NCBI RefSeq assembly: GCF_016429285.1
Contig: NZ_JAELUI010000007.1
Coordinates: forward strand, 1 to 63,255
From: Ralstonia sp. ASV6
GTDB taxonomy: Bacteria; Pseudomonadota; Gammaproteobacteria; Burkholderiales; Burkholderiaceae
DNA: 63,255 nt
Reading direction: 5' to 3'
Shown here in pieces: positions 1 to 63,255 of the stretch; the stretch's first letter is position 1, and every line of letters begins with the position of its first letter. The notes under the pieces were generated by a model. The model ran no database searches, had not been told where the DNA came from, and saw only the letters and a list, made by a program, of their open reading frames with translations. A program made the translations under genes and the position numbers.

Positions 1-312
1 ATCCGCCGTATCGAGCCCTTCGTGGCCGAGATCGATGGGCAACCCGTGGGCTATGCCGATCTACAGGTGAACGGCTACATCGACCACTTCTTCGTGGCGG
101 CGGCGCACGCACGGCAAGGTGTGGGGCAGCGCCTGATGAATCACATTTTTAATCTGGCCGCGCAGCGTCGCCAGCCGCGCGTGCAGGCCCACGTGAGTTT
201 GTGCGCCGAAGCCTTCTTTGCCCGCAACGGGTTTGCGGTGATGGCACGCCAGACCGTCATGGTGCGCGGTGTGCCGCTGGCCAATGCATTGATGATCCGG
301 ATGCAGTTCTGA
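1..312 (+). CDS. GNAT-family N-acetyltransferase, C-terminal part (5' truncated by window edge)
   Basis: The frame is open from base 1 and ends at a TGA at 310-312, so only about 103 C-terminal residues are present. The stretch DHFFVAAAHARQGVGQRLM matches the acetyl-CoA-binding motif A of GNAT acetyltransferases (Q/R-x-x-G-x-G/A), followed by the usual 'FFARNGF' beta-strand and helix near the C-terminus. Family members transfer an acetyl group from acetyl-CoA to an amine; the substrate cannot be read from this fragment. The GTG at 22 is an artefact of the edge, because the upstream codons continue the same fold. It precedes the chemoreceptor with a 169-bp gap and is probably an independent gene. 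Confidence 0.75.
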   Translation: MRRIEPFVAEIDGQPVGYADLQVNGYIDHFFVAAAHARQGVGQRLMNHIFNLAAQRRQPRVQAHVSLCAEAFFARNGFAVMARQTVMVRGVPLANALMIRMQF

Positions 313-386
313 TTTGCGCTTTCATTACATTGAACGCGTGCAAAGCTTTGCGTCGCGCTGATGTTGTGACCGCGTCTTACAGTGAT

Positions 387-413
387 TAAAGATCGCTGAG
401 TATCTGTCGTTAG
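387..413 (+). promoter_or_regulatory. Candidate sigma-28 (FliA) promoter of the chemoreceptor
   Basis: TAAAGATC at 387-394, an 11-base spacer, then GTCGTTAG at 406-413. The family consensus is TAAAGTTT-N11-GCCGATAA. The spacing is exact and the core TAAAG and CG-TA positions are kept, but several bases differ, so this is a weak match. Chemoreceptor genes are commonly FliA-dependent, which supports the reading. Confidence 0.45.
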
Positions 414-481
414 CTTGGTTGAAGTCGGTGCAGCCCGCGGCACCCCACAAAAGCATTCTCCCCAAGCAATCGACCGCAGAT

Positions 482-2029
482 ATGAAGACGCTCTCCATCA
501 AAGCCCGGCTGGCGCTGGTGCTGTTTGTTCTGGCTGTATTCCTGGCGGGCGTCGGTGCGCTCGGTTTGTACGGCAATCTGCGCTCCAATGCAGCGCTCAA
601 GGAAACCTATGGCAATCAGCTCGCATCGGCGCGGGCGGTGAGCCAGGCCATTGCGCGAGTGGGGCAGGCACGCACCGCACTCGATCGTGCCATCTATGAA
701 ACGGACGACGCCAAGATTGCACCGCTGGTGAGCGCCGCCCAGGATCGCTACAAGGAAGGCTTGGCAGCCTGGAAGGCCTACAACGATCTGCCGTTCGCCA
801 CGGCTGAAGAAGAGCGCACCGCCGGCGAGGCGAAGGTTGCGCTCGAGGCGTTCATGAAGCAAGGCATGGAGCCGACGTTCGAGGCCTTCAAGCGTCATGA
901 CCTGGAAGCCGCCAAGCCGCTGGTGCTGGACAAGCTCTTTGAACTCTCCACACCGTACCTGACCAAGCTGGAACGCCTCGATGCCATCCAGACCGAGGTC
1001 TCGGCTGCGGCGTACAAGGATGCGCAGTCCTTCTTCACCCAGTTGGTGTGGGAATTCCTGATCGTGATCGGGCTGGGTGTGGCGCTGGCAATCGGCTGCT
1101 ATGTCGTGCTCTCGCGAGCCATCTCGCGCCCGCTGGAAGAGATGCTGGTGCACTTCCGCGAGATTGCCGCCGGCAATTTGACGACCGAGGTGCGCATTCA
1201 CTCGCGTGACGAGATGGGCGTGCTGATGGAAGGTCTGCAGCAGATGCAGGGCAAGCTGAAGGAGACCGTGGTCACGGTGCGCCGTGGCAGCGAGTCGATT
1301 GCTTCGGCCACGCAGCAGATTGCCGCCGGCAACACCAACCTGTCGCAACGTACGGAAGAGCAGGCCAGCTCGCTGGAAGAAACCGCTTCCAGCATGGAAG
1401 AGCTAACCAGCATCGTGAAGCAGAACGCCGACAACGCCCGTCAGGCCAGCGCGTTGGCGGTGAGTGCGTCCGAGATCGCTGTGCAGGGCGGTGCCGTGGT
1501 ACAGGACGTGGTGGCAACGATGGGCGAGATCAGCGAATCGTCGCGCAAGATCACCGACATCATCGCGGTGATTGAAGGCATCGCGTTCCAGACCAACATC
1601 CTGGCGTTGAACGCTGCAGTGGAAGCTGCGCGTGCGGGTGAACAAGGCCGCGGCTTTGCCGTGGTGGCTGGTGAAGTTCGCACGCTGGCACAGCGCAGTG
1701 CGGGTGCTGCCAAGGAAATCAAATCGCTGATCGAGGATTCCGCCACGCGTGTGGATTCGGGTTCGAACCTGGTGGCACGTGCTGGCAAGACGATGGAAGA
1801 GATCGTCGTGGCTGTGAAGCGCGTGACCGACATCATGGGTGAGATCAGTGCGGGCTCGGCCGAGCAGAGCAGTGGCATTGAGCAGATCAACGAAGCCGTC
1901 ACGCAGATGGACGACGTGACGCAGCAGAACGCTGCATTGGTCGAGCAAGCTGCCGCTGCCGCACAGGCTCTGGAAGAGCAGGCTGACGAGCTGCGCCGTG
2001 CGGTGGCGGTGTTCCGCGTGGCGATGTAA
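482..2029 (+). CDS. Methyl-accepting chemotaxis protein (Tsr/Tar-type)
   Basis: Transmembrane chemoreceptor of 515 residues. TM1 is about residues 10-30, then a periplasmic four-helix-bundle sensor domain to about 185, TM2 about 190-210, a HAMP domain to about 265, and a long cytoplasmic signalling coiled coil. The conserved hairpin tip that contacts CheA/CheW is clear ([20 protein letters not shown], then [15 protein letters not shown]). I chose ATG 482 over the upstream TTG at 419 because it gives the classic short basic N-terminus directly before TM1. There is no C-terminal NWETF-like pentapeptide, so CheR/CheB tethering is unlikely. The ligand cannot be deduced. A sigma-28-like promoter lies upstream and a strong terminator follows. 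Confidence 0.93.
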
Positions 2030-2086
2030 CACACCATTTCCCGATGGTTTGCCCCGGCAGCAATCTGGCTGCTGCGGCGCTACACT

Positions 2087-2121
2087 GCGGGGTCGACCTT
2101 CGGGTCGGCCCCGCTTTTTTT
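2087..2121 (+). terminator. Rho-independent terminator after the chemoreceptor gene
   Basis: A 12-bp GC-rich stem (2087-2098 with 2103-2114, one G-U pair) closed by a TTCG tetraloop and followed by seven Ts. It lies 57 bp after the chemoreceptor stop and 35 bp before the next start codon. Confidence 0.9.
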
Positions 2122-2156
2122 ATGCGGTGCACTCATAACGATTATTCGGAGGTGTC

Positions 2157-3593
2157 ATGCGTTTCCAGTGTCGTCGTGTTTCTGTTCGTGCCCTTGTGTC
2201 TGCCGCCGTACTGGCATGCAGCGCCGGGGCGATCGCCCAGACCATCCCCGCCAGCAAGCCTGCGCCCACCACGCTCACGCCCGAGCAGCAGCGCTATCAC
2301 GACATCTACAAAGAGCTGGTCGAGATCAACACGACGCATTCGGTGGGTGACACCACCAAGGCCGCACGTGCCATGGAAAAGCGCCTGGTCGACGCGGGCT
2401 TTGCTGCTTCTGACATGCAAGTGATCGAGCCCTTCCCGAAGAAGGGCAACCTGGTGCTGCGCTACAAGGGCACCGGTGCGAAGCAGCCGATTCTGCTGCT
2501 GGCCCATATCGACGTGGTGGAAGCCAAGCGTGAGGATTGGAAGACCGATCCGTTCAAGCTGCAGGAGACCGATGGCTACTTCACTGCGCGCGGTTCGATT
2601 GACGACAAGGCGATGGCGTCTGCGTTTGTCTCTGTGCTGGGGCAGCTCAAGCAGGAGGGCTTCAAGCCCTCGCGCGACATCATCCTCGCGCTGACCACCG
2701 ACGAAGAACGTGGCGATGTGCCGAGCAACGGCGCGTACTGGATCGTCAATAACAAGCCCGAGCTGGTGAAGGCCGAATTCGGCATCAACGAAGGCGGCGG
2801 TGGCGAGTTGCGCGGCGGCAAACCGGTGCTCCACCGCATTCAGGTGGCAGAAAAGATGTACACCACCTACGAACTGGAGGTGCGTGACGTGGGCGGCCAC
2901 AGCTCGGTGCCGACCAAGACGAATCCGGTGTACGCGCTGTCGGCGGCGCTGGACCGGCTGGGGGTGTATCAGTTTCCCGTCAAGCTGGCGGACGTGACGC
3001 AGACTTACTTCGCGCGCAGCGCGCCGTTGGCCACGGGGCAGCTGGCGGACGACATGCGCTCGGTCGGTACGGGCAAGCCGGATCAGGCGGCGATTGATCG
3101 CTTGTCGGCCATCCCGTTCTACAACGCGCAGTTGCGCACCACGTGTGTTGCCACCATGGTCAACGCCGGGCATGCCGAGAATGCGCTGCCGCAGTCGGCC
3201 AAGGCAACCGTCAATTGCCGCATCCTGCCGCATGATGATCCGGCCGACATTGATCGTCAGCTCAAACAGGTGATCGGTAACGACAAGATTGCCGTGCGCT
3301 ACATCAACAAGCCGCTCGCGAGCCCGGCGTCGCCGCTCAACGGCGATCTGGTGAAGACGGTCGATACGCTTACGCAGCAGATGTGGAATGTGCCGGTCAT
3401 CCCGGCGATGAGCACGGGCGCTACCGATAGCCGCTTCATGCGCAATGCTGGTATTCCGATGTATGGCGTGTCGGGTTTGTTCACTGAGCCGGCTGACCTG
3501 CGTACGCACGGTCTGGATGAGCGTATTGAGATCGCGCGGTTGTATGACGGGCGGGAGTTCCTGTATCGCCTGGTTAAGCAACTGGCTGAGTAA
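2157..3593 (+). CDS. M20/M28-family metallopeptidase, exported
   Basis: A 478-residue zinc-dependent peptidase/deacylase of the M20 (ArgE/DapE/carboxypeptidase G2) family. It starts with a Sec signal peptide (basic start, hydrophobic core, cleavage near AGAIAQ), so it should act in the periplasm. Metal-site motifs are visible: LLLAHIDVV (about 115-123), the bridging Asp in ARGSIDDKAMA, and the catalytic Glu pair in TTDEERGD. A dimerisation (lid) domain follows around HSSVP. The C-terminal 'MSTGATDSRFMRNAGIPMYGVSG' segment carries the last metal ligand region. ATG 2157 follows a GGAGG ribosome site. The gene stands alone between terminators, and the natural substrate is unknown; di- or oligopeptides are likely. 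Confidence 0.9.
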   Translation: MRFQCRRVSVRALVSAAVLACSAGAIAQTIPASKPAPTTLTPEQQRYHDIYKELVEINTTHSVGDTTKAARAMEKRLVDAGFAASDMQVIEPFPKKGNLVLRYKGTGAKQPILLLAHIDVVEAKREDWKTDPFKLQETDGYFTARGSIDDKAMASAFVSVLGQLKQEGFKPSRDIILALTTDEERGDVPSNGAYWIVNNKPELVKAEFGINEGGGGELRGGKPVLHRIQVAEKMYTTYELEVRDVGGHSSVPTKTNPVYALSAALDRLGVYQFPVKLADVTQTYFARSAPLATGQLADDMRSVGTGKPDQAAIDRLSAIPFYNAQLRTTCVATMVNAGHAENALPQSAKATVNCRILPHDDPADIDRQLKQVIGNDKIAVRYINKPLASPASPLNGDLVKTVDTLTQQMWNVPVIPAMSTGATDSRFMRNAGIPMYGVSGLFTEPADLRTHGLDERIEIARLYDGREFLYRLVKQLAE

Positions 3594-3640
3594 ATGCGGG
3601 TGCCGCGTCTGCGTTTTGTGGGCGCGGATTGGGGCTTACT

Positions 3641-3860
3641 GGCGGTGGTGGTGCGCAGCGGTTTCGTCCCCTGCCGGGGCCGACTCACTTTCTTTGTCTT
3701 GCCAAAGAAAGTAAGCAAAGAAAGGCGCGCCCGATGCGGCGACCCACTCCTTGAATTTATGTCGCAAGGAGGGGAAGGGGAAAACTCGCTTCGCTCAGAC
3801 AGTTCCCCTTCCTTTTTCCTCCTTGCAACAGAAATTCAAGGCGCCGCATAGGGCAGGGCA
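3641..3860. repeat. Extragenic palindromic repeat element
   Basis: This 319-bp gap has no convincing gene. It holds two nested palindromes. One is ACTTTCTTTG (3687-3696) facing CAAAGAAAGT (3703-3712). The other is a long imperfect inverted repeat, 3734 to 3849, with arms of about 45 bases that share ATGCGGCG, CCTTGAATTT and GCAAGGAGG blocks around a CGCTTCGCTCAGAC loop. From memory, similar TTGCCAAAGAAAGTAAGC-containing elements are scattered through Ralstonia, Cupriavidus and Xanthomonas genomes. An ORF of 85 codons across it has repeat-driven composition and is not a credible gene. Confidence 0.75.
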
Positions 3861-3912
3861 CGGCCAAACCGTCTGGGCACGCGTGTTTGCGGTATGGCCG
3901 TCAGTGCGTTGC

Positions 3913-4677
3913 TTAGATGAAGCCGCCGTCCGTCTTGAGTGTGCGGCCGGTGACCCAGCGTGCGTCGTCTGAGGCGAGGAAGGCGATGGCGTCTGCAATG
4001 TCCTCGGGCTCGGCCAGGCGGCCCAGCGGGGTCGATTCGCGCATGCGGTCTTTCACTTCGTCGGGAATTGGCGCGGTCATGTCGGTGCGTGTGAGCGCCG
4101 GTGCCACCGCGTTGACGGTGATGTTGCGCGGCCCCAGCTCGACGGCAAAGGCATGCGTGAGTCCGTCGACAGCCGCCTTGCTTGCGGCATACACCGCCAG
4201 CCCCGCCCGCGGTCGATACACCAGGCTCGACGACACGTTCACGATGTGCCCACCGCGTGCCGGCACGTGTGGAAGCACCGCCTGGGTGACAAGGATGACC
4301 GAGAAGGCGTTGGTGCGGAACTGCGCATCGAACGACGCCTGATCGATCTCGCCCACCGGCTGGCCCTCCAGGATGCCTGCATTGTTGATGAGGATGTCGA
4401 TGGCGCCAAAGGCTTCGCGCACTGTGGTGACCATCGTGTTGACGGAGGCTGCATCGGCTACATCGGCCTGTACTGCGATGGCTTCTGCGCCCGTCTTGCG
4501 GATGGACTCGACTACCGCATTGGCTTCGTTGCTGTTGCTGCGATAGACCACGGCCACGCGTGCGCCATCGGCGGACAGTCGACGTGCAACGGCTGCGCCG
4601 ATACCGCGCGAACCGCCGGTGACGATGGCCGTGCGGCCGGCCAGGCGCGGTGCGGAGGGGGATTGAGTTTGCGACAT
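3913..4677 (-). CDS. SDR-family NAD(P)-dependent oxidoreductase
   Basis: Classical short-chain dehydrogenase/reductase of 254 residues. It has the TGGSRGIGAAV nucleotide-binding motif near residue 19, the structural NNAG, an active-site Ser in NVSSSLVY, the catalytic YAASK (Tyr-x3-Lys), and the C-terminal DGGFI end typical of the FabG-like group. I place the start at ATG 4677, preceded by AGGAG; longer readings on this frame run into the next gene. It lies 119 bp downstream of the CGNR regulator on the same strand and is probably co-transcribed with it. Substrate unknown; a secondary alcohol/ketone acting with the neighbouring hydrolase and nitronate monooxygenase is only a guess. Confidence 0.9.
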   Translation of the reverse strand: MSQTQSPSAPRLAGRTAIVTGGSRGIGAAVARRLSADGARVAVVYRSNSNEANAVVESIRKTGAEAIAVQADVADAASVNTMVTTVREAFGAIDILINNAGILEGQPVGEIDQASFDAQFRTNAFSVILVTQAVLPHVPARGGHIVNVSSSLVYRPRAGLAVYAASKAAVDGLTHAFAVELGPRNITVNAVAPALTRTDMTAPIPDEVKDRMRESTPLGRLAEPEDIADAIAFLASDDARWVTGRTLKTDGGFI

Positions 4678-4796
4678 GGTGTTCTCCTGAAAGAGGGCAA
4701 TGTTTCGGGAGAACAGATTACGAAGCTGCCGACCCGCGCGCAGCCAGCGTGGCGGCGACGCGGCGTTCCAGCGTTGGAACGACCGGGTGGCGTGAG

Positions 4797-5381
4797 TCAG
4801 CCTTGCTGGCGCTTGCGGTACTCCGCCACTTTGTGCCGGTTGCCGCAGACCGCCATGCTGCACCAGCGGCGCTTGTGCGACTTGGTGCGGTCGTAGAACC
4901 ACAGCGTGCATTCCGGATGTTCGCACATGCGCACGAGCTGGAAGTCGCCTTCCGCCAGCAGGTGGGCGGCGGCTTCGGCCAGCGGGGCGAGGCGCTGTTC
5001 GACGGAATCGGTTGGGCGCAGACGGTCTACCCGTGGGATGTCGCCATCCCATACCAGCACAGGGTGGCTGGGTGCCTGTCGCAGGAAGACGTTGAGCGCA
5101 TCCGCGCTGGCAGGCTGACCGGCCTTGCGCGCCTCCACCAGCGTACGGATCACCTCACGCAGATGCCGCGCCACGGCAAGCAGCACGCCGGGCGGGTAGC
5201 CGCCGGCCAGTGGTTCCGTCAACCAGCCGGCACGCACAAGCCAGTCAGAGACATCCTCATCGGTTTGCCAGAAGTCGTGCCGCTGCCCATCGACGTTGGC
5301 GACGGTGTTGAGCATGTCGAGCACCGGGTGGTCGGCGATCAGCATGGGTGAGTCAGGCGATGCGGCGGCGGGCTGGGGCAT
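4797..5381 (-). CDS. ABATE/CGNR zinc-finger domain regulator
   Basis: A 194-residue protein with an N-terminal ABATE-like domain (LIADHPVLDMLNTVA onward) and a C-terminal CGNR zinc finger: Cys-x4-Cys (MCEHPEC), then CSMAVCGNRHKVAEYRKRQ. These two-domain proteins are predicted transcription regulators, often in operons with small-molecule enzymes. ATG 5381 (MPQPAAAS) fits best; a later Met (MLIADH) is possible. It is divergent from a nitronate monooxygenase gene across a 148-bp region holding an operator-like repeat, and the same repeat recurs before the alpha/beta hydrolase at 6775. That makes this protein the first candidate to bind it. Confidence 0.85.
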   Translation of the reverse strand: MPQPAAASPDSPMLIADHPVLDMLNTVANVDGQRHDFWQTDEDVSDWLVRAGWLTEPLAGGYPPGVLLAVARHLREVIRTLVEARKAGQPASADALNVFLRQAPSHPVLVWDGDIPRVDRLRPTDSVEQRLAPLAEAAAHLLAEGDFQLVRMCEHPECTLWFYDRTKSHKRRWCSMAVCGNRHKVAEYRKRQQG

Positions 5382-5409
5382 AGAATGAGCTTCGGCTTCA
5401 ATGTCGCGA

Positions 5410-5443
5410 TTGTAACCGTATATGTAAATTATTCCAGTTACAT
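5410..5443. promoter_or_regulatory. Operator-like repeat TGTAAC-N20-GTTACA between divergent genes
   Basis: TGTAAC at 5411-5416 and GTTACA at 5437-5442 form an inverted pair with a 20-base spacer. Inside lies ATGTAA (5422-5427), which also pairs with the same TTACAT. The AT-rich patch sits between the CGNR regulator and the nitronate monooxygenase gene and could control both. The same pair recurs at 6698-6730. Confidence 0.65.
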
Positions 5444-5529
5444 CGTGGAATGGGCCTCCGCGACCGGAATCGCGCACAAAGGCAGCCGCATTACCATGTC
5501 TCCATCCAAGACCCTTGCTGGAGAAGATC

Positions 5530-6600
5530 ATGAGCGCATGGCCTGATGCCCGCGTGCTGGCGTTGTTCAAAATCGATGTGCCGATCGTGCTTGGACCGAT
5601 GGCTGGCGTGGGGGGCGCCGAGCTGGCGATTGCCGTGTCGCGCGCGGGAGGGCTCGGTTCAATCGCCTGCGCGATGCTGAGCGCAGACCAGATCCGTCAG
5701 CAGGTCGAGCAGTTTCGTGCGGCCGTGCGCGGCCCGATCAACCTGAATTTCTTTTGCCACACGCCGCCGCAGCCTGACCCGGAGCGTGAGGCCAAGTGGC
5801 GTGCGCATCTGGCGCCGTACTACGCGGAGTTCGGCATCGACCTGAACACGCAGGCGCCGGCCGTGAACCGTGCACCGTTTGACGAAGCGACCTGTGCGCT
5901 GGTTGAAGAGATCCAGCCCGAAGTCGTGAGTTTCCACTTCGGCCTGCCGGCGCCCGAACTGCAGGCGCGCGTGAAGGCCACCGGCGCGAAGGTCATGGCT
6001 GCCGCCACGACGGTGGAAGAAGCACGCTGGCTGGAAGCCCGCGGTGTGGACGCCATTATCGCCATGGGCAACGAGGCCGGTGGGCACCGCGGCATGTTTC
6101 TCACGACGGCCATCGAATCGCAGGTTGGCACGTTTGCGCTGGTGCCACAGGTGGTTGATGCGGTGCGCGTGCCGGTGATCGCGGCGGGCGGCATTGGCGA
6201 TGCGCGGGGCGTGGTGGCGGCGTTTGCCCTGGGGGCGTCGGCGGCACAGATCGGCACGGCTTACATGCTCTCGCCCGAGGCGAAGACGTCGGCCATCCAT
6301 CGCGCCGCACTCAAGCGAGCGACGGATGCGGATACTGCACTCACCAACCTGTTCACTGGTCGCCCGGCGCGCGGCATCGTTAACCGGTTGATGCGTGAGA
6401 TTGGTCCGATGAGTGCGTTTGCGCCGGCCTTCCCGACGGCCGGTGGCTCGTTGGCACCGCTGCGCGCCAAAACCGAGCCGACCGGCTCGGGCGACTTCAT
6501 CAACCTGTGGTCGGGCCAGGGCGCTCAACTGGCCACGGAAGACTCCGCCGAGGTCATCACACGCCGCATCGCCACCCAGGCGCTTGCGCGGCTCACCTGA
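5530..6600 (+). CDS. Nitronate monooxygenase (2-nitropropane dioxygenase family)
   Basis: An FMN-dependent TIM-barrel enzyme of 356 residues that oxidises alkyl nitronates; many members have other or unknown substrates. Visible motifs include VPIVLGPMAGVGG at the N-terminus, the HFGLP strand, the GNEAGGHRG loop (containing the catalytic His region), the phosphate-binding VIAAGGIGDARGV segment and GTAYMLSPE. I chose ATG 5530 (GGAG upstream) over the in-frame codons from 5515. It is divergent from the CGNR regulator and ends at a strong terminator. A second, differently spaced family member lies at 24112-25116. Confidence 0.88.
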   Translation: MSAWPDARVLALFKIDVPIVLGPMAGVGGAELAIAVSRAGGLGSIACAMLSADQIRQQVEQFRAAVRGPINLNFFCHTPPQPDPEREAKWRAHLAPYYAEFGIDLNTQAPAVNRAPFDEATCALVEEIQPEVVSFHFGLPAPELQARVKATGAKVMAAATTVEEARWLEARGVDAIIAMGNEAGGHRGMFLTTAIESQVGTFALVPQVVDAVRVPVIAAGGIGDARGVVAAFALGASAAQIGTAYMLSPEAKTSAIHRAALKRATDADTALTNLFTGRPARGIVNRLMREIGPMSAFAPAFPTAGGSLAPLRAKTEPTGSGDFINLWSGQGAQLATEDSAEVITRRIATQALARLT

Positions 6601-6626
6601 GTTTTCCTGCTGCAGGATTTCCCGTG

Positions 6627-6659
6627 CGGGCACGCCACATGGCGTGCCCGTTTTGTTTT
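6627..6659 (+). terminator. Rho-independent terminator after nitronate monooxygenase
   Basis: A perfect 10-bp stem CGGGCACGCC / GGCGTGCCCG (6627-6636, 6641-6650) with an ACAT loop, followed by TTTTGTTTT. Confidence 0.9.
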
Positions 6660-6696
6660 GCATCACAGATCGGAATGCGACCAATGGGAAAATTTC

Positions 6697-6731
6697 ATGT
6701 AACTTGAAAAATATAATTTCAATGGTTACAT
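6697..6731. promoter_or_regulatory. Operator-like nested palindrome upstream of alpha/beta hydrolase
   Basis: ATGTAAC (6697-6703) faces GTTACAT (6725-6731). Inside, TTGAAA (6704-6709) faces TTTCAA (6717-6722) around an AT-only core that includes TATAAT. The outer TGTAAC/GTTACA spacing is 21 bases, against 20 in the copy at 5411-5442. A regulator bound here would cover a likely -10 region. Confidence 0.65.
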
Positions 6732-6774
6732 TGGCTTCGGTGCTGTTCCTCAAAATCTCACCAGGAGCCCTGTC

Positions 6775-7683
6775 ATGAACGCCCCAGTCCACCCGGCCGC
6801 TCTCGTTGCTGATGCCTATGCCCCCACCGCCGTCCGCCATCGCACGGCAGACGTTGCGGGTGTGCACGTGTTCTATCGCGAGGCCGGCCCGGCCGATGCG
6901 CCCACCGTGCTGTTGTTGCACGGCTTCCCGAGTGCCTCGCACATGTTCCGAGACCTGATTCCGCAATTGGCCGAGCGCTATCACGTGGTTGCACCGGATC
7001 TGCCGGGCTTTGGTTTGACGCAGGTGCCGGAGGGTTTCCGCTATACCTTCGACAACCTTGCGCACGTGGTGGATGGCTTCACGCAAGCGATCGGCCTGTC
7101 GCGCTATGCGATCTACGTGTTCGACTACGGTGCGCCGACTGGCTGGCGCCTGGCGATGGCACATCCGGAACGCATCACGGCCATCGTCACGCAAAACGGC
7201 AACGGCTACGAAGAAGGCCTGGGTGAGGGCCCATGGGCGCCAATCAAGGCCTACTGGGCCAATCCGGACGAAGCGCATCGCCGGGAGCTGCACGCGCTGG
7301 TCTCCGATGAGATGACGCAATGGCAATACCTGAACGGCGTGCCCGATCCGACGCGCGTAGCACCGGATGGCTATCTGCTGGATCAGTACTTCCTGGGCCG
7401 CGCGGGCCAGCTCGACATCCAGATGGACTTGTTCCTGGACTACGCAAGTAACGTGGCGTTGTATCCAGCGCTGCACGCGTACTTCCGCATGCACCGTCCA
7501 CCGCTGCTGGCCGTGTGGGGCCGCAATGACACCATCTTCATTCCGCCCGGCGCGGAGGCGTTCAAGCGCGATCTGCCGGATGCGGAAGTGCACTTTGTCG
7601 ACAGCGGGCACTTTGCGCTGGAGACGCACCACGAGGAAGTCGGTGCGCGCATGCTCGACTTCCTCGGCAGGGTGGTGAGGTAA
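6775..7683 (+). CDS. Alpha/beta hydrolase, epoxide hydrolase / haloalkane dehalogenase class
   Basis: A 302-residue alpha/beta-hydrolase-fold enzyme. The oxyanion motif LLLHGFPSASHMF is followed by a nucleophile elbow YVFDYGAPTGW whose nucleophile is Asp rather than Ser. That places it with epoxide hydrolases and haloalkane dehalogenases. The acid residue is probably in WGRNDTIF and the catalytic His in DSGHFALE. A cap domain occupies about residues 135-225. ATG 6775 follows an AGGAG site. The operator-like palindrome just upstream suggests control with the CGNR/nitronate monooxygenase genes. It is convergent with the LysR gene, with 10 bp between stops. The exact substrate is unknown. Confidence 0.87.
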   Translation: MNAPVHPAALVADAYAPTAVRHRTADVAGVHVFYREAGPADAPTVLLLHGFPSASHMFRDLIPQLAERYHVVAPDLPGFGLTQVPEGFRYTFDNLAHVVDGFTQAIGLSRYAIYVFDYGAPTGWRLAMAHPERITAIVTQNGNGYEEGLGEGPWAPIKAYWANPDEAHRRELHALVSDEMTQWQYLNGVPDPTRVAPDGYLLDQYFLGRAGQLDIQMDLFLDYASNVALYPALHAYFRMHRPPLLAVWGRNDTIFIPPGAEAFKRDLPDAEVHFVDSGHFALETHHEEVGARMLDFLGRVVR

Positions 7684-7693
7684 GTGGCCGGCC

Positions 7694-8611
7694 TCAGTTG
7701 ATCGGTTGCATGGTGGCTTCCTTGGCAAAGCGCTCCCGCAGGAATGCCACCAGCGCCTTCACCGAAGGCGGCACACCCGCGCGCGATGGGTACAGCGCAT
7801 GCAGGTCGGCCGGCTCAGGCGTCCAGCTCGGCAGCACAGTCTGCAAGCGGCCATCAACAAGCGCCTCATAGCAGCAGTGCTGAGGCAAGATGGCAAGGCC
7901 CAGTCCGGCGATGGCCGCTTCGCGCAACGTGATGATGTTGTCGGCGGCAAAGCGCGGCCGGATGGGCAGTGCCAGCCGATGGCCGCGCGTATCCTGCAGA
8001 ACCCAGTCACGGCTGCGCGCAAGCGTGCCCTGACCAAGGCACGGCAGGTTGTCGAGATCCGCTGGCGTGCTTGGCGCTTCCACGCGGGCAAGCAACGTGG
8101 GACTGCCCACCAGCACACGCGGCGAGACCGCCAGATGGCGTGCCACCACGTCGCGCGACGGCAGTGGCCCGGTGGCCGCGCGAATGGCAACGTCGATGCG
8201 TTGTTCGATCAGGTCGACATAGGTGTTGGAGAGGTCCAGTTCGATGCGCAGCTTCGGGTGGGCATCGGCAAACTCGGCCAGCCAGCCGGCGAGCAAGGTC
8301 TCGGCCAGCAGCGGCGACGTGCCCACGCGCAACACCCCCGCAGGCTCGCTGCGCGCTGCACCCGCCAGTGCCTCGATGGCAGCAGATGCATCAGCCATGT
8401 CGCGTGCATGTCGATACACCGCATCGCCCACCGGCGTGACCGATACGCGATGGCTGGAACGCTGCAACAGGCGCGTGCCGAGCTGCGTTTCCAGTTCGGC
8501 AATGCGCCGGCTCAGGCGTGACTTGGGGATGCCCGTGGCGCGCTCGGCGGCGGAAAAGCCACCGGCCTCCACCACGCGCGTGAAAAGGTACAGGTCGTCG
8601 AAGCGCTTCAT
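7694..8611 (-). CDS. LysR-family transcriptional regulator
   Basis: A 305-residue LTTR. The N-terminal winged helix-turn-helix reads FDDLYLFTRVVEAGGFSAAERATGIPKSRLSRRIAELETQLG, close to the DmlR/AaeR-like group. An effector-binding domain of two Rossmann-like lobes follows. The start at ATG 8611 gives the standard MKRFDDLY N-terminus; the frame runs upstream without a credible start. It lies downstream of the ALDH gene on the same strand with a 252-bp gap holding its own promoter region and a 15-bp palindrome, so it is probably transcribed separately. The target is unknown. Confidence 0.9.
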   Translation of the reverse strand: MKRFDDLYLFTRVVEAGGFSAAERATGIPKSRLSRRIAELETQLGTRLLQRSSHRVSVTPVGDAVYRHARDMADASAAIEALAGAARSEPAGVLRVGTSPLLAETLLAGWLAEFADAHPKLRIELDLSNTYVDLIEQRIDVAIRAATGPLPSRDVVARHLAVSPRVLVGSPTLLARVEAPSTPADLDNLPCLGQGTLARSRDWVLQDTRGHRLALPIRPRFAADNIITLREAAIAGLGLAILPQHCCYEALVDGRLQTVLPSWTPEPADLHALYPSRAGVPPSVKALVAFLRERFAKEATMQPIN

Positions 8612-8624
8612 GTGGGTGCAGTGT

Positions 8625-8639
8625 TGCAGTCGAACTGCA
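8625..8639. promoter_or_regulatory. Short palindrome before the LysR gene (possible autoregulatory site)
   Basis: TGCAGT (8625-8630), CGA, ACTGCA (8634-8639): a perfect 6-bp inverted repeat 14 bp upstream of the LysR start codon. Confidence 0.4.
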
Positions 8640-8824
8640 TTGAAGCATAGGAAAGCGATTGCGACCGGCCTGTCACCGGAGTGCGGGCGCATTGCCTGCG
8701 CTGTCGGTGCCATCCACACCGTCATGGGGCTGAAGACGCGATCTTGCGCCCACACCTGGAGAGCATGCCAGCGGTTTCATGGAACGCTTCCAGACACGTC
8801 CCCCTGCGCTGAGCGGCAAGAAGA

Positions 8825-8852
8825 CGACGAGGTTCGACAGCCGACCTCGTCG
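8825..8852 (-). terminator. Hairpin downstream of the ALDH gene
   Basis: CGACGAGGT (8825-8833) pairs with ACCTCGTCG (8844-8852) around a 10-base loop, 12 bp past the ALDH stop. On the minus strand it is followed only by CTTCTTG, so it is a weak terminator or 3' stabiliser. Confidence 0.45.
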
Positions 8853-8863
8853 CCGCCTGGTCG

Positions 8864-10396
8864 TCACACGTCGAACCGGACGCCCTGCGCCAGCGGCAGC
8901 GCGCCGCTGTAGTTGATGGTGTTGGTGGCGCGGCGCATGTAGCCCTTCCACGCGTCCGAGCCGGACTCACGGCCGCCGCCGGTTTCCTTCTCGCCGCCAA
9001 ACGCGCCGCCGATCTCGGCGCCCGAAGTGCCGATGTTGACGTTGGCAATGCCGCAGTCGCTGCCTGCCGACGACATGAAGCGCTCGGCATCGGTCAGGCT
9101 GCCCGTGAAGATGGCCGACGACAGGCCTTGCGGCACACCGTTCTGGATCGCGATGGCCTCGTCGGTGTCGCCGTCGTACACCACCACGTACAGGATGGGC
9201 GCGAAGGTCTCGCTTTGCATCACGTCGGTCGGCTTGGGCATTTTGACCAGCGCGGGGCGCACGTACCAGGCATCGGCACCGAGTTCTTCACGCACGCGTT
9301 CGCCGCCGAGCACTGTGCCACCTTCGGTGCGTGCCTGTGCCAGTGCCTGTTGCATGCCATCGAAAGCGGCCTGGTCGATCAGCGGGCCAACCAGCGTGCC
9401 GTCGGCCAGCGGGTCGCCAATGGCAATGCTCTGGTAGATCTTTTCCAGGCGTGCCAGCAGCGTGTCGGCCACCGAGCGGTGCACGATCAGGCGGCGCAAT
9501 GAGGTGCAGCGCTGGCCTGCCGTGCCCACGGCGGCAAAGGTGATCGCGCGGGCCGCCAGTTCCAGATCGGCCGAGGGCGTGACGATCATCGCGTTGTTGC
9601 CGCCCAACTCCAGAATCGAACGACCAAAGCGCTCCGCCACCTTCACGCCAACTTGACGGCCCATTCGGGTCGAGCCCGTGGCGCTGACCACCGGCACAAG
9701 GTGGCTGGCCACCAGCGCCTCGCCCACGTCGCGCCCGCCGATCAGCAACTGGCTCAGCCCTGCAGGAATGGCACCCGGCTTCTCCTGATTGAACGCATCC
9801 ACCACCTGTTGCATCAGGTGCTGGCACGCAATGGCGGTCAGCGGTGTCTTCTCTGACGGTTTCCAGACGATGGCATTGCCGCACACCAGGGCGAGCGCCG
9901 CGTTCCACGACCACACCGCCACCGGGAAGTTGAACGCCGAGATGATGCCCACCACGCCCATCGGGTGCCAGGTCTCCATCATGCGGTGCCCGGGCCGCTC
10001 GCTGGCGATGGTCAGGCCGTGCAGTTGCCGCGACAGGCCGACCGCGAAATCGCAGATGTCGATCATCTCCTGCACTTCGCCCAGGCCTTCGGAGGCGATC
10101 TTGCCTGCCTCCAGTGATACGAGTTCGCCCAGGGCTGCCTTGTGCGTGCGAAGCGCCTCGCCCAGGCGGCGCACCAGCTCACCGCGCACCGGAGCGGGTA
10201 CGGCACGCCACGTCAGATACGCCGTGTGTGCGCTCTGGATGGCGGTCTGCGCCTGCTCGGCGGTGTGCGACTTGACGCCGGCCAATACGGAACCGTCACG
10301 TGGGGCGCGGCTCGTCCAGTCCGTGCCTTCGTAGGCCTTCAAGTCCAGGCCCAGGGCGTTCAGTACTGTTTGCAATCGTGTGCGGGAATCTGCCAT
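8864..10396 (-). CDS. amaB: ALDH7-type aldehyde dehydrogenase (2-aminoadipate semialdehyde / piperideine-6-carboxylate dehydrogenase)
   Basis: A 510-residue NAD(P)-dependent aldehyde dehydrogenase. The family fold is marked by SAFNFPVAVWSWN, WKPSEKTPL, the catalytic Glu in LELGGNNAM and the catalytic Cys in GTAGQRCTSLRRL. The NAFNFP-like and GGE-x-ETGGGRESGSDAWKGYMRR motifs point to the ALDH7/AmaB/Pcd branch, which oxidises 2-aminoadipate 6-semialdehyde (in equilibrium with piperideine-6-carboxylate) to 2-aminoadipate. It is the last gene of the long importer/dehydrogenase operon, 57 bp after the solute-binding protein gene. The HglS, aminotransferase and D-2-HG-dehydrogenase genes at 18-22 kb carry on the same pathway. 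The substrate assignment is inference from family and context. Confidence 0.82.
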   Translation of the reverse strand: MADSRTRLQTVLNALGLDLKAYEGTDWTSRAPRDGSVLAGVKSHTAEQAQTAIQSAHTAYLTWRAVPAPVRGELVRRLGEALRTHKAALGELVSLEAGKIASEGLGEVQEMIDICDFAVGLSRQLHGLTIASERPGHRMMETWHPMGVVGIISAFNFPVAVWSWNAALALVCGNAIVWKPSEKTPLTAIACQHLMQQVVDAFNQEKPGAIPAGLSQLLIGGRDVGEALVASHLVPVVSATGSTRMGRQVGVKVAERFGRSILELGGNNAMIVTPSADLELAARAITFAAVGTAGQRCTSLRRLIVHRSVADTLLARLEKIYQSIAIGDPLADGTLVGPLIDQAAFDGMQQALAQARTEGGTVLGGERVREELGADAWYVRPALVKMPKPTDVMQSETFAPILYVVVYDGDTDEAIAIQNGVPQGLSSAIFTGSLTDAERFMSSAGSDCGIANVNIGTSGAEIGGAFGGEKETGGGRESGSDAWKGYMRRATNTINYSGALPLAQGVRFDV

Positions 10397-10453
10397 ACAT
10401 CCATCCTTACTGTTCTTTCGTGTTCAACTGATCAGTGTGCGCTTGCCGGGTGA

Positions 10454-11518
10454 TCAACGCTCGACCACGCGGTTCCAGCGCTTGCTCCACTCTGGGCGCT
10501 CAGCGTTGATGACGTCCCAGTCCAAGGCCACGGCGGTCTTGAGAATGCCGTTCATCTTGTTTTGCTCTTCCGCAGCCTTGCCCTTGAGCGGTGCCTTCGG
10601 ATTGACTGGGTTGTAGGAACCGTTTTCCATGGCGAGGGCCTGCGCCTCGGGGCTGATCAGGTAGTCCGCCAGCTTCTGTGCGAGATCGGCATCCGGGTTG
10701 TTGGCCAGCACGCACTGCGCAGTCAGCAGAACGACGGCGCCTTCCTTGGGCGCGACGAACTCCATCGGAATGCCCTTGGACTTCATCAGCTCAACCTGCG
10801 TGAGCGTGTAGGGGAACAGCGCCGCATCGCCTGCCTGCATCATCTCCACCACTTTCGACGAGTTGGGGATGTACTCGATCACGTTCGGGCCGATGGTGGT
10901 GGGCCATGCCTTGAATGCCGGGTCGACGTTCTTTTCCGTGCCGCCCTTGAGCCGGTTGAACATCAGGAAAGCGTCCAGCCCAAACGACGATGCCGGCATG
11001 GACTGCACGACCACCTTGCCCTTGTATTTCGGGTCAGCCAGGTCGCCCCACGAGGTGGGCGGGGTCCAGCCCTTGTCGGCAAAGATCTTGGTGCTGTAGG
11101 CGAGACCCGTCAGGCCCATCGATAGGCCCACTGCGTAATCGCCCTTGAGGTGGGCAATGGCGGGCACGGCTGACAGGTTGGCCGAGGGCTTGAGCTTCTC
11201 GCACAGCCCCATGCCGATCGCGCGGAACATGACGCCGTCATCCAGCGTCATCACGTGCATCTGCGCTTTGCCCTTGGTGGCCTGGGCCTTGGCGAGGATG
11301 TCGGTCGAGGTGCCGGGCACGACGACCACCTTGACGTTGTTGGCCTTCTCGAACGGCGGGAACACGAACTGCGTGTAGGTGCGCTCCATGTTGCCGCCAT
11401 TCATGCCGATGTACAGCGTCTTGGTTTCGGCATGGGCAGCGCCGGCGGCGAGCAGGGCAGCACCGGCCGCCGCGGCAATGATGGACGTGATTGACGTGTG
11501 TGCGTGTTTCACAAGCAT
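10454..11518 (-). CDS. ABC transporter periplasmic solute-binding protein (PotD/polyamine-like type)
   Basis: A 354-residue periplasmic binding protein. The start MLVKHAHTSITSIIAAAAGAALLAAGAAHAET is a signal peptide with cleavage around AHA-ET. The mature domain resembles PotD/spermidine-putrescine and opine-binding proteins (YIGMNGGNMERTYTQFVFPPFEKANNVKV). ATG 11518 is preceded by GGAG; the frame also opens at 11554, where ATG overlaps the previous stop. The protein should capture the substrate for the two permeases and the ATPase encoded upstream in the same operon. Ligand unknown; a small cationic or cyclic amino acid fits the catabolic neighbours. Confidence 0.85.
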   Translation of the reverse strand: MLVKHAHTSITSIIAAAAGAALLAAGAAHAETKTLYIGMNGGNMERTYTQFVFPPFEKANNVKVVVVPGTSTDILAKAQATKGKAQMHVMTLDDGVMFRAIGMGLCEKLKPSANLSAVPAIAHLKGDYAVGLSMGLTGLAYSTKIFADKGWTPPTSWGDLADPKYKGKVVVQSMPASSFGLDAFLMFNRLKGGTEKNVDPAFKAWPTTIGPNVIEYIPNSSKVVEMMQAGDAALFPYTLTQVELMKSKGIPMEFVAPKEGAVVLLTAQCVLANNPDADLAQKLADYLISPEAQALAMENGSYNPVNPKAPLKGKAAEEQNKMNGILKTAVALDWDVINAERPEWSKRWNRVVER

Positions 11519-11553
11519 GGTGGTCTCCAGGGGCATCAAGTGCTTCAACTTCA

Positions 11554-12687
11554 TCAAGCGGCGGGTGGCAGAAAACGGTGGATGGAAAAGGGCTCGATCG
11601 GCGTGGTGGTGTGGCCTTCGGCAATCAACTCGGCCATGACATCGCCCACACCGGGGCCGAGCTGGAAGCCGGCACCGGCAAAGCCAAAGGCATGGAACAG
11701 ACCAGGGCGACGGGCGCTGGCGCCGATCACGGGTTGGTCATCCGGTAGGTTGCCTTCCGTGCCACTCCAGGTGCGGATGATGTGCGCGTCCTTGAGCTGT
11801 GGCAGCAGCGCGGCCAGTTGCGGCAACTGGCGCAGGATCGCCACGTGCGATGACCGTGCGCGTTGATCGTCCAGCAGGTAGCCGCGCCCGCCACCGAACA
11901 CCACGTTGCCGCGCCGCACCTGGCGGCAGTAGATGCCACCGCCTTCCACGCCGAGGCTCCACGGTAGGAAGAAGGGCAAGGGCTCGGTCACGCCCATCGT
12001 GGGCGGGATGGTGAACATGGGTACCGGCTCGCCCCACTGCGCAGCAAACTGTGCTGCCCAGGCGCCGGCACAGTTGACCAGAACGGGGGCCTTGATCTCC
12101 AGGTCCTGATCATGCTGCCGCGCGTGTACGACGAAGCGTGTGCCGTTGTGCTCGACCGACAGCACCGGCGCATGCTCGCGCACATCGGCGCCGGCAGCCT
12201 GCGCGGCGCGGGCAAACGCGGGAGACAGCAGGCGCGGATTGGCCTGCCCGTCCTCCGGGCACAGCGAGCCGCCGACAATCTGATCGCCCCCCATCGGGAA
12301 GTATTTTTGCAGCGCGGCGCGGCCCTCGATCAACTGCAGGCCCAGGCCGAAACCCGCGCTGCGCTCAGCATAGCCGGCCAGCGATTCCATATCAGCGACG
12401 CAGCGGGCGATCTTGAAGTGCCCGCTGCGCTCGTACTCCGCCTCGGTGCCGATCAGCTCGGTGAGACGCCCCCAGATCTGGTGTGAGCGCTGCGCGAGCG
12501 GCAACTGCTCGACGGCGCGGCCCTGGCGCCGCACGCCGCCGAAGTTGACGCCGCTGGAGCGCGAGCCGCACAGGTCACGCTCCAGCAGTGCGACCGTCAG
12601 CCCACGCTGGCGCAGGAACAGGGCAGTGGCGCTGCCCATGATGCCGCCACCGATGATGGCTACGTCGCATGCCAGTTGCTCATGCAT
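11554..12687 (-). CDS. FAD-dependent amino acid dehydrogenase, DAO/HcnC/OoxB-type beta subunit
   Basis: A 377-residue flavoprotein of the D-amino-acid-oxidase (DAO) fold. The N-terminal dinucleotide-binding motif is DVAIIGGGIMGSATALFLRQRG, and the substrate domain ends with FAFAGAGFQLGP-like glycine-rich FAD contacts. In HcnABC, opine oxidase and hydroxyproline dehydrogenase systems this subunit oxidises the C-N bond and passes electrons to a large FAD/Fe-S partner. Here it overlaps the alpha-subunit gene by 8 bp, which suggests a fixed complex. With AmaB-type chemistry downstream, a secondary amino acid such as pipecolate is a plausible substrate, but this is inference. Confidence 0.85.
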   Translation of the reverse strand: MHEQLACDVAIIGGGIMGSATALFLRQRGLTVALLERDLCGSRSSGVNFGGVRRQGRAVEQLPLAQRSHQIWGRLTELIGTEAEYERSGHFKIARCVADMESLAGYAERSAGFGLGLQLIEGRAALQKYFPMGGDQIVGGSLCPEDGQANPRLLSPAFARAAQAAGADVREHAPVLSVEHNGTRFVVHARQHDQDLEIKAPVLVNCAGAWAAQFAAQWGEPVPMFTIPPTMGVTEPLPFFLPWSLGVEGGGIYCRQVRRGNVVFGGGRGYLLDDQRARSSHVAILRQLPQLAALLPQLKDAHIIRTWSGTEGNLPDDQPVIGASARRPGLFHAFGFAGAGFQLGPGVGDVMAELIAEGHTTTPIEPFSIHRFLPPAA

Positions 12688-14113
12688 GCTCGTCCTCCCC
12701 GGCGGTGACATCCAGCGGTAGCGGTTTGATTGGCGCCTGACCGCGCAGGCGGCCCACCTGTGCCAGCGGTACGGAGCGTACGTGCGCCAGAATCTCTGCT
12801 GCCGCAGCACCACACATACGGCCTTGGCAACGGCCCATGCCCACGCGGCATAGCGCCTTGAGGCGGTTCAGTTCGTGTGCTCCACACTCGGTGGCCGTCT
12901 GGCGCAGCGTGCCAGCGGTGACGTTCTCGCAGCGGCATACGACCAGATCGTCGCTGGCGTGCGCAGCCCACGCGTCTGGAAACGGAAACGCCGTTTCCAG
13001 CGCGTGGCGGAATCGCTCGATTTTCTGCAGGTGCGCACGCAGGCGGCGTACGCGGTCGGTATCGATCGAGATCTGTCGATCCTGCAGTAGCGCGAGCGCC
13101 GCCAGCTCGCCTGAGGACTCGGCGGCATCGGCGCCCATGATGCCGGCGCCATCGCCCGCCAGGTACACGCCCGTCACCGAGCTGCGCCGCATCGCATCGA
13201 TGCGGGGCACATGACAGCGGTGCAGCGTGGAGAACTCGAACGCGCAGCCCAGCAGATCAGCCAGTTGGGTTTCGGGGCGCAAGGCGTAACCCATGCCCAC
13301 GGCGGAACACGCGGTGCGCTGTTCGCGGCCGGCGCTGTCTTGCCACACCAAATGTTCAACCGCCGCATCGCCCTCGGCACGCAGCAACCGCACCCCGTGG
13401 CGCATGGGAATGCCGTGCAGCTTGAGCCAGGCGACCAGCGCCATGCCCTTGGCCATGACGGCAGGCTGGCCCAGCATGGCCGGCGCGGCCTTGTAGCGCG
13501 CGGCAGCCGGTGCCGTGTCGAGCACCGCCACCACGTTCGCCCCTGCCTTGGCGTATTGGCTGGCCACCAGGTACAGCAGGGGGCCGGTGCCGGCAAACAC
13601 CACGGCATCGCCAATCGCGCAGCCTTGATACTTGAGCGCGACCTGTGCGCCGCCCAGCGTGTAGACCCCCGGCAGCGTCCAACCCGGGATGGGCAGTACG
13701 CGATCGGTGGCGCCGGTGGCCACGATCACGTCGCGCCAGGCGAGGCTGCTGATGCCGCGCGTGGGTACGTGCAGCAGGTCGAGCAGATCGGGCTGTGCAT
13801 TCCACACCAAGGTCTGCGGGCGATAGTCGATCTGCGTGCGGAGTCGGTCGAAGGTTGCATGCACGGCCTGCGCCCGCGCGGCCTCGGTGCCGTACAGCTC
13901 CGCAGCAGAGCGGCCAAAGCCATCGGGTTGGCGACGGTAGATCTGGCCGCCCGCGCGTGGCGCTTCGTCCAGCACGATGGGTTTGAGGCCGTGCGCCAGC
14001 AAGGTTTCGGCCGCGCGCAAGCCTGCGGGCCCGGCACCGATGATGACGGGCGGCAAATCGTGCTGGCTCTGACGCTGCAACGTGGGCGCAACGGGCACAG
14101 TCATCGTCACCAT
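12680..14113 (-). CDS. FAD/NAD(P)-binding dehydrogenase alpha subunit with C-terminal [2Fe-2S] (HcnB/OoxA type)
   Basis: A 477-residue pyridine nucleotide-disulfide-like flavoprotein. It has the first FAD motif PPVIIGAGPAGLRAAE, a second Rossmann motif AVVFAGTGPLLYLVASQ and the ATG-like GVYLAGDGAGIMG. A C-terminal BFD-like segment carries the iron-sulphur cysteines (VVCRCEN ... CRVGMGRCQGRMC, about residues 395-430). This matches the large subunit of HcnABC/OoxA/hydroxyproline dehydrogenase-type complexes. The start overlaps the stop of the small [2Fe-2S] subunit gene (ATGGTGA). It should relay electrons from the DAO-type subunit towards the respiratory chain. Confidence 0.87.
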   Translation of the reverse strand: MVTMTVPVAPTLQRQSQHDLPPVIIGAGPAGLRAAETLLAHGLKPIVLDEAPRAGGQIYRRQPDGFGRSAAELYGTEAARAQAVHATFDRLRTQIDYRPQTLVWNAQPDLLDLLHVPTRGISSLAWRDVIVATGATDRVLPIPGWTLPGVYTLGGAQVALKYQGCAIGDAVVFAGTGPLLYLVASQYAKAGANVVAVLDTAPAAARYKAAPAMLGQPAVMAKGMALVAWLKLHGIPMRHGVRLLRAEGDAAVEHLVWQDSAGREQRTACSAVGMGYALRPETQLADLLGCAFEFSTLHRCHVPRIDAMRRSSVTGVYLAGDGAGIMGADAAESSGELAALALLQDRQISIDTDRVRRLRAHLQKIERFRHALETAFPFPDAWAAHASDDLVVCRCENVTAGTLRQTATECGAHELNRLKALCRVGMGRCQGRMCGAAAAEILAHVRSVPLAQVGRLRGQAPIKPLPLDVTAGEDEHA

Positions 14114-14439
14114 TGCACAGTTCCCTCGCTGGCGGCCAACTGCGTGCAGATATGCATGCCCGGCTCGATCATGGTCTGGCAGGCGCGCAGTGATCGGCCA
14201 TCGGCCAGGCGCACCCAGCAGTCCTGGCAGGCGCCCATCAGACAGAAGCCGGCACGCGGTTGCTGGCTGAATTCGTTGATGCGCAATTGGCGTGTTTGCG
14301 TGAGCACCGCCGTCAGTACGGTGTCGCCGGCCAGTGCTTCAGCGGGCTGACCATCCAGCACGAAAGCCACCGTGGGGCGGTTGCGTTCCTTGAGGCGCTG
14401 GAGTTGCGCAACTGCTATCGGTCTTGCAGGAGCATTCAT
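14107..14439 (-). CDS. Small (2Fe-2S)-binding subunit of the amino acid dehydrogenase (HcnA/SoxA-like)
   Basis: A 110-residue plant-type ferredoxin-like protein. The cluster cysteines are visible in AGFCLMGACQDCWVRL (C-x4-C-x2-C) plus the later Cys in LRACQTM. It corresponds to the small iron-sulphur subunit of HcnABC- and hydroxyproline-dehydrogenase-type complexes. It lies 13 bp downstream of a permease gene and overlaps the alpha subunit gene by 7 bp, so transporter and enzyme are made from one message. Confidence 0.87.
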   Translation of the reverse strand: MNAPARPIAVAQLQRLKERNRPTVAFVLDGQPAEALAGDTVLTAVLTQTRQLRINEFSQQPRAGFCLMGACQDCWVRLADGRSLRACQTMIEPGMHICTQLAASEGTVQW

Positions 14440-14452
14440 TGCGGTCTCTGTC

Positions 14453-15247
14453 TCAATGCTTGCCGATCAGGATGCGGTCCAGGCCGTAGACCCTATCCAG
14501 CAGCAACATCAGCGCCAGCGTGAGGAAGACGATCAGCGCCGAGACGGCGGCCATCATCGGGTCGAGCGATTCGGTGGCGTACATGTACATGCGGACCGGC
14601 AGCGTGACGGTGGCGGGCGACACCACAAAGATGGACATCGTCAGTTCATCAAAGCTGTTGATGAACGCCAGCAGCCACCCACCGGTGATGCCCGGCAGGA
14701 TCATCGGCAGCGTCATGCGGCGGAACACCGTAAAGCCGCTGGCGCCCAGTGAGTAGGCCGCATGTTCCACCGAGTGATCGAAGCCCACGAGCGCGGCCAT
14801 CACCAGCCGCATTGTGTAAGGCGTGACGATGAGTGCGTGCGCGAAGATCAGCCAGCCGAAGCTGCCTTGCCCGCCCACCAGCGAAAACATCCGCAGCAGC
14901 GCCACGCCCAGCACGAGGTGCGGAATGATCAGCGGCGACAAAAACAACCCCTGCAGAAACTGCAGCCCCGGCGCCCGCGAGCGGACGATGGCCATGGCCG
15001 CCGGCACCGCCAACGCAGTGGAGAGGGTGGCAGCCGCCACACCCAGCCACAGGCTGTTCCAGAACGACTGCACAAAATCTGGGTGATGCAGCACCTGGTC
15101 AAACCAGCGCAGCGAGACATGGCTGGTCGGCAGCGTGAGCGTTTCTTCCGGGGTGAAGGCGACGATGCACACGATCACCAGCGGTGCCAGCATGAAGGTG
15201 ATGACGAGCGCGTTGAAAGCGAGCGCGAGGGGTCCGTTCTTTTGCAT
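14453..15247 (-). CDS. ABC transporter permease (PotC-like)
   Basis: A 264-residue inner-membrane permease with about six hydrophobic segments. The first is ALAFNALVITFMLAPLVIVCIVAF. The binding-protein-dependent transport EAA-type loop reads EHAAYSLGASGFTVFRRMTLPMILPGI, which docks onto the ATPase. It pairs with the permease gene 10 bp upstream to form the PotB/PotC-like channel of a spermidine/putrescine-type importer. Confidence 0.9.
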   Translation of the reverse strand: MQKNGPLALAFNALVITFMLAPLVIVCIVAFTPEETLTLPTSHVSLRWFDQVLHHPDFVQSFWNSLWLGVAAATLSTALAVPAAMAIVRSRAPGLQFLQGLFLSPLIIPHLVLGVALLRMFSLVGGQGSFGWLIFAHALIVTPYTMRLVMAALVGFDHSVEHAAYSLGASGFTVFRRMTLPMILPGITGGWLLAFINSFDELTMSIFVVSPATVTLPVRMYMYATESLDPMMAAVSALIVFLTLALMLLLDRVYGLDRILIGKH

Positions 15248-15257
15248 GTGCGCCCCC

Positions 15258-16115
15258 TCAGCCCAGCGTCTTCTTGTAGCGGCTTTCGATCATGCGGTTC
15301 CACCCCAGCATGATGATCAGATTGGCTGCCAGCAGAATCAGCGCAATGGCCGCACCCAGCGGCCAGTTGAGCTCGTTCAGGTACTCGTCATAGATGAGCG
15401 TGGCCACCATCTTCACGCGGCGCCCACCCAGCAGCCCCGGAATGGCGAACGAACTGGCCGACAGACCAAACACGATCAGGCTGCCCGAGAGAATGCCCGG
15501 CATGACCTGAGGCAGCACCACACGGCGCAAGGTGGTGAAGTGCGATGCGGACAGCGAGAGCGCGGCGTTCTCCACCCACGGGTCGAGCTTCTGCAGCGAC
15601 GTCCACACGGGGATCACCATGAAGGGCAACATCACGTGCACCAGCGCAATCACGATGGCTGTCTCGTTGTACAGCAGCTTGACCGGGCCGATACCGATAG
15701 CCTTGAGCAAGCTGTTGATCAGTCCTTCAGGGCCGAGCAGCATGCTCCAGCCGAACGCACGAACTACTACCGAAATCAGCAGCGGCGCCAGGATGACGAG
15801 CAGAAAGATCGAGCGCCAGGGTTTGCCCATCCGGCTCAGGATGTAGGCCTCTGGCGCGCCGACCAGAATGCACACCACCGTCACCAGTGCGGAGATGCGC
15901 AGCGTGCGCCAGAAGATTTCGTAGTAGTACGGGTCCTGCACCACGTGCAGGTAATGCGCAAACGTGAAGGTGCCCGCGATAGGCCCCTTATCGGCATCAA
16001 AGGCGTTGAAGGACAGCACTGCGCTCAACGCCAGCGGTACCAACAGCATCACGGTGAACAGCGCCAGCGCAGGGCCCGTCATGCTCCATGGCACCCAGTT
16101 GAATCGACGGGTCAT
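15258..16115 (-). CDS. ABC transporter permease (PotB-like)
   Basis: A 285-residue permease. ATG 16115 overlaps the ATPase stop (ATGA), which fixes the start at MTRRFNWVPW just before TM1; the longer open frame is spurious. The EAA-type loop is ENAALSLSASHFTTLRRVVLPQVMPGI. It forms the heterodimeric channel with the PotC-like partner encoded immediately downstream. Confidence 0.9.
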   Translation of the reverse strand: MTRRFNWVPWSMTGPALALFTVMLLVPLALSAVLSFNAFDADKGPIAGTFTFAHYLHVVQDPYYYEIFWRTLRISALVTVVCILVGAPEAYILSRMGKPWRSIFLLVILAPLLISVVVRAFGWSMLLGPEGLINSLLKAIGIGPVKLLYNETAIVIALVHVMLPFMVIPVWTSLQKLDPWVENAALSLSASHFTTLRRVVLPQVMPGILSGSLIVFGLSASSFAIPGLLGGRRVKMVATLIYDEYLNELNWPLGAAIALILLAANLIIMLGWNRMIESRYKKTLG

Positions 16116-17182
16116 ACTGCGACCTCCGCGCCAATCACGCGAACATAGCGGTCCTGCCAATCCACGCCCACGGTCTGGCCGACATCGCACGGCGCATCGC
16201 CATCGTTGACGGCCGACACCAGCAACGCACCCAGCGGCGTGTCGACGGTGTACATCCACTGATTGCCGAGGAAGAAGCGTTCGGTCACGCGGCCTTCGCA
16301 TCGGCCGGTGCCGTCGGCGGTACAGGTCATCTTTTCGGGACGCAGCGCCAGCACGACCGAGTTGCCCGAGTTGCCGGTGAGGGTGCCCGGCGGCAGCGCC
16401 ACCTGTACCGCCCCCACGGTGGCGTGCATCTCACCATTGTTGCCCGATACCACCGAGGCATGCAGCAGATTGGCCTTGCCGACAAAGGTGGAGATGAACG
16501 CATTGCGCGGATGCTCATATACCGTGAGCGGTGTATCCACTTGCGTGATGCGTCCGGCCTCCATGACGACCACGCGGTCGCTGATCGACATGGCCTCGGC
16601 CTGATCGTGCGTGACCATGATGGTGGTCGTACCCACCTTGCGCTGGATTTCGCGCAGCTCGAACTGCATCTCTTCACGCAGCTTGGCGTCCAGGTTGGAC
16701 AACGGCTCATCCAGCAGCAGTACCGGCGGCTTGATGACCAGCGCCCGTGCCAGGGCAACACGCTGGCGCTGGCCGCCGGAGAGCTCGCGCGGGTAGCGGT
16801 CGACGTGCTTGTCCAGATGCACCAGCGCCAGCGTCTGCATGGCGCGCTCGCGGCGTTCGGCCGGCGGGCACTTGCGCATCTCCAGGCCGAATTCCACGTT
16901 CTCGCGCACCGTCATGTGCGGGAACAGCGCGTAGGTCTGGAACACGATCCCCAGGCCACGTGCGTTGGCCTTGGCACGGGTGATGTTCTTGCCGTCCAGC
17001 TCGATCGTGCCGGCAGACACCTCTGCAAAGCCCGCAATCATCTGCAGGGTCGTGGTCTTGCCGCAGCCGGAAGGGCCGAGCAGCGAGACGAACTCGCCCT
17101 TGTGCACCTCCAGGTTGAAGTCTTGAACCACACGGAGGTCGCCGTACTGCTTTGAGACATGGTTGAGGCGCAGAAAACTCAT
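16112..17182 (-). CDS. ABC transporter ATP-binding protein (PotA-like)
   Basis: A 356-residue ATPase, first gene of the long operon. Walker A is GPSGCGKTTT (about 37-46), the signature is LSGGQRQRVALARAL, Walker B is PVLLLDEPLSNLDAKLR, and the switch His is in MVTHDQAEAM. The last ~120 residues form a TOBE-type regulatory domain, as in PotA/PotG. It powers uptake through the two permeases downstream. The promoter region is shared with the divergent IclR gene and carries repeated GGAATA sites. Confidence 0.93.
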   Translation of the reverse strand: MSFLRLNHVSKQYGDLRVVQDFNLEVHKGEFVSLLGPSGCGKTTTLQMIAGFAEVSAGTIELDGKNITRAKANARGLGIVFQTYALFPHMTVRENVEFGLEMRKCPPAERRERAMQTLALVHLDKHVDRYPRELSGGQRQRVALARALVIKPPVLLLDEPLSNLDAKLREEMQFELREIQRKVGTTTIMVTHDQAEAMSISDRVVVMEAGRITQVDTPLTVYEHPRNAFISTFVGKANLLHASVVSGNNGEMHATVGAVQVALPPGTLTGNSGNSVVLALRPEKMTCTADGTGRCEGRVTERFFLGNQWMYTVDTPLGALLVSAVNDGDAPCDVGQTVGVDWQDRYVRVIGAEVAV

Positions 17183-17310
17183 CGGTCATCCTTTGCGACG
17201 GGGCCTTAGTTCTGGGTCCTAAGCGCCGCACTTCTCTGTCTGAAGAATATGGATATGCTATTGCAATGCACATGCCAGGGCGTTGAATTTTCCTAGGTGT
17301 ATACGCTGTA

Positions 17311-17349
17311 AACGGAATATTTCTCTGATTTATTCCATTTAACGGAATA
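17311..17349. promoter_or_regulatory. Candidate IclR operator between divergent IclR gene and transporter operon
   Basis: AACGGAATA occurs twice (17311-17319 and 17341-17349), exactly 30 bp or about three helix turns apart. Between them TATTCC (17331-17336) forms an inverted pair with the first GGAATA. IclR-type regulators commonly bind such palindromes in divergent regions. Confidence 0.6.
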
Positions 17350-17384
17350 CAATCGATCCACCAAATTCGCTCCATTCCAGCTTC

Positions 17385-18227
17385 ATGGCTTCTGATTTCG
17401 AAGACGACGCGCATCAGCGCAGCGCCATGCACCGCACCTTCCAGATCCTGCGCACCATGGCGGAGCAGCAGCACCAAGGTGTGCGTGTCACCTACCTGGC
17501 CAAGACGCTGGGCATGACCCCTGCCACGACGCACCGTCTGCTGCAGGGCCTGACGCAGGAAGGCATGGTCGAGCAGGATCAACAGAACAAGCTGTACCGG
17601 CTGAGCCTGGATCTGTTCTGCCTGGCGGCCCAGGCAGGCACGGTGAACGATCTGCGCACAGTGGCCAGGCCGGCCCTGCTGCGCCTGAATGCCAGCCTGG
17701 GCGACACGGTGCTGCTGCTGGTGCGTTCGGGTTTCGACGCGGTGTGCCTTGACCGCGTAGAAGGCCAGTACCCGATCCGCACCTTCACGGGCGATGTGGG
17801 CGGCCGCGTGGAACTGGGCGTGGGCCAGGGCGCGATGGTGATCCTCGCGCACCTGCCGGAAGCCGAGCAGGAAGAGGTGCTGCGCTACAACCTGCCGCGC
17901 ATCCGGCACTACAGCGTGTACGACGAGGTCTACCTGCGCTCTGAAGTCAGAAAGGCCCGCGAACGCGGCTACAGCGCCAAGACCGACGGGTTGCTCGAGG
18001 GCATGGCCGGTATTGCGGTGCCAGTGTTCGATCGCAACGGCAACGTGGTTGCCGCGCTGTCGGTCGGCACGCTGGTCAACCGCCTGAGCGCCGAACGTCT
18101 GCCTATCGTGGTTGACATGCTGCTGCGCGAAGCCAACCGGCTGACCACGCAGATCAACCCGTTTGATCCGACGCTGCGTCGGCCCATGCATTCCATGGCG
18201 GTGAGCGACGCGTATCGTGCGATCTGA
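17385..18227 (+). CDS. IclR-family transcriptional regulator
   Basis: A 280-residue regulator. The N-terminal winged HTH is HRTFQILRTMAEQQHQGVRVTYLAKTLGMTPATTHRLLQGLTQEGMV. The C-terminal IclR effector domain includes GLLEGMAGIAVPVFDRNGNVVAALSVGTL. It is divergent from the PotA-like gene and convergent with the D-2-hydroxyglutarate-type dehydrogenase gene, so it sits between the two halves of the proposed catabolic pathway and is the best candidate regulator of the transporter/dehydrogenase operon. Confidence 0.93.
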   Translation: MASDFEDDAHQRSAMHRTFQILRTMAEQQHQGVRVTYLAKTLGMTPATTHRLLQGLTQEGMVEQDQQNKLYRLSLDLFCLAAQAGTVNDLRTVARPALLRLNASLGDTVLLLVRSGFDAVCLDRVEGQYPIRTFTGDVGGRVELGVGQGAMVILAHLPEAEQEEVLRYNLPRIRHYSVYDEVYLRSEVRKARERGYSAKTDGLLEGMAGIAVPVFDRNGNVVAALSVGTLVNRLSAERLPIVVDMLLREANRLTTQINPFDPTLRRPMHSMAVSDAYRAI

Positions 18228-18245
18228 GGGGCAATCTGATTCGGC

Positions 18246-19676
18246 TCACTGAGTGGGTTCTGCGGCAAGCACCCGGCCCGGATTCAGCAAGCACTGCGGG
18301 TCCAGCGCCTGCTTGATGGTGCGCATCAGTTGCAGGGCCACAGGCGTCTTGTAGTGCGGAAGCTTGTCGCGCTTGAGCGCACCAATGCCGTGCTCTGCCG
18401 AGATCGAGCCGCCAAACCGGTGAACGGCCTGATAGACCGCATCGCTGATCGCCGCCTCATGCGCCGTGATGAACGCGGCCGCATCTGCACCAGCCGGCGC
18501 CTGCATGTTGTAGTGCAGGTTCCCATCGCCCAGGTGCCCGAAGTTGATCAGCCGCACGCCCGGCGCCAGTGTCTGGAGCTGCGCATCGGTCTGCGCCACG
18601 AACTCGGGAATGCGTGAGATCGGCACAGACACATCGTGCTTGATGTTGAGGCCCTCGGCCGCCTGCGCCAGCGTGATGCTCTCGCGGATGTGCCACAGAT
18701 CATGCGCCTGGCGGATGTTCTCGGCGATGATGGCGTCGGTCACGATGTCGTCTTCCATCGCTGTTTGCAGCAGGTGTTCAAACCGCGCTCTGGCGTGTGC
18801 TTCGGATTCGCTGTCGGACGCTTCCAGCAAGACGCACCACATCGTCTCGCGCCACATCGGCACGCGTAGATGGGGGTAGTGCGCGTCAACGAGCTTGAGC
18901 GCTCCCTGGTTCATCACTTCAAAGCCCGTGAGTGCGGAAGACAGATGCCGGTGCGACAAGGCCAGCAACGCCGTGGCCGCCTCCAGCGAGGGCACGGCTG
19001 CCCACGCTGTCAGCTGCGCTGCGGGTTGCGGATACAGCCGCAGCGTGGCCGCCGTGATGATGCCCAGCGTGCCTTCGCTGCCGATGAACAGGTTGCGCAG
19101 GTCATAGCCGGTGTTGTCCTTGCGCAGGCCCTGCAGGCCTTCCCAGACTTGCCCGTCAGCCAGCACCACTTCCAGCCCCAGGCATAGCTCGCGCGCGTTG
19201 CCGTAGCGCGCCACCTGTGTGCCGCCCGCGTTGGTCGCCAGGTTGCCGCCGATAGTGCAACTGCCCTCTGCACCCAGGCTCAGCGGAAACAGCAACCCCG
19301 CCTCGTGCACCGCCTCCTGCAGAGACTGGAGCACGCAGCCCGCTTCCACCGTGACCGTCATGTTGGCGAGGTCGATGGCGCGTACGGCCTGCATGCGGCG
19401 CAGGCTCAGGATGATCTGCTCGCCGTCGGCATTGGGCACCGAGCCTTCGACGAGGCCGGTGTTGCCACCCTGCGGCACGATCGAGACGCCGGCCTGGGCG
19501 CATGCACGCATCACCTTGGCCACTTCTGCGGTACAGGCGGGTCGTACTACGCAGTACGCCTTGCCACGCACACGCTGGCGCCAATCGGTTTCGAATTCGA
19601 TGCACGCATCGCCGGTCAGAACATGGGCGGCCCCCACGATGTCGCGCAAGGCAGGGATCAGGTTGTCGGGTGTCAT
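18246..19676 (-). CDS. FAD-binding oxidoreductase, D-2-hydroxyglutarate dehydrogenase / GlcD-like
   Basis: A 476-residue VAO-type flavoprotein. The FAD-binding segment VPQGGNTGLVEGSVP and GCTIGGN-like 'GSCTIGGNLATNAGGTQVARYGNARE' are conserved, as are DNTGYDLRNLFIGSEGTLGIIT and the C-terminal HLGDGNLHYN and EHGIGALKR motifs. The family oxidises D-2-hydroxy acids (glycolate, D-lactate, D-2-hydroxyglutarate). Placement as the third gene after HglS, which makes D-2-hydroxyglutarate, and an aminotransferase strongly favours the D-2-hydroxyglutarate role, giving 2-oxoglutarate. It lies 36 bp after the aminotransferase gene. Confidence 0.85.
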   Translation of the reverse strand: MTPDNLIPALRDIVGAAHVLTGDACIEFETDWRQRVRGKAYCVVRPACTAEVAKVMRACAQAGVSIVPQGGNTGLVEGSVPNADGEQIILSLRRMQAVRAIDLANMTVTVEAGCVLQSLQEAVHEAGLLFPLSLGAEGSCTIGGNLATNAGGTQVARYGNARELCLGLEVVLADGQVWEGLQGLRKDNTGYDLRNLFIGSEGTLGIITAATLRLYPQPAAQLTAWAAVPSLEAATALLALSHRHLSSALTGFEVMNQGALKLVDAHYPHLRVPMWRETMWCVLLEASDSESEAHARARFEHLLQTAMEDDIVTDAIIAENIRQAHDLWHIRESITLAQAAEGLNIKHDVSVPISRIPEFVAQTDAQLQTLAPGVRLINFGHLGDGNLHYNMQAPAGADAAAFITAHEAAISDAVYQAVHRFGGSISAEHGIGALKRDKLPHYKTPVALQLMRTIKQALDPQCLLNPGRVLAAEPTQ

Positions 19677-19712
19677 GGCAACGGCGATGAGGGTTGTCAG
19701 TCGAGGGGGCTG

Positions 19713-20954
19713 TCAGCGCAGGAGTTCAGTCACGGCCGCAGCGAGCCGCTGCACGGCTTGCTCGATCTGCGGCACCTCGGGCGCGGCGAAGGACAGGCGC
19801 ATGGTGTGGTGCGGTGCGCTGTCGGGGTAGAACGCCTTGCCGGGTACATACAGCACTTGCTGGGTGACAGCGGCATCAAACAGCGCCTGTGGGGCGATCG
19901 ACTGTGCAAACGTGGCCCAGACGAACATGCCGCCCGCTGGCGGCGCGCAATGCACGCAGCCGTTCAAGCTGGAAGCGATGCCTTGCACCAGGGCCTGCAT
20001 GCGCCGCTGATATTCGATGCGGGCACGCTGTACCGTGGCCGGGTAGCGTCCGCTTTCCAGGTAGCGGGCGGCCACCATCTGCGCCAGTGGCGATGTACAT
20101 AGGTCCACCGTCTGCTTGGCGACGGCGCAACGGCGCAGCAGGCTGCTGTCGGCCAGCATCCAGCCTACCCGTAGTGCCGGGGCAACGGTTTTGGACAGGC
20201 TGGAGAGATACACCACCGGGTTCACGCCGCCATCTTCCAATCGGTCGCCTATGGTGCGCAGCGTGGGCGGCATCGGTGGCGTGCTGCCATCCGGCGCGTC
20301 AGCGGTGTCGAATTGCAGCTCGCCGTACGGATCGTCTTCTACCACCCAGAAGCCATGGGTGCAGGCCAGTTGCACCAGGGCCTCACGGCGCTCGGCGGCT
20401 AGCAGCGTGCCCCGAGGGTTGGAGAAGTTCGGTACGGTGTAGAGCAGCTTCGGACGCTGCTCCGCGGGCAGCTGGCGTAGCAACGCGGCCAGTGCGTCGA
20501 CTTGCAGGCCGTGCTCGTCCATCGGCACGGGCACGATGTGCGCTTGCGCCAGGCGCAAGGCTTGCAGCGTGGCTGGATAGGCAGGCACCTCCACCAGAAC
20601 CGTATCCCCTGGTTCGATCAGCACGCGTACCAGCAGGTCGAATGCTTGCTGTGAGCCTGTGGTCACCATCATCTGTTCAGCGTCGGACTGAATGCCGCGT
20701 TCGCGCATCAGGGCAGCCAGCGCGGTGCGGAGGATAGGCAACCCTTCCGTTGCGCCGTACTGCAGCGTTTGCGCATCGCCCGTCATGGCCCGGGCGGCGG
20801 CGTGTGCCAGCCCTTCGGCATCGAACAGGCTGGGCGACGGATAGCCGCCGGCCAGCGAGATCATCCCCGGCTGACTGAGGTAGGGGAACAGCTCGCGGAT
20901 GGGCGAGCCCGCAGGTTGCGCAAACGGGGCGGCAAAGGCCGGCATGTCGATCAT
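19713..20954 (-). CDS. PLP-dependent aminotransferase (2-aminoadipate aminotransferase-like)
   Basis: A 413-residue fold-type I aminotransferase of the LysN/2-aminoadipate and MocR-like subgroup. Visible features are LQYGATEGLPILRTALA, TTGSQQAFDLL, VPNFSNPRGT, the PLP-contacting DDPYGEL, and the Schiff-base Lys in LSSLSKTVAPALRVGWM. It should convert 2-aminoadipate to 2-oxoadipate in this setting. The ATG overlaps the HglS stop (ATGA), indicating translational coupling. The specific substrate is inferred from context; other branched or aromatic substrates are possible for the family. Confidence 0.85.
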   Translation of the reverse strand: MIDMPAFAAPFAQPAGSPIRELFPYLSQPGMISLAGGYPSPSLFDAEGLAHAAARAMTGDAQTLQYGATEGLPILRTALAALMRERGIQSDAEQMMVTTGSQQAFDLLVRVLIEPGDTVLVEVPAYPATLQALRLAQAHIVPVPMDEHGLQVDALAALLRQLPAEQRPKLLYTVPNFSNPRGTLLAAERREALVQLACTHGFWVVEDDPYGELQFDTADAPDGSTPPMPPTLRTIGDRLEDGGVNPVVYLSSLSKTVAPALRVGWMLADSSLLRRCAVAKQTVDLCTSPLAQMVAARYLESGRYPATVQRARIEYQRRMQALVQGIASSLNGCVHCAPPAGGMFVWATFAQSIAPQALFDAAVTQQVLYVPGKAFYPDSAPHHTMRLSFAAPEVPQIEQAVQRLAAAVTELLR

Positions 20955-22354
20955 GCTGCGGCATCCACGACGGGCATGCCGCGCAGCGCGGCGCGCAACT
21001 GGTCGACCGAGCGTTGCTGTGCCGCTTCGTATAACGCGATTTCGTCATGCACGTGTGCACCCAGCGCGGCTTCAAACGCCTGCTGTGCGGCATGGGCCTG
21101 ATACTGCTTCTGCTCTTCGCCGCCCAGGTTGGACTGGAAGATGCCCGCCGCGCTCACCGGCAGGAAGTCTTCATACGTGATGGGATCGGCTTGCGCCCAG
21201 CCTTTGGCCAGCAGCACATCCAACGACGCTTCGGCGTCGATCTGCGCTGCCTTGCCCGATGCCGTCAGGCTGTAGCGGTAGTAGGCCAGGCCTTGGGCGC
21301 GCAGTGCCTCATGGGTGTCCGGAAAGGCGCGGAACGCCAGTGCCAGTCGACTCTCGTAATCCGGCGCGGCGCTGCCGGCATTGCCCATGTCACGCACCTC
21401 GGCCAGCAGCTGGTCGTACAGCGCACGACCCTTGCGCGTCAGGGCGACGCCGCGCTGCTCGATCTCGCCAAAGCGCGCCGTATGCGCACCGGTATCATCA
21501 GTAAAGCGCACGGTTTCCTGCAACGCCTTGAAGCTGGTCTGGCGCAGCAGGATGGGGCAATCGCGTCGCGGCGGACCCTCCACCACATCCTTGGCGTCCA
21601 TGCCACGCGCCGGCATGGCGGCCTGCGCGGCGTCGATGTCGAGCGTACGTGGCGTCAGGTGGTTGATGTGCGGCCCCCGGAAGCAAACCACGTCGGCCAC
21701 CAGGCGGTGAGCCGCCTGCAGGGCGCGGTAGGTTTCGGCGTCGACGGTTGCGGTGCTGTGCCAGCGGAAGGTCTCCAGCGCCTCGCGCACGAAGGCATCG
21801 GCATCTGCGTCGCAGAGGCCTCCATCGGTCTCGCACTGCGCGATCAATTCCAGCACGCGCGGCGTGAAGATCTGGCGGCGTGCCAGGATGGCTGCCGCCT
21901 TCTCGCGCAAGGCCGGATCGGCAATCAGCTCAAGCCGCAGCAACGACGTGAACACGCGGAACGGATTGGCCGCCAGTGCAGCATCGGCCACCGGGCGAAA
22001 CGCCGTGGAGTGCACAGGAACACCCGCCACCGACAAGTCGTAGTAGCCCACTGGCTCCATGCCCATGACGGCAAACAGCCGTCGCAGCGTCGCCAGCTCG
22101 GCCGCTGTGCCAACGCGGATGGCGCCGTGGCGCTCCACATCCAGTCGCTCCAGCTCACCCGCATGCGTCATCTGCGCGCGCAACGTGGGTTGGGCGTCCA
22201 GCGTGCGCGTGTTGATGTCGGCTACCAAGTCGATCAGGGCGCCGTATTGCGGCACTTCCTGACGGTACATGCTGGACATGGCGCGCGAAAAGCGCGTGCG
22301 GATGTCGTCTGCGCAGACGAAGGAGTCGACCGTGGGTTGATGCGATTTGCTCAT
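20951..22354 (-). CDS. hglS: 2-oxoadipate dioxygenase/decarboxylase (HglS, DUF1338/YdcJ family)
   Basis: A 467-residue DUF1338 protein. The characterised member in Pseudomonas putida is an Fe(II) enzyme that turns 2-oxoadipate into D-2-hydroxyglutarate. By alignment from memory, HGAIR (His76, Arg80), His232 in the INHLTPR motif and a Glu near 299 (FGEIEQRG) fit the reported metal and substrate residues. The conserved VPVHSTAFRP is also present. It is first in a three-gene operon with an aminotransferase and a D-2-hydroxyglutarate-type dehydrogenase, the enzymes acting before and after it. It is divergent from a LysR gene across a 145-bp region with a palindrome. Confidence 0.87.
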   Translation of the reverse strand: MSKSHQPTVDSFVCADDIRTRFSRAMSSMYRQEVPQYGALIDLVADINTRTLDAQPTLRAQMTHAGELERLDVERHGAIRVGTAAELATLRRLFAVMGMEPVGYYDLSVAGVPVHSTAFRPVADAALAANPFRVFTSLLRLELIADPALREKAAAILARRQIFTPRVLELIAQCETDGGLCDADADAFVREALETFRWHSTATVDAETYRALQAAHRLVADVVCFRGPHINHLTPRTLDIDAAQAAMPARGMDAKDVVEGPPRRDCPILLRQTSFKALQETVRFTDDTGAHTARFGEIEQRGVALTRKGRALYDQLLAEVRDMGNAGSAAPDYESRLALAFRAFPDTHEALRAQGLAYYRYSLTASGKAAQIDAEASLDVLLAKGWAQADPITYEDFLPVSAAGIFQSNLGGEEQKQYQAHAAQQAFEAALGAHVHDEIALYEAAQQRSVDQLRAALRGMPVVDAAA

Positions 22355-22433
22355 GAATGGGCAGGGTTGGCGTGGACTGGAACGATGCTAAGGCGGACGC
22401 CAGGACCCGGTCAAACGATAATCCGGACGGAGT

Positions 22434-22452
22434 TCATTCCAGAATAGAATGA
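22434..22452. promoter_or_regulatory. Palindrome in the hglS / LysR divergent promoter region
   Basis: TCATTC (22434-22439) and GAATGA (22447-22452) are a perfect inverted repeat with a 7-base spacer, 48 bp before the LysR start. It fits a LysR-type binding site (T-N11-A style dyad). Confidence 0.55.
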
Positions 22453-22499
22453 TCTGCCAGATGCCAGCTTGACCACCCAACCCAATCGCCAGGCCTTGC

Positions 22500-23420
22500 A
22501 TGTTCCCGCCACGCCGCTTTCTGCCGCCCATGTCCCTGCTTTGCGCATTTGAGGCGGCTGCGCGCCATCAGAGCTTCACGGCTGCTGCCGCTGAACTGCA
22601 TCTGACGCAAAGCGCGGTCAGTCGGCAGATTCGTGCGCTGGAAGATCGCCTGGGGGCCGAGCTGTTCGTGCGTGAGCGCCAGACCGTGCGTCTGAGCCCG
22701 GCAGGCCAGGCGTATGCGGAGGAAATTCGCGGTGCGTTGATGCGCATTTCCAGCGCCACGGTTGGCTTTCGTGCGAATCCGCAAGGGGGCAGCCTGAACC
22801 TGGCCATCCTCCCCACCTTCGGTACCCGTTGGCTGGCACCGCGCCTGCCGCAGTTTTTCGATCAGCATCCCGGCATCACGATCAACCTGACGACGCGGCT
22901 ATCGCAGTTCGACTTCCAATTGGAGACAGTGGATGCGGCCATTCATTTCGGCCCGCAGCACTGGCCGGGGGCCGAACTCGCCTTGTTGATGAGCGAGACC
23001 GTCGTGCCCGCATGCAGCCCGGCGTTTTTGGCCCGGTACGCCTTTGCGCAGCCGCGCGATCTGCTGGGTGCGCCGTTATTGCACCTGGCCTCGCGCCCCG
23101 ATGCCTGGTCGCGCTGGCTGGCCACCCATCAGGTAGACGGGGGCGATACGCAAGGCATGGTGTTTGACCAGTTTGCGACCGCCGCCCAGGCCGCTGTTGC
23201 CGGCCTGGGGGTGGCATTGCTGCCGCGCTTTCTGATCTCCCACGAGTTGCGGCAGGGCGATCTTGTTCTGGCCTTGCCCCATGTGCCGGAGATGGAAAGT
23301 GCCGAGCGCTACTATCTGGCCTGGCCTACTGGCCGGACCGACTATCCGCCTCTGCAGGCGTTGCGAACATGGCTCGTGCAAGCGGCGCAGGACTTCACGC
23401 AGGCACAGGCTGCCGCGTGA
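22500..23420 (+). CDS. LysR-family regulator (GcvA-like), divergent from hglS
   Basis: A 306-residue LTTR with the GcvA-like N-terminus (RFLPPMSLLCAFEAAARHQSFTAAAAELHLTQSAVSRQIRALEDRLG) and a periplasmic-binding-like effector domain. It is transcribed away from the hglS operon, the usual arrangement for an LTTR that controls its neighbour. The effector is probably a pathway intermediate such as 2-aminoadipate or 2-oxoadipate, but this is inference. Confidence 0.92.
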   Translation: MFPPRRFLPPMSLLCAFEAAARHQSFTAAAAELHLTQSAVSRQIRALEDRLGAELFVRERQTVRLSPAGQAYAEEIRGALMRISSATVGFRANPQGGSLNLAILPTFGTRWLAPRLPQFFDQHPGITINLTTRLSQFDFQLETVDAAIHFGPQHWPGAELALLMSETVVPACSPAFLARYAFAQPRDLLGAPLLHLASRPDAWSRWLATHQVDGGDTQGMVFDQFATAAQAAVAGLGVALLPRFLISHELRQGDLVLALPHVPEMESAERYYLAWPTGRTDYPPLQALRTWLVQAAQDFTQAQAAA

Positions 23421-23550
23421 TATGCAACAGTGGCAAACACTGCATGACGTGTCGATGACTGTTCTGTAAAGTTCGCAGATCGCATCGGGCAAGGGCGTGG
23501 GTGTGCCGTTCCCGATCGCTGAAACACAAGGCTGACGTTACTTATCGCTC

Positions 23551-24087
23551 ATGTCCATCCAACACGCGCTGCTCACTTCCCTGCTCGAAAAGCCTTCGTC
23601 CGGCTACGAGCTTGCCCGCCGCTTTGACAAGTCGATGGGCTATTTCTGGAGTGCCACCCATCAGCAGATCTACCGCGAGCTTGGCCGCATGGCCGAGGCC
23701 GGTTGGGTCAGCATGGAAGAAGAGGAAGACGGTCGCAAGAAAACCTATACGGTCCTGCAACCGGGGCGCGAAGAGCTTGCGCGCTGGGTACTGGAGCCGA
23801 CGGTGTCGTCGGACAACCGTGAAGAGGTGCTGGTGAAGCTGCGGGCCGAGGCCGTGATCGGTCCGCTCGGCTTTATCGACGAGATGCAGCGCCTGATCGA
23901 GCAGCATCGCACGCGCCTGAACACCTTCCGCGAGATCGAGCAGCGTGACTTCATGCGCCCTGATCTCACGCGTGCGCAGCGGCTGCAGCACGCCGTGCTT
24001 CAACGCGGCATCGTTTACGAAGAAGGCTGGCTCGCGTGGGCAGACAATGTGCTGCCGTTGCTGGAGCCAGCCTCAGTAACCGCTTAA
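23551..24087 (+). CDS. PadR-family transcriptional regulator
   Basis: A 178-residue PadR protein with an N-terminal winged helix (LLTSLLEKPSSGYELARRFDKSMGYFWSATHQQIYRELGRMAEAGWV) and a C-terminal helical dimerisation domain (Vir_act_alpha_C type). ATG 23551 is favoured because the family starts close to this point. It is convergent with the nitronate monooxygenase gene. The upstream region has TATGCAAC (23421-23428) and a CAGTG/CACTG dyad; TATGCAAC recurs in the palindrome at 25685-25706, so this regulator may control both promoters. Confidence 0.9.
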   Translation: MSIQHALLTSLLEKPSSGYELARRFDKSMGYFWSATHQQIYRELGRMAEAGWVSMEEEEDGRKKTYTVLQPGREELARWVLEPTVSSDNREEVLVKLRAEAVIGPLGFIDEMQRLIEQHRTRLNTFREIEQRDFMRPDLTRAQRLQHAVLQRGIVYEEGWLAWADNVLPLLEPASVTA

Positions 24088-24102
24088 AGGCCAAGCGGCC
24101 TT
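24087..24102. terminator. Short hairpin between convergent padR and nitronate monooxygenase genes
   Basis: AAGGCC (24087-24092), AAGC loop, GGCCTT (24097-24102). It has no clear T-run on either side, so termination is uncertain. Confidence 0.35.
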
Positions 24103-24111
24103 CAAGCAGAA

Positions 24112-25116
24112 TTACGCCGTTGCCTTGTCGCCTGCCGGGGCGCGTAGCGCCTCGATGTTGTTCAGGCGACGGCGTGCCACTTCAAACTCCTCGGCAAAGC
24201 GCTTGACGAGTTCCGCCGCCGGCACCACGCGCTTGACCGCGCCCACGCCCTGGCCGGCACCCCAGATGTCTTTCCATGCCTTGGCCTTGGCGCCGCCACC
24301 GGAGCCGAAGTTCATCTTGCTCGGGTCCGATTCCGGCAGGGCTTCCGGGTCCAGGCCCGCGCTCTCGATGCTCTTGCGCAGGTAGTTGCCGTGCACGCCC
24401 GTGAACAGGTTCGTGTAGACGATGTCGCTGGCGGTGGATTCCACGATGGCCTGCTTGTAGCCTTCGATCGCGTTTGCCTCTTCGGTGGCGATGAACGCCG
24501 AGCCCACGTAGGCCAGGTCTGCACCGGCAGCCAGCGCTGCCAGGATGGCATTGCCGTTGGCGATGGCGCCCGACAGCAGCAGCGGGCCATCAAACCACTC
24601 ACGAATCTCGTGGATCAGCGCAAACGGCGAGGTCGTGCCTGCATGGCCACCCGCGCCGGCCGCCACGGCGATCAGGCCATCCGCGCCTTTCTCGATCGCC
24701 TTCTTCGCGAACTTGTTGTTGATGACGTCGTGCAGCACGATGCCGCCGTAGCTGTGCACTGCCTGGTTCACGTCTTCACGGGCACCCAGCGAGGTGATGA
24801 CGATGGGCACCTTGTACTTCACGCACAGCGCCAGGTCGTGCTCCAGGCGGTCGTTAGACTTGTGCACGATCTGGTTGACGGCGAACGGTGCCGACGGCTT
24901 GTCCGGATGTAGCGCGTCGTATTCGGCCAGCTCCGTGGTGATGCGCTGCAGCCAGGTTTCCAGCAGTTCGGCCGGGCGCGCATTGAGCGCCGGGAATGAG
25001 CCAACCACGCCTGCCTTGCACTGCGCGATCACGAGGTCGGGGTTGGAAATGATGAACAGCGGCGAGCCCACCACAGGTACGGACAGGCGGTTTTGCAGAA
25101 TCGGCGGCAGCGACAT
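24112..25116 (-). CDS. Nitronate monooxygenase family protein
   Basis: A 334-residue FMN-binding TIM-barrel protein. It carries NRLSVPVVGSPLFIISNPDLVIAQC at the N-terminus, AVAAGAGGHAG (the flavin/His loop), and AAGADLAYVGSAFIATEEA. It belongs to a different branch from the copy at 5530. GGAG precedes ATG 25116. It follows the SnoaL-like gene by 58 bp on the same strand, so the two probably form an operon driven from the palindromic promoter upstream of 25618. The substrate is unknown. Confidence 0.85.
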   Translation of the reverse strand: MSLPPILQNRLSVPVVGSPLFIISNPDLVIAQCKAGVVGSFPALNARPAELLETWLQRITTELAEYDALHPDKPSAPFAVNQIVHKSNDRLEHDLALCVKYKVPIVITSLGAREDVNQAVHSYGGIVLHDVINNKFAKKAIEKGADGLIAVAAGAGGHAGTTSPFALIHEIREWFDGPLLLSGAIANGNAILAALAAGADLAYVGSAFIATEEANAIEGYKQAIVESTASDIVYTNLFTGVHGNYLRKSIESAGLDPEALPESDPSKMNFGSGGGAKAKAWKDIWGAGQGVGAVKRVVPAAELVKRFAEEFEVARRRLNNIEALRAPAGDKATA

Positions 25117-25174
25117 GGCAGTCTCCGTTGGAATCGAATCGTTATGGAATCAGGAACAGCGGCGGGCGTTGGGC

Positions 25175-25618
25175 TCAGGCCTCGGCCTTGAGCGCGGCGA
25201 GCTTGTCGGCCAGCTTGGCTCCCATGGCGGCGCCCAGCGCCTGCAGGCCAGTGGCGGGGCGGACCATCACCTCGAACTCGACAATCTTGCCGCTCGCATT
25301 GAAGCGGATCATGTCGATGCCCTTGAGCGATTTGCCGCTCACGTTGGCGCTGAATTCCAGCACCACGCTCGCACCGTCATCCGTGGCGAAGCTGCGGTGG
25401 TATTGGAAGTCTTCAAAGACCGTGTTGACGGTACGCAGCACCAGCGTGGTGGCGGTGCGGCCCGGGTACGCCGTGTGCGCCACGGGCGAGCGGAAGACGA
25501 CGTCCTCGGCGAACAGGTCGTCGAGCGCGTCCATGTTGCCGCTCTCAAGCATGGCGTGCCAGGCGGCGAGCGTGGCTTGCGACTGGGCGGGCAGAGCGGT
25601 AGGAATCGGCTGGGTCAC
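25175..25618 (-). CDS. SnoaL/NTF2-like domain protein
   Basis: A 147-residue cone-shaped alpha+beta barrel protein (WHAMLESGNMDALDDLFAEDVVFRSP; then a long C-terminal sheet). The family includes small isomerases, cyclases and proteins without enzymatic activity. I chose GTG 25618 because AGGAG sits 6 bp before it; the next upstream ATG lacks a ribosome site. It is probably first in an operon with the nitronate monooxygenase gene. Confidence 0.75.
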   Translation of the reverse strand: MTQPIPTALPAQSQATLAAWHAMLESGNMDALDDLFAEDVVFRSPVAHTAYPGRTATTLVLRTVNTVFEDFQYHRSFATDDGASVVLEFSANVSGKSLKGIDMIRFNASGKIVEFEVMVRPATGLQALGAAMGAKLADKLAALKAEA

Positions 25619-25637
25619 AGTGTCTCCTGAGCAGAAG

Positions 25638-25706
25638 TGCAACAGATTGCATCAGCGTGGAGGCAACATAGCACAGCACCTTTTACTATGCAACAAGTTG
25701 CATAGT
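25638..25706. promoter_or_regulatory. Tandem palindromic operators upstream of the SnoaL/nitronate monooxygenase genes
   Basis: A perfect 22-bp palindrome at 25685-25706 (arms ACTATGCAAC and GTTGCATAGT, 2-bp centre). A second, degenerate copy is at 25638-25651 (TGCAA-CAGA-TTGCA). Together they flank the likely promoter of the gene starting at 25618. Confidence 0.7.
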
Positions 25707-25732
25707 GTGTTGATTCGAACGGAAGCGGTGCT

Positions 25733-26200
25733 TTAGTCGCCTGCGTGATCAGCGTGCTGTGCACGCACCACGATGACGGTGCGGCGCGACAACTTGACCG
25801 TCCGTTCAGCCACGCTGCCCAGCAGGATGCGCGCGAGCCCATGCTTGCCCTGCGAGCCGACGACAATGGTGTCAGCTTGCCAGCGCTCTGCCTCGTGTTC
25901 GAGTGCGTTGCCGATGTCGTCGTCCGTGGGGGAGAGCATCAGCACGCCGGTTTCAGCAGTGGTGCCATTGGCATCGAACTGGCGCTGTAGCTCGGCCAGC
26001 GAGGTGCTGGCGGTGCGGTGGAGTTCCTCGCGCAGCGTGTCGACGCTGTAGATCTCACGCGATTCCGGCATGGTTGGCGAGCCGATGGCCCAGACCACGC
26101 GCACCCGGCCGTGAAACGCGCGGGCGAGCGCGGCGGCTTCCTCCACCGCCAGATGGGCTTCGTGTGTGCCGTCAAAGGCAACAAGAATGCGTTGATGCAT
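25733..26200 (-). CDS. Universal stress protein (UspA family)
   Basis: A 155-residue single-domain Usp. The N-terminus is ILVAFDGTHEAHLAVEEA, and the ATP-binding motif is VVGSQGKHGLARILLGSVAERT (G-x2-G-x9-G-S/T). Members bind ATP and help survival under stress. It is a free-standing gene downstream of a LysR gene on the same strand. Confidence 0.9.
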   Translation of the reverse strand: MHQRILVAFDGTHEAHLAVEEAAALARAFHGRVRVVWAIGSPTMPESREIYSVDTLREELHRTASTSLAELQRQFDANGTTAETGVLMLSPTDDDIGNALEHEAERWQADTIVVGSQGKHGLARILLGSVAERTVKLSRRTVIVVRAQHADHAGD

Positions 26201-26293
26201 GGGGCGCTCCGCAGGATTGGAATGTGGATGCCCTCACTGTAGCAGCGCAGGTGGGCTGTGCTGCACCCCGGGGTGGTTCGGGTTTGCGCCGAG

Positions 26294-27196
26294 TCAAGCT
26301 GGCGGCGTGCCCACGCGCGCTGGGTGCGCCAGCAGCAAATCCAGCAGCCCTTGCGCCGCCACAGATAGGCTGCGCCCCTCGCGCCGGATCACGTACAGCG
26401 TGCGCACCAGCCCTGGCAACGGCAGTGGTCGTACCACCAGTGCCGGCAAGCGGAACTGGAACAGTGCCAGCGCCGGAATGACGGTGATGCCCAGGTTGGC
26501 CGCCACCAGCGCGGCGGCGGTGGCCAAGTGCTCGACCTCCATGCCGCTGCGCAGCTTGGTCGGGTGCAGGGCCGCATCGAGGTATTGGCGGATGCTCGTG
26601 TTGCGCGCGAGGTGGATGAACGGCGCGTCGACAAGGTCGCCCACACTGAGCGAGGGTTTGCGCGCGAGCGGGTGATCCTGGTGGCAGACAAGATGGAAAT
26701 CGTCCGTGCAGAACGGCTGTGCGGTCAGCCCGGCCATGTCTGCACCGATGGCGGCGATGGCGAAGTCCGCCGCGCCGCGCCGGACCATGTCGATGCACGG
26801 ATCCGACAGCAAGTCGTGCAGGGCGAGTTGAATGCCCGGGTGCTGCGCGGAAAAATCCGCCAGCACGCCTGGCAGGATGCCTGCCGCAATCGACGGCAGC
26901 GCGGCCACTGTGACACGCCCCGTGCGCGCGGCGGCGCGGTCGCGCAGTTCGGCAAATGTGGCCTCGAAGTCTGCCAGCAGGCGCAGGGCGGATTCGGCAA
27001 AGGCTTCGCCCTCGGGCGTCAACTCAACGTGCCGCGTGTTGCGGTCGAACAGGCGTACGCCAGCCTCGGCCTCCAGATTCTGGATCAACGCGCTGAAGGC
27101 CGATTGCGACAGGTGGCAGGTCTGCGCCGCCTGCGTGAAGTTCTTGTGCTCGCGCAGCGCGGCAAAGGCGCGGAGTTGCTTGACGGAGAGGGTCAT
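26294..27196 (-). CDS. LysR-family transcriptional regulator
   Basis: A 300-residue LTTR with the N-terminal HTH KQLRAFAALREHKNFTQAAQTCHLSQSAFSALIQNLEAEAG. It is the last gene of a closely spaced minus-strand set: CitMHS transporter, AtuA-like, AtuA-C-like, VOC protein, LysR. The gap to the VOC gene is 24 bp, so it is likely part of that operon and may regulate it. Confidence 0.9.
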   Translation of the reverse strand: MTLSVKQLRAFAALREHKNFTQAAQTCHLSQSAFSALIQNLEAEAGVRLFDRNTRHVELTPEGEAFAESALRLLADFEATFAELRDRAAARTGRVTVAALPSIAAGILPGVLADFSAQHPGIQLALHDLLSDPCIDMVRRGAADFAIAAIGADMAGLTAQPFCTDDFHLVCHQDHPLARKPSLSVGDLVDAPFIHLARNTSIRQYLDAALHPTKLRSGMEVEHLATAAALVAANLGITVIPALALFQFRLPALVVRPLPLPGLVRTLYVIRREGRSLSVAAQGLLDLLLAHPARVGTPPA

Positions 27197-27220
27197 ATCA
27201 AGCTGCAGCGCCTGTCGTGA

Positions 27221-27610
27221 TCAGCCAATTGGTGTGCAGAGTTCCACAAGCGTGCCATCGGGGCAGCGCAGATAGGAGACCGTCTGGCCCCAGGGTTTGA
27301 CTTGCGGTGCTGCGATCTCGGTCGCTCCGGTAGAGATGGCATGACGATGCGCGGCCTCGACGTCGGGCGTGACGAAGGCAAGTTCGATCCCGAGCGGCTT
27401 GTCAGACTGGCTGGCATAGACGAAGCCGGCTGGCGAGTGCGATTCGGCAAGCTCGCGTGCGGCAAAGGCGAGTGTTGTGGCGCCGGTTTCGAGTTCGCCG
27501 TAATCGTTCGTTTCTGCCAGGAAGCGGCGCTCAAACCCAAACGCGGCTTCAAAGAATGCCAGCGATGTCGGAACGTCTGGCACATACACGATGGTGTATC
27601 CGAACTTCAT
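27221..27610 (-). CDS. VOC/glyoxalase-superfamily protein
   Basis: A 129-residue beta-alpha-beta-beta-beta protein (FGYTIVYVPDVPTSLAFFEAAFGFERRF ... DGTLVELCTPIG). The second His/Glu metal ligands of the family are partly visible. GGAG stands 8 bp before ATG 27610 and only 2 bp before ATG 27616, so I prefer 27610. It is 30 bp after the AtuA-C-like gene. The reaction is unknown. Confidence 0.82.
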   Translation of the reverse strand: MKFGYTIVYVPDVPTSLAFFEAAFGFERRFLAETNDYGELETGATTLAFAARELAESHSPAGFVYASQSDKPLGIELAFVTPDVEAAHRHAISTGATEIAAPQVKPWGQTVSYLRCPDGTLVELCTPIG

Positions 27611-27640
27611 CTGCATCTCTCCAATAGCGATGGGCGCATC

Positions 27641-27952
27641 TTAGTCGGGAATCCTTAGCGTGAGCAGCGCGCTCGACAGTGATTTGCCATGTGCATCCAG
27701 CGCCAGCGAGCGCGTTACGCCACCGGCCAGGGCGCCGTGCAGCACGAAGTTGAGTGCACCCAACTGCGGCAGCACGTAACGCTCGACATTGCCGTGGACG
27801 AGTTCAGCGAAATGCGCGCGCACGCGCTCGGCTGTCACGTGCGTTTCGAGCACGGCAAAGTCTTCCGCGCGATGGGCGATGACGGAGATGCATGAGATGT
27901 CGCCCTTGTCGCCGGCGCGGGTGTGGGCGAGGTCGCGAAGGATGCGGGTCAT
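27641..27952 (-). CDS. AtuA C-terminal-domain-like small protein
   Basis: A 103-residue protein (LRDLAHTRAGDKGDISCISVIAH... NFVLHGALAGGVTRSLALDAHGKSLSSALL). This matches the C-terminal domain that, in some genomes, is fused to AtuA-like proteins and in others is a separate gene. It is 1 bp from the AtuA-like gene, so the two products probably form one enzyme. The chemistry is not established here. Confidence 0.82.
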   Translation of the reverse strand: MTRILRDLAHTRAGDKGDISCISVIAHRAEDFAVLETHVTAERVRAHFAELVHGNVERYVLPQLGALNFVLHGALAGGVTRSLALDAHGKSLSSALLTLRIPD

Positions 27953-27953
27953 G

Positions 27954-29309
27954 TCAGCTCTCCAGAATCTGCACGTTGTGAGGCGCGAGCTCGGCCGGGA
28001 TCAACGTCGACGCCACGGCGATGATTTCGCGCGCGCTCTTGGTCGCGCCGCCGCCGCCGGAGGGGCCACAGGTCAGCAGCGTTTCCACCTCGTTGCCGAT
28101 GCGCACGGCTTCGGCCATCGAGTCGGTGCGGGCGGCCACGCGCACCCGCACCTCGTACGGTTCGGCATCGGTGCGGGAGAGGGCGGGGCCGTGCAACGCA
28201 TCTACGCCGATGAGTTTGAAGCGCGTTTCCGTCATCTGCACGCCCGTGAGCGCCAGCCGTTCGCGCACGATGTCGAGCGCCAGTCTGGCGCGTGCGACTG
28301 CGTTGGGGCCGGCGTAACTGATCTGGCCCTCGCCGATGTAGCTGTCGAGATAGCCGATTGAGACCTTCAATTGCCCGGTGCGCGGCGTGCCCGTCGCGCC
28401 TTCAATGACAACACGGTCCTTGCCATCGCCGCGCATGCGCACGTTGGAAAAGTCGGCCACCACATCGGGCGTGAGGTAGCGCGCCGGGTCGTGGATCTCA
28501 TAGAGCAACTGCTCCTTGCACGTCGCCTCGGTGACGAGGCCGCCGGCCGTGGGCACCTTGGTGATGCGCACCGAGCCGTCTTCGCCGACTTCACCGATGG
28601 GAAAGCCAAGCCGTGCGAGATCGGGTACGTCTTTGATGCCCGGGTCGGCAAAGTAGCCGCCCGTGATTTGTCCTGCGCATTCCAGCAAGTGCCCGGCCAG
28701 TGTGCCGCAGCCAAGGTGGTGCCAGTCATCCATGCGCCAGCCGAAGGCGTGGATGAGCGGCCCAAGCGCCAATGCGGGATCGGCCACGCGCCCGGTGATG
28801 ACGACGTCTGCGCCTTGCTCCAACGCATCGACGATGCCCTGCGCACCGAGGTACGCATTGGCCGACACCATGCGTGCACCGAGCGATACAACGGGCTCAC
28901 CGCTATCCATCAACGTGAAGTCGTGGCCGCGGGCCTGTAGCAGGTCGAACACATCGTCGCCTGTGACGGCCGCCACGCGCAGCTTGAGGCCAAGCTCGCG
29001 AGCGATGTCTCGCGTGCGTTCCGCTGCCGCTTGCGGGTTGGCCGCGCCCATGTTGGTGACGATGCGGATGCCGCGCGCCGCACATGCCGGCAGCACGGCT
29101 CGCATGCGTGCTTCGAGCAGCGGGTCATATCCATGCGACGGGTCTTTGCGGCGCACCTGCTGCGCGAGCGCGATGGTGCGCTCGGCCAGACACTCGAACA
29201 TCAGTACGTCGATGTCGCCGTGCTCTGCGAGTTCCAGCGCGGGTTCGATGCGGTCGCCCGAGTAACCGGCGCCGCCGCCGATACGTAATGTCTTCAACTC
29301 GTTTTTCAT
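27954..29309 (-). CDS. AtuA-like protein (DUF1446 family)
   Basis: A 451-residue protein starting KTLRIGGGAGYSGDRIEPALELAEHGDIDVLMFECLAERT, the hallmark of the AtuA/DUF1446 family. AtuA was first linked to acyclic terpene catabolism, but many homologues lie in unrelated carboxylate clusters. Here it is between a CitMHS transporter gene (4 bp gap) and the separate C-terminal-domain gene (1 bp gap). No carboxylase genes of the terpene pathway are nearby, so a different carboxylate substrate is more likely. Confidence 0.88.
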   Translation of the reverse strand: MKNELKTLRIGGGAGYSGDRIEPALELAEHGDIDVLMFECLAERTIALAQQVRRKDPSHGYDPLLEARMRAVLPACAARGIRIVTNMGAANPQAAAERTRDIARELGLKLRVAAVTGDDVFDLLQARGHDFTLMDSGEPVVSLGARMVSANAYLGAQGIVDALEQGADVVITGRVADPALALGPLIHAFGWRMDDWHHLGCGTLAGHLLECAGQITGGYFADPGIKDVPDLARLGFPIGEVGEDGSVRITKVPTAGGLVTEATCKEQLLYEIHDPARYLTPDVVADFSNVRMRGDGKDRVVIEGATGTPRTGQLKVSIGYLDSYIGEGQISYAGPNAVARARLALDIVRERLALTGVQMTETRFKLIGVDALHGPALSRTDAEPYEVRVRVAARTDSMAEAVRIGNEVETLLTCGPSGGGGATKSAREIIAVASTLIPAELAPHNVQILES

Positions 29310-29313
29310 GCAA

Positions 29314-30612
29314 TCACCACGGAAGCACGCCCAGCACCACGGCCGCCAACGTCATCAGCAGCGTGGCGCCAAACAGGAAGGGGATCGAGAATTTCTGATG
29401 GTCGGCCAAGTCGATGCCGCACAGGCCGACCACGAGGAAGGTTGCCGGTGTGAGCGGGCTGACCGGAAAGCCTGTGGTCATCTGGCCAAGCACGGCGGCC
29501 TGCGCGACATGCACGGGTGCGACGCCCAGCATCTTCGATGCCTCTGCCACCACCGGCAGCACGCCAAAGTAGAACGAATCCGGATCGAACAGCAGCGACA
29601 GCGGCATCGACAGCACGCCCAGCACCACCGGAATGTGATGCGCCATGGCGGGCGGGATGAAATCGACCGCCGTCTTCGCCATTGCCGTCAGCATGCCGGA
29701 CTTGCTCATGATGCCGGTAAAGACACCCGCGGCCAGCAGGATGCTCGCCATCATCAGTGCGGCCTTGGCGTGAGCATCCACGCGCTGGCGTTGCTGGTCT
29801 ACGTTCGGGTAGTTGATGAGCAGTGCGGCCACTACGCCCAGCATGAACATCACCACCGGGTCCACCTTGCCGCTCACCATCACGCCCATCACGACGACGG
29901 TCAGCACGAGATTGATCCAGAAATTGCGCGGGCGGCGCAGCGCCTGCTCGGCCTCTGTGAGCGGACGTGCGACGACTTGTGCGGCGCCGCCATGATTGGC
30001 AAGGCCCAGTCGCTTCTCTTCACGCTTGCCCAGCAGCCATGCACACACGAACACAAAAACGAGGCCCACGATCTGCACCGGGATCAGCGGGTTGAAGATG
30101 TCCGTCACGGGCATGTGCAGCGAAGCCGAAGCGCGGATCATCGGGCCCGTCCACGGCAGGAAGTTCACGCCGCACGCCATCGACGTTACGCACGCGAGGA
30201 TGCGCCGGTCCATGCCGAGCCGGTCGTACAGCGGCAGCATGGCCGGAATGGTGATGAGGAATGCCACCGCGCCCGAGCCGTCCAGGTGAATCAGCAGCGC
30301 CAGCAGCGCCGAGCCCATTACGATGCGCGGTGGCCGGCTGCCCACGGTGCGCAGGATGCGGTCGATGATCGGGTCCAGCATGCCGGCATCCGTGACGATG
30401 CCGAAGTACAGGATGGCGAAGATGAACATCCCCGCCACGGGCGCCACATCCTTGATGCCGCCGATGATGAACTTGCTGGTGTTGAGCCCGAAGCCGCCCA
30501 CAAGCGCGGCGATGACGGGAATGGCGATGAGCGCGACCAGCGGCGACATGCGCTTCGTCAGGATGACGATAAACAGCGCGACGATGGTCAGCAGCCCGAG
30601 CAGTGCGAGCAT
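29314..30612 (-). CDS. CitMHS-family citrate/carboxylate transporter
   Basis: A 432-residue inner-membrane carrier with about 11-12 hydrophobic segments. ATG 30612 is preceded by GGAGGAG; the frame open further upstream has no such site. The family exchanges protons for (metal-)citrate or related tricarboxylates. Segments such as [30 protein letters not shown] and [16 protein letters not shown] are conserved. It is the first gene of the AtuA/VOC/LysR operon and presumably brings in that operon's substrate. Confidence 0.9.
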
Positions 30613-30800
30613 GGTCTCCTCCGAGTGCTTGGAATCGGAATCCCTGTTGGCGGGATTTACGGGCGACTGTAGAAGCTGCTGATCTGCCTGTGAAACAGAA
30701 TATTTGGATGGATTGAGCTGATTTGGCGATAAGTGAAGCAGGCGCCGCTCAGAAAATCCCGGCAAAATGTGGCGCGTTCCAACCCGATGCTGGAGACCTT

Positions 30801-31349
30801 GTGCGTACTGCCCCGACTGTCCTGATCCTGCCTGGCTGGCAGAACTCCGGCCCCGAGCACTGGCAATCGCGCTGGGAGGCGTTGCACGGGGATCGCCGCG
30901 TTCAGCAGCGCGAGTGGTTCACCCCCAAACGCGCCGACTGGGTGGCCGCGCTGGACGCTGCCGTGCGTGACGCACCGGGCGATGTCGTACTGGTGGCGCA
31001 CAGCCTGGGCTGCGTGCTGACGGCGCATTGGGCTGCGGCGTCTGCCCATACAGCGCGCGTGCGCGGTGCCTTGCTGGTGGCGCCGCCGCAGCTTGGCCGG
31101 GAAGATTCGCCGCCCGAGGTGATTGACTTCCAGCCGGTGCCGCAACAGCGCCTGCCGTTTCCGGCCACCCTCATCTTCAGCACCAACGACCCTTTCAGCG
31201 ATGCCGCCTGGAGCCGCAAACAGGCCGAGGCCTGGGGCGCCGCGCCGATCGATTTGGGTGCGCGCGGTCACATCAATGCTGAATCCGGCCTGGGCGACTG
31301 GCCGGAAGCCCGTGCCGTCGTTACTAAGTGGAGCAAAAGCCCCATTTGA
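30801..31349 (+). CDS. RBBP9/YdeN-family serine hydrolase
   Basis: A 182-residue small alpha/beta hydrolase. The start [22 protein letters not shown] is typical of the family, with the nucleophile Ser in VAHSLGCVL, the Asp in NDPFSD and the His in [18 protein letters not shown] 30801 is preceded by GGAG at good spacing; the frame opens further upstream without a start. It is divergent from the CitMHS gene, and its substrate is unknown. Confidence 0.85.
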
Positions 31350-31358
31350 AGTGAGGGC

Positions 31359-31389
31359 TTGACCCTAAAGCTTCTTCAGGGTTTTGAAT
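31359..31389 (+). promoter_or_regulatory. MerR-type metal-responsive promoter of the P-type ATPase gene
   Basis: TTGACC (-35, 31359-31364) is separated by an overlong 19-bp spacer from TTGAAT (-10, 31384-31389). The spacer carries the dyad ACCCT (31362-31366) / AGGGT (31378-31382). An overlong spacer with a central dyad is the signature of MerR-family activation (CadR, PbrR, ZntR, MerR). The CadR-like protein at 35585-36061 is the obvious ligand-sensing partner. Confidence 0.8.
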
Positions 31390-31395
31390 GGAGGC

Positions 31396-33855
31396 ATGAA
31401 ACCCGATCTCGCCTCCGCCCTGCCGTCCCACAACCACGCCGCCAAGCCGGAAGTGTCTGGCTGCGGTGGTTGCTGCGGCCACGATCACCCCGCTGCACGG
31501 GAGTCTGCCGACCACGCACACAAGCATGGGAACGACCATGACCACGGTCACGACCATGAACATGACCACGGACATGAGCATGCGGGCGGCAACAAGGACC
31601 ACAGCTGCAGCCACGATCACGACCACGCGCATGCGCACGGTCCGGCACCGGTCGCCGCCCCCGTTGATGCTGCCGCCCTGGCCCGCGCCAAAGGCCGCAC
31701 GAAGATCCGCATCGAGCAGATGGATTGCCCGACCGAAGAGCGCATGATCCGCGCCAAACTGGGCAACGCCGCAGGCGTGGTCGCGCTGGATTTCAACCTG
31801 CTGGAGCGCCATCTCACCATCCACCACACCGTGGACGACGTGACGCCGTTCCTGGAAGCGCTGCGCGCCATCGGCATGGATGGCGAGGTGTTGGAAGCGC
31901 ATGACCGCGCAGCTTCTGCGCCCGCAGCACACACAGGCATCTCGCGTCGCACCTGGTTGCTGGGCATCGGCGGAGTGGCTGCGTTTGGCGCGGAGGCTAT
32001 CGCCTGGTCTCTGGGTGATCACGCCTGGCCGGTGCTGGCATTGGCGCTTGCGTCCATCGCACTGGCCGGCGGGCCGACGCTGCGCAAGGGCTGGATTGCC
32101 GTGCGCGCGCTCACGTTCAACATCAACTTCCTGATGGCGGTGGCGGTGATCGGCGCGCTGCTGATCGGCAAGTGGGCCGAAGCGGCCATGGTGATCTTTC
32201 TGTTTGCCGTGGCCGAAGCCATCGAGGCGCGCGCCCTGGTACGTGCCCGCGATGCGGTGCGCGCGCTGACTGCCATCGCCCCCGATACCGCAGAGTTGAC
32301 CGACGGCAACGGCGGCTGGCGTGATGTGGCCGTCGAAACGGTTGCCATCGGCGCACGCCTGCGTGTGCGCACGGGCAGCCGTGTGCCGGTCGACGCGCGC
32401 ATCGTGAGCGGCCGCGCGGCGCTGGACGAATCGCCCGTCACCGGCGAGAGCCTGCCGGTGGAGAAGACCGTGGGCGACACCATCCTCGCCGGCACCATCG
32501 TCACTGACGGCGTGATCGAGGTCGAAGCCACGGCCGCAGCGGCTGACAGCACGCTCGCGCGTATCGCCGGGGCTATCCAAGAAGCCCAGTCGCAGCGTGC
32601 GCCCACGCAGCGCTTCGTCGACAAGTTCTCGTCCATCTACACGCCCGCGATGATGTTGCTGGCGCTGGCGGTTGCCGTGGTCGGTCCGCTGGTCACGGCA
32701 GACGACTGGCTCACGTGGACGTATCGCGCGCTGGTGTTGCTGGTGATCGCTTGCCCCTGCGCACTGGTGATCTCCACACCGGTCACGGTGGTGAGCGGCC
32801 TGGCTGCAGCGGCGCGACGCGGCATTGTTGTCAAGGGTGGTGTCTATCTGGAAAGCGGCCGGCGCCTGCGTGCGCTGGCGTTGGACAAGACCGGCACGCT
32901 CACCGCTGGCCGCCCGGTGCTGGATGCCGTGGTGTTGCCTGATAGCACGCGCAGCACGCGCCGCGCCGTGGCGGATCTGGACGTCTCCGCGGATGGCGCC
33001 CATCTGCACGCACTGGCAGTGGCCGCCGCGCTGGACGCCAACACCACGCATCCGATTGCCGTGGCGATCGTGCAGGCTGCGCAAGCACATGGCGCTGTAG
33101 ATGCGGGCGCGGTTGAGGACTTGTCTGTGCTGCCGGGCCGTGGGGTGGCCGGCACGCTGGGTGGCGTGCGCTGGCATCTTGGTAACGCCGCACTGGTGGC
33201 TGAGCGCGGTTTTGATACCGCCGACTGGCGCGTCGCCGCGGAAGGCTTGCAGGCTGAAGGCATGTCCGCCGTCACGCTGTGCGACACGAACGGTGCGGTG
33301 GCACTCTTCGGCGTGCGTGACCGCGAGCGCCCGGAAAGCGCACAGGCCATTGCAGAACTGCGTGCACTGGGTGTGCAGCCCGTCATGATTACCGGTGACG
33401 ACCGCCGCGCGGCTCAGGCCATCGCCAAGACGGTCGGTATCGACAACGTTCATGCCGAGCAACTTCCCGCCGACAAGCAGCGCGTGGTGGGCGAGCTTGC
33501 CGCGCAGCATGGTTTCGTCGGCATGGTGGGCGACGGCATCAACGACGCCCCGGCCCTGGCGCGCGCCGACATCGGCTTTGCCATGGGTGCGGCAGGTACG
33601 GCCACGGCGCTGGAGGCCGCAGACGTCGCCATCATGGATGACGATCCGCGCAAGCTCGCTGGCTTCATTCGCATCAGCCGTCGCACGGTGGCGGTGCTGC
33701 GTCAGAACATTGTGCTGGCGCTCGGCATCAAGGCTGTATTCCTTGCGCTGGCCGTCATGGGGGACGCAACGCTGTGGATGGCGATCTTTGCCGACGTGGG
33801 TGCGAGCCTGCTGGTGGTCTTCAACGGGCTGCGGGTGATGCGCACGCGCGTTTGA
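31396..33855 (+). CDS. cadA: Cd/Zn/Pb-exporting P1B-type ATPase (CadA/ZntA/PbrA-like)
   Basis: An 819-residue heavy-metal exporter. A His/Cys-rich N-terminus (SGCGGCCGHDH, then repeated H-x-H over about residues 30-75) precedes a metal-binding domain whose motif is MDCPTEE rather than GMTCxxC. The TM region contains the CPC metal site at about 453-455, the phosphorylation DKTGT (Asp about 497) and the GDGINDAPAL hinge (about 712). CPC and the MDCPTEE motif place it with Zn2+/Cd2+/Pb2+ pumps. The mapped promoter implies transcription begins at about the ATG 31396 itself, so it may be translated leaderless; an in-frame TTG at 31384 would lie in the -10. Confidence 0.92.
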   Translation: MKPDLASALPSHNHAAKPEVSGCGGCCGHDHPAARESADHAHKHGNDHDHGHDHEHDHGHEHAGGNKDHSCSHDHDHAHAHGPAPVAAPVDAAALARAKGRTKIRIEQMDCPTEERMIRAKLGNAAGVVALDFNLLERHLTIHHTVDDVTPFLEALRAIGMDGEVLEAHDRAASAPAAHTGISRRTWLLGIGGVAAFGAEAIAWSLGDHAWPVLALALASIALAGGPTLRKGWIAVRALTFNINFLMAVAVIGALLIGKWAEAAMVIFLFAVAEAIEARALVRARDAVRALTAIAPDTAELTDGNGGWRDVAVETVAIGARLRVRTGSRVPVDARIVSGRAALDESPVTGESLPVEKTVGDTILAGTIVTDGVIEVEATAAAADSTLARIAGAIQEAQSQRAPTQRFVDKFSSIYTPAMMLLALAVAVVGPLVTADDWLTWTYRALVLLVIACPCALVISTPVTVVSGLAAAARRGIVVKGGVYLESGRRLRALALDKTGTLTAGRPVLDAVVLPDSTRSTRRAVADLDVSADGAHLHALAVAAALDANTTHPIAVAIVQAAQAHGAVDAGAVEDLSVLPGRGVAGTLGGVRWHLGNAALVAERGFDTADWRVAAEGLQAEGMSAVTLCDTNGAVALFGVRDRERPESAQAIAELRALGVQPVMITGDDRRAAQAIAKTVGIDNVHAEQLPADKQRVVGELAAQHGFVGMVGDGINDAPALARADIGFAMGAAGTATALEAADVAIMDDDPRKLAGFIRISRRTVAVLRQNIVLALGIKAVFLALAVMGDATLWMAIFADVGASLLVVFNGLRVMRTRV

Positions 33856-33891
33856 TCGGGGCGATCCGACAGCGCGTGCGCGGTCAGGCCA

Positions 33892-35508
33892 TCAACGCAG
33901 GCCAGTGATGCGCGCGTCCTTCGGGTAGGTGATGAGGTAGTCGGCGGAGAAGCGGATGCTCTCTCCGGCCGGGATTGTCTGCTCCCACGCAATCACGCCC
34001 GGACGGTGCTCCCAGTCGCGCTTGGCAGGCTCCGGTGAAAAGGTCGAGCGCACCTTGATGTCGTCAGACTGGCTGACCGGCGTGGCTTCCAGAATCTGTA
34101 CGTCAATCGCGTCGCCATGCCGGTTGCGCACGGTGTAGAGCGCGCTGAGTTGGCGCTCGTTGCGGTTGTCGAGCAGACCCACGCTGCGTTGATAGGTCTT
34201 GGGTGTTTCCACCACCACGGTCACGAGATCATCGCGGCCAAAAGGCAGCGTGACTTTCTGATCGTCGGCTGCCGGGTTCCATTGCGTATTGCCGACCACC
34301 GCACCGTCGCGGCGCAGTTGCAGGTTGCCTGCAGGCCAGATGCCTTGCGGGCGATCTACGGTGGCGATCAGGTACGCGGCGGTGTCCATGCGTGGCGTGC
34401 TGCGTGCGGCCAACTTGGCGGGCAGCGTTTCGCTGGCCAGCGTGAAGGTCACCTTCTGCGCATCGGATGGCAGTTCCACGGCGCCAGGTACCTCAAACTC
34501 GGTGGCAAAGGCGGTCTGGACGGTGTTGACTTCGAACAGCGGGGCCTCGTCGGCCTCTCGTGGCTCGTTGCTGCGGCCAAGCTTGGCTCGGGGCGCTGGT
34601 GCCATGGCAGCAACCGGTGCTGCTGGATACGGCATCGCTTGCGGCGGCGGTTGAATGTCCAGTTGCCAAGCATATGGTTCCGGCCCGCGCGGTGTGTTGC
34701 GTGGCTGGCCCGTCGACAAGCGCAGCCGCACGCCGCGCCAATCTTCGCCCGTTGATTGCGCAAGCGTTGCCTGCCGCTCGACGATGACGTTGGAGCGCAC
34801 CGAATCCACGCTTGCCCGATACGCCGGCCGCCAACCCGCACGTGCGGTCTGGTAGCTGACACGCAGTTCGCCACCGCGCGGCGCTGCCACGGCAATGCGG
34901 ACGGTGCGCAATGTGTCGGTGCCCGAGCCATGCGTACGCTGCAGCGCATCGAGCTGCACCTTCAATTCGGCGTCGCGCTTTTTCAGTTGTTCCTGTCGTG
35001 TGAAGACCTCCTGCGCGCTGCGTGCCAGCGCATCGGTCGCGCGCCCCAGCGTTGAGAAATCCGTGGCCGGTGCGCGTCCATCGCCACCGGTGCGCTCACT
35101 CACAGCCTTCAGGTAGCTGGCCGATAGCGTGTTCGCCTGCAGTTGCACGTCGAGCGCGGCACGCTGGTCTTGCAGGGTACGGATCTGTGTCTCCAGGGCA
35201 GTCTTTGCGCAAGCACTGCCTTCGCTGGGCACGGTTTCCACGCGCACGTCACCCACGCGGATGGCGCTATCGCTCTCGACACGCAAGCTGTCGGCATCGA
35301 ATGTTGTTGGCAGGCAGGTCAGCTCGACACTGCGTGCACCAGCGGCAACGGTGGCCGTGCGCACAACCGTGGCGCTATCCGGATACAGCGTGACATCCGT
35401 GATGCGTGATGGCGTCGCGGCTTGCGTTGCCGCAGCGGCAGCCATTGTGACCGCGCCGAGCGCCATGCGTTGCCGATGTAGAAAATGCGTTGCCGGTTTC
35501 GTCTTCAT
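33892..35508 (-). CDS. DUF4139 domain-containing (MuiA-like) exported protein
   Basis: A 538-residue protein with an N-terminal signal peptide (MKTKPATHFLHRQRMALGAVTMAAAAATQAA). It has a DUF4140-like N-terminal domain (RITDVTLYPDSATVVRTATVAAG), a predicted coiled coil around residues 100-180 (LETQIRTLQDQRAALDVQLQ; QEQLKKRDAELKVQLDALQ) and a C-terminal DUF4139 beta domain. Homologues are called mucoidy inhibitor A, but the function is not established. ATG 35508 is chosen; an alternative GTG at 35517 adds three residues. It is convergent with the ATPase gene. Confidence 0.8.
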   Translation of the reverse strand: MKTKPATHFLHRQRMALGAVTMAAAAATQAATPSRITDVTLYPDSATVVRTATVAAGARSVELTCLPTTFDADSLRVESDSAIRVGDVRVETVPSEGSACAKTALETQIRTLQDQRAALDVQLQANTLSASYLKAVSERTGGDGRAPATDFSTLGRATDALARSAQEVFTRQEQLKKRDAELKVQLDALQRTHGSGTDTLRTVRIAVAAPRGGELRVSYQTARAGWRPAYRASVDSVRSNVIVERQATLAQSTGEDWRGVRLRLSTGQPRNTPRGPEPYAWQLDIQPPPQAMPYPAAPVAAMAPAPRAKLGRSNEPREADEAPLFEVNTVQTAFATEFEVPGAVELPSDAQKVTFTLASETLPAKLAARSTPRMDTAAYLIATVDRPQGIWPAGNLQLRRDGAVVGNTQWNPAADDQKVTLPFGRDDLVTVVVETPKTYQRSVGLLDNRNERQLSALYTVRNRHGDAIDVQILEATPVSQSDDIKVRSTFSPEPAKRDWEHRPGVIAWEQTIPAGESIRFSADYLITYPKDARITGLR

Positions 35509-35584
35509 CCGCCCCACTCACATGTCGTGAAATGCGGCGAGTATCGCACGTCAAAGTGACGTGCACGGCAACTGGTGTGGTGGG

Positions 35585-36061
35585 TTAGCGATGCACGCCG
35601 CGGATGTGCCGATGGGCGTGTTCGGCCTCGCCATGATCATGGTTGTGGCCGTGGTGGCTGGTGGAAACCGGCTCTTCATGCAGCGACTGCAGCACGCCAC
35701 ATTCCGCCACCGATGCGGCCGTCGTGCAGCGTAGCCCGATCGATTCGATCTGGTGTCTGAGTTCGGTCAGCTCCGCAATGCGCGCTTCTACGTGGCGCAG
35801 GTGTTCGTCCAGCAGATGGTTGATTTCTTCGCACGAGGCCTGCGGGTTGGCCTGCAGTTCCAGCAGCCGGCGAATCTCGGTATGAGCCATGTCTAGCGAC
35901 CGGCACTTCGCAATGAAGGCCAGTTGCTCGGCATGCTCGGGCGTGTAGACACGGTAATTGTTGGCGGCGCGCGCCGGCGGGGGCAGCAGGCCCTGCGCTT
36001 CATAGAAGCGGATGGTTTCGATGCTGATGCCCGTGCGCTGGGCGAGCTCGCCAATCTTCAT
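35585..36061 (-). CDS. cadR: MerR-family Cd(II)/Pb(II)-responsive regulator (CadR-like)
   Basis: A 158-residue MerR regulator: MKIGELAQRTGISIETIRFYEAQGLLPPP is the HTH, followed by the long dimerisation helix. Metal-binding Cys residues are in QASCEEINH and in the C-terminal RCTTAASVAECG loop, matching CadR/PbrR. The last 25 residues are His-rich (HHGHNHDHGEAEHAHRH), as in CadR of pseudomonads. It lies 13 bp downstream of a Cys-rich DUF326 gene and should activate the overlong-spacer promoter at 31359. Metal selectivity among Cd, Pb and Zn is not settled by sequence. Confidence 0.9.
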   Translation of the reverse strand: MKIGELAQRTGISIETIRFYEAQGLLPPPARAANNYRVYTPEHAEQLAFIAKCRSLDMAHTEIRRLLELQANPQASCEEINHLLDEHLRHVEARIAELTELRHQIESIGLRCTTAASVAECGVLQSLHEEPVSTSHHGHNHDHGEAEHAHRHIRGVHR

Positions 36062-36074
36062 ATACGAAAAAGGA

Positions 36075-36461
36075 TCAGAAAACGGTCGGTTCAGCGGTGG
36101 CTGCTTCAACGCCGGCAACCTTCAGGCAGGCGTCTATGCAGGCGCGGCAGGCGGTTGCGCAGGCGCTGCAATGGCCCTGGCCGTGATGATCGCATTCTTC
36201 CGCGCATTGATGACAAATCTCGGCACAGTCTTCGAGCAGCAGTTCTGCGAATTCGCTGTTGCGCTCCAGGAATCGGCGTGTCATGGCGCAGTATTCGGCG
36301 CAGTCCGTGCATAGGCGCATGCAGCGCGCCATGGTTTCAGCGTGGCCGTTCTTGCCGGATTCCGTCGCGCAATGCTCACAAGCGGTTTGGCAAGCATGAA
36401 GCGCCTGGATCACACTGGCAAAACGCTTGGCATTGTCTTTCGCGGTCGGACGAGTGGTCAT
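36075..36461 (-). CDS. Four-helix-bundle Cys-rich (DUF326/Csp-like) protein
   Basis: A 128-residue protein with 16 cysteines in C-x2-C and C-x3-C repeats (HACQTACEHC; MRLCTDCAEYC; EDCAEICHQCAEEC; HCSACATACRACIDAC). This is the pattern of DUF326 four-helix-bundle proteins such as the Csp copper-storage proteins, whose bundle interior binds Cu(I). There is no signal peptide, so it should act in the cytosol. AGGAG precedes ATG 36461. It is 13 bp upstream of the CadR-like gene, so metal storage and metal sensing are probably co-expressed; Cd or Pb binding is an alternative to copper. Confidence 0.87.
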   Translation of the reverse strand: MTTRPTAKDNAKRFASVIQALHACQTACEHCATESGKNGHAETMARCMRLCTDCAEYCAMTRRFLERNSEFAELLLEDCAEICHQCAEECDHHGQGHCSACATACRACIDACLKVAGVEAATAEPTVF

Positions 36462-36505
36462 GTCGGTTCTCCTGTGGCAGTGGGCATGCACGCTTGCGCG
36501 CTTGG

Positions 36506-36546
36506 GAAGGGATGGGCCCGGGGGCATAACCCGCGTCCATCCCTTC
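36506..36546. repeat. Inverted repeat upstream of the Cys-rich protein gene
   Basis: Perfect 10-bp arms GAAGGGATGG (36506-36515) and CCATCCCTTC (36537-36546) flank a GC-rich centre. It lies between the leuA stop and the DUF326 start. It could be an operator or a leuA 3' structure, but no T-run follows it. Confidence 0.5.
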
Positions 36547-36599
36547 AATTTAGCAACTGGCGCTCCACTGCGTGAGCCCGACATGAGCCCAATACAGCA

Positions 36600-38312
36600 T
36601 CAGACGATGGCTGCCTCGGCACCGCCGCGGCGCAGCATGCCCTTGCCGGCACGCGCGATCAGGCGGTTTACACCGCCCACCACTGCGCGGATCGACGCGG
36701 TGGTCAGGTTGGCGTCCACGCCCACACCGAACACGCTGCCCGCTACATCTGGCGCGGCCATTTCCGCAAAGGCAATGGCATCGGCATTGGCGCCTTGACC
36801 CAGCGCGCGCTCTTCGTAGTGGTGAATCGATACAGGCGTGGTCAGCACATGCGAGAGCGCGTGCACCAGCGCATCCAGTGGCCCGTTGCCGGAGCCTTCG
36901 CAGATGTGCTCGTGGTCATCGATGTTGACCACCAGGCGGATGTGCTGGCTGCCGTCATCACGCTCGGTCAACCGGTGCGATACGTAGCCGATGGCACCAT
37001 CGCCGCGCAGGTAGGTCTGCTGAAACAGCGCCCAGATGTCGGCACCAGTGGCTTCACGGCCGCTCTCGTCGGTCAACTGCTGCACGGTGCTACTGAACTC
37101 CACCTGCAGGCGGCGCGGCATCGCAACGCCATAGCCCGATTCCAGCAGATACGCGATACCACCCTTGCCCGACTGACTGTTGACACGAATGATCGAGTCG
37201 TACGTGCGGCCCACATCGGCCGGGTCGATCGGCAGATAGGGCATTTCCCAAAGCGCATCGGGCTTCTGCACCGCAAAGCCTTTTTTGATCGCATCCTGAT
37301 GCGAGCCCGAGAACGCGGTGAACACCAAGTCACCCACGTACGGATGACGCGGATGCACAGGCAGTTGCGTGCAGTCTTCGCATGTGCGCGCTACGTCATT
37401 GATGTGCGAGAAATCCAGCTCCGGGTCGACGCCCTGGGAGTACAGGTTCAGCGCGAGGGTGACGAGATCCACGTTGCCGGTGCGCTCGCCATTACCGAAC
37501 AGGCAGCCTTCCACGCGGTCGGCGCCGGCCATCACGGCCAGTTCTGCGGCTGCGACAGCGGTGCCGCGATCATTGTGCGGATGCACCGAGAGGATGATCG
37601 AATCGCGGCGCGCCAGGTTGCGGTGCATCCATTCGATCTGGTCGGCGTAGATGTTGGGCGTGGCCATTTCCACTGTGGCCGGCAGGTTGAAGATGATTTT
37701 GTGCGCGGGGCTAGGGTCCCATACCTCGGTCACCGCGTTGCAGACCTCGAGCGCAAAGTCCAACTCTGTGCCGCTGAAGACTTCGGGGCTGTACTGGTAG
37801 GTCCACTGCGTCTCGGGCATCGTCTCCGCAATCTCGCGGATCAGCTTGGCGCTTTGCACGGCAATGCGCTTGACGCCTTCTCGGTCGGTGTTGAACACGG
37901 TGCGGCGGAACACCGGCGCCGTGGCGTTGTAGACGTGGATGATCGCGCGCTTGGCGCCGCGCAGCGATTCCATTGTGCGGCGGATCAGGTCTTCACGCGC
38001 CTGCGTGAGCACCTCGATGGCCACGCCGTCTGGGATGTGTCCGCCTTCGATCAGTTCGCGCACGAAATCGAAGTCAGTCTGGGAGGCGGCGGGGAAAGCG
38101 GCTTCGATTTCCTTGAAGCCAATCTGCACGAGCATCTTGAACATGCGCATTTTGCGCTCGGCGTTCATGGGCTCGAACAGGGCCTGGTTGCCATCGCGCA
38201 GGTCCGTGCTCATCCAGATCGGGGCACGGGTGATGGTCTTGCTGGGCCAGGTGCGATCGGCGAGGGCGATCTGGGGGAAGGGGCGGTACTTGGTGGCGGG
38301 GTTCTTCAACAT
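36600..38312 (-). CDS. leuA: 2-isopropylmalate synthase
   Basis: A 570-residue LeuA of the long (yeast/Corynebacterium-like) type. It condenses acetyl-CoA with 2-ketoisovalerate, the first committed step of leucine synthesis. The HMGL-like TIM barrel has [18 protein letters not shown] (metal and substrate site) and the [15 protein letters not shown] metal ligands; the C-terminal leucine-sensing regulatory domain is present. ATG 38312 ([12 protein letters not shown]) matches the family start. A small upstream ORF overlaps this start (ATGTTGA). No leuCDB genes are adjacent; the gene stands alone. Confidence 0.93.
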
Positions 38313-38503
38313 GGCTTGGGTGTCCTGTGAGATCGAGATCGGTTGCGTGCGTTGGGTACGTTGGGGACGACCGCGCGGGCGGCGTCCGGCGTGGCCGGAG
38401 TCGGGGAATCGGTGTGGCGGCCAGACAGCCACGGGCGCGTGGTCTGGCTACCGGGCGATAGTCGGGTCTGTAGTCGTAGCGAAAGCAGGATCGAGGTAGG
38501 CAT
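38306..38503 (-). CDS. Putative leucine-rich leader ORF overlapping the leuA start
   Basis: A 65-codon ORF starting [18 protein letters not shown]. Five of its first 15 residues are Leu (plus one Ile), using CTA (three times) and CTT, rare Leu codons in such a GC-rich genome. Rare cognate codons near the start are a hallmark of attenuation leader peptides. The ORF ends at a TGA that overlaps the leuA ATG (ATGTTGA), so ribosomes finishing it are placed to start leuA. A weak GAGAG ribosome site precedes it. Codons after about position 20 look unremarkable, and it may not be a stable protein. Confidence 0.5.
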
Positions 38504-38949
38504 GGCTGGCTCTCAGTCGGTGAGCTGATTGCGTCACACGAGGCCCGTCGCCTGTTGCGCAACGGACCGGTCAAACACCGGAACGAGGGGGAAAGAGAGG
38601 TCTACGCGCTTACACGCGTAGTAGGGAAGCGGATAGCGATAGCAGACCGCGCACGCACGAGAGGGTGCGGGCTTGAGCGGTGAGGAGGGCGATCTGCTGG
38701 GAGTGCATTTCTTGATACTGCGGGCGGATGGGGCGCATTGTCAAGTTGCCTGGGCGGAATTCGGACGATTCTGGACCGCACGCCGCCGAAAGGATTCCAC
38801 TTCGTCTCGCCGGAAATCCAATGTGAAGTACTCGCCAGCAAAACGTAAGCGAACCTGCTTTAATACACCCCGTTCATACCGCCAGCCCGCTATATCAAAG
38901 GCTTTATAACGGTAAGACTCCCTCACGCCCCCACAAGGAGAACACCACA

Positions 38950-39408
38950 ATGGTCACGTTGAACATCAACGGCAAACCGGTGGAAGTTGATGCCGATCCG
39001 TCGACGCCACTGCTTTGGGCGCTGCGCGACAACCTCGGCATGACCGGCACCAAATTCGGTTGCGGCGTTGCGTCGTGCGGTGCGTGCACGGTGCACCTGA
39101 ACGGTCAGCCCACACGTAGTTGCGTGCTGCCGATCTCTGCGGTGGCCGGCCAGCAGATCACCACATCTGAACACATCGCCGATGACAAGGTCGGCAAGGC
39201 GGTGCTTGATGCTTGGATCAAGCACGACGTGGCGCAATGCGGCTACTGCCAGAGCGGCCAGATGATGAGCGCAGTGGGTCTGCTGCGCAGCAAGAAGAAG
39301 CCGACCGACGCGGATATCGATAGCGCGATGGCCGGCAACCTGTGTCGCTGCGCGACGTATCAACGTATCCGCGCGGCGATTCACGATGCCGCCAAGTCGC
39401 TGGCCTGA
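38950..39408 (+). CDS. (2Fe-2S) small subunit of a two-component molybdenum hydroxylase (IorA-like)
   Basis: A 152-residue xanthine-oxidase-family small subunit with two clusters. The ferredoxin-type cysteines are in KFGCGVASCGACTVH and the second set in CGYCQSGQMM ... GNLCRCATY. It passes electrons from the molybdenum centre of the large subunit. AAGGAG precedes the ATG at 38950. It lies 20 bp before the large subunit gene, and no FAD subunit gene is present, as in isoquinoline 1-oxidoreductase (IorAB) and related aldehyde dehydrogenases. Electrons probably leave to a cytochrome. Confidence 0.92.
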   Translation: MVTLNINGKPVEVDADPSTPLLWALRDNLGMTGTKFGCGVASCGACTVHLNGQPTRSCVLPISAVAGQQITTSEHIADDKVGKAVLDAWIKHDVAQCGYCQSGQMMSAVGLLRSKKKPTDADIDSAMAGNLCRCATYQRIRAAIHDAAKSLA

Positions 39409-39428
39409 GCCCCACCGGAGAATTCACG

Positions 39429-41672
39429 ATGCGTATTCGAAATCTTGAAGCACTGGCTGGTGGCGGCGCACACCCGCAACCGGCATCTGCGGACGCGGGT
39501 GTGGCGACGCTGGATCGCCGCAGCTTTCTGAAGCTCACGTCGCTGGCCGGCGGCGGTCTTGCACTCGGCATTGCGCCGGTGCTGGCGGGCGCGCAGGACG
39601 CGAAGGCCAAGCCGCCTTCGGCGCCGCAGGCATTCATCATCATTGCCCCGGACAACACCGTAAGCGTGGCGGTGAACCGTCTGGAGTTTGGCCAGGGTGT
39701 GCACACCGCGCTGCCGATGGCGCTGGCGGAAGAGCTGGACGTCGATTGGCGCAACGTGCGCGGCGTGCTCGCGCCGGCGGGCGATCCGTACAAGGACCCG
39801 GGCTTTGGCATTCAGATGACGGGCGGCTCGACTGCGCTGAACCACTCGTTCCAGCAATACCGTGAGCTGGGTGCACGTGCACGCGCCATGCTGATTTCGG
39901 CCGCTGCCGAGCGCTGGAAGGTGGACCCGTCCACGTGCCAGACGGCCGATGGCGTGATCACCTCGGGCAGCAACCGCGCCACCTACGGTGAACTCGCGCA
40001 GGCTGCGATGGCACTGCCGGTGCCGGCTCAGGTCACGCTGAAGAACCCGTCGCAGTTCCGCATTGTCGGCAAGCCCACGCCGCGTCTGGATGCGCGTGCG
40101 AAGCTCGACAGTTCGCTCAAGTTCGGCATTGATACGCGTCTGCCGAATATGAAGGTGGCGGTGCTGGCCCGCCCGCCGCGCTTTGGCGGCAAGGTGGCCA
40201 AGTACGACACAGCAGCGGCCAAGGCTGTGAAGGGTGTGGTCGATGTGCTGCAGATTCCGACGGATCGCGGTGGCACGGGCGTGGCCGTCATTGCCGATGG
40301 TTACTGGCCCGCCAAGCAAGGTCGCGACGCGCTGCAGGTGAGCTGGGAAGACACCGGCTCGACGGTGACGACGCCTGCGCTGATGGAGGAATACAAGAAG
40401 CTCGCCGGCCAGCCCGGCACGGTGGCCAAGCCTGCCGATGTGAGCGCGATTCAGTCGGCGCCCAAGCGCATTCAGGCTGACTACGAGTTCCCGTATCTCG
40501 CGCACGCACCAATGGAGCCGCTGAACTGCACGATCGACGTACAGAGCGCTGGCGGCAAGATCAGCGGTGCGAAGGTTTGGGTCGGCTCGCAGTTCCAAAC
40601 CATCGACCAGGGTGCGATCGCCAAGGTGCTGGGCGTGGCGCCCGAGAAGATCGAACTGAACACGATGATGGCCGGCGGCGGCTTTGGCCGGCGCGCGATC
40701 ACCACGTCGGATTACGTGGTGGAAGCGGCCAACGTGGCGAAGGCGTATGCAGCTGCTGGGCACAGCGGCCCCGTCAAGGTGATCTGGAGCCGTGAAGACG
40801 ACATCCGCGGTGGCTATTACCGCCCGATGCATCTGCACCGCGTTGACGTGGGCGTCGACAACAGCGGCAAGGTGGTCGGCTGGAATCACGTCATCGTCGG
40901 TCAGTCGATCCTCAAGGGCACGCCGTTCGAGGCCTTCATGGTCAAGAACGGGGTGGATAGCACGATGGTCGAAGGCGTGATCGAGAACGACTACGGCTTC
41001 CCCCTGCAACTGACGGTGCACCATCCGGACGTGAATGTGCCGGTACTGTGGTGGCGCTCGGTTGGCCACACGCATACGGCTTTCGTGATGGAAACGATGG
41101 TCGATGAGGTGGCGCATGCCGCCAAGCAAGATCCGGTGGCTTTCCGACTGGCACGCTTTACCGACAAGGAACACGCGCGTCATCGTGCCGCGCTGCAACT
41201 GGCCGTTGACAAGTCTGGCTACGGCAAGCGCAAGCTGCCGAAGGGGCAGGCTTGGGGCGTGGCGGTGCACGCATCGTTCGAGTCGGTGGTGGCCTATGTG
41301 GTGGAGGTGTCGATCGACAAGGGCAAGCCGCGCGTGCATCGCGTGACAGCCGGCGTGCACGCCAACCGCGTGGTCAACCCAATGGGCGCGGAAGCGCAGA
41401 TTCAGGGTGCCTGCGTGTTCGGCCTGGCGATGATTGCGCCGGGCTTTGCCATCGAGATCGAGAACGGCGCGACCAAGAACAGCAACTTCCCCGACTACCC
41501 GCCCGTGCGCATGCCGGACGCGCCGCCGGTGAACGTGTTCTTCGTGCCGTCGGAAGACAACCCGACTGGTCTGGGCGAACCCGGTACGCCGGCGATTGCA
41601 CCGGCCGTGGCCAACGCGGTGTTTGCGTTGACCGGCAAGCGCCATCGCAAACTGCCGTTCGACACGGTGTAA
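39429..41672 (+). CDS. Molybdopterin-binding large subunit (IorB/aldehyde dehydrogenase-like)
   Basis: A 747-residue protein of the xanthine dehydrogenase family large-subunit type. The N-terminus has DRRSFLKLTSLAGGGLALGIAPVLAG, a twin-arginine-style signal, so the enzyme is likely periplasmic. ATG 39429 follows GGAG; upstream codons of the frame belong to the small subunit region. Conserved Mo-cofactor contacts include GGGFGRRAITTSDYV and the C-terminal GLGEPGTPAIAPAVANAVF, which holds the catalytic Glu (GEPG). Substrate (N-heterocycle or aldehyde) is not determined. A strong terminator follows. Confidence 0.92.
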   Translation: MRIRNLEALAGGGAHPQPASADAGVATLDRRSFLKLTSLAGGGLALGIAPVLAGAQDAKAKPPSAPQAFIIIAPDNTVSVAVNRLEFGQGVHTALPMALAEELDVDWRNVRGVLAPAGDPYKDPGFGIQMTGGSTALNHSFQQYRELGARARAMLISAAAERWKVDPSTCQTADGVITSGSNRATYGELAQAAMALPVPAQVTLKNPSQFRIVGKPTPRLDARAKLDSSLKFGIDTRLPNMKVAVLARPPRFGGKVAKYDTAAAKAVKGVVDVLQIPTDRGGTGVAVIADGYWPAKQGRDALQVSWEDTGSTVTTPALMEEYKKLAGQPGTVAKPADVSAIQSAPKRIQADYEFPYLAHAPMEPLNCTIDVQSAGGKISGAKVWVGSQFQTIDQGAIAKVLGVAPEKIELNTMMAGGGFGRRAITTSDYVVEAANVAKAYAAAGHSGPVKVIWSREDDIRGGYYRPMHLHRVDVGVDNSGKVVGWNHVIVGQSILKGTPFEAFMVKNGVDSTMVEGVIENDYGFPLQLTVHHPDVNVPVLWWRSVGHTHTAFVMETMVDEVAHAAKQDPVAFRLARFTDKEHARHRAALQLAVDKSGYGKRKLPKGQAWGVAVHASFESVVAYVVEVSIDKGKPRVHRVTAGVHANRVVNPMGAEAQIQGACVFGLAMIAPGFAIEIENGATKNSNFPDYPPVRMPDAPPVNVFFVPSEDNPTGLGEPGTPAIAPAVANAVFALTGKRHRKLPFDTV

Positions 41673-41698
41673 CTGTCATCATCGCGTGATGCGATTGG

Positions 41699-41734
41699 AG
41701 CCGGCATGCAGCAATGTGTGCCGGCTTTATTGTT
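41699..41734 (+). terminator. Rho-independent terminator after the molybdenum hydroxylase genes
   Basis: AGCCGGCA (41699-41706) and TGCCGGCT (41719-41726) form a perfect 8-bp stem with a 12-base loop, followed by TTATTGTT. Confidence 0.8.
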
Positions 41735-41792
41735 CGGCGGACTGTTTCTTGCGTCCGCGCTTGTGTTGTCTTTCCACCCGGAGGAGCACGTC

Positions 41793-42226
<434 letters not shown>

Positions 42227-42227
<1 letters not shown>

Positions 42228-42850
42228 TGCACAAGCGGCCTGTTGCTGGTGCTGTTGTTGGCGTATTGCTGGCCGCGGGCCGCGGCAGCAGGTTTGACCC
42301 TGAGGGTGCGGTGAACAAGCTGCTCGCCGCGCTGCCTGACGGTGACGGTACACAGGCGGGCACGCCAGTCGCCGTGCAGGCAGCGCGGCATCTACGGCAA
42401 GCCGTGGGGGATGTGGTGGCCGTGGTGCCCGCGGCTGCCACGCACGGCGCACAGGTTGAGCGGCTGGCCGTGTTGTTGGCCGAAGCCGGCTGTGACGTCT
42501 TGCGATGCCCGACGGCGGCCAACGGCATGGGCGCCAGCCTGGCCGCAGGCGTGGGCGCACGTCCTGACGCGGGCGGCTGGGTCATCGCCCTGGCCGACAT
42601 GCCGTGGATCGCCCCCGAGACCATTGCTCACGTCGCGCAGGCGCTTGACGCGCACCACTGTGTCGCGCCATTCCACGCAGGGCAGCGTGGTCACCCCATC
42701 GGCTTCGGCGCCGATTTCTTCGCCGGTTTGACTGCGCTCGACGGTGATGAAGGCGCGCGGCGCCTAATTGATCCCACCACGCTCGTCCGCATCGACAGTA
42801 ACGACAGCGGCATTCTGCGCGATGTCGACACTCCGGCTGATCTGGCGTAG
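42227..42850 (+). CDS. MobA/MocA-like nucleotidyltransferase
   Basis: A 207-residue NTP-transferase (GVLLAAGRGSRFDPEGAVNKLLAAL is the nucleotide-binding motif; GGWVIALADMPWIAPETI carries the metal-binding Asp). Members add CMP or GMP to molybdopterin, activating the cofactor for xanthine-dehydrogenase-family enzymes. Its position 0.6 kb from the IorAB-like pair suggests it matures that enzyme's molybdopterin-cytosine cofactor. It overlaps ohr by 1 bp. Confidence 0.85.
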
Positions 42851-42877
42851 TGCCCTGATTCTTTACCGTTGCACAAT

Positions 42878-43091
42878 TTGTTCACAGCAACGCCCAAACT
42901 GCCTGCGGAACCTGCCGCAACCGCTTGATGCACAAGGATTTGTTGCGCGATGTAACGGCTGTGCCGGATGTGGATAACTTACGCCGGACGTGCCCGTTTT
43001 ATGTTGTCGACACGTTTGCAGGAATCCGTCAAGCCCGTTGTCATGCCGACGGTTAACGGCATGTCGGGTTATGCACAGAACATGTGGATAA
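42878..43091. promoter_or_regulatory. Cluster of DnaA-box sequences in a non-coding gap
   Basis: The 459-bp gap before the lipoprotein gene holds TGTGGATAA (42969-42977, inverse TTATCCACA), TTATGCACA (43069-43077), TGTGGATAA (43083-43091) and a weaker TTGTTCACA (42878-42886). Three match the DnaA box TTATNCACA exactly. A palindrome CATGCCG / CGGCATG lies at 43042-43063. There is no repA, parAB or AT-rich unwinding region nearby, so I do not call an origin. Confidence 0.6.
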
Positions 43092-43309
43092 GTCTGTGGG
43101 AAACGTTGTCCGACCCGCGTGGCGACGGGCTTTGGTCGGCATTGCTCGGGGATTTGGCACACCCAGTCGGGTTGACCGGGGGGCTTCTTGCAACATTTGA
43201 TTACAACCGGAAACAGAATGTCAGGCGGTCTTCGACCAGACTCCCGGTACGCGATAGCGGCGATCTTGACGATCTCGTGTCGCGACCGATGCATTTGAAG
43301 GAGAAAAAC

Positions 43310-43513
43310 ATGGTTCGGGTACTGACAATTTTTCTGGCGGCTGCCACGGTGTTGACGGCAACCGGTTGTGCCGACATGACGGCGCGTCAACGTAATACCG
43401 CCATCGGTGCAGGCGTAGGCGGTCTGGCGGGTGCCGCGCTGATCGGCGGCCCAGGCGCAACGCTGGGCGGTGCCGCGCTGGGTGGTCTAGTGGGCAATGT
43501 ATCGACGCGTTGA
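43310..43513 (+). CDS. Small glycine-zipper lipoprotein (OsmB-like)
   Basis: A 67-residue protein. A lipoprotein signal (LTIFLAAATVLTATGCAD, lipobox T-A-T-G-C) is followed by a glycine-zipper segment (IGAGVGGLAGAALIGGPGATLGGAALGGLVG). AAGGAG stands 6 bp before ATG 43310. Such small lipoproteins (OsmB-like) sit in the outer membrane and are often induced by osmotic or stationary-phase stress. It ends at a strong terminator shared with the convergent GGDEF gene. Confidence 0.88.
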   Translation: MVRVLTIFLAAATVLTATGCADMTARQRNTAIGAGVGGLAGAALIGGPGATLGGAALGGLVGNVSTR

Positions 43514-43544
43514 TACGACGATACGCACATCGTTTAGGAGAAAG

Positions 43545-43578
43545 CGGACCCGGGGTGAAAGCCTTGGGTCCGTTTTTT
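43545..43578. terminator. Rho-independent terminator after the lipoprotein gene
   Basis: CGGACCC (43545-43551) and GGGTCCG (43566-43572) form a 7-bp stem, followed by six Ts; the T-run reaches the stop of the convergent GGDEF-EAL gene. Confidence 0.85.
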
Positions 43579-46211
43579 CATGCCTGCGCGCGGCTGAGTG
43601 AGCGCAGCAGACTTTCAAGTGCGGACACTTCCAGCGGGCGGCCAAACAGGAAGCCCTGCACTTCATCGCAGGCGTGTGTCGAGAGAAACGACGACTGCTC
43701 GGGTGTCTCCACACCCTCTGCCGTGACGGTCATGTTCAGCGCGTGCGCCATCGCAATGATCGTCTTCGTCAACGCCACGCAATCGGCCACCGCCGGCACG
43801 CCGCTGATGAACGAACGGTCGATCTTGATGTTGTGGATTGGCAGGCTGCGCAGGTACGACAGCGACGAGAACCCGATGCCAAAGTCGTCGAGAGAAATGC
43901 GCACGCCGCGCGCGGCCAGGCTTGTCAGCAGACGTTGCGTCGACAGGCGATCGGCCAGCAGCACGCTCTCCGTCAATTCCAGTTCCAGTCGCGACGACGT
44001 CATGCCCGATGCCTTGAGCGCTTCATCCACATCGCGCTCGATCACGCCGGCATCGCATTGCCGCGCAGATACGTTGACGGCGACGCGCCCCGTGAAGCCG
44101 AAGTTGCGCTCCCACACCTGGCCCTGTGTGCACGCCTGCATCAGCGCCCAGCGGCCAAGCTCAAGGATGTAGCCGGACTCTTCCGCCACGGCGATGAACT
44201 CGGTGGGCGAAACCGCCCCCAACTCTGGGTCGGACCAGCGCATCAGTGCTTCCACTGCCACCAGTTCGCCCGAGGCGAGCGCGTACTTAGGCTGATACAC
44301 CAGCCGCACCTGCCCGCGCGCGAGCGCACGGCGCATGCGCTCGTTGAGGGTGAAGCGGCGCAGCATCTGTGTTTCGAGCGCACGCGAGTATCGCGTAATG
44401 CGGTTACGGCCGTTCTCCTTGGCACGGTACATGGCAGCCTCGGCATGGCTGACCAGTGTGCCGGCATCGGCACCGTCTTCCGGAAATGCCGTGACACCAA
44501 TGCTGGCAGACAGGTGCAGTTCGCGCTCGCCGCCGGTAAAGGGTTTGGCCAGCGCATCGAGCACCTGCTGGGCGAGCGCGTTGACGGCGTCGGGGTCGTC
44601 GATGGCCACGCAGAATTGGTCACCGCCCAAGCGCGCCAGCAGCGCACGCTGGCCGACTTCGGCGCGAATGCGCTGCGCCGCCAGGTTGAGCACCTGGTTG
44701 CCGATGTGATGGCCCATTGCCTCGTTAACGGTCTTGAAGTGGTCCAGCCCGATATAGAGCAGCGCGGCCCGGCCGGTGGAGGGCAGCGCCAGGCGGGCGT
44801 CGAGCCGTTCGATGAACGCCGCGCGATTGGGCAGGCCGGTCAGCGAGTCCTTTGTTTCCAGCAGGCGCAGTTGCTCGTGGGTCGAACGTTCCGCGGTGAT
44901 GTCGGTAAAGATGACCAGCACAGCATGCGGTGAGGCGCTGTCCGGTGAAAACATCGGCAGCACGGATTCGCGCAGCCAGACAATCTGCCCGTTGCCGGCC
45001 GGTACGCCCACCACCACGTTGCTGATGGCGCGTCCGGTGCGTGCGGCCAGTGTGGAGGGCCATGCTGCGCGCGGCAGGATGGTGCCGTCTTCACCGAGCA
45101 TCATGTCGCTGAGCGCCATGCGCGGGCGGCCTTTCCATGAAGCGCCCGATAAGCGGAGGATCTCGGACGCGCTGCGGTTGTACGACAGCACGCGGCCGTC
45201 GGTGGACAGCGTGAGTACGCCTTCGCTCAAGTGGTTGACGACCAGACGGTACTGATCGCGCAGATCACGCGCTTGGGCATACTCGCCTTCCAGGCGCAAC
45301 AGTTTGACCAGTGCGCTGACATAACTGGCGCTCGTGGTACGCAATGCAGCGTCGTCAGGTGTAGCGGCTGGTGCTGGGTAGAACAGGCACAGCAGATCAC
45401 CGCTCGACGTCATGCCACCATGCTGAGCCGGGATGCGGCATAGCCAAGTGGGCAGCGCCTTGCCGAGCACGCGCGTGAGTACCTCATGCAGGGCGGCCGG
45501 TGCATTGGACTGGCGAATCAGTTCGATGGGGGCCACGTCGTTCAACAGCGGCGCGACGCGCGCAAGTTCAACATCGAGTTCGCCGGATATTGGCGCGACG
45601 AGTTGTTCGCGCGCGGCCTGCGTGCCGTACAACCGCGCCCGGCCGGAGACCACGCGCGTCACGACGCACAGCGCAGTCGGCAGTGCTGCCTCGAGCGCGC
45701 GCAATACCGCGTGCAGGCGCTCCCCAAGTGATGCTGCGGATGGCAGCGTAGACAGCAGATGATCAAGGTGTTCGTGCGGCAACGCCGCGCCGATGGCTTC
45801 GGCACTGAGGATGCGCTCGCCAGCCTTGCCAGGCAGTTGCGCATCGAGCGGCATAGGCAACCCGTGTACAACGACCTGCTGCGCGGGCAGACCATCGAAA
45901 CGTGTCGGCGTGACAGTCAGCCGGACGGTGACCGGCGCCTCGGATGTGCCCAGGGAAACAGCGGAAGCCACCTCTGTGGAGGCTGCATCGGGCGTCTGTG
46001 GATCAGCGTTGGCGCCTGCGTACGCATTCAGCGTGGCCGGCACATCCTGAAAGAAGCGCGAGAACGGTTCACCGAGCAGCTGATCGCTCGAGAGCGCGTG
46101 CACCATGCTGATGCCGGCCGCATTGGCATACACGATGCGGCCTTCGAGAACGATGTAGAGGGGGACGGGCAGGCTTTGTGCCGACAGCGGGTAGGAAAGT
46201 TCGTCTTGCAT
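43578..46211 (-). CDS. PAS-GGDEF-EAL cyclic-di-GMP signalling protein
   Basis: An 877-residue multidomain protein: an N-terminal PAS-like sensor (LPVPLYIVLEGRIVYANAAG), a middle GAF-like/PAS region, a GGDEF domain (GGDQF about 529-533) and a C-terminal EAL phosphodiesterase (EALMRW about 654-659, with NVSARQ and DDFGIGFSSLSYL). EAL residues look intact, so phosphodiesterase activity is likely. The GGDEF motif is GGDQF, a non-canonical Gln in place of the conserved Glu, so cyclase activity is doubtful. ATG 46211 has GGAG; the open frame upstream lacks a good site. No membrane segment is seen, so it acts in the cytosol. Confidence 0.9.
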   Translation of the reverse strand: MQDELSYPLSAQSLPVPLYIVLEGRIVYANAAGISMVHALSSDQLLGEPFSRFFQDVPATLNAYAGANADPQTPDAASTEVASAVSLGTSEAPVTVRLTVTPTRFDGLPAQQVVVHGLPMPLDAQLPGKAGERILSAEAIGAALPHEHLDHLLSTLPSAASLGERLHAVLRALEAALPTALCVVTRVVSGRARLYGTQAAREQLVAPISGELDVELARVAPLLNDVAPIELIRQSNAPAALHEVLTRVLGKALPTWLCRIPAQHGGMTSSGDLLCLFYPAPAATPDDAALRTTSASYVSALVKLLRLEGEYAQARDLRDQYRLVVNHLSEGVLTLSTDGRVLSYNRSASEILRLSGASWKGRPRMALSDMMLGEDGTILPRAAWPSTLAARTGRAISNVVVGVPAGNGQIVWLRESVLPMFSPDSASPHAVLVIFTDITAERSTHEQLRLLETKDSLTGLPNRAAFIERLDARLALPSTGRAALLYIGLDHFKTVNEAMGHHIGNQVLNLAAQRIRAEVGQRALLARLGGDQFCVAIDDPDAVNALAQQVLDALAKPFTGGERELHLSASIGVTAFPEDGADAGTLVSHAEAAMYRAKENGRNRITRYSRALETQMLRRFTLNERMRRALARGQVRLVYQPKYALASGELVAVEALMRWSDPELGAVSPTEFIAVAEESGYILELGRWALMQACTQGQVWERNFGFTGRVAVNVSARQCDAGVIERDVDEALKASGMTSSRLELELTESVLLADRLSTQRLLTSLAARGVRISLDDFGIGFSSLSYLRSLPIHNIKIDRSFISGVPAVADCVALTKTIIAMAHALNMTVTAEGVETPEQSSFLSTHACDEVQGFLFGRPLEVSALESLLRSLSRAQA

Positions 46212-47075
46212 CCCACGCTCCAACCAATGGTATTGCCCGAGATACCACACGCAATCAATGTGTCCGCGGGCAACGCAACAGGCGCCAGCCTGCGGAGGCG
46301 GGACAACGACTTTTATGATGCGCAAAAGTCGCGTGTCGCGCAAATTGTTGATTTGTGATTTATACAACACACCATATGTTTGGTTTGTCTGCGCAGTTCT
46401 CGGTGGTTTGCAGCATTCGCAGAAAAGAGCGGCGCTATCGATACGGATTCGATGATGCGTGCGATACCGCATCTGAAGCGCTGCCTTTGTCGATGAAATG
46501 CCGTTCGGTGCGGCAAGGCGTGTAAGCGCATGTGGACGCTGACATCAAGATACGAATTCGCATTGTGTGGGCGAAATAGATGTTCACTCGGCGCGATGCG
46601 CGTTATGGAAGGAAAAGGGTTGCGCCTGCAAGCAGCATGTGTACTGGCATGCCGAAGCGCAAAGCCAACTGTAAAACACGGGCAAGGATGGATTCATCGT
46701 GGGTGTATCCAACCATCAGTCCGCAGGGTGTACCGCTTTGAAGCGGTTTTAGCGGCTGTCAAACATTGCTCCAGAGAGGTGAAGCAATGCGGTGCCAATG
46801 CCAGTCGCTATGTAGCCTGATAGGAGGCGGCACCGCTGGTCGCCCGTAATGTCCTGGCGTAAGTTGGCCTCCGAAATTGCGGGACCCAACGACACTTGCT
46901 AATGTGGTGGCACTGAAATGCAGTGCGTTGCAGGTTTGCCGTCTCGTCTGATCGCGTATACCAGATGGACGCGTCAATCTGACTTTCTGGTTGAATCGTG
47001 AGCATTCGGTATGGCTGATTTGATTCGGCCGCTTTTGGTGCACTTGCGGCAAGTTGCGGTGCGCGATCAAAACCG
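46212..47075. other. Large intergenic gap (about 0.9 kb) before the H-NS gene
   Basis: I see no convincing gene here. It includes a perfect hairpin CGACTTTT (46307-46314) / AAAAGTCG (46324-46331) and a short ACCGCT-TTGA-AGCGGT hairpin (46732-46747) followed by TTTTAG, which could be a weak terminator of a small RNA. An ORF of 96 codons (46530-46820) has no recognisable similarity or ribosome site. The region is less GC-rich than its neighbours. Confidence 0.5.
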
Positions 47076-47105
47076 TTGAAATTTCATTTCAGTTATGAAT
47101 ACAAT
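47076..47105 (+). promoter_or_regulatory. Candidate sigma-70 promoter of the hns-like gene
   Basis: TTGAAA (47076-47081), an 18-bp spacer, then TACAAT (47100-47105). The perfect palindrome TGAAATTTCA (47077-47086) overlaps the -35, a possible operator or H-NS self-binding site. Confidence 0.65.
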
Positions 47106-47148
47106 TGAACTAATATCTGACCCACAACAGGATTTATTGGGAGCGCAT

Positions 47149-47439
47149 ATGGCGACATACAAGGAATTGGTTGCACAAAAGGCCAAGCTGGAAGAACAGA
47201 TCGAAACCGCCCGCGCCAAAGAGCTGGAAGCCGTTATCCAGCAAGTGCGTCAAACGGTTGCCGAATATGGCCTGACGGCTGAAGACCTGGGCCTGGCGCC
47301 GCGCCGTGGTCGCCGTGCTGGTGCCAAGGCACCGGTGCCCGCGAAGTATCGCGATCCGAAGACGGGCGCAACGTGGTCCGGCCGTGGCCGTGCACCGGCC
47401 TGGATCGGCAAGAACCGCGACAAATTCCTGATCGCCTGA
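47149..47439 (+). CDS. hns: H-NS-like histone family protein
   Basis: A 96-residue short H-NS protein of the beta-proteobacterial type. The N-terminal coiled coil (MATYKELVAQKAKLEEQIETARAKELEAVIQQVRQTV) mediates oligomerisation, and the C-terminal KYRDPKTGATWSGRGRAPAWI is the DNA-binding motif (W/A-x-G-R-G-R-P). ATG 47149 has GGGAG 5 bp upstream. Such proteins silence AT-rich DNA. A strong terminator follows, so it is a one-gene unit. Confidence 0.93.
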   Translation: MATYKELVAQKAKLEEQIETARAKELEAVIQQVRQTVAEYGLTAEDLGLAPRRGRRAGAKAPVPAKYRDPKTGATWSGRGRAPAWIGKNRDKFLIA

Positions 47440-47458
47440 TTTGCCCCTTTCGGTACGG

Positions 47459-47486
47459 CGGCCCACCATAGCGGTGGGCCGTTTTT
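47459..47486 (+). terminator. Rho-independent terminator after hns
   Basis: CGGCCCACC (47459-47467), five-base loop, GGTGGGCCG (47473-47481), then five Ts. Confidence 0.92.
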
Positions 47487-47523
47487 GTTGGAGCGCATGG
47501 GCGTTCCTGACTATAACGTCGAC

Positions 47524-48252
47524 ATGACGCCCCGCCTCCCCAAATACCTCGAACTGGCCGATCGCATTCGGCTCGACATCCTGCATGGCGCCTTGCCGGC
47601 CGGCAGCGTTGCCCCCAGCGAAAACGAAGTCGCCCAACGCTACGGCGTATCGCGGTTGACTGCGCGCCGCACACTCAATGAGTTGGCTGCGCGTGGGTTG
47701 CTCAAGCGTTCGCGCGGGCAACGCAGCGTGGTGCTTGATCGCGTGGGGCCGCATCGTCCGGTGCTGTATGCCCCGGGCCAGTCCGATGCGGCGCTGGAGT
47801 ACGTGCCCGGCGCCGCCTACACCGTCAGCGCATTCCGGTTGGAGCGGGCTGATGAGACGGTGGCGGCCGCGCTCGGTCTGGAGGTTGGCGCGCAGGTGGC
47901 ATTCGTGGAGCGCCGCGCGCAGGTGGAAGGCAACCCCATCATGCTGCTGCGTACGTGGTTGACGTCACGGCTGGCGGCCATGCTGGAGGCGCGTGATTTT
48001 GAAGATCGCCTGTTCGTGCAGGTCTTCCAGCGGGCTAACCTGACCATCGCGCGCTCGCGCGAGGCCCCGCTGGCGTGCGTGGCTGACGCGCATCAGGCCA
48101 GCCAGCTTGACGTGTCCGCCGGCGTGCCGCTGGTGCGCGTACGGCGTATTGGCTACAGCGTGGCTGACGTGCCGATCTCCCTCACCTATTGCGATTTCTC
48201 CCCTGAGCGCTATACGCGCGAGGTGGACATCCGCGTCTTGCAAAACGACTGA
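47524..48252 (+). CDS. GntR/HutC-family regulator (UTRA domain)
   Basis: A 242-residue regulator. The winged HTH is AGSVAPSENEVAQRYGVSRLTARRTLNELAARGLLKRSRGQRSVV, followed by a UTRA ligand domain (residues about 90-235). ATG 47524 (MTPRLPKYLELADRIRL) is the family-like start; an ATG at 47497 would add nine residues. It is followed by a porin gene 253 bp downstream on the same strand and may control it, but no operator was recognised. Confidence 0.88.
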   Translation: MTPRLPKYLELADRIRLDILHGALPAGSVAPSENEVAQRYGVSRLTARRTLNELAARGLLKRSRGQRSVVLDRVGPHRPVLYAPGQSDAALEYVPGAAYTVSAFRLERADETVAAALGLEVGAQVAFVERRAQVEGNPIMLLRTWLTSRLAAMLEARDFEDRLFVQVFQRANLTIARSREAPLACVADAHQASQLDVSAGVPLVRVRRIGYSVADVPISLTYCDFSPERYTREVDIRVLQND

Positions 48253-48505
48253 AGCTGCACTTGCGCCAGCACGGTGCAGAAACGGCGCCACACACCCCTG
48301 AGTTGGGACTTGTCTGGCAGGGGTATTCAAGCTAGTCTGCGCGCCTTCCCGCGAAAACGTATTCATTCGTGACACTTCGGCGTGCTGACGGCGTATTGGC
48401 ACGGCTGTTGCATTCACTCGCGGCGATCTCAGCAGAGGCAGGCGAGCCACCTGCCACTGCGAAGCGAATTCAACACAACGGAACCAGAAGAGGGAGAAAT
48501 CAACG

Positions 48506-49570
48506 ATGCAACTCAAGCGACGTTTCAAGCTGGCCGCGCTGGCTGCTGCCGCCGGTCTGACCGCAGGTGCGGCCCAGGCGCAATCGTCCGTCACGCTGTA
48601 TGGCCAGGTGGATGCCTGGGCCGGCGCGACCAAGAACCTGGGCGCCTCTGACCGCGCTTGGGGTGTCAACTCCGGCGGTATGTCCACGTCGTACTGGGGC
48701 ATGAAGGGTAGCGAAGACCTGGGCAACGGCTTGAAGGCCATCTTCACGCTGGAAGCGTTCTTCCGCCCAGACACCGGCAAGGGCGGCCGCTTTGATGGCG
48801 ACACGTTCTTTGCCCGTAATTCGTTCGTCGGCCTGCAGTCGAACACCTGGGGCTCGATCAAGCTCGGTCGCAATACGCCGCAGTACTTCGTTTCGACGAT
48901 CCTGTTTAACCCGTTCGGTGATTCGTACACCTTCTCGCCGATGGTGTTCCACACCTACCTGGGCAACGGCCGCACGGGCGCAGCCGGCATCTCGGGTCTG
49001 GTGGGCGATTCGGGCTGGAACAACTCGATCCTGTACAGCACGCCGGACATCAACGGCTTCACGGGCACCCTGATGTACGGTGCGGGCGAGCAGGCTGGCC
49101 ACAACGGTCAGAACAAGTTTGGTGCGGGCTTCCTGTACTTCCGCGGCAACTTTGCTGCCACCGCGGCATTCCAGCAGGTGCGCTTCGATGCCAACCCGGG
49201 CGACCTGAACGCGCTGGTGGCAGGCTTCCAGCGTCAGTCGGCAGCGCAACTGGGCGCTTCGTATGACTTCGGCGTGGTCAAGCTGTACGGCCAGTATCAG
49301 TACATCAAGAACACGATTGCCACGGGCGATGCCAAGAGCAACGGCGGCCAGCTGGGCGTGTCGATTCCGGTCGGCCCGGGCAGCGTGCTGGCGTCGTACG
49401 CGTACACGAAGACCTCGGGTGCAGCGGACGTGAAGCGCAACACCTGGGCAGTCGGCTACGACTATTCGCTGTCCAAGCGCACGGATGTGTATGCCGCGTA
49501 TTTCCGCGACAAGGTGTCGGACCTGAGCGCGGCTGATACTTTCGGCGTGGGCATTCGCGCAAAGTTCTAA
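48506..49570 (+). CDS. Outer-membrane porin (Omp32/OmpC-like, beta-proteobacterial)
   Basis: A 354-residue trimeric beta-barrel porin. A signal peptide (MQLKRRFKLAALAAAAGLTAGAAQAQ) precedes SSVTLYGQVDAWAG, the canonical start of this family; the last strand ends with an aromatic residue (IRAKF), as required for Bam-dependent insertion. GGGAG lies upstream of the ATG. It permits passive uptake of small, mostly anionic solutes. Two hairpins, the second a strong terminator, follow. Confidence 0.93.
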   Translation: MQLKRRFKLAALAAAAGLTAGAAQAQSSVTLYGQVDAWAGATKNLGASDRAWGVNSGGMSTSYWGMKGSEDLGNGLKAIFTLEAFFRPDTGKGGRFDGDTFFARNSFVGLQSNTWGSIKLGRNTPQYFVSTILFNPFGDSYTFSPMVFHTYLGNGRTGAAGISGLVGDSGWNNSILYSTPDINGFTGTLMYGAGEQAGHNGQNKFGAGFLYFRGNFAATAAFQQVRFDANPGDLNALVAGFQRQSAAQLGASYDFGVVKLYGQYQYIKNTIATGDAKSNGGQLGVSIPVGPGSVLASYAYTKTSGAADVKRNTWAVGYDYSLSKRTDVYAAYFRDKVSDLSAADTFGVGIRAKF

Positions 49571-49589
49571 ACCTGCGCTTTCCTTGTCA

Positions 49590-49656
49590 CCGCCCGCGTG
49601 TCGACAGCGCGGGCGGGCATTTACAGCGGCGTCCGGGGTTCCGGGCGCCGTTTTTT
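49590..49656 (+). terminator. Paired hairpins with terminator after the porin gene
   Basis: First hairpin: CCGCCCGCG / CGCGGGCGG (49590-49598 and 49608-49616). Second: CGGCGTCCGG (49627-49636), GGTT loop, CCGGGCGCCG (49641-49650), followed by TTTTTT (49651-49656), which is the terminator proper. Confidence 0.88.
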
Positions 49657-49679
49657 GTTGGTGGCTGACGGGAGAGAAC

Positions 49680-50396
49680 TCAACCGCTACGCACAATGCG
49701 TACGGGCGCCACGGATGATGCGGCCGGCTCTGCCACCAGTTGCGGCTGGTTCAGCAGCATGGCGCCGCGCTGGGTGGCGACGAACACGGCTTCGGTGCGG
49801 CTGCGGACTTCCAGACGGCGATACAGCGCGTTGATGTGCGCCTTGGCCGTGGCCTCGGAGATGCTGAGCATGCGGCTGATGGTTTTGACCGGGTGACCGC
49901 GCGAGAGAAGCACCAGAATTTCGTATTGGCGTTGAGTGAGTCCCAATAATGCGCAGTCATCGCCGCCGTTGGCAGCACCGCCTGCCAGCGTATCTGACCG
50001 GGCAAGCACGATTGAAGCCGGTACATAACGGCCACCGGCCAGCACCAATTCCAATGCCGCTGCAATCAATTTGCCGGAATAGCTTTTCAGCAGATAAGCA
50101 GAGATATTCAATTGCATCAGCGCGCGCACATGGACGGCTGAATCGCTTTCACCCAGCACGGCGACATGCCGCGGGTGCGGCTGCTGCAGCAACCGGGAGA
50201 GCGCTGGCAGGTCGTCGATGCCCGGCAGGGGCAAGCCGATCAGGGCCAGTTCGGCGTCCGCATGCGCCGCCAGATTTTCAAAAAGGGCCTCGTCCGGGTC
50301 GACGCTGACGACTTCGGAAATGGCCGGCAAAGATTGCAAAACGTGGGTCGCACCGGCACGCACCAAAGGGTGTGCCTCAACTACGATCGATTTCAC
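49680..50396 (-). CDS. LuxR/NarL-type regulator with degenerate receiver domain
   Basis: A 238-residue two-domain protein. Residues 1-120 form a receiver-like fold (SIVVEAHPLVRAGATHVLQ; Lys in AYLLKSYSG conserved). The usual phospho-acceptor Asp is replaced: the site reads ELALIGLPLPG with Gly (about 54). The C-terminal HTH (LGLTQRQYEILVLLSRGHPVKTISRMLSISEATAKAHINALYRRL) is a clear LuxR type. I chose GTG 50396, as the frame extends upstream without a better site. It lies beside flgNMA on the same strand, so it may be a flagellar or motility regulator; the role is not proven. Confidence 0.82.
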   Translation of the reverse strand: MKSIVVEAHPLVRAGATHVLQSLPAISEVVSVDPDEALFENLAAHADAELALIGLPLPGIDDLPALSRLLQQPHPRHVAVLGESDSAVHVRALMQLNISAYLLKSYSGKLIAAALELVLAGGRYVPASIVLARSDTLAGGAANGGDDCALLGLTQRQYEILVLLSRGHPVKTISRMLSISEATAKAHINALYRRLEVRSRTEAVFVATQRGAMLLNQPQLVAEPAASSVAPVRIVRSG

Positions 50397-50847
50397 TGCG
50401 CCGCCTGTCTGGTTATGGTTGTTTGCCCATTTCCGGAATATGGCCGACCGTCGCCCATTTGGATCGGCGAGATCCAAATTGATACAGGCGTGGCTGGTAG
50501 AAACGCAATGACGCGCGGTTTCGGTATGTTTCCCCGTTCAACCGGCAGTCACCAAGTGCGGTGCCGCCGGGCCGAAACCTTGGCATGCCATTCAGGCGCG
50601 ATTTCTTTCCGGTTTTCTTGTTTATGTCGCCAGGCGCGGAGGATATACCCCGCCAAAATCGGCAGAATAAATCCCCAGCATGCTTGTTGCACCCATCAAT
50701 GGGATGTAAACCTTTTTGTTTACCCCGATCGGTGGTGCGGCAGACCTGTATAGATAGCAGGATCGAGCGGGGCCAGCTAGCCCCACTTCAAACCCATTGA
50801 CGTAAACGTAAACCGGCGAATCTTCCTCGCCCCAGGCGCCGTGCGGC
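50397..50847. other. Intergenic region between LuxR regulator and flgN
   Basis: No gene is supported in these 451 bases. Features: a 23-bp palindrome at 50457-50479 (arms ATTTGGATC and GATCCAAAT) about 60 bp upstream of the LuxR start, and three GTAAAC-type motifs: GTAAAC / GTTTAC inverted at 50706-50723 and a tandem GTAAACGTAAAC at 50802-50813. The latter lie just after flgN. GGGGC / GCCCC (about 50769-50784) could form a weak hairpin after flgN. Confidence 0.6.
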
Positions 50848-51309
50848 TTACTGTGCGACGACGGAGAAACGTGGCATCGACAGCGGTTGCTTGCCGTCTC
50901 GGCCGTAGGGCGTGCCGCCGCCGTTGTTGGCGGCGTGCAGGACCGACAGCGCGTTCTGCGTGGCACGCAGGCGCAGATCAATCAGGGTGCCGTTGTCCAG
51001 ATTGCGCTGGCGCAAGGTGCGGGCCAGGGCCAGGTTCTCATCGAACAGGCGGCTGGCAGTCTCGTCGGCGCGCAGGTATTTGACCAGCCCGTACGGATCG
51101 GCGCCACCATGCTGCGCCCACCACAGGCGGCGCTCGCGGTCAGCTTCGCCCAGGGCGGTCAGCTGCTTCTGCTTGGTCTGGGTGACGCGCTCGAGTTCGA
51201 CCATGTCGCCGTCGCGCAACGCTTGCGCCTCGGCTTCCAGGGTCAGGGTGGCGGCGCGCAGCAGTTCCTGCTCGTCGGCAAGGGTGCGGATCAGCAGTGT
51301 GTTGTCCAT
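50848..51309 (-). CDS. flgN: FlgN flagellar export chaperone
   Basis: A 153-residue helical protein (LLIRTLADEQELLRAATLTLEAEAQALRDGDMVELERVTQTKQKQLTAL) with the FlgN-like leading coiled coil. FlgN is the cytoplasmic chaperone for the hook-filament junction proteins FlgK and FlgL, which are also encoded in this window. ATG 51309 fits; the longer frame runs into the flgM-flgN intergenic part. It is third in the minus-strand set flgA, flgM, flgN. Confidence 0.87.
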   Translation of the reverse strand: MDNTLLIRTLADEQELLRAATLTLEAEAQALRDGDMVELERVTQTKQKQLTALGEADRERRLWWAQHGGADPYGLVKYLRADETASRLFDENLALARTLRQRNLDNGTLIDLRLRATQNALSVLHAANNGGGTPYGRDGKQPLSMPRFSVVAQ

Positions 51310-51433
51310 GTTGGCGACCTTTCGCTGGGGAGCTTGGGCAGCCGCCGGACGGCACACCGCCCCGCCGCGGTCAGCCCACACGGGCCGGCGGCGTCATGAG
51401 AAATGGGGGACGGACGACGGGAGGAGGCTCCCG

Positions 51434-51760
51434 TCAGACCTTCTTGCTTTGTGCCGAGAGCAGCGATTGCGCGTCGGACAGCGCCGCATCGGCGATCTTG
51501 CCGGCGTCCATCTTGAGCGTGCCGTTCTGAATGGCGCTGCGGATCTGCTCGACGCGTGCCGCGTTGAAGTCGCCGCTGCCCACTTGGCGCGAAACTTGAT
51601 GGACCGACAGCGACGGCACGGTTGAATCCTGGTCGCTGTGGCGCGTGCCCGTGGCTGCTGTGGCAGTCGCGGACGAGCCGGTTGCACGCGTCGACCCGGA
51701 CGCAGCGTCCTTGGTCGGCGCAATGGCCGGCGTGTTGTTGACGATATGGTTGATTTTCAC
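51434..51760 (-). CDS. flgM: Anti-sigma-28 factor FlgM
   Basis: A 108-residue protein with MKINHIVNN at the start and the sigma-28-binding C-terminal half (SVHQVSRQVGSGDFNAARVEQIRSAIQNGTLKMDAGKIADAALSDAQSLL). FlgM holds FliA inactive until the hook is complete and is then exported. A near-consensus FliA promoter lies 36 bp upstream, giving the usual feedback. The Ala/Thr-rich middle (about 15-45) is low complexity and probably unfolded. Confidence 0.93.
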   Translation of the reverse strand: MKINHIVNNTPAIAPTKDAASGSTRATGSSATATAATGTRHSDQDSTVPSLSVHQVSRQVGSGDFNAARVEQIRSAIQNGTLKMDAGKIADAALSDAQSLLSAQSKKV

Positions 51761-51795
51761 GGGTGTCTCCGAAGAGCGCGTTCATCCTATCACCC

Positions 51796-51823
51796 ATATC
51801 GGCCAACCCCCGTCCAAACTTTA
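51796..51823 (-). promoter_or_regulatory. Sigma-28 (FliA) promoter of flgM
   Basis: On the minus strand TAAAGTTT (51823-51816) is followed by 12 bases and GCCGATAT (51803-51796). The consensus is TAAAGTTT-N11-GCCGATAA, so the -35 is a perfect match, the -10 matches 7 of 8, and the spacer is one base longer than usual. Confidence 0.82.
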
Positions 51824-51880
51824 GCGGGGGATATCGGTTGTGCATCACAGTGCGTGTGATCGATTGATCTCAAGTCGATC

Positions 51881-52771
51881 TCAAAACTGGATTGCGACCA
51901 CGCCAGCAGACTGCGCAATGCCGGAAACGACGTTGCCGTTGGCCGTGCGCACCTGTGCCACCTGGCCCACGGCTGCCTGGTTCATGGCCCGGCCATCGCT
52001 GGTGACCTGAAAGCCGCCGCCTTCGGCGACGAGCTTGACGGTCTGGCCGGCCTGCACCGCAATTGGCAGGCGCAGGCTTTCGGCGCGCAGCGGCTGGTTG
52101 GCCGCCACGCTGGTCATCAATACGCGCCCGACCACGTCGGCGGGCTGCTGCACGACAGACGGCGGCAGCATCGAGAGGTCCCCCGTGCGGGCCTCCAGGT
52201 CACTCATGTCGAGCGTCTTGCCTGGCGAGAGCTGGTGCGAGGCCACGTAATACGTTCCGGTGATCTGGATTGTGGCTGACACCCACGCCGCCCAGGCGTG
52301 TGGTGACTTGCAGCGCACTCCAACCTGGATGCGGCCGCGCAGACGGTTGGCCGCCGGCAGCATCAGGTCGACCTGGTCGCAAGGCTGGTTGGCCACGCGC
52401 GGGTCGACCGGGCCGACTTCCACCGAGGCGCGCGGGGCGCCGGCGTCATTGGTGCCGCCCAGGATGTCCAGCTGCGATTGCAGTTGCTGCTGGATCTGCA
52501 TCTGGATGGCGTTCGGCCCCTGGATGGTGGTGGCCGCGGGTTGTGCGGGCTGGGCGGGCATCGGCATGTTGGCGGCTGCCGGCGCATAGCCGACGCGCAT
52601 CATGCCCTGCGCACGCGCCAGGATCGGATGGGCGAGGCTTGCCAAGACGCCCAGCGCCAGGGCCAGCAGCAGCTTGCGCCGGCGTGCGGCCAACGGCATT
52701 GCCGTGGCGCCGCGGCGGCGGACAACGGCAAAGGTCGGGTATTGGGCGCTGCGTACAAACCGCGTGGACAT
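51881..52771 (-). CDS. flgA: FlgA, flagellar P-ring assembly chaperone
   Basis: A 296-residue periplasmic protein. The start MSTRFVRSAQYPT precedes a signal peptide about residues 32-54 (KLLLALALGVLASLAHPILARA). The C-terminal SAF-like/FlgA domain includes LSPGKTLDMSDLEARTGDLSML, AADVVGRVL-like and GQTVKLVAEGGGFQVTSDGRAMNQAAVGQVAQVRTANG. FlgA assists FlgI polymerisation into the P ring. The N-terminal 30 residues before the signal are unusual, and an internal start is possible. It is divergent from flgB. Confidence 0.9.
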   Translation of the reverse strand: MSTRFVRSAQYPTFAVVRRRGATAMPLAARRRKLLLALALGVLASLAHPILARAQGMMRVGYAPAAANMPMPAQPAQPAATTIQGPNAIQMQIQQQLQSQLDILGGTNDAGAPRASVEVGPVDPRVANQPCDQVDLMLPAANRLRGRIQVGVRCKSPHAWAAWVSATIQITGTYYVASHQLSPGKTLDMSDLEARTGDLSMLPPSVVQQPADVVGRVLMTSVAANQPLRAESLRLPIAVQAGQTVKLVAEGGGFQVTSDGRAMNQAAVGQVAQVRTANGNVVSGIAQSAGVVAIQF

Positions 52772-53057
52772 GGAAAGCCCTCCATCGAAAGTCCGGTGAA
52801 GTGTAGCCACGCGCGCGGGAGCGCCAAATGCGGAATTGTCGGCCAATCCCCCCCTTATTCGGACGAATGCTCTTGCCAGCTGGCCCCTAGACTTTGCAAC
52901 GTGGTGAAGTCCCTGGCGTTGCGCGGTGCGGTTCCATTTGCTGCTCGACCTGCCCCGGATGGCTGCGGGGTTCCCGATTCCCCGGCCGGCTCCCGGATCC
53001 GCAGACAAGGCCCTCTCCACTGAGGCTGCATGACGGCAACTCAGCAATACAGCGGTT

Positions 53058-53109
53058 CTGGAGACGGCATCGGCGGTTTTGAAGGGGCCGCCGATGCCTG
53101 CTTCTCCAG
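53058..53109 (+). promoter_or_regulatory. Stable hairpin in the flgB leader
   Basis: A perfect 11-bp stem GGCATCGGCGG (53066-53076) / CCGCCGATGCC (53088-53098), extended by CTGGAGA (53058-53064) / TCTCCAG (53103-53109). It is 79 bp before the flgB start and no T-run follows, so it is more likely a leader structure than a terminator. The rest of the 416-bp flgA-flgB gap shows no gene. Confidence 0.7.
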
Positions 53110-53187
53110 CCCCACGGCATTCGGAATACCAACCAAACCCGGCGGGTGGCGGAACCAACATGGCGCCACGCGCGAGGAATGACAGAC

Positions 53188-53655
53188 ATGGTCGACAAGC
53201 TGGATCAGTTGTTCGGTTTTCAGGAGCAGGCGCTGCGGCTGCGTTCGCAGCGGCACCAGATCCTGGCCTCGAACATCGCCAACGCCGATACGCCCAACTA
53301 CAAGGCGCGCGACTTCGATTTCCAGTCGGCGCTGCAAAAGGCGGTCGGCCAGCAAAGCGGCAACACGCTGCCGATGACGGCCACGGCGTCCGGCCACCTG
53401 ACGGCGGATGGTGCGCCCGCCGGTGATGTGACGCTGATGCGGGCGTCGCTGCAATCGCCCGGCATGCAGCAGGCCAAGTCGCTGCAGGGCGAAGTGCAGT
53501 ACCGCACGTCGCAGCAGCCTTCCATTGACGGCAACACGGTCGACATGGACGGCGAGCGCATGCGCTTTGCCGACAACACCGTGCGTTACGAGGCCGACCT
53601 GAACATCGTGACGCAGAAGATCAAGTCGATGCTGGCGGCTATCCAGAACAGCTAG
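53188..53655 (+). CDS. flgB: FlgB, flagellar proximal rod protein
   Basis: A 155-residue rod protein. The N-terminal MVDKLDQLFGFQEQALRLRSQRHQILASNIANADTPNYKARDFDF aligns with E. coli FlgB (MLDKLDAALRFQ), so I take ATG 53188 over 53179. The AxNIANADTPxY stretch is the conserved flagellar rod/hook motif and the C-terminal coiled coil (VRYEADLNIVTQKIKSMLAAI) completes the rod fold. It is the first gene of the plus-strand rod/hook set. Confidence 0.94.
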   Translation: MVDKLDQLFGFQEQALRLRSQRHQILASNIANADTPNYKARDFDFQSALQKAVGQQSGNTLPMTATASGHLTADGAPAGDVTLMRASLQSPGMQQAKSLQGEVQYRTSQQPSIDGNTVDMDGERMRFADNTVRYEADLNIVTQKIKSMLAAIQNS

Positions 53656-53660
53656 CGCGG

Positions 53661-53700
53661 CAGAGCAGGACCGAGCAGAACAGAGCAAGACAGGGTAGGA
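53661..53700. repeat. Four degenerate tandem decamers between flgB and flgC
   Basis: Four successive 10-base units CAGAGCAGGA, CCGAGCAGAA, CAGAGCAAGA, CAGGGTAGGA (53661-53700). The gap also has a perfect hairpin CCGGGCCAG (53756-53764) / CTGGCCCGG (53770-53778). It is a longer gap (191 bp) than others in the operon. Confidence 0.65.
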
Positions 53701-53846
53701 CGATCGCGCCGCAGTCCTGGGCGTGATGAAAGAGGGGCGGGAGTGATGCGGCGCCCCGGGCCAGGCAGTCTGGCCCGGAGAGCGCCCACACAACAACGGA
53801 TCCGATCCGGCAACAGTAAAAACAGTATTCAGACAGCGGAACCAAC

Positions 53847-54254
53847 ATGTCGCTATTCAAGGTGATGGATGTGGCTGGCAGCGCGCTCACCGCGCAGTCC
53901 AAGCGCATGAACGTGGTGGCCTCCAACCTGGCCAACGCCGAGAGCGTGACGGGGCCCAACGGCACCGCCTACCGCGCCAAGCAGGTGGTGTTCTCGCCCG
54001 AACAGGGGTCTGACGACTACGCCACCGGCGTGTCGGTCGACCGTGTGGTGGAAGACACCGTCACCCCCATGAAGCGCATGCACCAGCCGGGCAACCCGCT
54101 GGCCGATGCCGACGGCTACGTGACCATGCCGAACGTCGATGTGGTGGACGAAATGGTCAACATGATTTCTGCCTCGCGGTCCTACCAGGCCAATGTGGAA
54201 GTCGCCAACACCACCAAGACGATGGCCGCCAAGGCCCTGACCCTGGGCCAGTAA
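53847..54254 (+). CDS. flgC: FlgC, flagellar proximal rod protein
   Basis: A 135-residue rod protein ([48 protein letters not shown]), with the usual C-terminal [40 protein letters not shown]. Length and motifs match the family. FlgB, FlgC, FlgF and FlgG form the rod across the periplasm. Confidence 0.95.
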
Positions 54255-54303
54255 GCGCGCCCATTCCAGCCAAGTAACGCGACGAATTTAGCGAGATACG
54301 ACC

Positions 54304-54960
54304 ATGACCGTCAGCTCCACCTCCAGCACAACCGGCACCTCGAGCACGAGCACCGGCAACAACCTTGCCATCACCAACGGTACCGATCTGCAGAGCACGT
54401 TCATGCAGCTCCTGGTTGCGCAGTTGCAGAACCAGGATCCGCTGAACCCGATGGACAACTCGCAGATGACCTCGCAGCTTGCGCAGATCAACACGGTGAA
54501 TGGCATCCAGCAGCTGAACACCACGATGTCCAGCATGCTCACGCAGAACGCGGCCACGCAGGCTTCGTCAATGATCGGCCGCACCGTGCAGGTGCCGTCG
54601 TCCAATCTGTCGCTGGCTTCGGGCACGGCCAACTTTGGTGTTTCGGTGCCCACCGGCGCCGACGATGTGGTCGTCACCATCAAGAACGCCGCCGGGGTTG
54701 CGGTGCGCACTGTTGACCTGGGCCAGATGACCGCCGGTTCCGGCAACTACACCTGGAACGGCAAGGACGACAAGGGCAACCAACTGGCAGACGGCAACTA
54801 CACGATCGGTGTGGCGGCCACGCAAGGCGGCAAGGTTGTCACGGCAAACGCGCTGGGCACCGACAAGGTGGCTGGCGTGACCATCAACAACGGCACGATG
54901 CAACTGGTGCTGGCATCCGGCGGGACGGCCAAGCTGTCTGACGTCGCTTCTATTCAGTAA
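54304..54960 (+). CDS. flgD: FlgD, hook-capping/assembly protein
   Basis: A 218-residue protein. The N-terminus, after a Ser/Thr-rich start, has the conserved DLQSTFMQLLVAQLQNQDPLNPMDNSQMTSQLAQINTVNGIQQLNTTM; the rest is the hook-cap Tudor/FlgD-Ig domain with ADGNYTIGVAATQGGKVVTANALG. FlgD caps the growing hook and guides FlgE subunits. Confidence 0.95.
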   Translation: MTVSSTSSTTGTSSTSTGNNLAITNGTDLQSTFMQLLVAQLQNQDPLNPMDNSQMTSQLAQINTVNGIQQLNTTMSSMLTQNAATQASSMIGRTVQVPSSNLSLASGTANFGVSVPTGADDVVVTIKNAAGVAVRTVDLGQMTAGSGNYTWNGKDDKGNQLADGNYTIGVAATQGGKVVTANALGTDKVAGVTINNGTMQLVLASGGTAKLSDVASIQ

Positions 54961-55007
54961 CGGGTCGTCGATACACCCGCGCTTTCTATCCTCTACGGGA
55001 GAACACT

Positions 55008-56228
55008 ATGGGATTCCAGCAAGGCCTGAGCGGTCTCGATGCCGCCTCTCAAAACCTCGACGTGATCGGCAGCAACGTGGCCAATGCCAACACGGTCGGC
55101 TACAAGAAATCGACCGCCGAGTTTGGCGACGTGTATGCACGTTCGCTGGTTGGCGCCACCGATAACCAAGTCGGCCAGGGTGTGAGCGTGACCAGGGTGT
55201 CGCAGTCGTTCACGCAGGGCAATGTGACCAACACCGGCAACCCGCTGGACATCGCCATCAACGGCACGGGCTTCTACCGCATGGTGGATGTAAGCAGCGG
55301 TCAGGTGTCGTACACGCGTAACGGCCAGTTCCAGACCGACAAGAACGGCTACATCATCTCCGCTACCGGCCAGAACCTGACCGGCTACGGCGTGGATGCC
55401 ACCGGCAAGGTGAACACCGCGGTGCTGACCAACCTGAAGATTCCGGTCAACGACCTGGCGCCGCTGGCTACCACCAACACCGCGTTCGGCGTGAACCTTG
55501 ACGCTGCCGCCACGCCGCCGACCAGCACGCCGTTCTCGGCCACCAACTCGCAGACATTCAACCACTCCGTTTCGGAGCAGGTGTACGACGGCACGGGCAC
55601 GGCCCACATGCTGACCAACTACTACGTGAACACCGGCCCCGGCCAGTGGAGCGTGTATTCGCAGGTGGACGGCGTTGCCCAGACTGCGCCCAACGGCGGT
55701 GGCGCAATTGCCACGCTCAGCTTCAACAGCACCGGCCAGCTGACCACGAACCCCAGCAAGATTGCCGCCACGTTTGCGGGCATGAGCATTGCCAACATGG
55801 ACTTCACCGGCACCACGCAATACGGCGGCGGCTACAACGACACCGCCCCCGGCGTGACGCAGGACGGCTATGCCACCGGCCGTCTGGCCAGCTACTCGGT
55901 CGGTACCGACGGCACCATCACGGCAAACTATTCCAATGGCCGTACCGCCGTGCTGGGTCAGATCGCCATGGCCAACTTCAAGGCGCCGGAGGGACTGCAG
56001 AATATCGGCGGCAACCAGTGGGTGGAAACGGCCAACTCGGGCGCGCCCAACCTGGGCACGCCGGGCATGGGTTCGTTCGGCCTGCTGCAGTCGTCAGCGG
56101 TGGAGCAATCCAACGTGGATCTGTCGGCGGAGCTGGTCAACATGATCATCGCCCAGCGCTCGTACCAGGCCAACGCGCAAACCATCAAGACGCAGGACAC
56201 CATCCTGCAGACGCTGGTGAGCATGTAA
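55008..56228 (+). CDS. flgE: FlgE, flagellar hook protein
   Basis: A 406-residue hook protein. The N-terminal GFQQGLSGLDAASQNLDVIGSNVANANTVGYKKSTAEFGDVYA and C-terminal LSAELVNMIIAQRSYQANAQTIKTQDTILQTLVSM helices form the core, and the Thr/Asn/Gly-rich middle is exposed on the hook. It is 47 bp after flgD. Confidence 0.95.
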   Translation: MGFQQGLSGLDAASQNLDVIGSNVANANTVGYKKSTAEFGDVYARSLVGATDNQVGQGVSVTRVSQSFTQGNVTNTGNPLDIAINGTGFYRMVDVSSGQVSYTRNGQFQTDKNGYIISATGQNLTGYGVDATGKVNTAVLTNLKIPVNDLAPLATTNTAFGVNLDAAATPPTSTPFSATNSQTFNHSVSEQVYDGTGTAHMLTNYYVNTGPGQWSVYSQVDGVAQTAPNGGGAIATLSFNSTGQLTTNPSKIAATFAGMSIANMDFTGTTQYGGGYNDTAPGVTQDGYATGRLASYSVGTDGTITANYSNGRTAVLGQIAMANFKAPEGLQNIGGNQWVETANSGAPNLGTPGMGSFGLLQSSAVEQSNVDLSAELVNMIIAQRSYQANAQTIKTQDTILQTLVSM

Positions 56229-56271
56229 GCACCGGATCGTTATTGCCTGAACGCACACCAAGGACACTCGC

Positions 56272-57009
56272 ATGGACCGCTCGATCTACGTGTCGATGAC
56301 TGGCGTGAAGCACCTGTTCGACCAACAGGCCGCCAGCGCCAACAACCTTGCCAACGCCAGCACCACCGGCTTCAAGGCGCAGATCGATGCGTTCCATACG
56401 GTGGGTGTGCAGGGCGACGGCTCGCCTACGCGCAGTTATGTGATGGCCTCGGCCATTGGCACCGACGTGACGCCCGGCCCGGTCGAGACCACTGGCCGCG
56501 CTCTGGATGTGGCGGTCGACGGGCAGGGCTACTTTGCCGTGCAAGCTGCGGATGGCACCGAGGCCTACACCCGTGCGGGCACGTTCCAGTTGAGCGCCGA
56601 CGGCACCATCGTGACCCTGACCGGCCAGCCGGTGATGGGCGATGGCGGGCCCATCACGCTGCCCCCCAATACGACGGTGCAGTTTGCCAAGGACGGCACG
56701 GTCAATGCCATCAGCGCGGACAACGTTACGCCGCCGGTGTCGCTGGGCCGCCTGAAGCTGGTCAGCATTGATCCTTCCAACCTGAGTCGTGGCACTGACG
56801 GCCTGTTCCGCCAGCGTGACGGGCAGGATGCCGACGTGAACGAAAACGTGCGCATCACGCCCGGTGCGCTGGAAGGCAGCAACGTCAACCTGACCGACTC
56901 GCTGGTCAACATGATTGAAATTTCGCGCCAGCTTGAGATGCAGATGAAGTCGCTGCAGACGAGCGACACGAATGCCCAGTCAGCTAACGAACTGCTGCGC
57001 CACGCGTAA
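56272..57009 (+). CDS. flgF: FlgF, flagellar proximal rod protein
   Basis: A 245-residue rod protein (MDRSIYVSMTGVKHLFDQQAASANNLANASTTGFKAQIDAF) with the typical C-terminal VNLTDSLVNMIEISRQLEMQMKSLQTSDTNAQSANELL. It is 43 bp after flgE. Confidence 0.95.
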   Translation: MDRSIYVSMTGVKHLFDQQAASANNLANASTTGFKAQIDAFHTVGVQGDGSPTRSYVMASAIGTDVTPGPVETTGRALDVAVDGQGYFAVQAADGTEAYTRAGTFQLSADGTIVTLTGQPVMGDGGPITLPPNTTVQFAKDGTVNAISADNVTPPVSLGRLKLVSIDPSNLSRGTDGLFRQRDGQDADVNENVRITPGALEGSNVNLTDSLVNMIEISRQLEMQMKSLQTSDTNAQSANELLRHA

Positions 57010-57046
57010 GCGGCGCGGCTGAACAGAAACAACCAAGGACTCGAAC

Positions 57047-57829
57047 ATGATTCGCTCCCTGTGGATTTCCAAGACCGGGATGGATGCCCAGCAATCGCAG
57101 CTGGATGTCATCTCGAACAACCTGGCGAACGTCAACACGACGGGCTTCAAGCGCTCGCGCGCCGTGTTCGAAGACTTGCTTTACCAAAACGTGCGAGAGC
57201 CCGGTGCGCAGTCGTCGCAGCAGACCACGCTGCCCTCGGGCATGCAGATCGGTACCGGCACGCGCGTTGTTGCCACCGAGCGTCTGCACACGCAGGGCAA
57301 CCTGACGCAGACCGGCAACTCGACCGACGTGGCCATCAACGGCAACGGTTTCTTCCAGGTGCAGATGCCAGACGGCACGCTTGCCTATACGCGTGACGGT
57401 AGCTTTCAGGTCAATGCACAGGGCCAGTTGGTGACCTCCAGCGGCTATCCGATCCAACCGGCCATCACCATTCCGCAGAACGCCACGAGCCTCACCATTG
57501 GCAAGGACGGTGTGGTGACGGTCACCACGCCGGGCACGGTCAACAACACCCAGGTTGGCACGTTCCAGCTGGCCAACTTCATCAACCCGGCCGGTCTGCG
57601 CAGCATGGGCGAGAACCTGTATGCCGAGACCGAAGCCGCCGGCACGGCCAACCTGGCCAACCCGGGTTCCAACGGTACGGGTGTGCTCAACCAGAACTAC
57701 GTGGAAACGTCCAACGTGAACGTGGTGGAAGAGATGGTCAACATGATCCAGACGCAGCGTGCGTATGAGATCAACAGCAAGTCGGTGCAGACGTCCGACC
57801 AGATGCTGGAGAAGCTGTCGCAGCTCTAA
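57047..57829 (+). CDS. flgG: FlgG, flagellar distal rod protein
   Basis: A 260-residue rod protein, the standard length, beginning [48 protein letters not shown] and ending with [38 protein letters not shown]. It is 37 bp after flgF; a large inverted repeat lies between it and flgH. Confidence 0.96.
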
Positions 57830-57831
57830 GT

Positions 57832-57940
57832 AACGCGATCAAAACGATTCTGGCGGTCCGGCGGCGCCTTGCCGTACGACTTGTACTGTCTGCAGCGCCG
57901 CCAAACCACCAGAACCGCTGCGCTTCGTTTTGATCACGTT
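57832..57940. repeat. Large imperfect inverted repeat between flgG and flgH
   Basis: AACGCGATCAAAACG (57832-57846) faces CGTTTTGATCACGTT (57926-57940) with one mismatch. Inside, TTCTGG (57848-57853) faces CCAGAA (57909-57914), and GGCGGCGC (57860-57867) faces GCGCCGCC (57895-57902). The three nested stems would fold the flgG-flgH spacer into one long hairpin. Confidence 0.75.
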
Positions 57941-57978
57941 CCTACGCTGAACAGCGCAGTTTTTAAGGATGTAGTGCG

Positions 57979-58722
57979 ATGCAAACCCCCCCGGTCTACT
58001 CGCTCCAACAGGTTCAGCACGGCGGCCGCGCTGTGCGAATCGTTCAACTGGCCGTGCTTGGCACGGCGGCGCTGCTCGTTACGGCGTGTGGTTTCCTGCC
58101 GCCACCGGCCCCGATCGTGCAAGGTCCGACCACGGCGCGCCCGCCCATGCCCGTCATGGCACCGCGTCAGAACGGGGCGATCTACCAAGAGGTTGCTTCG
58201 GGCAGCGGCGGCTTTCGCGGCATGTTCGAAGACCGCCGCGCACACATGGTGGGCGACACCATCACCATCGTGATTACCGAGAACACGGCGGCCAGCAAGC
58301 AGACTTCCGGCAGCGTAGACCGCAGCGGCAGCAAGACGACATCGGTGCCCACCTTTGCCGGCATGAACCCGGGCGTGCTGTCGTTGCTGGGCGTGTCGGC
58401 CAGCGATGCCAACAAGTTCGACAGCAAGGGCGCCAACGGTGCGCAGAACAACTTCACCGCCACCATTACCGTGACGGTGGTGGAAGTGCTCGGCAACGGC
58501 AACCTTGTCGTGAGCGGCGAGAAGCAGATGGCGGTGGGGCAAGGCACCGAGTCGATCAAGTTCTCGGGCGTGGTCAATCCGACCACCGTCAATAACCAGA
58601 ACACCGTGCTGTCCACCCAGGTGGCGGATGCACGCATGGAATACCGCGGCACCGGCTACGTGGCCGAAGCCCAGCAGATGGGCTGGCTGTCGCGCTTCTT
58701 CCTGACCGTGTCACCGTTCTAA
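57979..58722 (+). CDS. flgH: FlgH, flagellar L-ring lipoprotein
   Basis: A 247-residue outer-membrane lipoprotein. The lipobox is in [21 protein letters not shown], with Cys about residue 37; the conserved [52 protein letters not shown] follows. FlgH forms the L ring around the rod. ATG 57979 puts about 18 extra residues before the hydrophobic part, so an internal GTG start (VRIVQLAV) is an alternative. Confidence 0.94.
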
Positions 58723-58732
58723 GGAAGTGGCC

Positions 58733-59851
58733 ATGACTTTGCATCGCATCATCGGCGCGGCCCTGGTGGCACTGAGCGCAATTTGCACGCTTGTTCCCAC
58801 TACGGCACACGCCGACCGCATCAAGGATCTGACCACCATTGCCGGCGTGCGCGAGAACGCGCTGATCGGCTATGGCTTGGTCGTCGGCCTGGACGGCAGT
58901 GGTGACCAGACCACGCAGACACCGTTTACGATCCAGAGCTTCAACAACATGCTCACGCAGTTCGGCATCAACGTGCCGGCCGGCGCCAGCATCCAGCTCA
59001 AGAACACCGCTGCGGTGGTGGTGACGGCCTCGCTGCCTGCCTTTGTGCGGCCGGGCCAGATGATTGACGTGACGGTCTCCTCCATCGGCAATGCCAAGAG
59101 CCTGCGTGGCGGCACGCTGCTGCTCACGCCGCTCAAGGGCGTGGACGGCCAGCTCTACGCTCTGGCGCAGGGCAACGTGGTGATTGGCGGCGCGGGTGCA
59201 TCGGCCAACGGCAGCAAGGTCCAGATCAACCAGCTCGGCGCTGGCCGCATTGCCAACGGGGCGACGGTGGAGCGTGCCGTGCAGGCCACGGTGGGTGAGG
59301 CCGGCAGCGTCCAGCTCGATACCGGCACCACTGACTTCGGTACGGTGCAGAACATCGTCAACGCCATCAACAAGCAATTTGGTGCGGATACCGCCCAGGC
59401 CGCGGATGGCCGCACGATCAACGTGCGCGCACCGGCACTGGCGTCGGACCGCGTCGGGTTTGTCGCCAAGCTGCAAAACATTGAGGTGACACCGGCATTG
59501 GCCGCTGCACGTGTGGTCGTCAATGCCCGCACGGGTTCGGTGGTGATGAACCAGCTCGTCAAGCTTGAGCCCTGTGCGGTGGCGCACGGCAACTTGTCGG
59601 TCACCATCAGCACCGAGCCGGTGGTGAGCCAGCCGGCGCCGTTCTCGCAAGGCCAGACGGTGGCGGCCGCGCGCTCGAACATTGAGGTCAAGCAGCAGGG
59701 CGGCAGTCTCATCAACGTGAAGGGCGGCACCAACCTGGCGGATGTGGTCAAGGCCATCAACGCGATCGGCGCCAACCCGCAAGATCTGATCTCGATCCTG
59801 CAGGCGATGAAGGCCGCCAACGCCCTGCGCGCCGAGCTGGAAATCATCTGA
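58733..59851 (+). CDS. flgI: FlgI, flagellar P-ring protein
   Basis: A 372-residue periplasmic protein. A signal peptide ([27 protein letters not shown]) precedes [39 protein letters not shown], the family hallmark. AAGGA sits 7 bp before ATG 58733, better than the GTG at 58727. FlgI builds the P ring with help from FlgA. Confidence 0.95.
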
Positions 59852-59879
59852 TGCCCGGGCAAGGTAAGGAAGACGCACC

Positions 59880-60962
59880 ATGAACCCGACCGACCTCACC
59901 AGCCGGCTGGCGCTCGACTCCACAGGATTCGAGTCGCTCAAGCAGGCCGCGCGTACCGACCCGACCGGCGCAGCCAAGACCGTCGCCAAGCAGTTCGACG
60001 CGATCTTCGTGAATATGATGCTCAAGCAGATGCGTGATGCATCGCCGCAGAATGGGCCGTTCGATTCATCGTCGACCAAGATGTATACGTCGATGCTCGA
60101 CCAGCAGCTCTCGCAGACGATGGCATCGCGCGGGGTGGGCGTGGCGGATCAGCTGCTCAAGCAGATGCTGCGCCAGGCCAATCGTGTCAACCCGGATGCC
60201 GGTGGCCCGGTCAATACCGCGCTGTCCAACACCACCGCTACGAATACCGCCTTGCCTGGTGCCGCAGGTTCCACGGGCGATGCCGCCAAGGCCATCGCCC
60301 GTGCGTCGCTCAATAGCATGGCCGCGGCAGTTGCGCCCGGCACGGAAGACGACGGCTCGGGCATCAGCACTGTGCCGCGCCCGGGTTTGGAAGAGCGCGT
60401 GCAGCGTGCCCTGGCGGCCCTGCGCAAGCAGTCCGACGCTGGGCAGTCGACCAATGCACCGCCTGATGTGGATCTGTCGACCGTGGCTTCTGAGCCGCGG
60501 GGCGAGCGCATGGCCAGCTTCTACAACAAGCTGATCGGCCACGCGTCGCAGGCCGCGCAGGAAACCGGCATTCCGGCCAACTTCATGATTGGTCACGCCG
60601 CGCTGGAGTCCGGCTGGGGCCGCCGCGAAATCAAGGACAAGGACGGCACCAACACGCACAACCTGTTCGGCATCAAGGCTGGCGGCTCGTGGACGGGCAA
60701 GACCGCCACAGTGACCACCACCGAATACGTGGGCGGCGTTGCCCACAAGGTCCAGGAGAAGTTCCGGGCCTACGGTTCATACGCCGAGGCGTTCAAGGAC
60801 TACGCCAACCTGCTGGCCAACAACCCGCGCTACAGCAATGTCGTGGCGGCCGGCAACGGTAACGACGCGGCGTCGTTCGCCAAGGGCCTGCAGCGTGCCG
60901 GCTACGCCACAGACCCGAACTACGCCAACAAGATCATGGCGGTGCTCAAGCAGATTGTTTGA
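59880..60962 (+). CDS. flgJ: FlgJ, peptidoglycan hydrolase/rod assembly protein
   Basis: A 360-residue two-domain protein. The N-terminal rod-scaffold domain includes KTVAKQFDAIFVNMMLKQMRDASPQNGPFDSSSTKMYTSMLDQQLSQTMASRGVGVADQLLKQM. The C-terminal glucosaminidase-type domain (FMIGHAALESGWGRREI, catalytic Glu; YANLLANNPRYSNVV) cuts the wall to let the rod pass. A Ser/Asn/Ala-rich linker lies between. A strong terminator follows. Confidence 0.95.
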   Translation: MNPTDLTSRLALDSTGFESLKQAARTDPTGAAKTVAKQFDAIFVNMMLKQMRDASPQNGPFDSSSTKMYTSMLDQQLSQTMASRGVGVADQLLKQMLRQANRVNPDAGGPVNTALSNTTATNTALPGAAGSTGDAAKAIARASLNSMAAAVAPGTEDDGSGISTVPRPGLEERVQRALAALRKQSDAGQSTNAPPDVDLSTVASEPRGERMASFYNKLIGHASQAAQETGIPANFMIGHAALESGWGRREIKDKDGTNTHNLFGIKAGGSWTGKTATVTTTEYVGGVAHKVQEKFRAYGSYAEAFKDYANLLANNPRYSNVVAAGNGNDAASFAKGLQRAGYATDPNYANKIMAVLKQIV

Positions 60963-60991
60963 CGTTCGCTATTAAAAATTAGAATCGATAG

Positions 60992-61036
60992 CATCGGCCG
61001 GCTCAAGTTTGTTCTGAGCCGGCCGATGTTGTTTTT
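60992..61036 (+). terminator. Rho-independent terminator after flgJ
   Basis: A perfect 14-bp stem: CATCGGCCGGCTCA (60992-61005) and TGAGCCGGCCGATG (61015-61028), with a 9-base loop and TTGTTTTT after it. It separates the flgB-J unit from flgK, and a FliA promoter is embedded in it. Confidence 0.92.
61003..61029 (+). promoter_or_regulatory. Sigma-28 (FliA) promoter of flgKL, inside the terminator
   Basis: TCAAGTTT (61003-61010), an exact 11-base spacer, then GCCGATGT (61022-61029); consensus TAAAGTTT-N11-GCCGATAA. The -35 matches 7 of 8 and the -10 matches 6 of 8. The -35 lies at the loop and the -10 is in the descending stem of the terminator. Confidence 0.75.
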
Positions 61037-61080
61037 AGGGTCCATCCTGGCGGCGTTGTGCCGCCCGCACCGAGACAATT

Positions 61081-63018
61081 ATGAGCAGCTCCCTCTTGAA
61101 TATTGGCGCGAGTGGCCTGCGGGTTGCAGATATCAACCTGCAGGTGACCGGCAACAACATTGCCAATGCCAGCACGCCCGGCTATTCGCGCCAGGAAGCC
61201 GTGCAGACGGAGAACATCCCGCTGAATGCCGGTGTCGGCTATCTGGGCCAGGGTGTCAATGTGACGACCGTCAAGCGCATCTACGATCAGTATCTGACTG
61301 CGCAGGTGCAGAGCGGCCAGGCCGCAACGAGCGCCGCCGACCAGCTCAACAACCTGGTCTCTGGCCTGAGCCAGTACATGTCGGACAGCAACAGCGGGCT
61401 GAGCTCGGCGCTGACCAGCTTTTTCAACGGGGCAGACGGTCTGACGTCCAACCCGTCGAGCACCACAGCGCGCCAAGTGTTTCTGAATGCCGCTTCCGGC
61501 CTGCAGAGCCGTTTCAACTCGATGGCCGGTCAGTTGAGTTCGCTGTCTGCGCAGGTCAACACGCAGGTGCAGACGCAGATCAGTTCTGTGAACAGCGTTG
61601 CACAGCAGCTTGCCTCGCTCAACGACCAGATCTCCAAGGCCGAGGCCTCCACTGGCCAACCCGCGAACGACCTGCGTGACCAGCGCGATCAGCTCGTGCA
61701 GACGCTTAATCAGTCGATCAAGGCCAGTGTGGTGCAGACCAGTGACGGCCAGTACAACATCTATGTGGGCAACGGTCAGGCACTGGTGCAGGGCAACCAG
61801 AGCTACCAGTTGGCCGCCGTGCCTTCGCAGTACGACCCAACGCAGCTGTCGGTGGGCTACAAGAGCCCGGCCGGTACCGTCACCATTGGCGATAACCAAC
61901 TGGGCGGCGGTGCGCTGGGCGGCCTGATGAGTTTCCGCGAGAACACGCTTATCCCGGCGCAGAACCAACTGGGTAAGCTGGCTGCGGCCGTGTCGGCAGA
62001 CGTCAATGCGCAAAACCAACTGGGCATGGACGCCAACGGCAACATGGGGCAAGCCCTTTTTTCGGTGGCAGGCCCCGGCGTTGCGGCCAGCAGCAGTAAC
62101 ACCGGCAACGCCACGGTCACGGCCAGCATCACCAACGCCAACGCGGGCCAGGGTTACGATTACCAGATCAAGTACCAGGGCGGTGCTTACACCGTCTCGC
62201 ACTACCCGGACGGCTCTGCCTCCGTGACGGTGACGAGCTGGCCGACCACCATTGATGGCGTCACGATGAACCTGTCGGGCACCATGAACAGCGGGGATTC
62301 GTTCCTGGTGCGCCCGACGGCCAACGCTGCATCCACCATGCAGACGCTGACCACCGACTACCACGCTGTGGCCGCAGCCACGCCCGTGGTGCTCAACCAG
62401 GGCAGCAACAACACGGGCAACGCCACGGTGTCGTCCATCGGCGTGGATAGCACGTACGCCGGCTCGCCGCTCACCTCGCCGATCAACCTGACGTACAGCT
62501 CGGCCGTGGGCGGTTCGCTCTCGGGCTTCCCGGGCAGCGTGACGGTCAACGTCAACGGTACCAGCACGACGTACAGCGGCGGTACGGCGCCGTACACGCA
62601 GGGCGCGACGTATTCGTTCAATGGTGTGCAACTCACGCTCTCGGGCACCCCGGCCAACGGCGACACGTTTGCCGTTTCGGCCAACACCGCCAACAGCACC
62701 GACGGCGGCAATGCCAGCGCGCTGGCCAAGCTGCGCAACGCCACGCTGCTTGACGGTGGCACCAACTCGATTGGCACGTCGTGGAACAACCTCGTCACTC
62801 AGGTGGGTGTGCAAGCCAATACGGCAAGCACCAACCTGACCTCTCAGAAGGCACTGCTGGCAAATGCCACATCGGCGCAACAGTCGGTGTCTGCCGTGAG
62901 CCTGGATGACGAAGCGATGAACCTGATGAAATACCAGCAGGCCTATCAGGCATCGGCCAAGGTGATGCAGACGGCAAATACGCTGTTCGACACCTTGCTG
63001 TCGATTGCCGGCAGCTAA
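61081..63018 (+). CDS. flgK: FlgK, hook-filament junction protein HAP1
   Basis: A 645-residue protein. The N-terminus MSSSLLNIGASGLRVADINLQVTGNNIANASTPGYSRQEAVQTENIP and the C-terminal SLDDEAMNLMKYQQAYQASAKVMQTANTLFDTLLSIAGS form the D0/D1 core; the Ser/Thr/Asn-rich middle is variable. FlgN (50848-51309) is its export chaperone. A hairpin GGCGGC / GCCGCC (61049-61054, 61060-61065) lies 16 bp before the start codon and could reduce access to the ribosome site. Confidence 0.95.
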   Translation: MSSSLLNIGASGLRVADINLQVTGNNIANASTPGYSRQEAVQTENIPLNAGVGYLGQGVNVTTVKRIYDQYLTAQVQSGQAATSAADQLNNLVSGLSQYMSDSNSGLSSALTSFFNGADGLTSNPSSTTARQVFLNAASGLQSRFNSMAGQLSSLSAQVNTQVQTQISSVNSVAQQLASLNDQISKAEASTGQPANDLRDQRDQLVQTLNQSIKASVVQTSDGQYNIYVGNGQALVQGNQSYQLAAVPSQYDPTQLSVGYKSPAGTVTIGDNQLGGGALGGLMSFRENTLIPAQNQLGKLAAAVSADVNAQNQLGMDANGNMGQALFSVAGPGVAASSSNTGNATVTASITNANAGQGYDYQIKYQGGAYTVSHYPDGSASVTVTSWPTTIDGVTMNLSGTMNSGDSFLVRPTANAASTMQTLTTDYHAVAAATPVVLNQGSNNTGNATVSSIGVDSTYAGSPLTSPINLTYSSAVGGSLSGFPGSVTVNVNGTSTTYSGGTAPYTQGATYSFNGVQLTLSGTPANGDTFAVSANTANSTDGGNASALAKLRNATLLDGGTNSIGTSWNNLVTQVGVQANTASTNLTSQKALLANATSAQQSVSAVSLDDEAMNLMKYQQAYQASAKVMQTANTLFDTLLSIAGS

Positions 63019-63084
63019 CGCACACGATTGAAGAATCGCGCCAATGTGCCGATAACGCTCTAAAGCCTTCTGCCCGGATCGACC

Positions 63085-63255
63085 ATGCGAGTCAGTACAG
63101 CCCAATTCTTTGCCGCGTCCACCGCCTCGATGCAGAACACGCAGTCGAACCTGATGACGCTGCAGCAGCAGCTTGCGAGCGGCATTGCGCTCACCAGCGC
63201 GGGCGACAACCCGAGCGCGTTCGGCCAGATGTCGCAGCTGCAACAGACGCAGGAC
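63085..63255 (+). CDS. flgL: FlgL, hook-filament junction protein HAP3 (3' truncated by window edge)
   Basis: The first 57 codons are present: MRVSTAQFFAASTASMQNTQSNLMTLQQQLASGIALTSAGDNPSAFGQMSQLQQTQD. These match the FlgL/flagellin N-terminal helix with the conserved LASG-x5-S-x-GDNP segment. ATG 63085 is 66 bp after the flgK stop. It is probably in the flgK transcript, driven by the FliA promoter. Confidence 0.9.
   Translation, partial: MRVSTAQFFAASTASMQNTQSNLMTLQQQLASGIALTSAGDNPSAFGQMSQLQQTQD

Follow-up and report, generated by a model that had tools for sequence, protein, structure and literature searches.

What does a Ralstonia sp. ASV6 locus that sets amaB and hglS beside a three-subunit flavoprotein and an ABC importer degrade, and which enzyme supplies AmaB? 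The D-lysine/pipecolate branch of P. putida runs through a racemase, AmaC/AmaD, DpkA, AmaA, AmaB, an aminotransferase, HglS and a D-2-HG dehydrogenase. Published systems were compared using PMC4575208, PMC7286885, PMC5653290, PMC6667623, PMC5979394 and PMC12930750. AmaB, HglS and the adjoining steps are common to the P. putida branch and the island (PMC7286885, PMC12930750). Unlike that branch, the island has a three-subunit Fe-S flavoprotein (hereafter, the trio) rather than AmaA for the proposed first oxidation, its own ABC importer with everything in one place, and a D-2-hydroxyglutarate dehydrogenase (D2HGDH)-like enzyme rather than YdiJ. We regard the island as a variant of a pathway already known.

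The window is the whole stretch of DNA analysed, 63,255 nucleotides. Each of the twelve genes claimed in the preliminary description is an intact open reading frame at the position it was given, and the features of the locus are as follows.

8864..10396, minus strand: amaB, ALDH7 L-piperidine-6-carboxylate / aminoadipate semialdehyde dehydrogenase (NF050084; PDB antiquitin/ALDH7 matches)
10454..11518, minus strand: periplasmic solute-binding protein (SBP) of the importer (SBP_bac_8/6)
11554..12687, minus strand: beta subunit, DAO-type FAD catalytic subunit (PF01266; 1y56_B; motifs)
12680..14113, minus strand: alpha subunit, FAD and BFD-type [2Fe-2S] (PF07992, PF04324, PF17806)
14107..14439, minus strand: small [2Fe-2S] (gamma) subunit (PF13510; Cys motif)
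14453..15247, minus strand: importer permease 2 (open reading frame and module synteny)
15258..16115, minus strand: importer permease 1 (PF00528)
16112..17182, minus strand: importer ATPase, Phn/Pot-type (PhnT2 match below cut-off)
17331..17349, no strand: 19-bp palindrome, predicted IclR operator (TATTCC-N7-GGAATA)
17385..18227, plus strand: IclR-family regulator (PF01614 and PF09339)
18246..19676, minus strand: FAD-linked D-2-hydroxyglutarate-type dehydrogenase (PF01565 and PF02913; 6lpn)
19713..20954, minus strand: 2-aminoadipate-type aminotransferase (AT), LysN/AADAT-like (2egy, 4gdy)
20951..22354, minus strand: hglS, 2-oxoadipate dioxygenase/decarboxylase (NF049974; active-site residues)
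22435..22451, no strand: palindrome upstream of hglS (CATTC-N7-GAATG; candidate regulator IclR or LysR)
22500..23420, plus strand: LysR-family gene divergent from hglS (PF00126 and PF03466)

Spacing is operon-like both from amaB to the ATPase gene (gaps of -8 to 57 nt) and from the D2HGDH gene to hglS (-4 to 36 nt). The arrangement HglS-AT-D2HGDH, IclR and ABC-trio-SBP-amaB is complete in eight of the nine closest loci (L001-L009, eight from Ralstonia and one, L007, from Burkholderiaceae bacterium 26), and this synteny, with the repeated linkage of trio and amaB, rules out chance clustering of the island genes. The exception, L008, lacks AT and D2HGDH at the locus, and the Acidovorax locus L010 lacks D2HGDH.

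AmaB scores 812 bits against NF050084, the L-piperidine-6-carboxylate dehydrogenase family (curated cut-off 730), and HglS 741 bits against NF049974 (curated cut-off 550). His76, Arg80, His232 and Glu297 of HglS correspond to His70, Arg74, His226 and Glu294 of the P. putida enzyme, so that the HHE metal triad (His76, His232, Glu297) and the 2-oxoadipate-binding arginine (Arg80), as described in PMC7286885, are retained; activity on 2-oxoadipate is predicted. The aminotransferase matches the T. thermophilus 2-aminoadipate transaminase 2egy at 226 bits and human AADAT 4gdy at 157 bits, below 1x0m, 3aov and 1wst, which carry other or broader names. The last enzyme resembles human D-2-hydroxyglutarate dehydrogenase (6lpn, 334 bits) rather than the YdiJ family (NF049975, 109 bits against a cut-off of 1350). 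The chain from AmaB through 2-aminoadipate, 2-oxoadipate and D-2-HG to 2-oxoglutarate proposed in the preliminary description is supported.

The step before AmaB would fall to the trio. Its domains are Fer2_4 in the small subunit, Pyr_redox_2, Fer2_BFD and SO_alpha_A3 in alpha, and DAO in beta. The best PDB match of beta is its closest solved relative, 1y56_B, which we take to belong to the P. horikoshii L-proline dehydrogenase complex cited in PMC4575208; this archaeal enzyme is the best structural match by sequence, yet scores only 122 bits. Beta carries GGGIMG at 14 and Arg-X-Trp at 306; alpha carries GAGPAG at 26, CRC at 393 and CQGRMC at 429; gamma carries Cys-X4-Cys-X2-Cys-X12-Cys (CLMGACQDCWVRLADGRSLRAC at 66), which fits the Cys-X4-Cys-X2-Cys-X11-12-Cys of heterotrimeric dehydrogenases. 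The ADP motifs of alpha and beta and the Arg-X-Trp of beta are likewise those of heterotrimeric flavin dehydrogenases (D-HypDH, OpnDH, HcnABC, L-ProDH). The Cys-X-Cys-X15-20-Cys-X4-Cys given in PMC4575208 does not match alpha as printed and matches with a spacer of 25-40; the BFD domain PF04324 is present. The predicted cofactors are FAD, Fe-S and probably FMN; together with these cofactors, alpha4beta4gamma4 assembly is among the traits by which the class is judged. An AlphaFold model of beta from a 6-row alignment reached a pLDDT of 42 and was left unused.

According to PMC4575208, D-hydroxyproline dehydrogenase, HcnABC and archaeal L-proline dehydrogenase share the subunit architecture of the trio. 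Among described enzymes, flavin opine dehydrogenase (OpnDH) type 2 (BjOdhAB2C, BtOdhC-A-B) comes closest in subunit order; it too is built of three subunits in gamma-alpha-beta order and has the gamma cysteine motif, the ADP motifs and Arg-X-Trp, BjOdhB2 and BtOdhB being compared by description only. Unlike that type, the trio has amaB and hglS as neighbours. Type-2 OpnDH was assayed with octopine and was inactive on L-proline (PMC4575208), which counts against pipecolate as substrate.

Comparison with other genomes shows that IclR, ABC importer, trio and SBP form a self-contained module, and amaB adjoins it in different ways: downstream of the SBP gene in Ralstonia and Acidovorax; downstream of the module in G551 (beta 58%); upstream in three g3 genomes, in the order divergent-HGLS-AT-amaB-ABC-trio-SBP with HGLS of a different type; and upstream, with AT downstream, in one g5 genome. 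On a 70-row beta-subunit tree the amaB label needs four changes, at least three of them forced by starred branches. AmaB occurs in all 140 beta-positive and in 80 of the 159 beta-negative genomes among 299 from Burkholderiaceae, a count that ignores kinship and genome size and whose 140 take in a sister group whose trios lack this importer; HGLS is missing from 27 of the 140. Homologous loci do associate with hglS, in a minority of module loci; that they never do so was one of the outcomes by which the preliminary description would have been refuted. Because the linkage recurs in several lineages and orders and AmaB is present in every beta-positive genome, a functional tie between trio and AmaB is supported, and genomic linkage makes it very likely that the trio's product feeds AmaB. 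Also in favour, the beta-negative g3 genome G595 has an HGLS-AT-amaB locus with the same flanks (by eye) and no ABC-trio-SBP genes. In the Ralstonia-genus genome G423, amaB is kept beside an SBP fragment with the rest of the module absent; amaB therefore also serves something else.

We propose, in an evenly balanced judgement, that the locus is a catabolic island through which a cyclic amino acid derived from lysine (pipecolate being the likeliest) is imported and degraded to 2-oxoglutarate; the same judgement covers, jointly, the trio as a respiratory dehydrogenase of the D-hydroxyproline/opine/L-proline dehydrogenase kind, as proposed. We infer the trio's substrate, product and electron acceptor, the importer's substrate and the regulation as follows. 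The ABC importer would take up the amino acid, and the gamma-alpha-beta trio would oxidise it at the ring carbon adjoining the nitrogen to piperideine-6-carboxylate, which would open to aminoadipate semialdehyde, electrons passing towards the respiratory chain by way of FAD, two [2Fe-2S] centres and probably FMN. AmaB would then form 2-aminoadipate, the aminotransferase 2-oxoadipate, HglS D-2-hydroxyglutarate and the FAD-linked dehydrogenase 2-oxoglutarate. IclR would control the importer/trio/amaB operon through the palindrome at 17331-17349, and hglS-AT-D2HGDH would answer to its LysR neighbour.

The substrate inferred in the preliminary description, pipecolate or a related cyclic amino acid, is not supported as stated, as the data do not separate pipecolate from N6-substituted lysines. 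The importer genes are present, and the label "PotABCD-like" given to them is loose: among the NCBIfam families listed no polyamine or phosphonate cut-off was reached (PotA 363 against 482 bits, TIGR01187 347 against 356, PotD 32 against 582). The ATPase scores 372 bits against PhnT2 (cut-off 458); the best NCBIfam match of the SBP is PhnS, 75 bits against a cut-off of 395, with weak matches to binding proteins for polyamines, iron and agropine.

The regulation appears to be divided. TATTCC-N7-GGAATA at 17331-17349 is the sole strict match in the 63-kb window, and palindromes of this type occur in 46 of the 57 regions examined between IclR and ATPase genes, a count that takes in near-duplicate genomes; the copy at the module promoter is probably the IclR operator, as predicted from sequence. 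CATTC-N7-GAATG lies upstream of hglS in the window, in L001-L009 and in Acidovorax L010, and LysR-type genes similar by eye stand divergent from the divergent-HGLS genes of L108 and L111; the gene at 22500..23420 is the likely regulator of the hglS operon. The "one regulated locus" first described is not supported as stated, since hglS has a divergent LysR gene to itself and its palindrome is spaced differently.

Could the module be a free-standing cassette for using some unrelated amine or amino acid, next to amaB and hglS in Ralstonia as a by-product of gene clustering? The absence of amaB nearby in 36 of the 47 module rows of the beta tree (a few contigs being short) speaks for this and against the pipecolate island. 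In five Comamonas genomes, moreover, amaB and hglS lie away from the module and the stretches examined hold neither strict palindrome; a single IclR regulon spanning these distant genes was therefore rejected. Yet amaB stands beside the module in several lineages and in different orders, and one HGLS-AT-amaB-ABC-trio-SBP run carries a different HGLS type, and we regard such a cassette as unlikely.

Less likely again, the trio would oxidise the epsilon carbon of an N6-substituted lysine: saccharopine, carboxymethyl-lysine, carboxyethyl-lysine or some other opine-like conjugate. Its products would be aminoadipate semialdehyde, for AmaB, and a second amino acid, with the importer carrying the conjugate. 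Against this, opine dehydrogenases set free the amino acid together with a 2-oxo acid, products that would need no AmaB. In its favour, the SBP is weakly similar to agropine and mannopine binding proteins, and a GhrA-like 2-hydroxyacid dehydrogenase adjoins the module in L010, L011, L048, L050, L070 and L071; such an enzyme could act on a 2-oxo acid once freed. The gamma-alpha-beta order agrees, too, with that of the B. thailandensis type-2 cluster, and L-lysine inhibits the octopine-oxidising type-2 BjOpnDH, but the Km of this enzyme for octopine is 19.5 mM (PMC4575208). The proline-racemase family gene beside amaB-DAO-AT in L111, the one such locus, fits a cyclic imino acid instead.

The remaining alternative, the least likely of the three, concerns stereochemistry: the trio would act on D-pipecolate, another stereoisomer or a substituted pipecolate, its product reaching AmaB, while an AmaA-like enzyme handles L-pipecolate. 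C-alpha attack on D-pipecolate gives piperideine-2-carboxylate, and the product of such D-HypDH-like chemistry is not an AmaB substrate unless a reductase acts. D-hydroxyproline dehydrogenase, a studied trio enzyme, does use a D-isomer (PMC4575208), and trio and single-subunit oxidases coexist. The window's own genome encodes the AmaA-like oxidase on contig C320 (349 bits, with its own transporter), 36% identical to a probable Phaeobacter pipecolate oxidase, WP_014881847, which from its plasmid position we infer to be PGA1_262p02210 of a published study. Comamonas odontotermitis has a lone trio plus an amaB-linked single-subunit DAO, and the g3 genomes G126, G444 and G642, with amaB-linked trios, keep a single-subunit DAO elsewhere. 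This coexistence also weakens the earlier claim that the trio replaces AmaA.

Beta itself scores 57 bits against the AmaA L-pipecolate oxidase family NF050086, whose cut-off of 600 is strict, the probable Phaeobacter enzyme reaching just 425. AmaA in the trio's slot near amaB (L115, L119, L120, L123, L124) was dropped at 175-194 bits. Among 19 hand-chosen amaB regions, most of them beta-negative or with amaB at a distance from the beta gene, none has the trio, five have HGLS/AT but none of the oxidase kinds probed for, and six match no probe. A single-subunit DAO follows amaB in five of the 19 and in C. odontotermitis; flavin amine dehydrogenases thus recur next to amaB, which speaks for the proposed island. 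A search of the 16 genomes in the window's genus found no DAO of this amaB-linked type. Other Burkholderiaceae have amaB-DAO-AT clusters (L111, L112, L125) that share the AmaB and AT neighbours; in two of them, L111 and L112, a divergent HGLS is present as well. In these clusters a single-subunit flavoprotein takes the trio's place next to amaB.

At the level of titles and listings in open-licence PMC we found no paper on this gene combination, nor, in open-licence PMC, any on carboxymethyl-lysine catabolism; the public records examined name the trio flavoprotein merely an FAD-dependent or FAD-binding oxidoreductase. A tentative proposal, possible rather than probable, is that the IclR/ABC/gamma-alpha-beta/SBP module, which extends over Azospirillum, rhizobia, Burkholderiaceae, Comamonas and Acidovorax, forms a heterotrimeric respiratory system for pipecolate dehydrogenation, importer included, that has gone undescribed. 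In that case flavin "opine dehydrogenase type 2" would in part be a system for using pipecolate or lysine derivatives, and soil and root bacteria could eat a compound that serves plants in defence signalling. Our results give a recurrent three-subunit flavoprotein a testable identity and a link to the HglS route, and suggest that the step ahead of AmaB falls to different flavoproteins. Should the trio prove to act on pipecolate, the module would provide both the importer and the entry enzyme for this compound, neither of which is named in those annotations.

Gene order in the window was read outward from the regulator gene:

17385-18227, IclR gene, starting point for the gene order on both sides

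Leftward, it is followed in turn by genes for an ABC ATPase, two permeases, a 110-aa [2Fe-2S] protein (gamma), a 477-aa FAD/[2Fe-2S] protein (alpha), a DAO-type beta subunit, a solute-binding protein (SBP) and an ALDH7 enzyme, while the opposite side encodes a D-2-hydroxyglutarate dehydrogenase (D2HGDH)-like enzyme, an aminotransferase (AT) and HglS. We call gamma, alpha and beta, the subunits of a predicted flavin dehydrogenase, the trio; the IclR, importer, trio and SBP genes the module; and the module with amaB and hglS-AT-D2HGDH the island. The ALDH7 enzyme passes the curated cut-off of the L-piperidine-6-carboxylate dehydrogenase family, AmaB (812 versus 730 bits), and HglS passes its own (741 versus 550 bits), retaining all four residues named as binding metal and 2-oxoadipate in PMC7286885. 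The aminotransferase resembles T. thermophilus 2-aminoadipate transaminase (226 bits) and the last enzyme human D2HGDH (334 bits), higher-scoring structures having other, broad or no assigned function in both cases. This gene content, the passed cut-offs, the HglS residues and the two resemblances confirm the genes reported in the preliminary description. Nitronate monooxygenase family genes (5515-6600 and 24112-25116) flank the island on both sides, and in L008, a closely related locus, both likewise flank it (by eye).

The closest solved structure to beta is 1y56_B (122 bits), which we take to be the P. horikoshii L-proline dehydrogenase. That beta is itself AmaA was ruled out (57 bits versus a cut-off of 600). 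Gamma carries the motif Cys-X4-Cys-X2-Cys-X12-Cys, beta GGGIMG and Arg-X-Trp, and alpha GAGPAG and BFD-type cysteines, with a cysteine spacer exceeding that printed in PMC4575208. That paper has such motifs marking D-hydroxyproline, opine and archaeal L-proline dehydrogenases. A type-2 opine dehydrogenase is also described there, lying close to the archaeal proline enzyme; its subunit order, as described, is that of the window trio, and it was tested on octopine (Km 19.5 mM), L-proline being inactive.

The nine closest loci (beta 93-94% identical) come from eight Ralstonia and Burkholderiaceae bacterium 26; eight contain the entire island, and the ninth, L008, has hglS and lacks AT and D2HGDH. 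In Acidovorax Leaf160, hglS and AT occur with a GhrA-like gene in place of D2HGDH. The complete module is present in all five Comamonas loci (63-87% identical), with both amaB and hglS absent from its vicinity. Both genes are encoded somewhere in the genome of Acidovorax and the five Comamonas (6/6), and in 8/8 genomes asked when the window's own and that of L008 are added. A free-standing module occurs on plasmids of Azospirillum, Ensifer, Sinorhizobium, Burkholderia and Paraburkholderia. Its distribution is patchy: at E <= 1e-80, a sample of 399 genomes across the order contains beta in 11, and one of 398 across the phylum in 20.

At six loci (L010, L011, L048, L050, L070 and L071), a GhrA-like D-2-hydroxyacid dehydrogenase gene adjoins the module in varying position. 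A sister group of trios without the window-type importer (L044, L045, L046, L063, L065 and L069) has GhrA-like genes in several cases, HAD-type hydrolases or extra FAD oxidoreductases in some, and a TonB-dependent receptor in L044 and L046. A proline-racemase family gene (L085, 12763-13737) lies near a sister-group trio and a DadA-like gene, a group that is probably a hydroxyproline-type cluster.

Among loci compared beyond the window type, the module has amaB (69-73% identical) beside it in three further settings. The order in three g3 genomes is a divergent HglS/DUF1338-type (HGLS) gene, aminotransferase, amaB, ABC, trio and SBP; one g5 genome has amaB upstream and an aminotransferase and a thiamine-diphosphate enzyme downstream; genome G551 has amaB downstream. 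Three amaB copies, one from each setting, score 819-826 bits. The two divergent HGLS genes scanned match PF07063 at 79-82 bits and miss the NF049974 cut-off; the sole one searched, from L073, matches 3iuz (474 bits), which PMC7286885 places among DUF1338 structures with the metal motif. Divergent HGLS beside AT-amaB-ABC-trio-SBP (L054, L073, L079 and L041, with L041 and L073 on a single replicon) is another version of the island, one that was assembled separately. On a tree of 70 betas (quick method, 17 near-duplicate rows removed beforehand), the amaB label takes 4 changes, at least 3 of them forced by branches with SH-aLRT of at least 95. Its 47 rows with the module have amaB nearby in 11 and not nearby in 36, a few of the latter on short contigs.

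Across 299 Burkholderiaceae genomes, 140 encode a beta homologue (E <= 1e-80), 220 AmaB and 167 an HGLS protein. AmaB is present in 140/140 beta-positive versus 80/159 other genomes, and HGLS in 113/140 versus 54/159, both comparisons being uncorrected for kinship and genome size; HGLS occurs in 90 of the 102 genomes with higher-scoring betas. Beta and amaB lie within ~15 kb in at least 18 of the 140 (positions compared by eye, among the matches listed), comprising 13 genomes from the window's genus (the window's own among them) plus G551, G126, G444, G642 and G643. Sixteen genomes represent that genus: beta and HGLS occur together in 14, and both are missing from G423 and G537, which still have amaB; the G423 locus (L118) retains just amaB and an SBP gene fragment of the island. 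Genome G595 has an HGLS-AT-amaB locus with g3-like flanks (by eye), from which the ABC-trio-SBP genes are absent.

Other neighbours of amaB were sought in 20 hand-picked regions, mostly from beta-negative genomes or with amaB far from beta. Among the 19 that contain amaB, a single-subunit DAO follows it in 5, thiamine-diphosphate enzymes are near in 3, divergent HGLS and AT stand without an oxidase of the probed kinds in 5, and no probe matched in 6; the trio adjoins amaB in none. In C. odontotermitis, too, amaB has a single-subunit DAO beside it. Querying 284 genomes for the DAO family gave 111 with it and none among the 16 of the window's genus; G126, G444 and G642, with amaB-linked trios, also have this DAO, distant from amaB. 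A proline-racemase family gene lies near a DAO-amaB cluster at L111 alone. Thiamine-diphosphate enzymes adjoining amaB (L072 12837-14546, NF006052; L109, L110 and L126; L019 3-1157, by eye) are possibly alternative 2-oxoadipate decarboxylases.

A predicted operator, the palindrome TATTCC-N7-GGAATA, lies between the IclR and ATPase genes; the window has a single copy of the strict form, with 0.003 expected per 20 kb (mononucleotide shuffles). Palindromes of this type occur in 46 of 57 IclR-ATPase intergenic regions examined, near-duplicate genomes counted, and are missing from 11, Ensifer and Sinorhizobium among them; at L076, one of the 11, a strict site lies just beyond the examined stretch, 23 nt from the predicted IclR frame start. 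The ~4.4-kb stretches around distant amaB or hglS of Comamonas contain no strict palindrome. A CATTC-N7-GAATG palindrome precedes hglS in the window and, likewise, in L001-L009 and Acidovorax; with hglS to one side of it and a divergent LysR gene to the other, it may belong to IclR or to LysR.

The earlier proposal that the trio replaces AmaA, the single-subunit pipecolate oxidase, is weakened by the window's own genome, which keeps an AmaA-like oxidase on contig C320 (L016; L130 8019-9482; 349 bits, under the cut-off) that is 36% identical to a probable Phaeobacter pipecolate oxidase. According to PMC5653290, curing the plasmid that bears the Phaeobacter gene led to pipecolate accumulation. 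Close to the C320 gene are, by eye, an ABC transporter of the polar amino acid type and an IclR-like gene, and oxidase and transporter are possibly a second pipecolate system of the same genome. The trio therefore need not be the sole pipecolate oxidase, and its substrate may be a different isomer or derivative of pipecolate. Pipecolate is still our best single guess for its substrate, one about as apt to be right as wrong, and the product of the trio likely feeds AmaB. We conclude that the island is a new version of the known aminoadipate/HglS route and no new kind of pathway.
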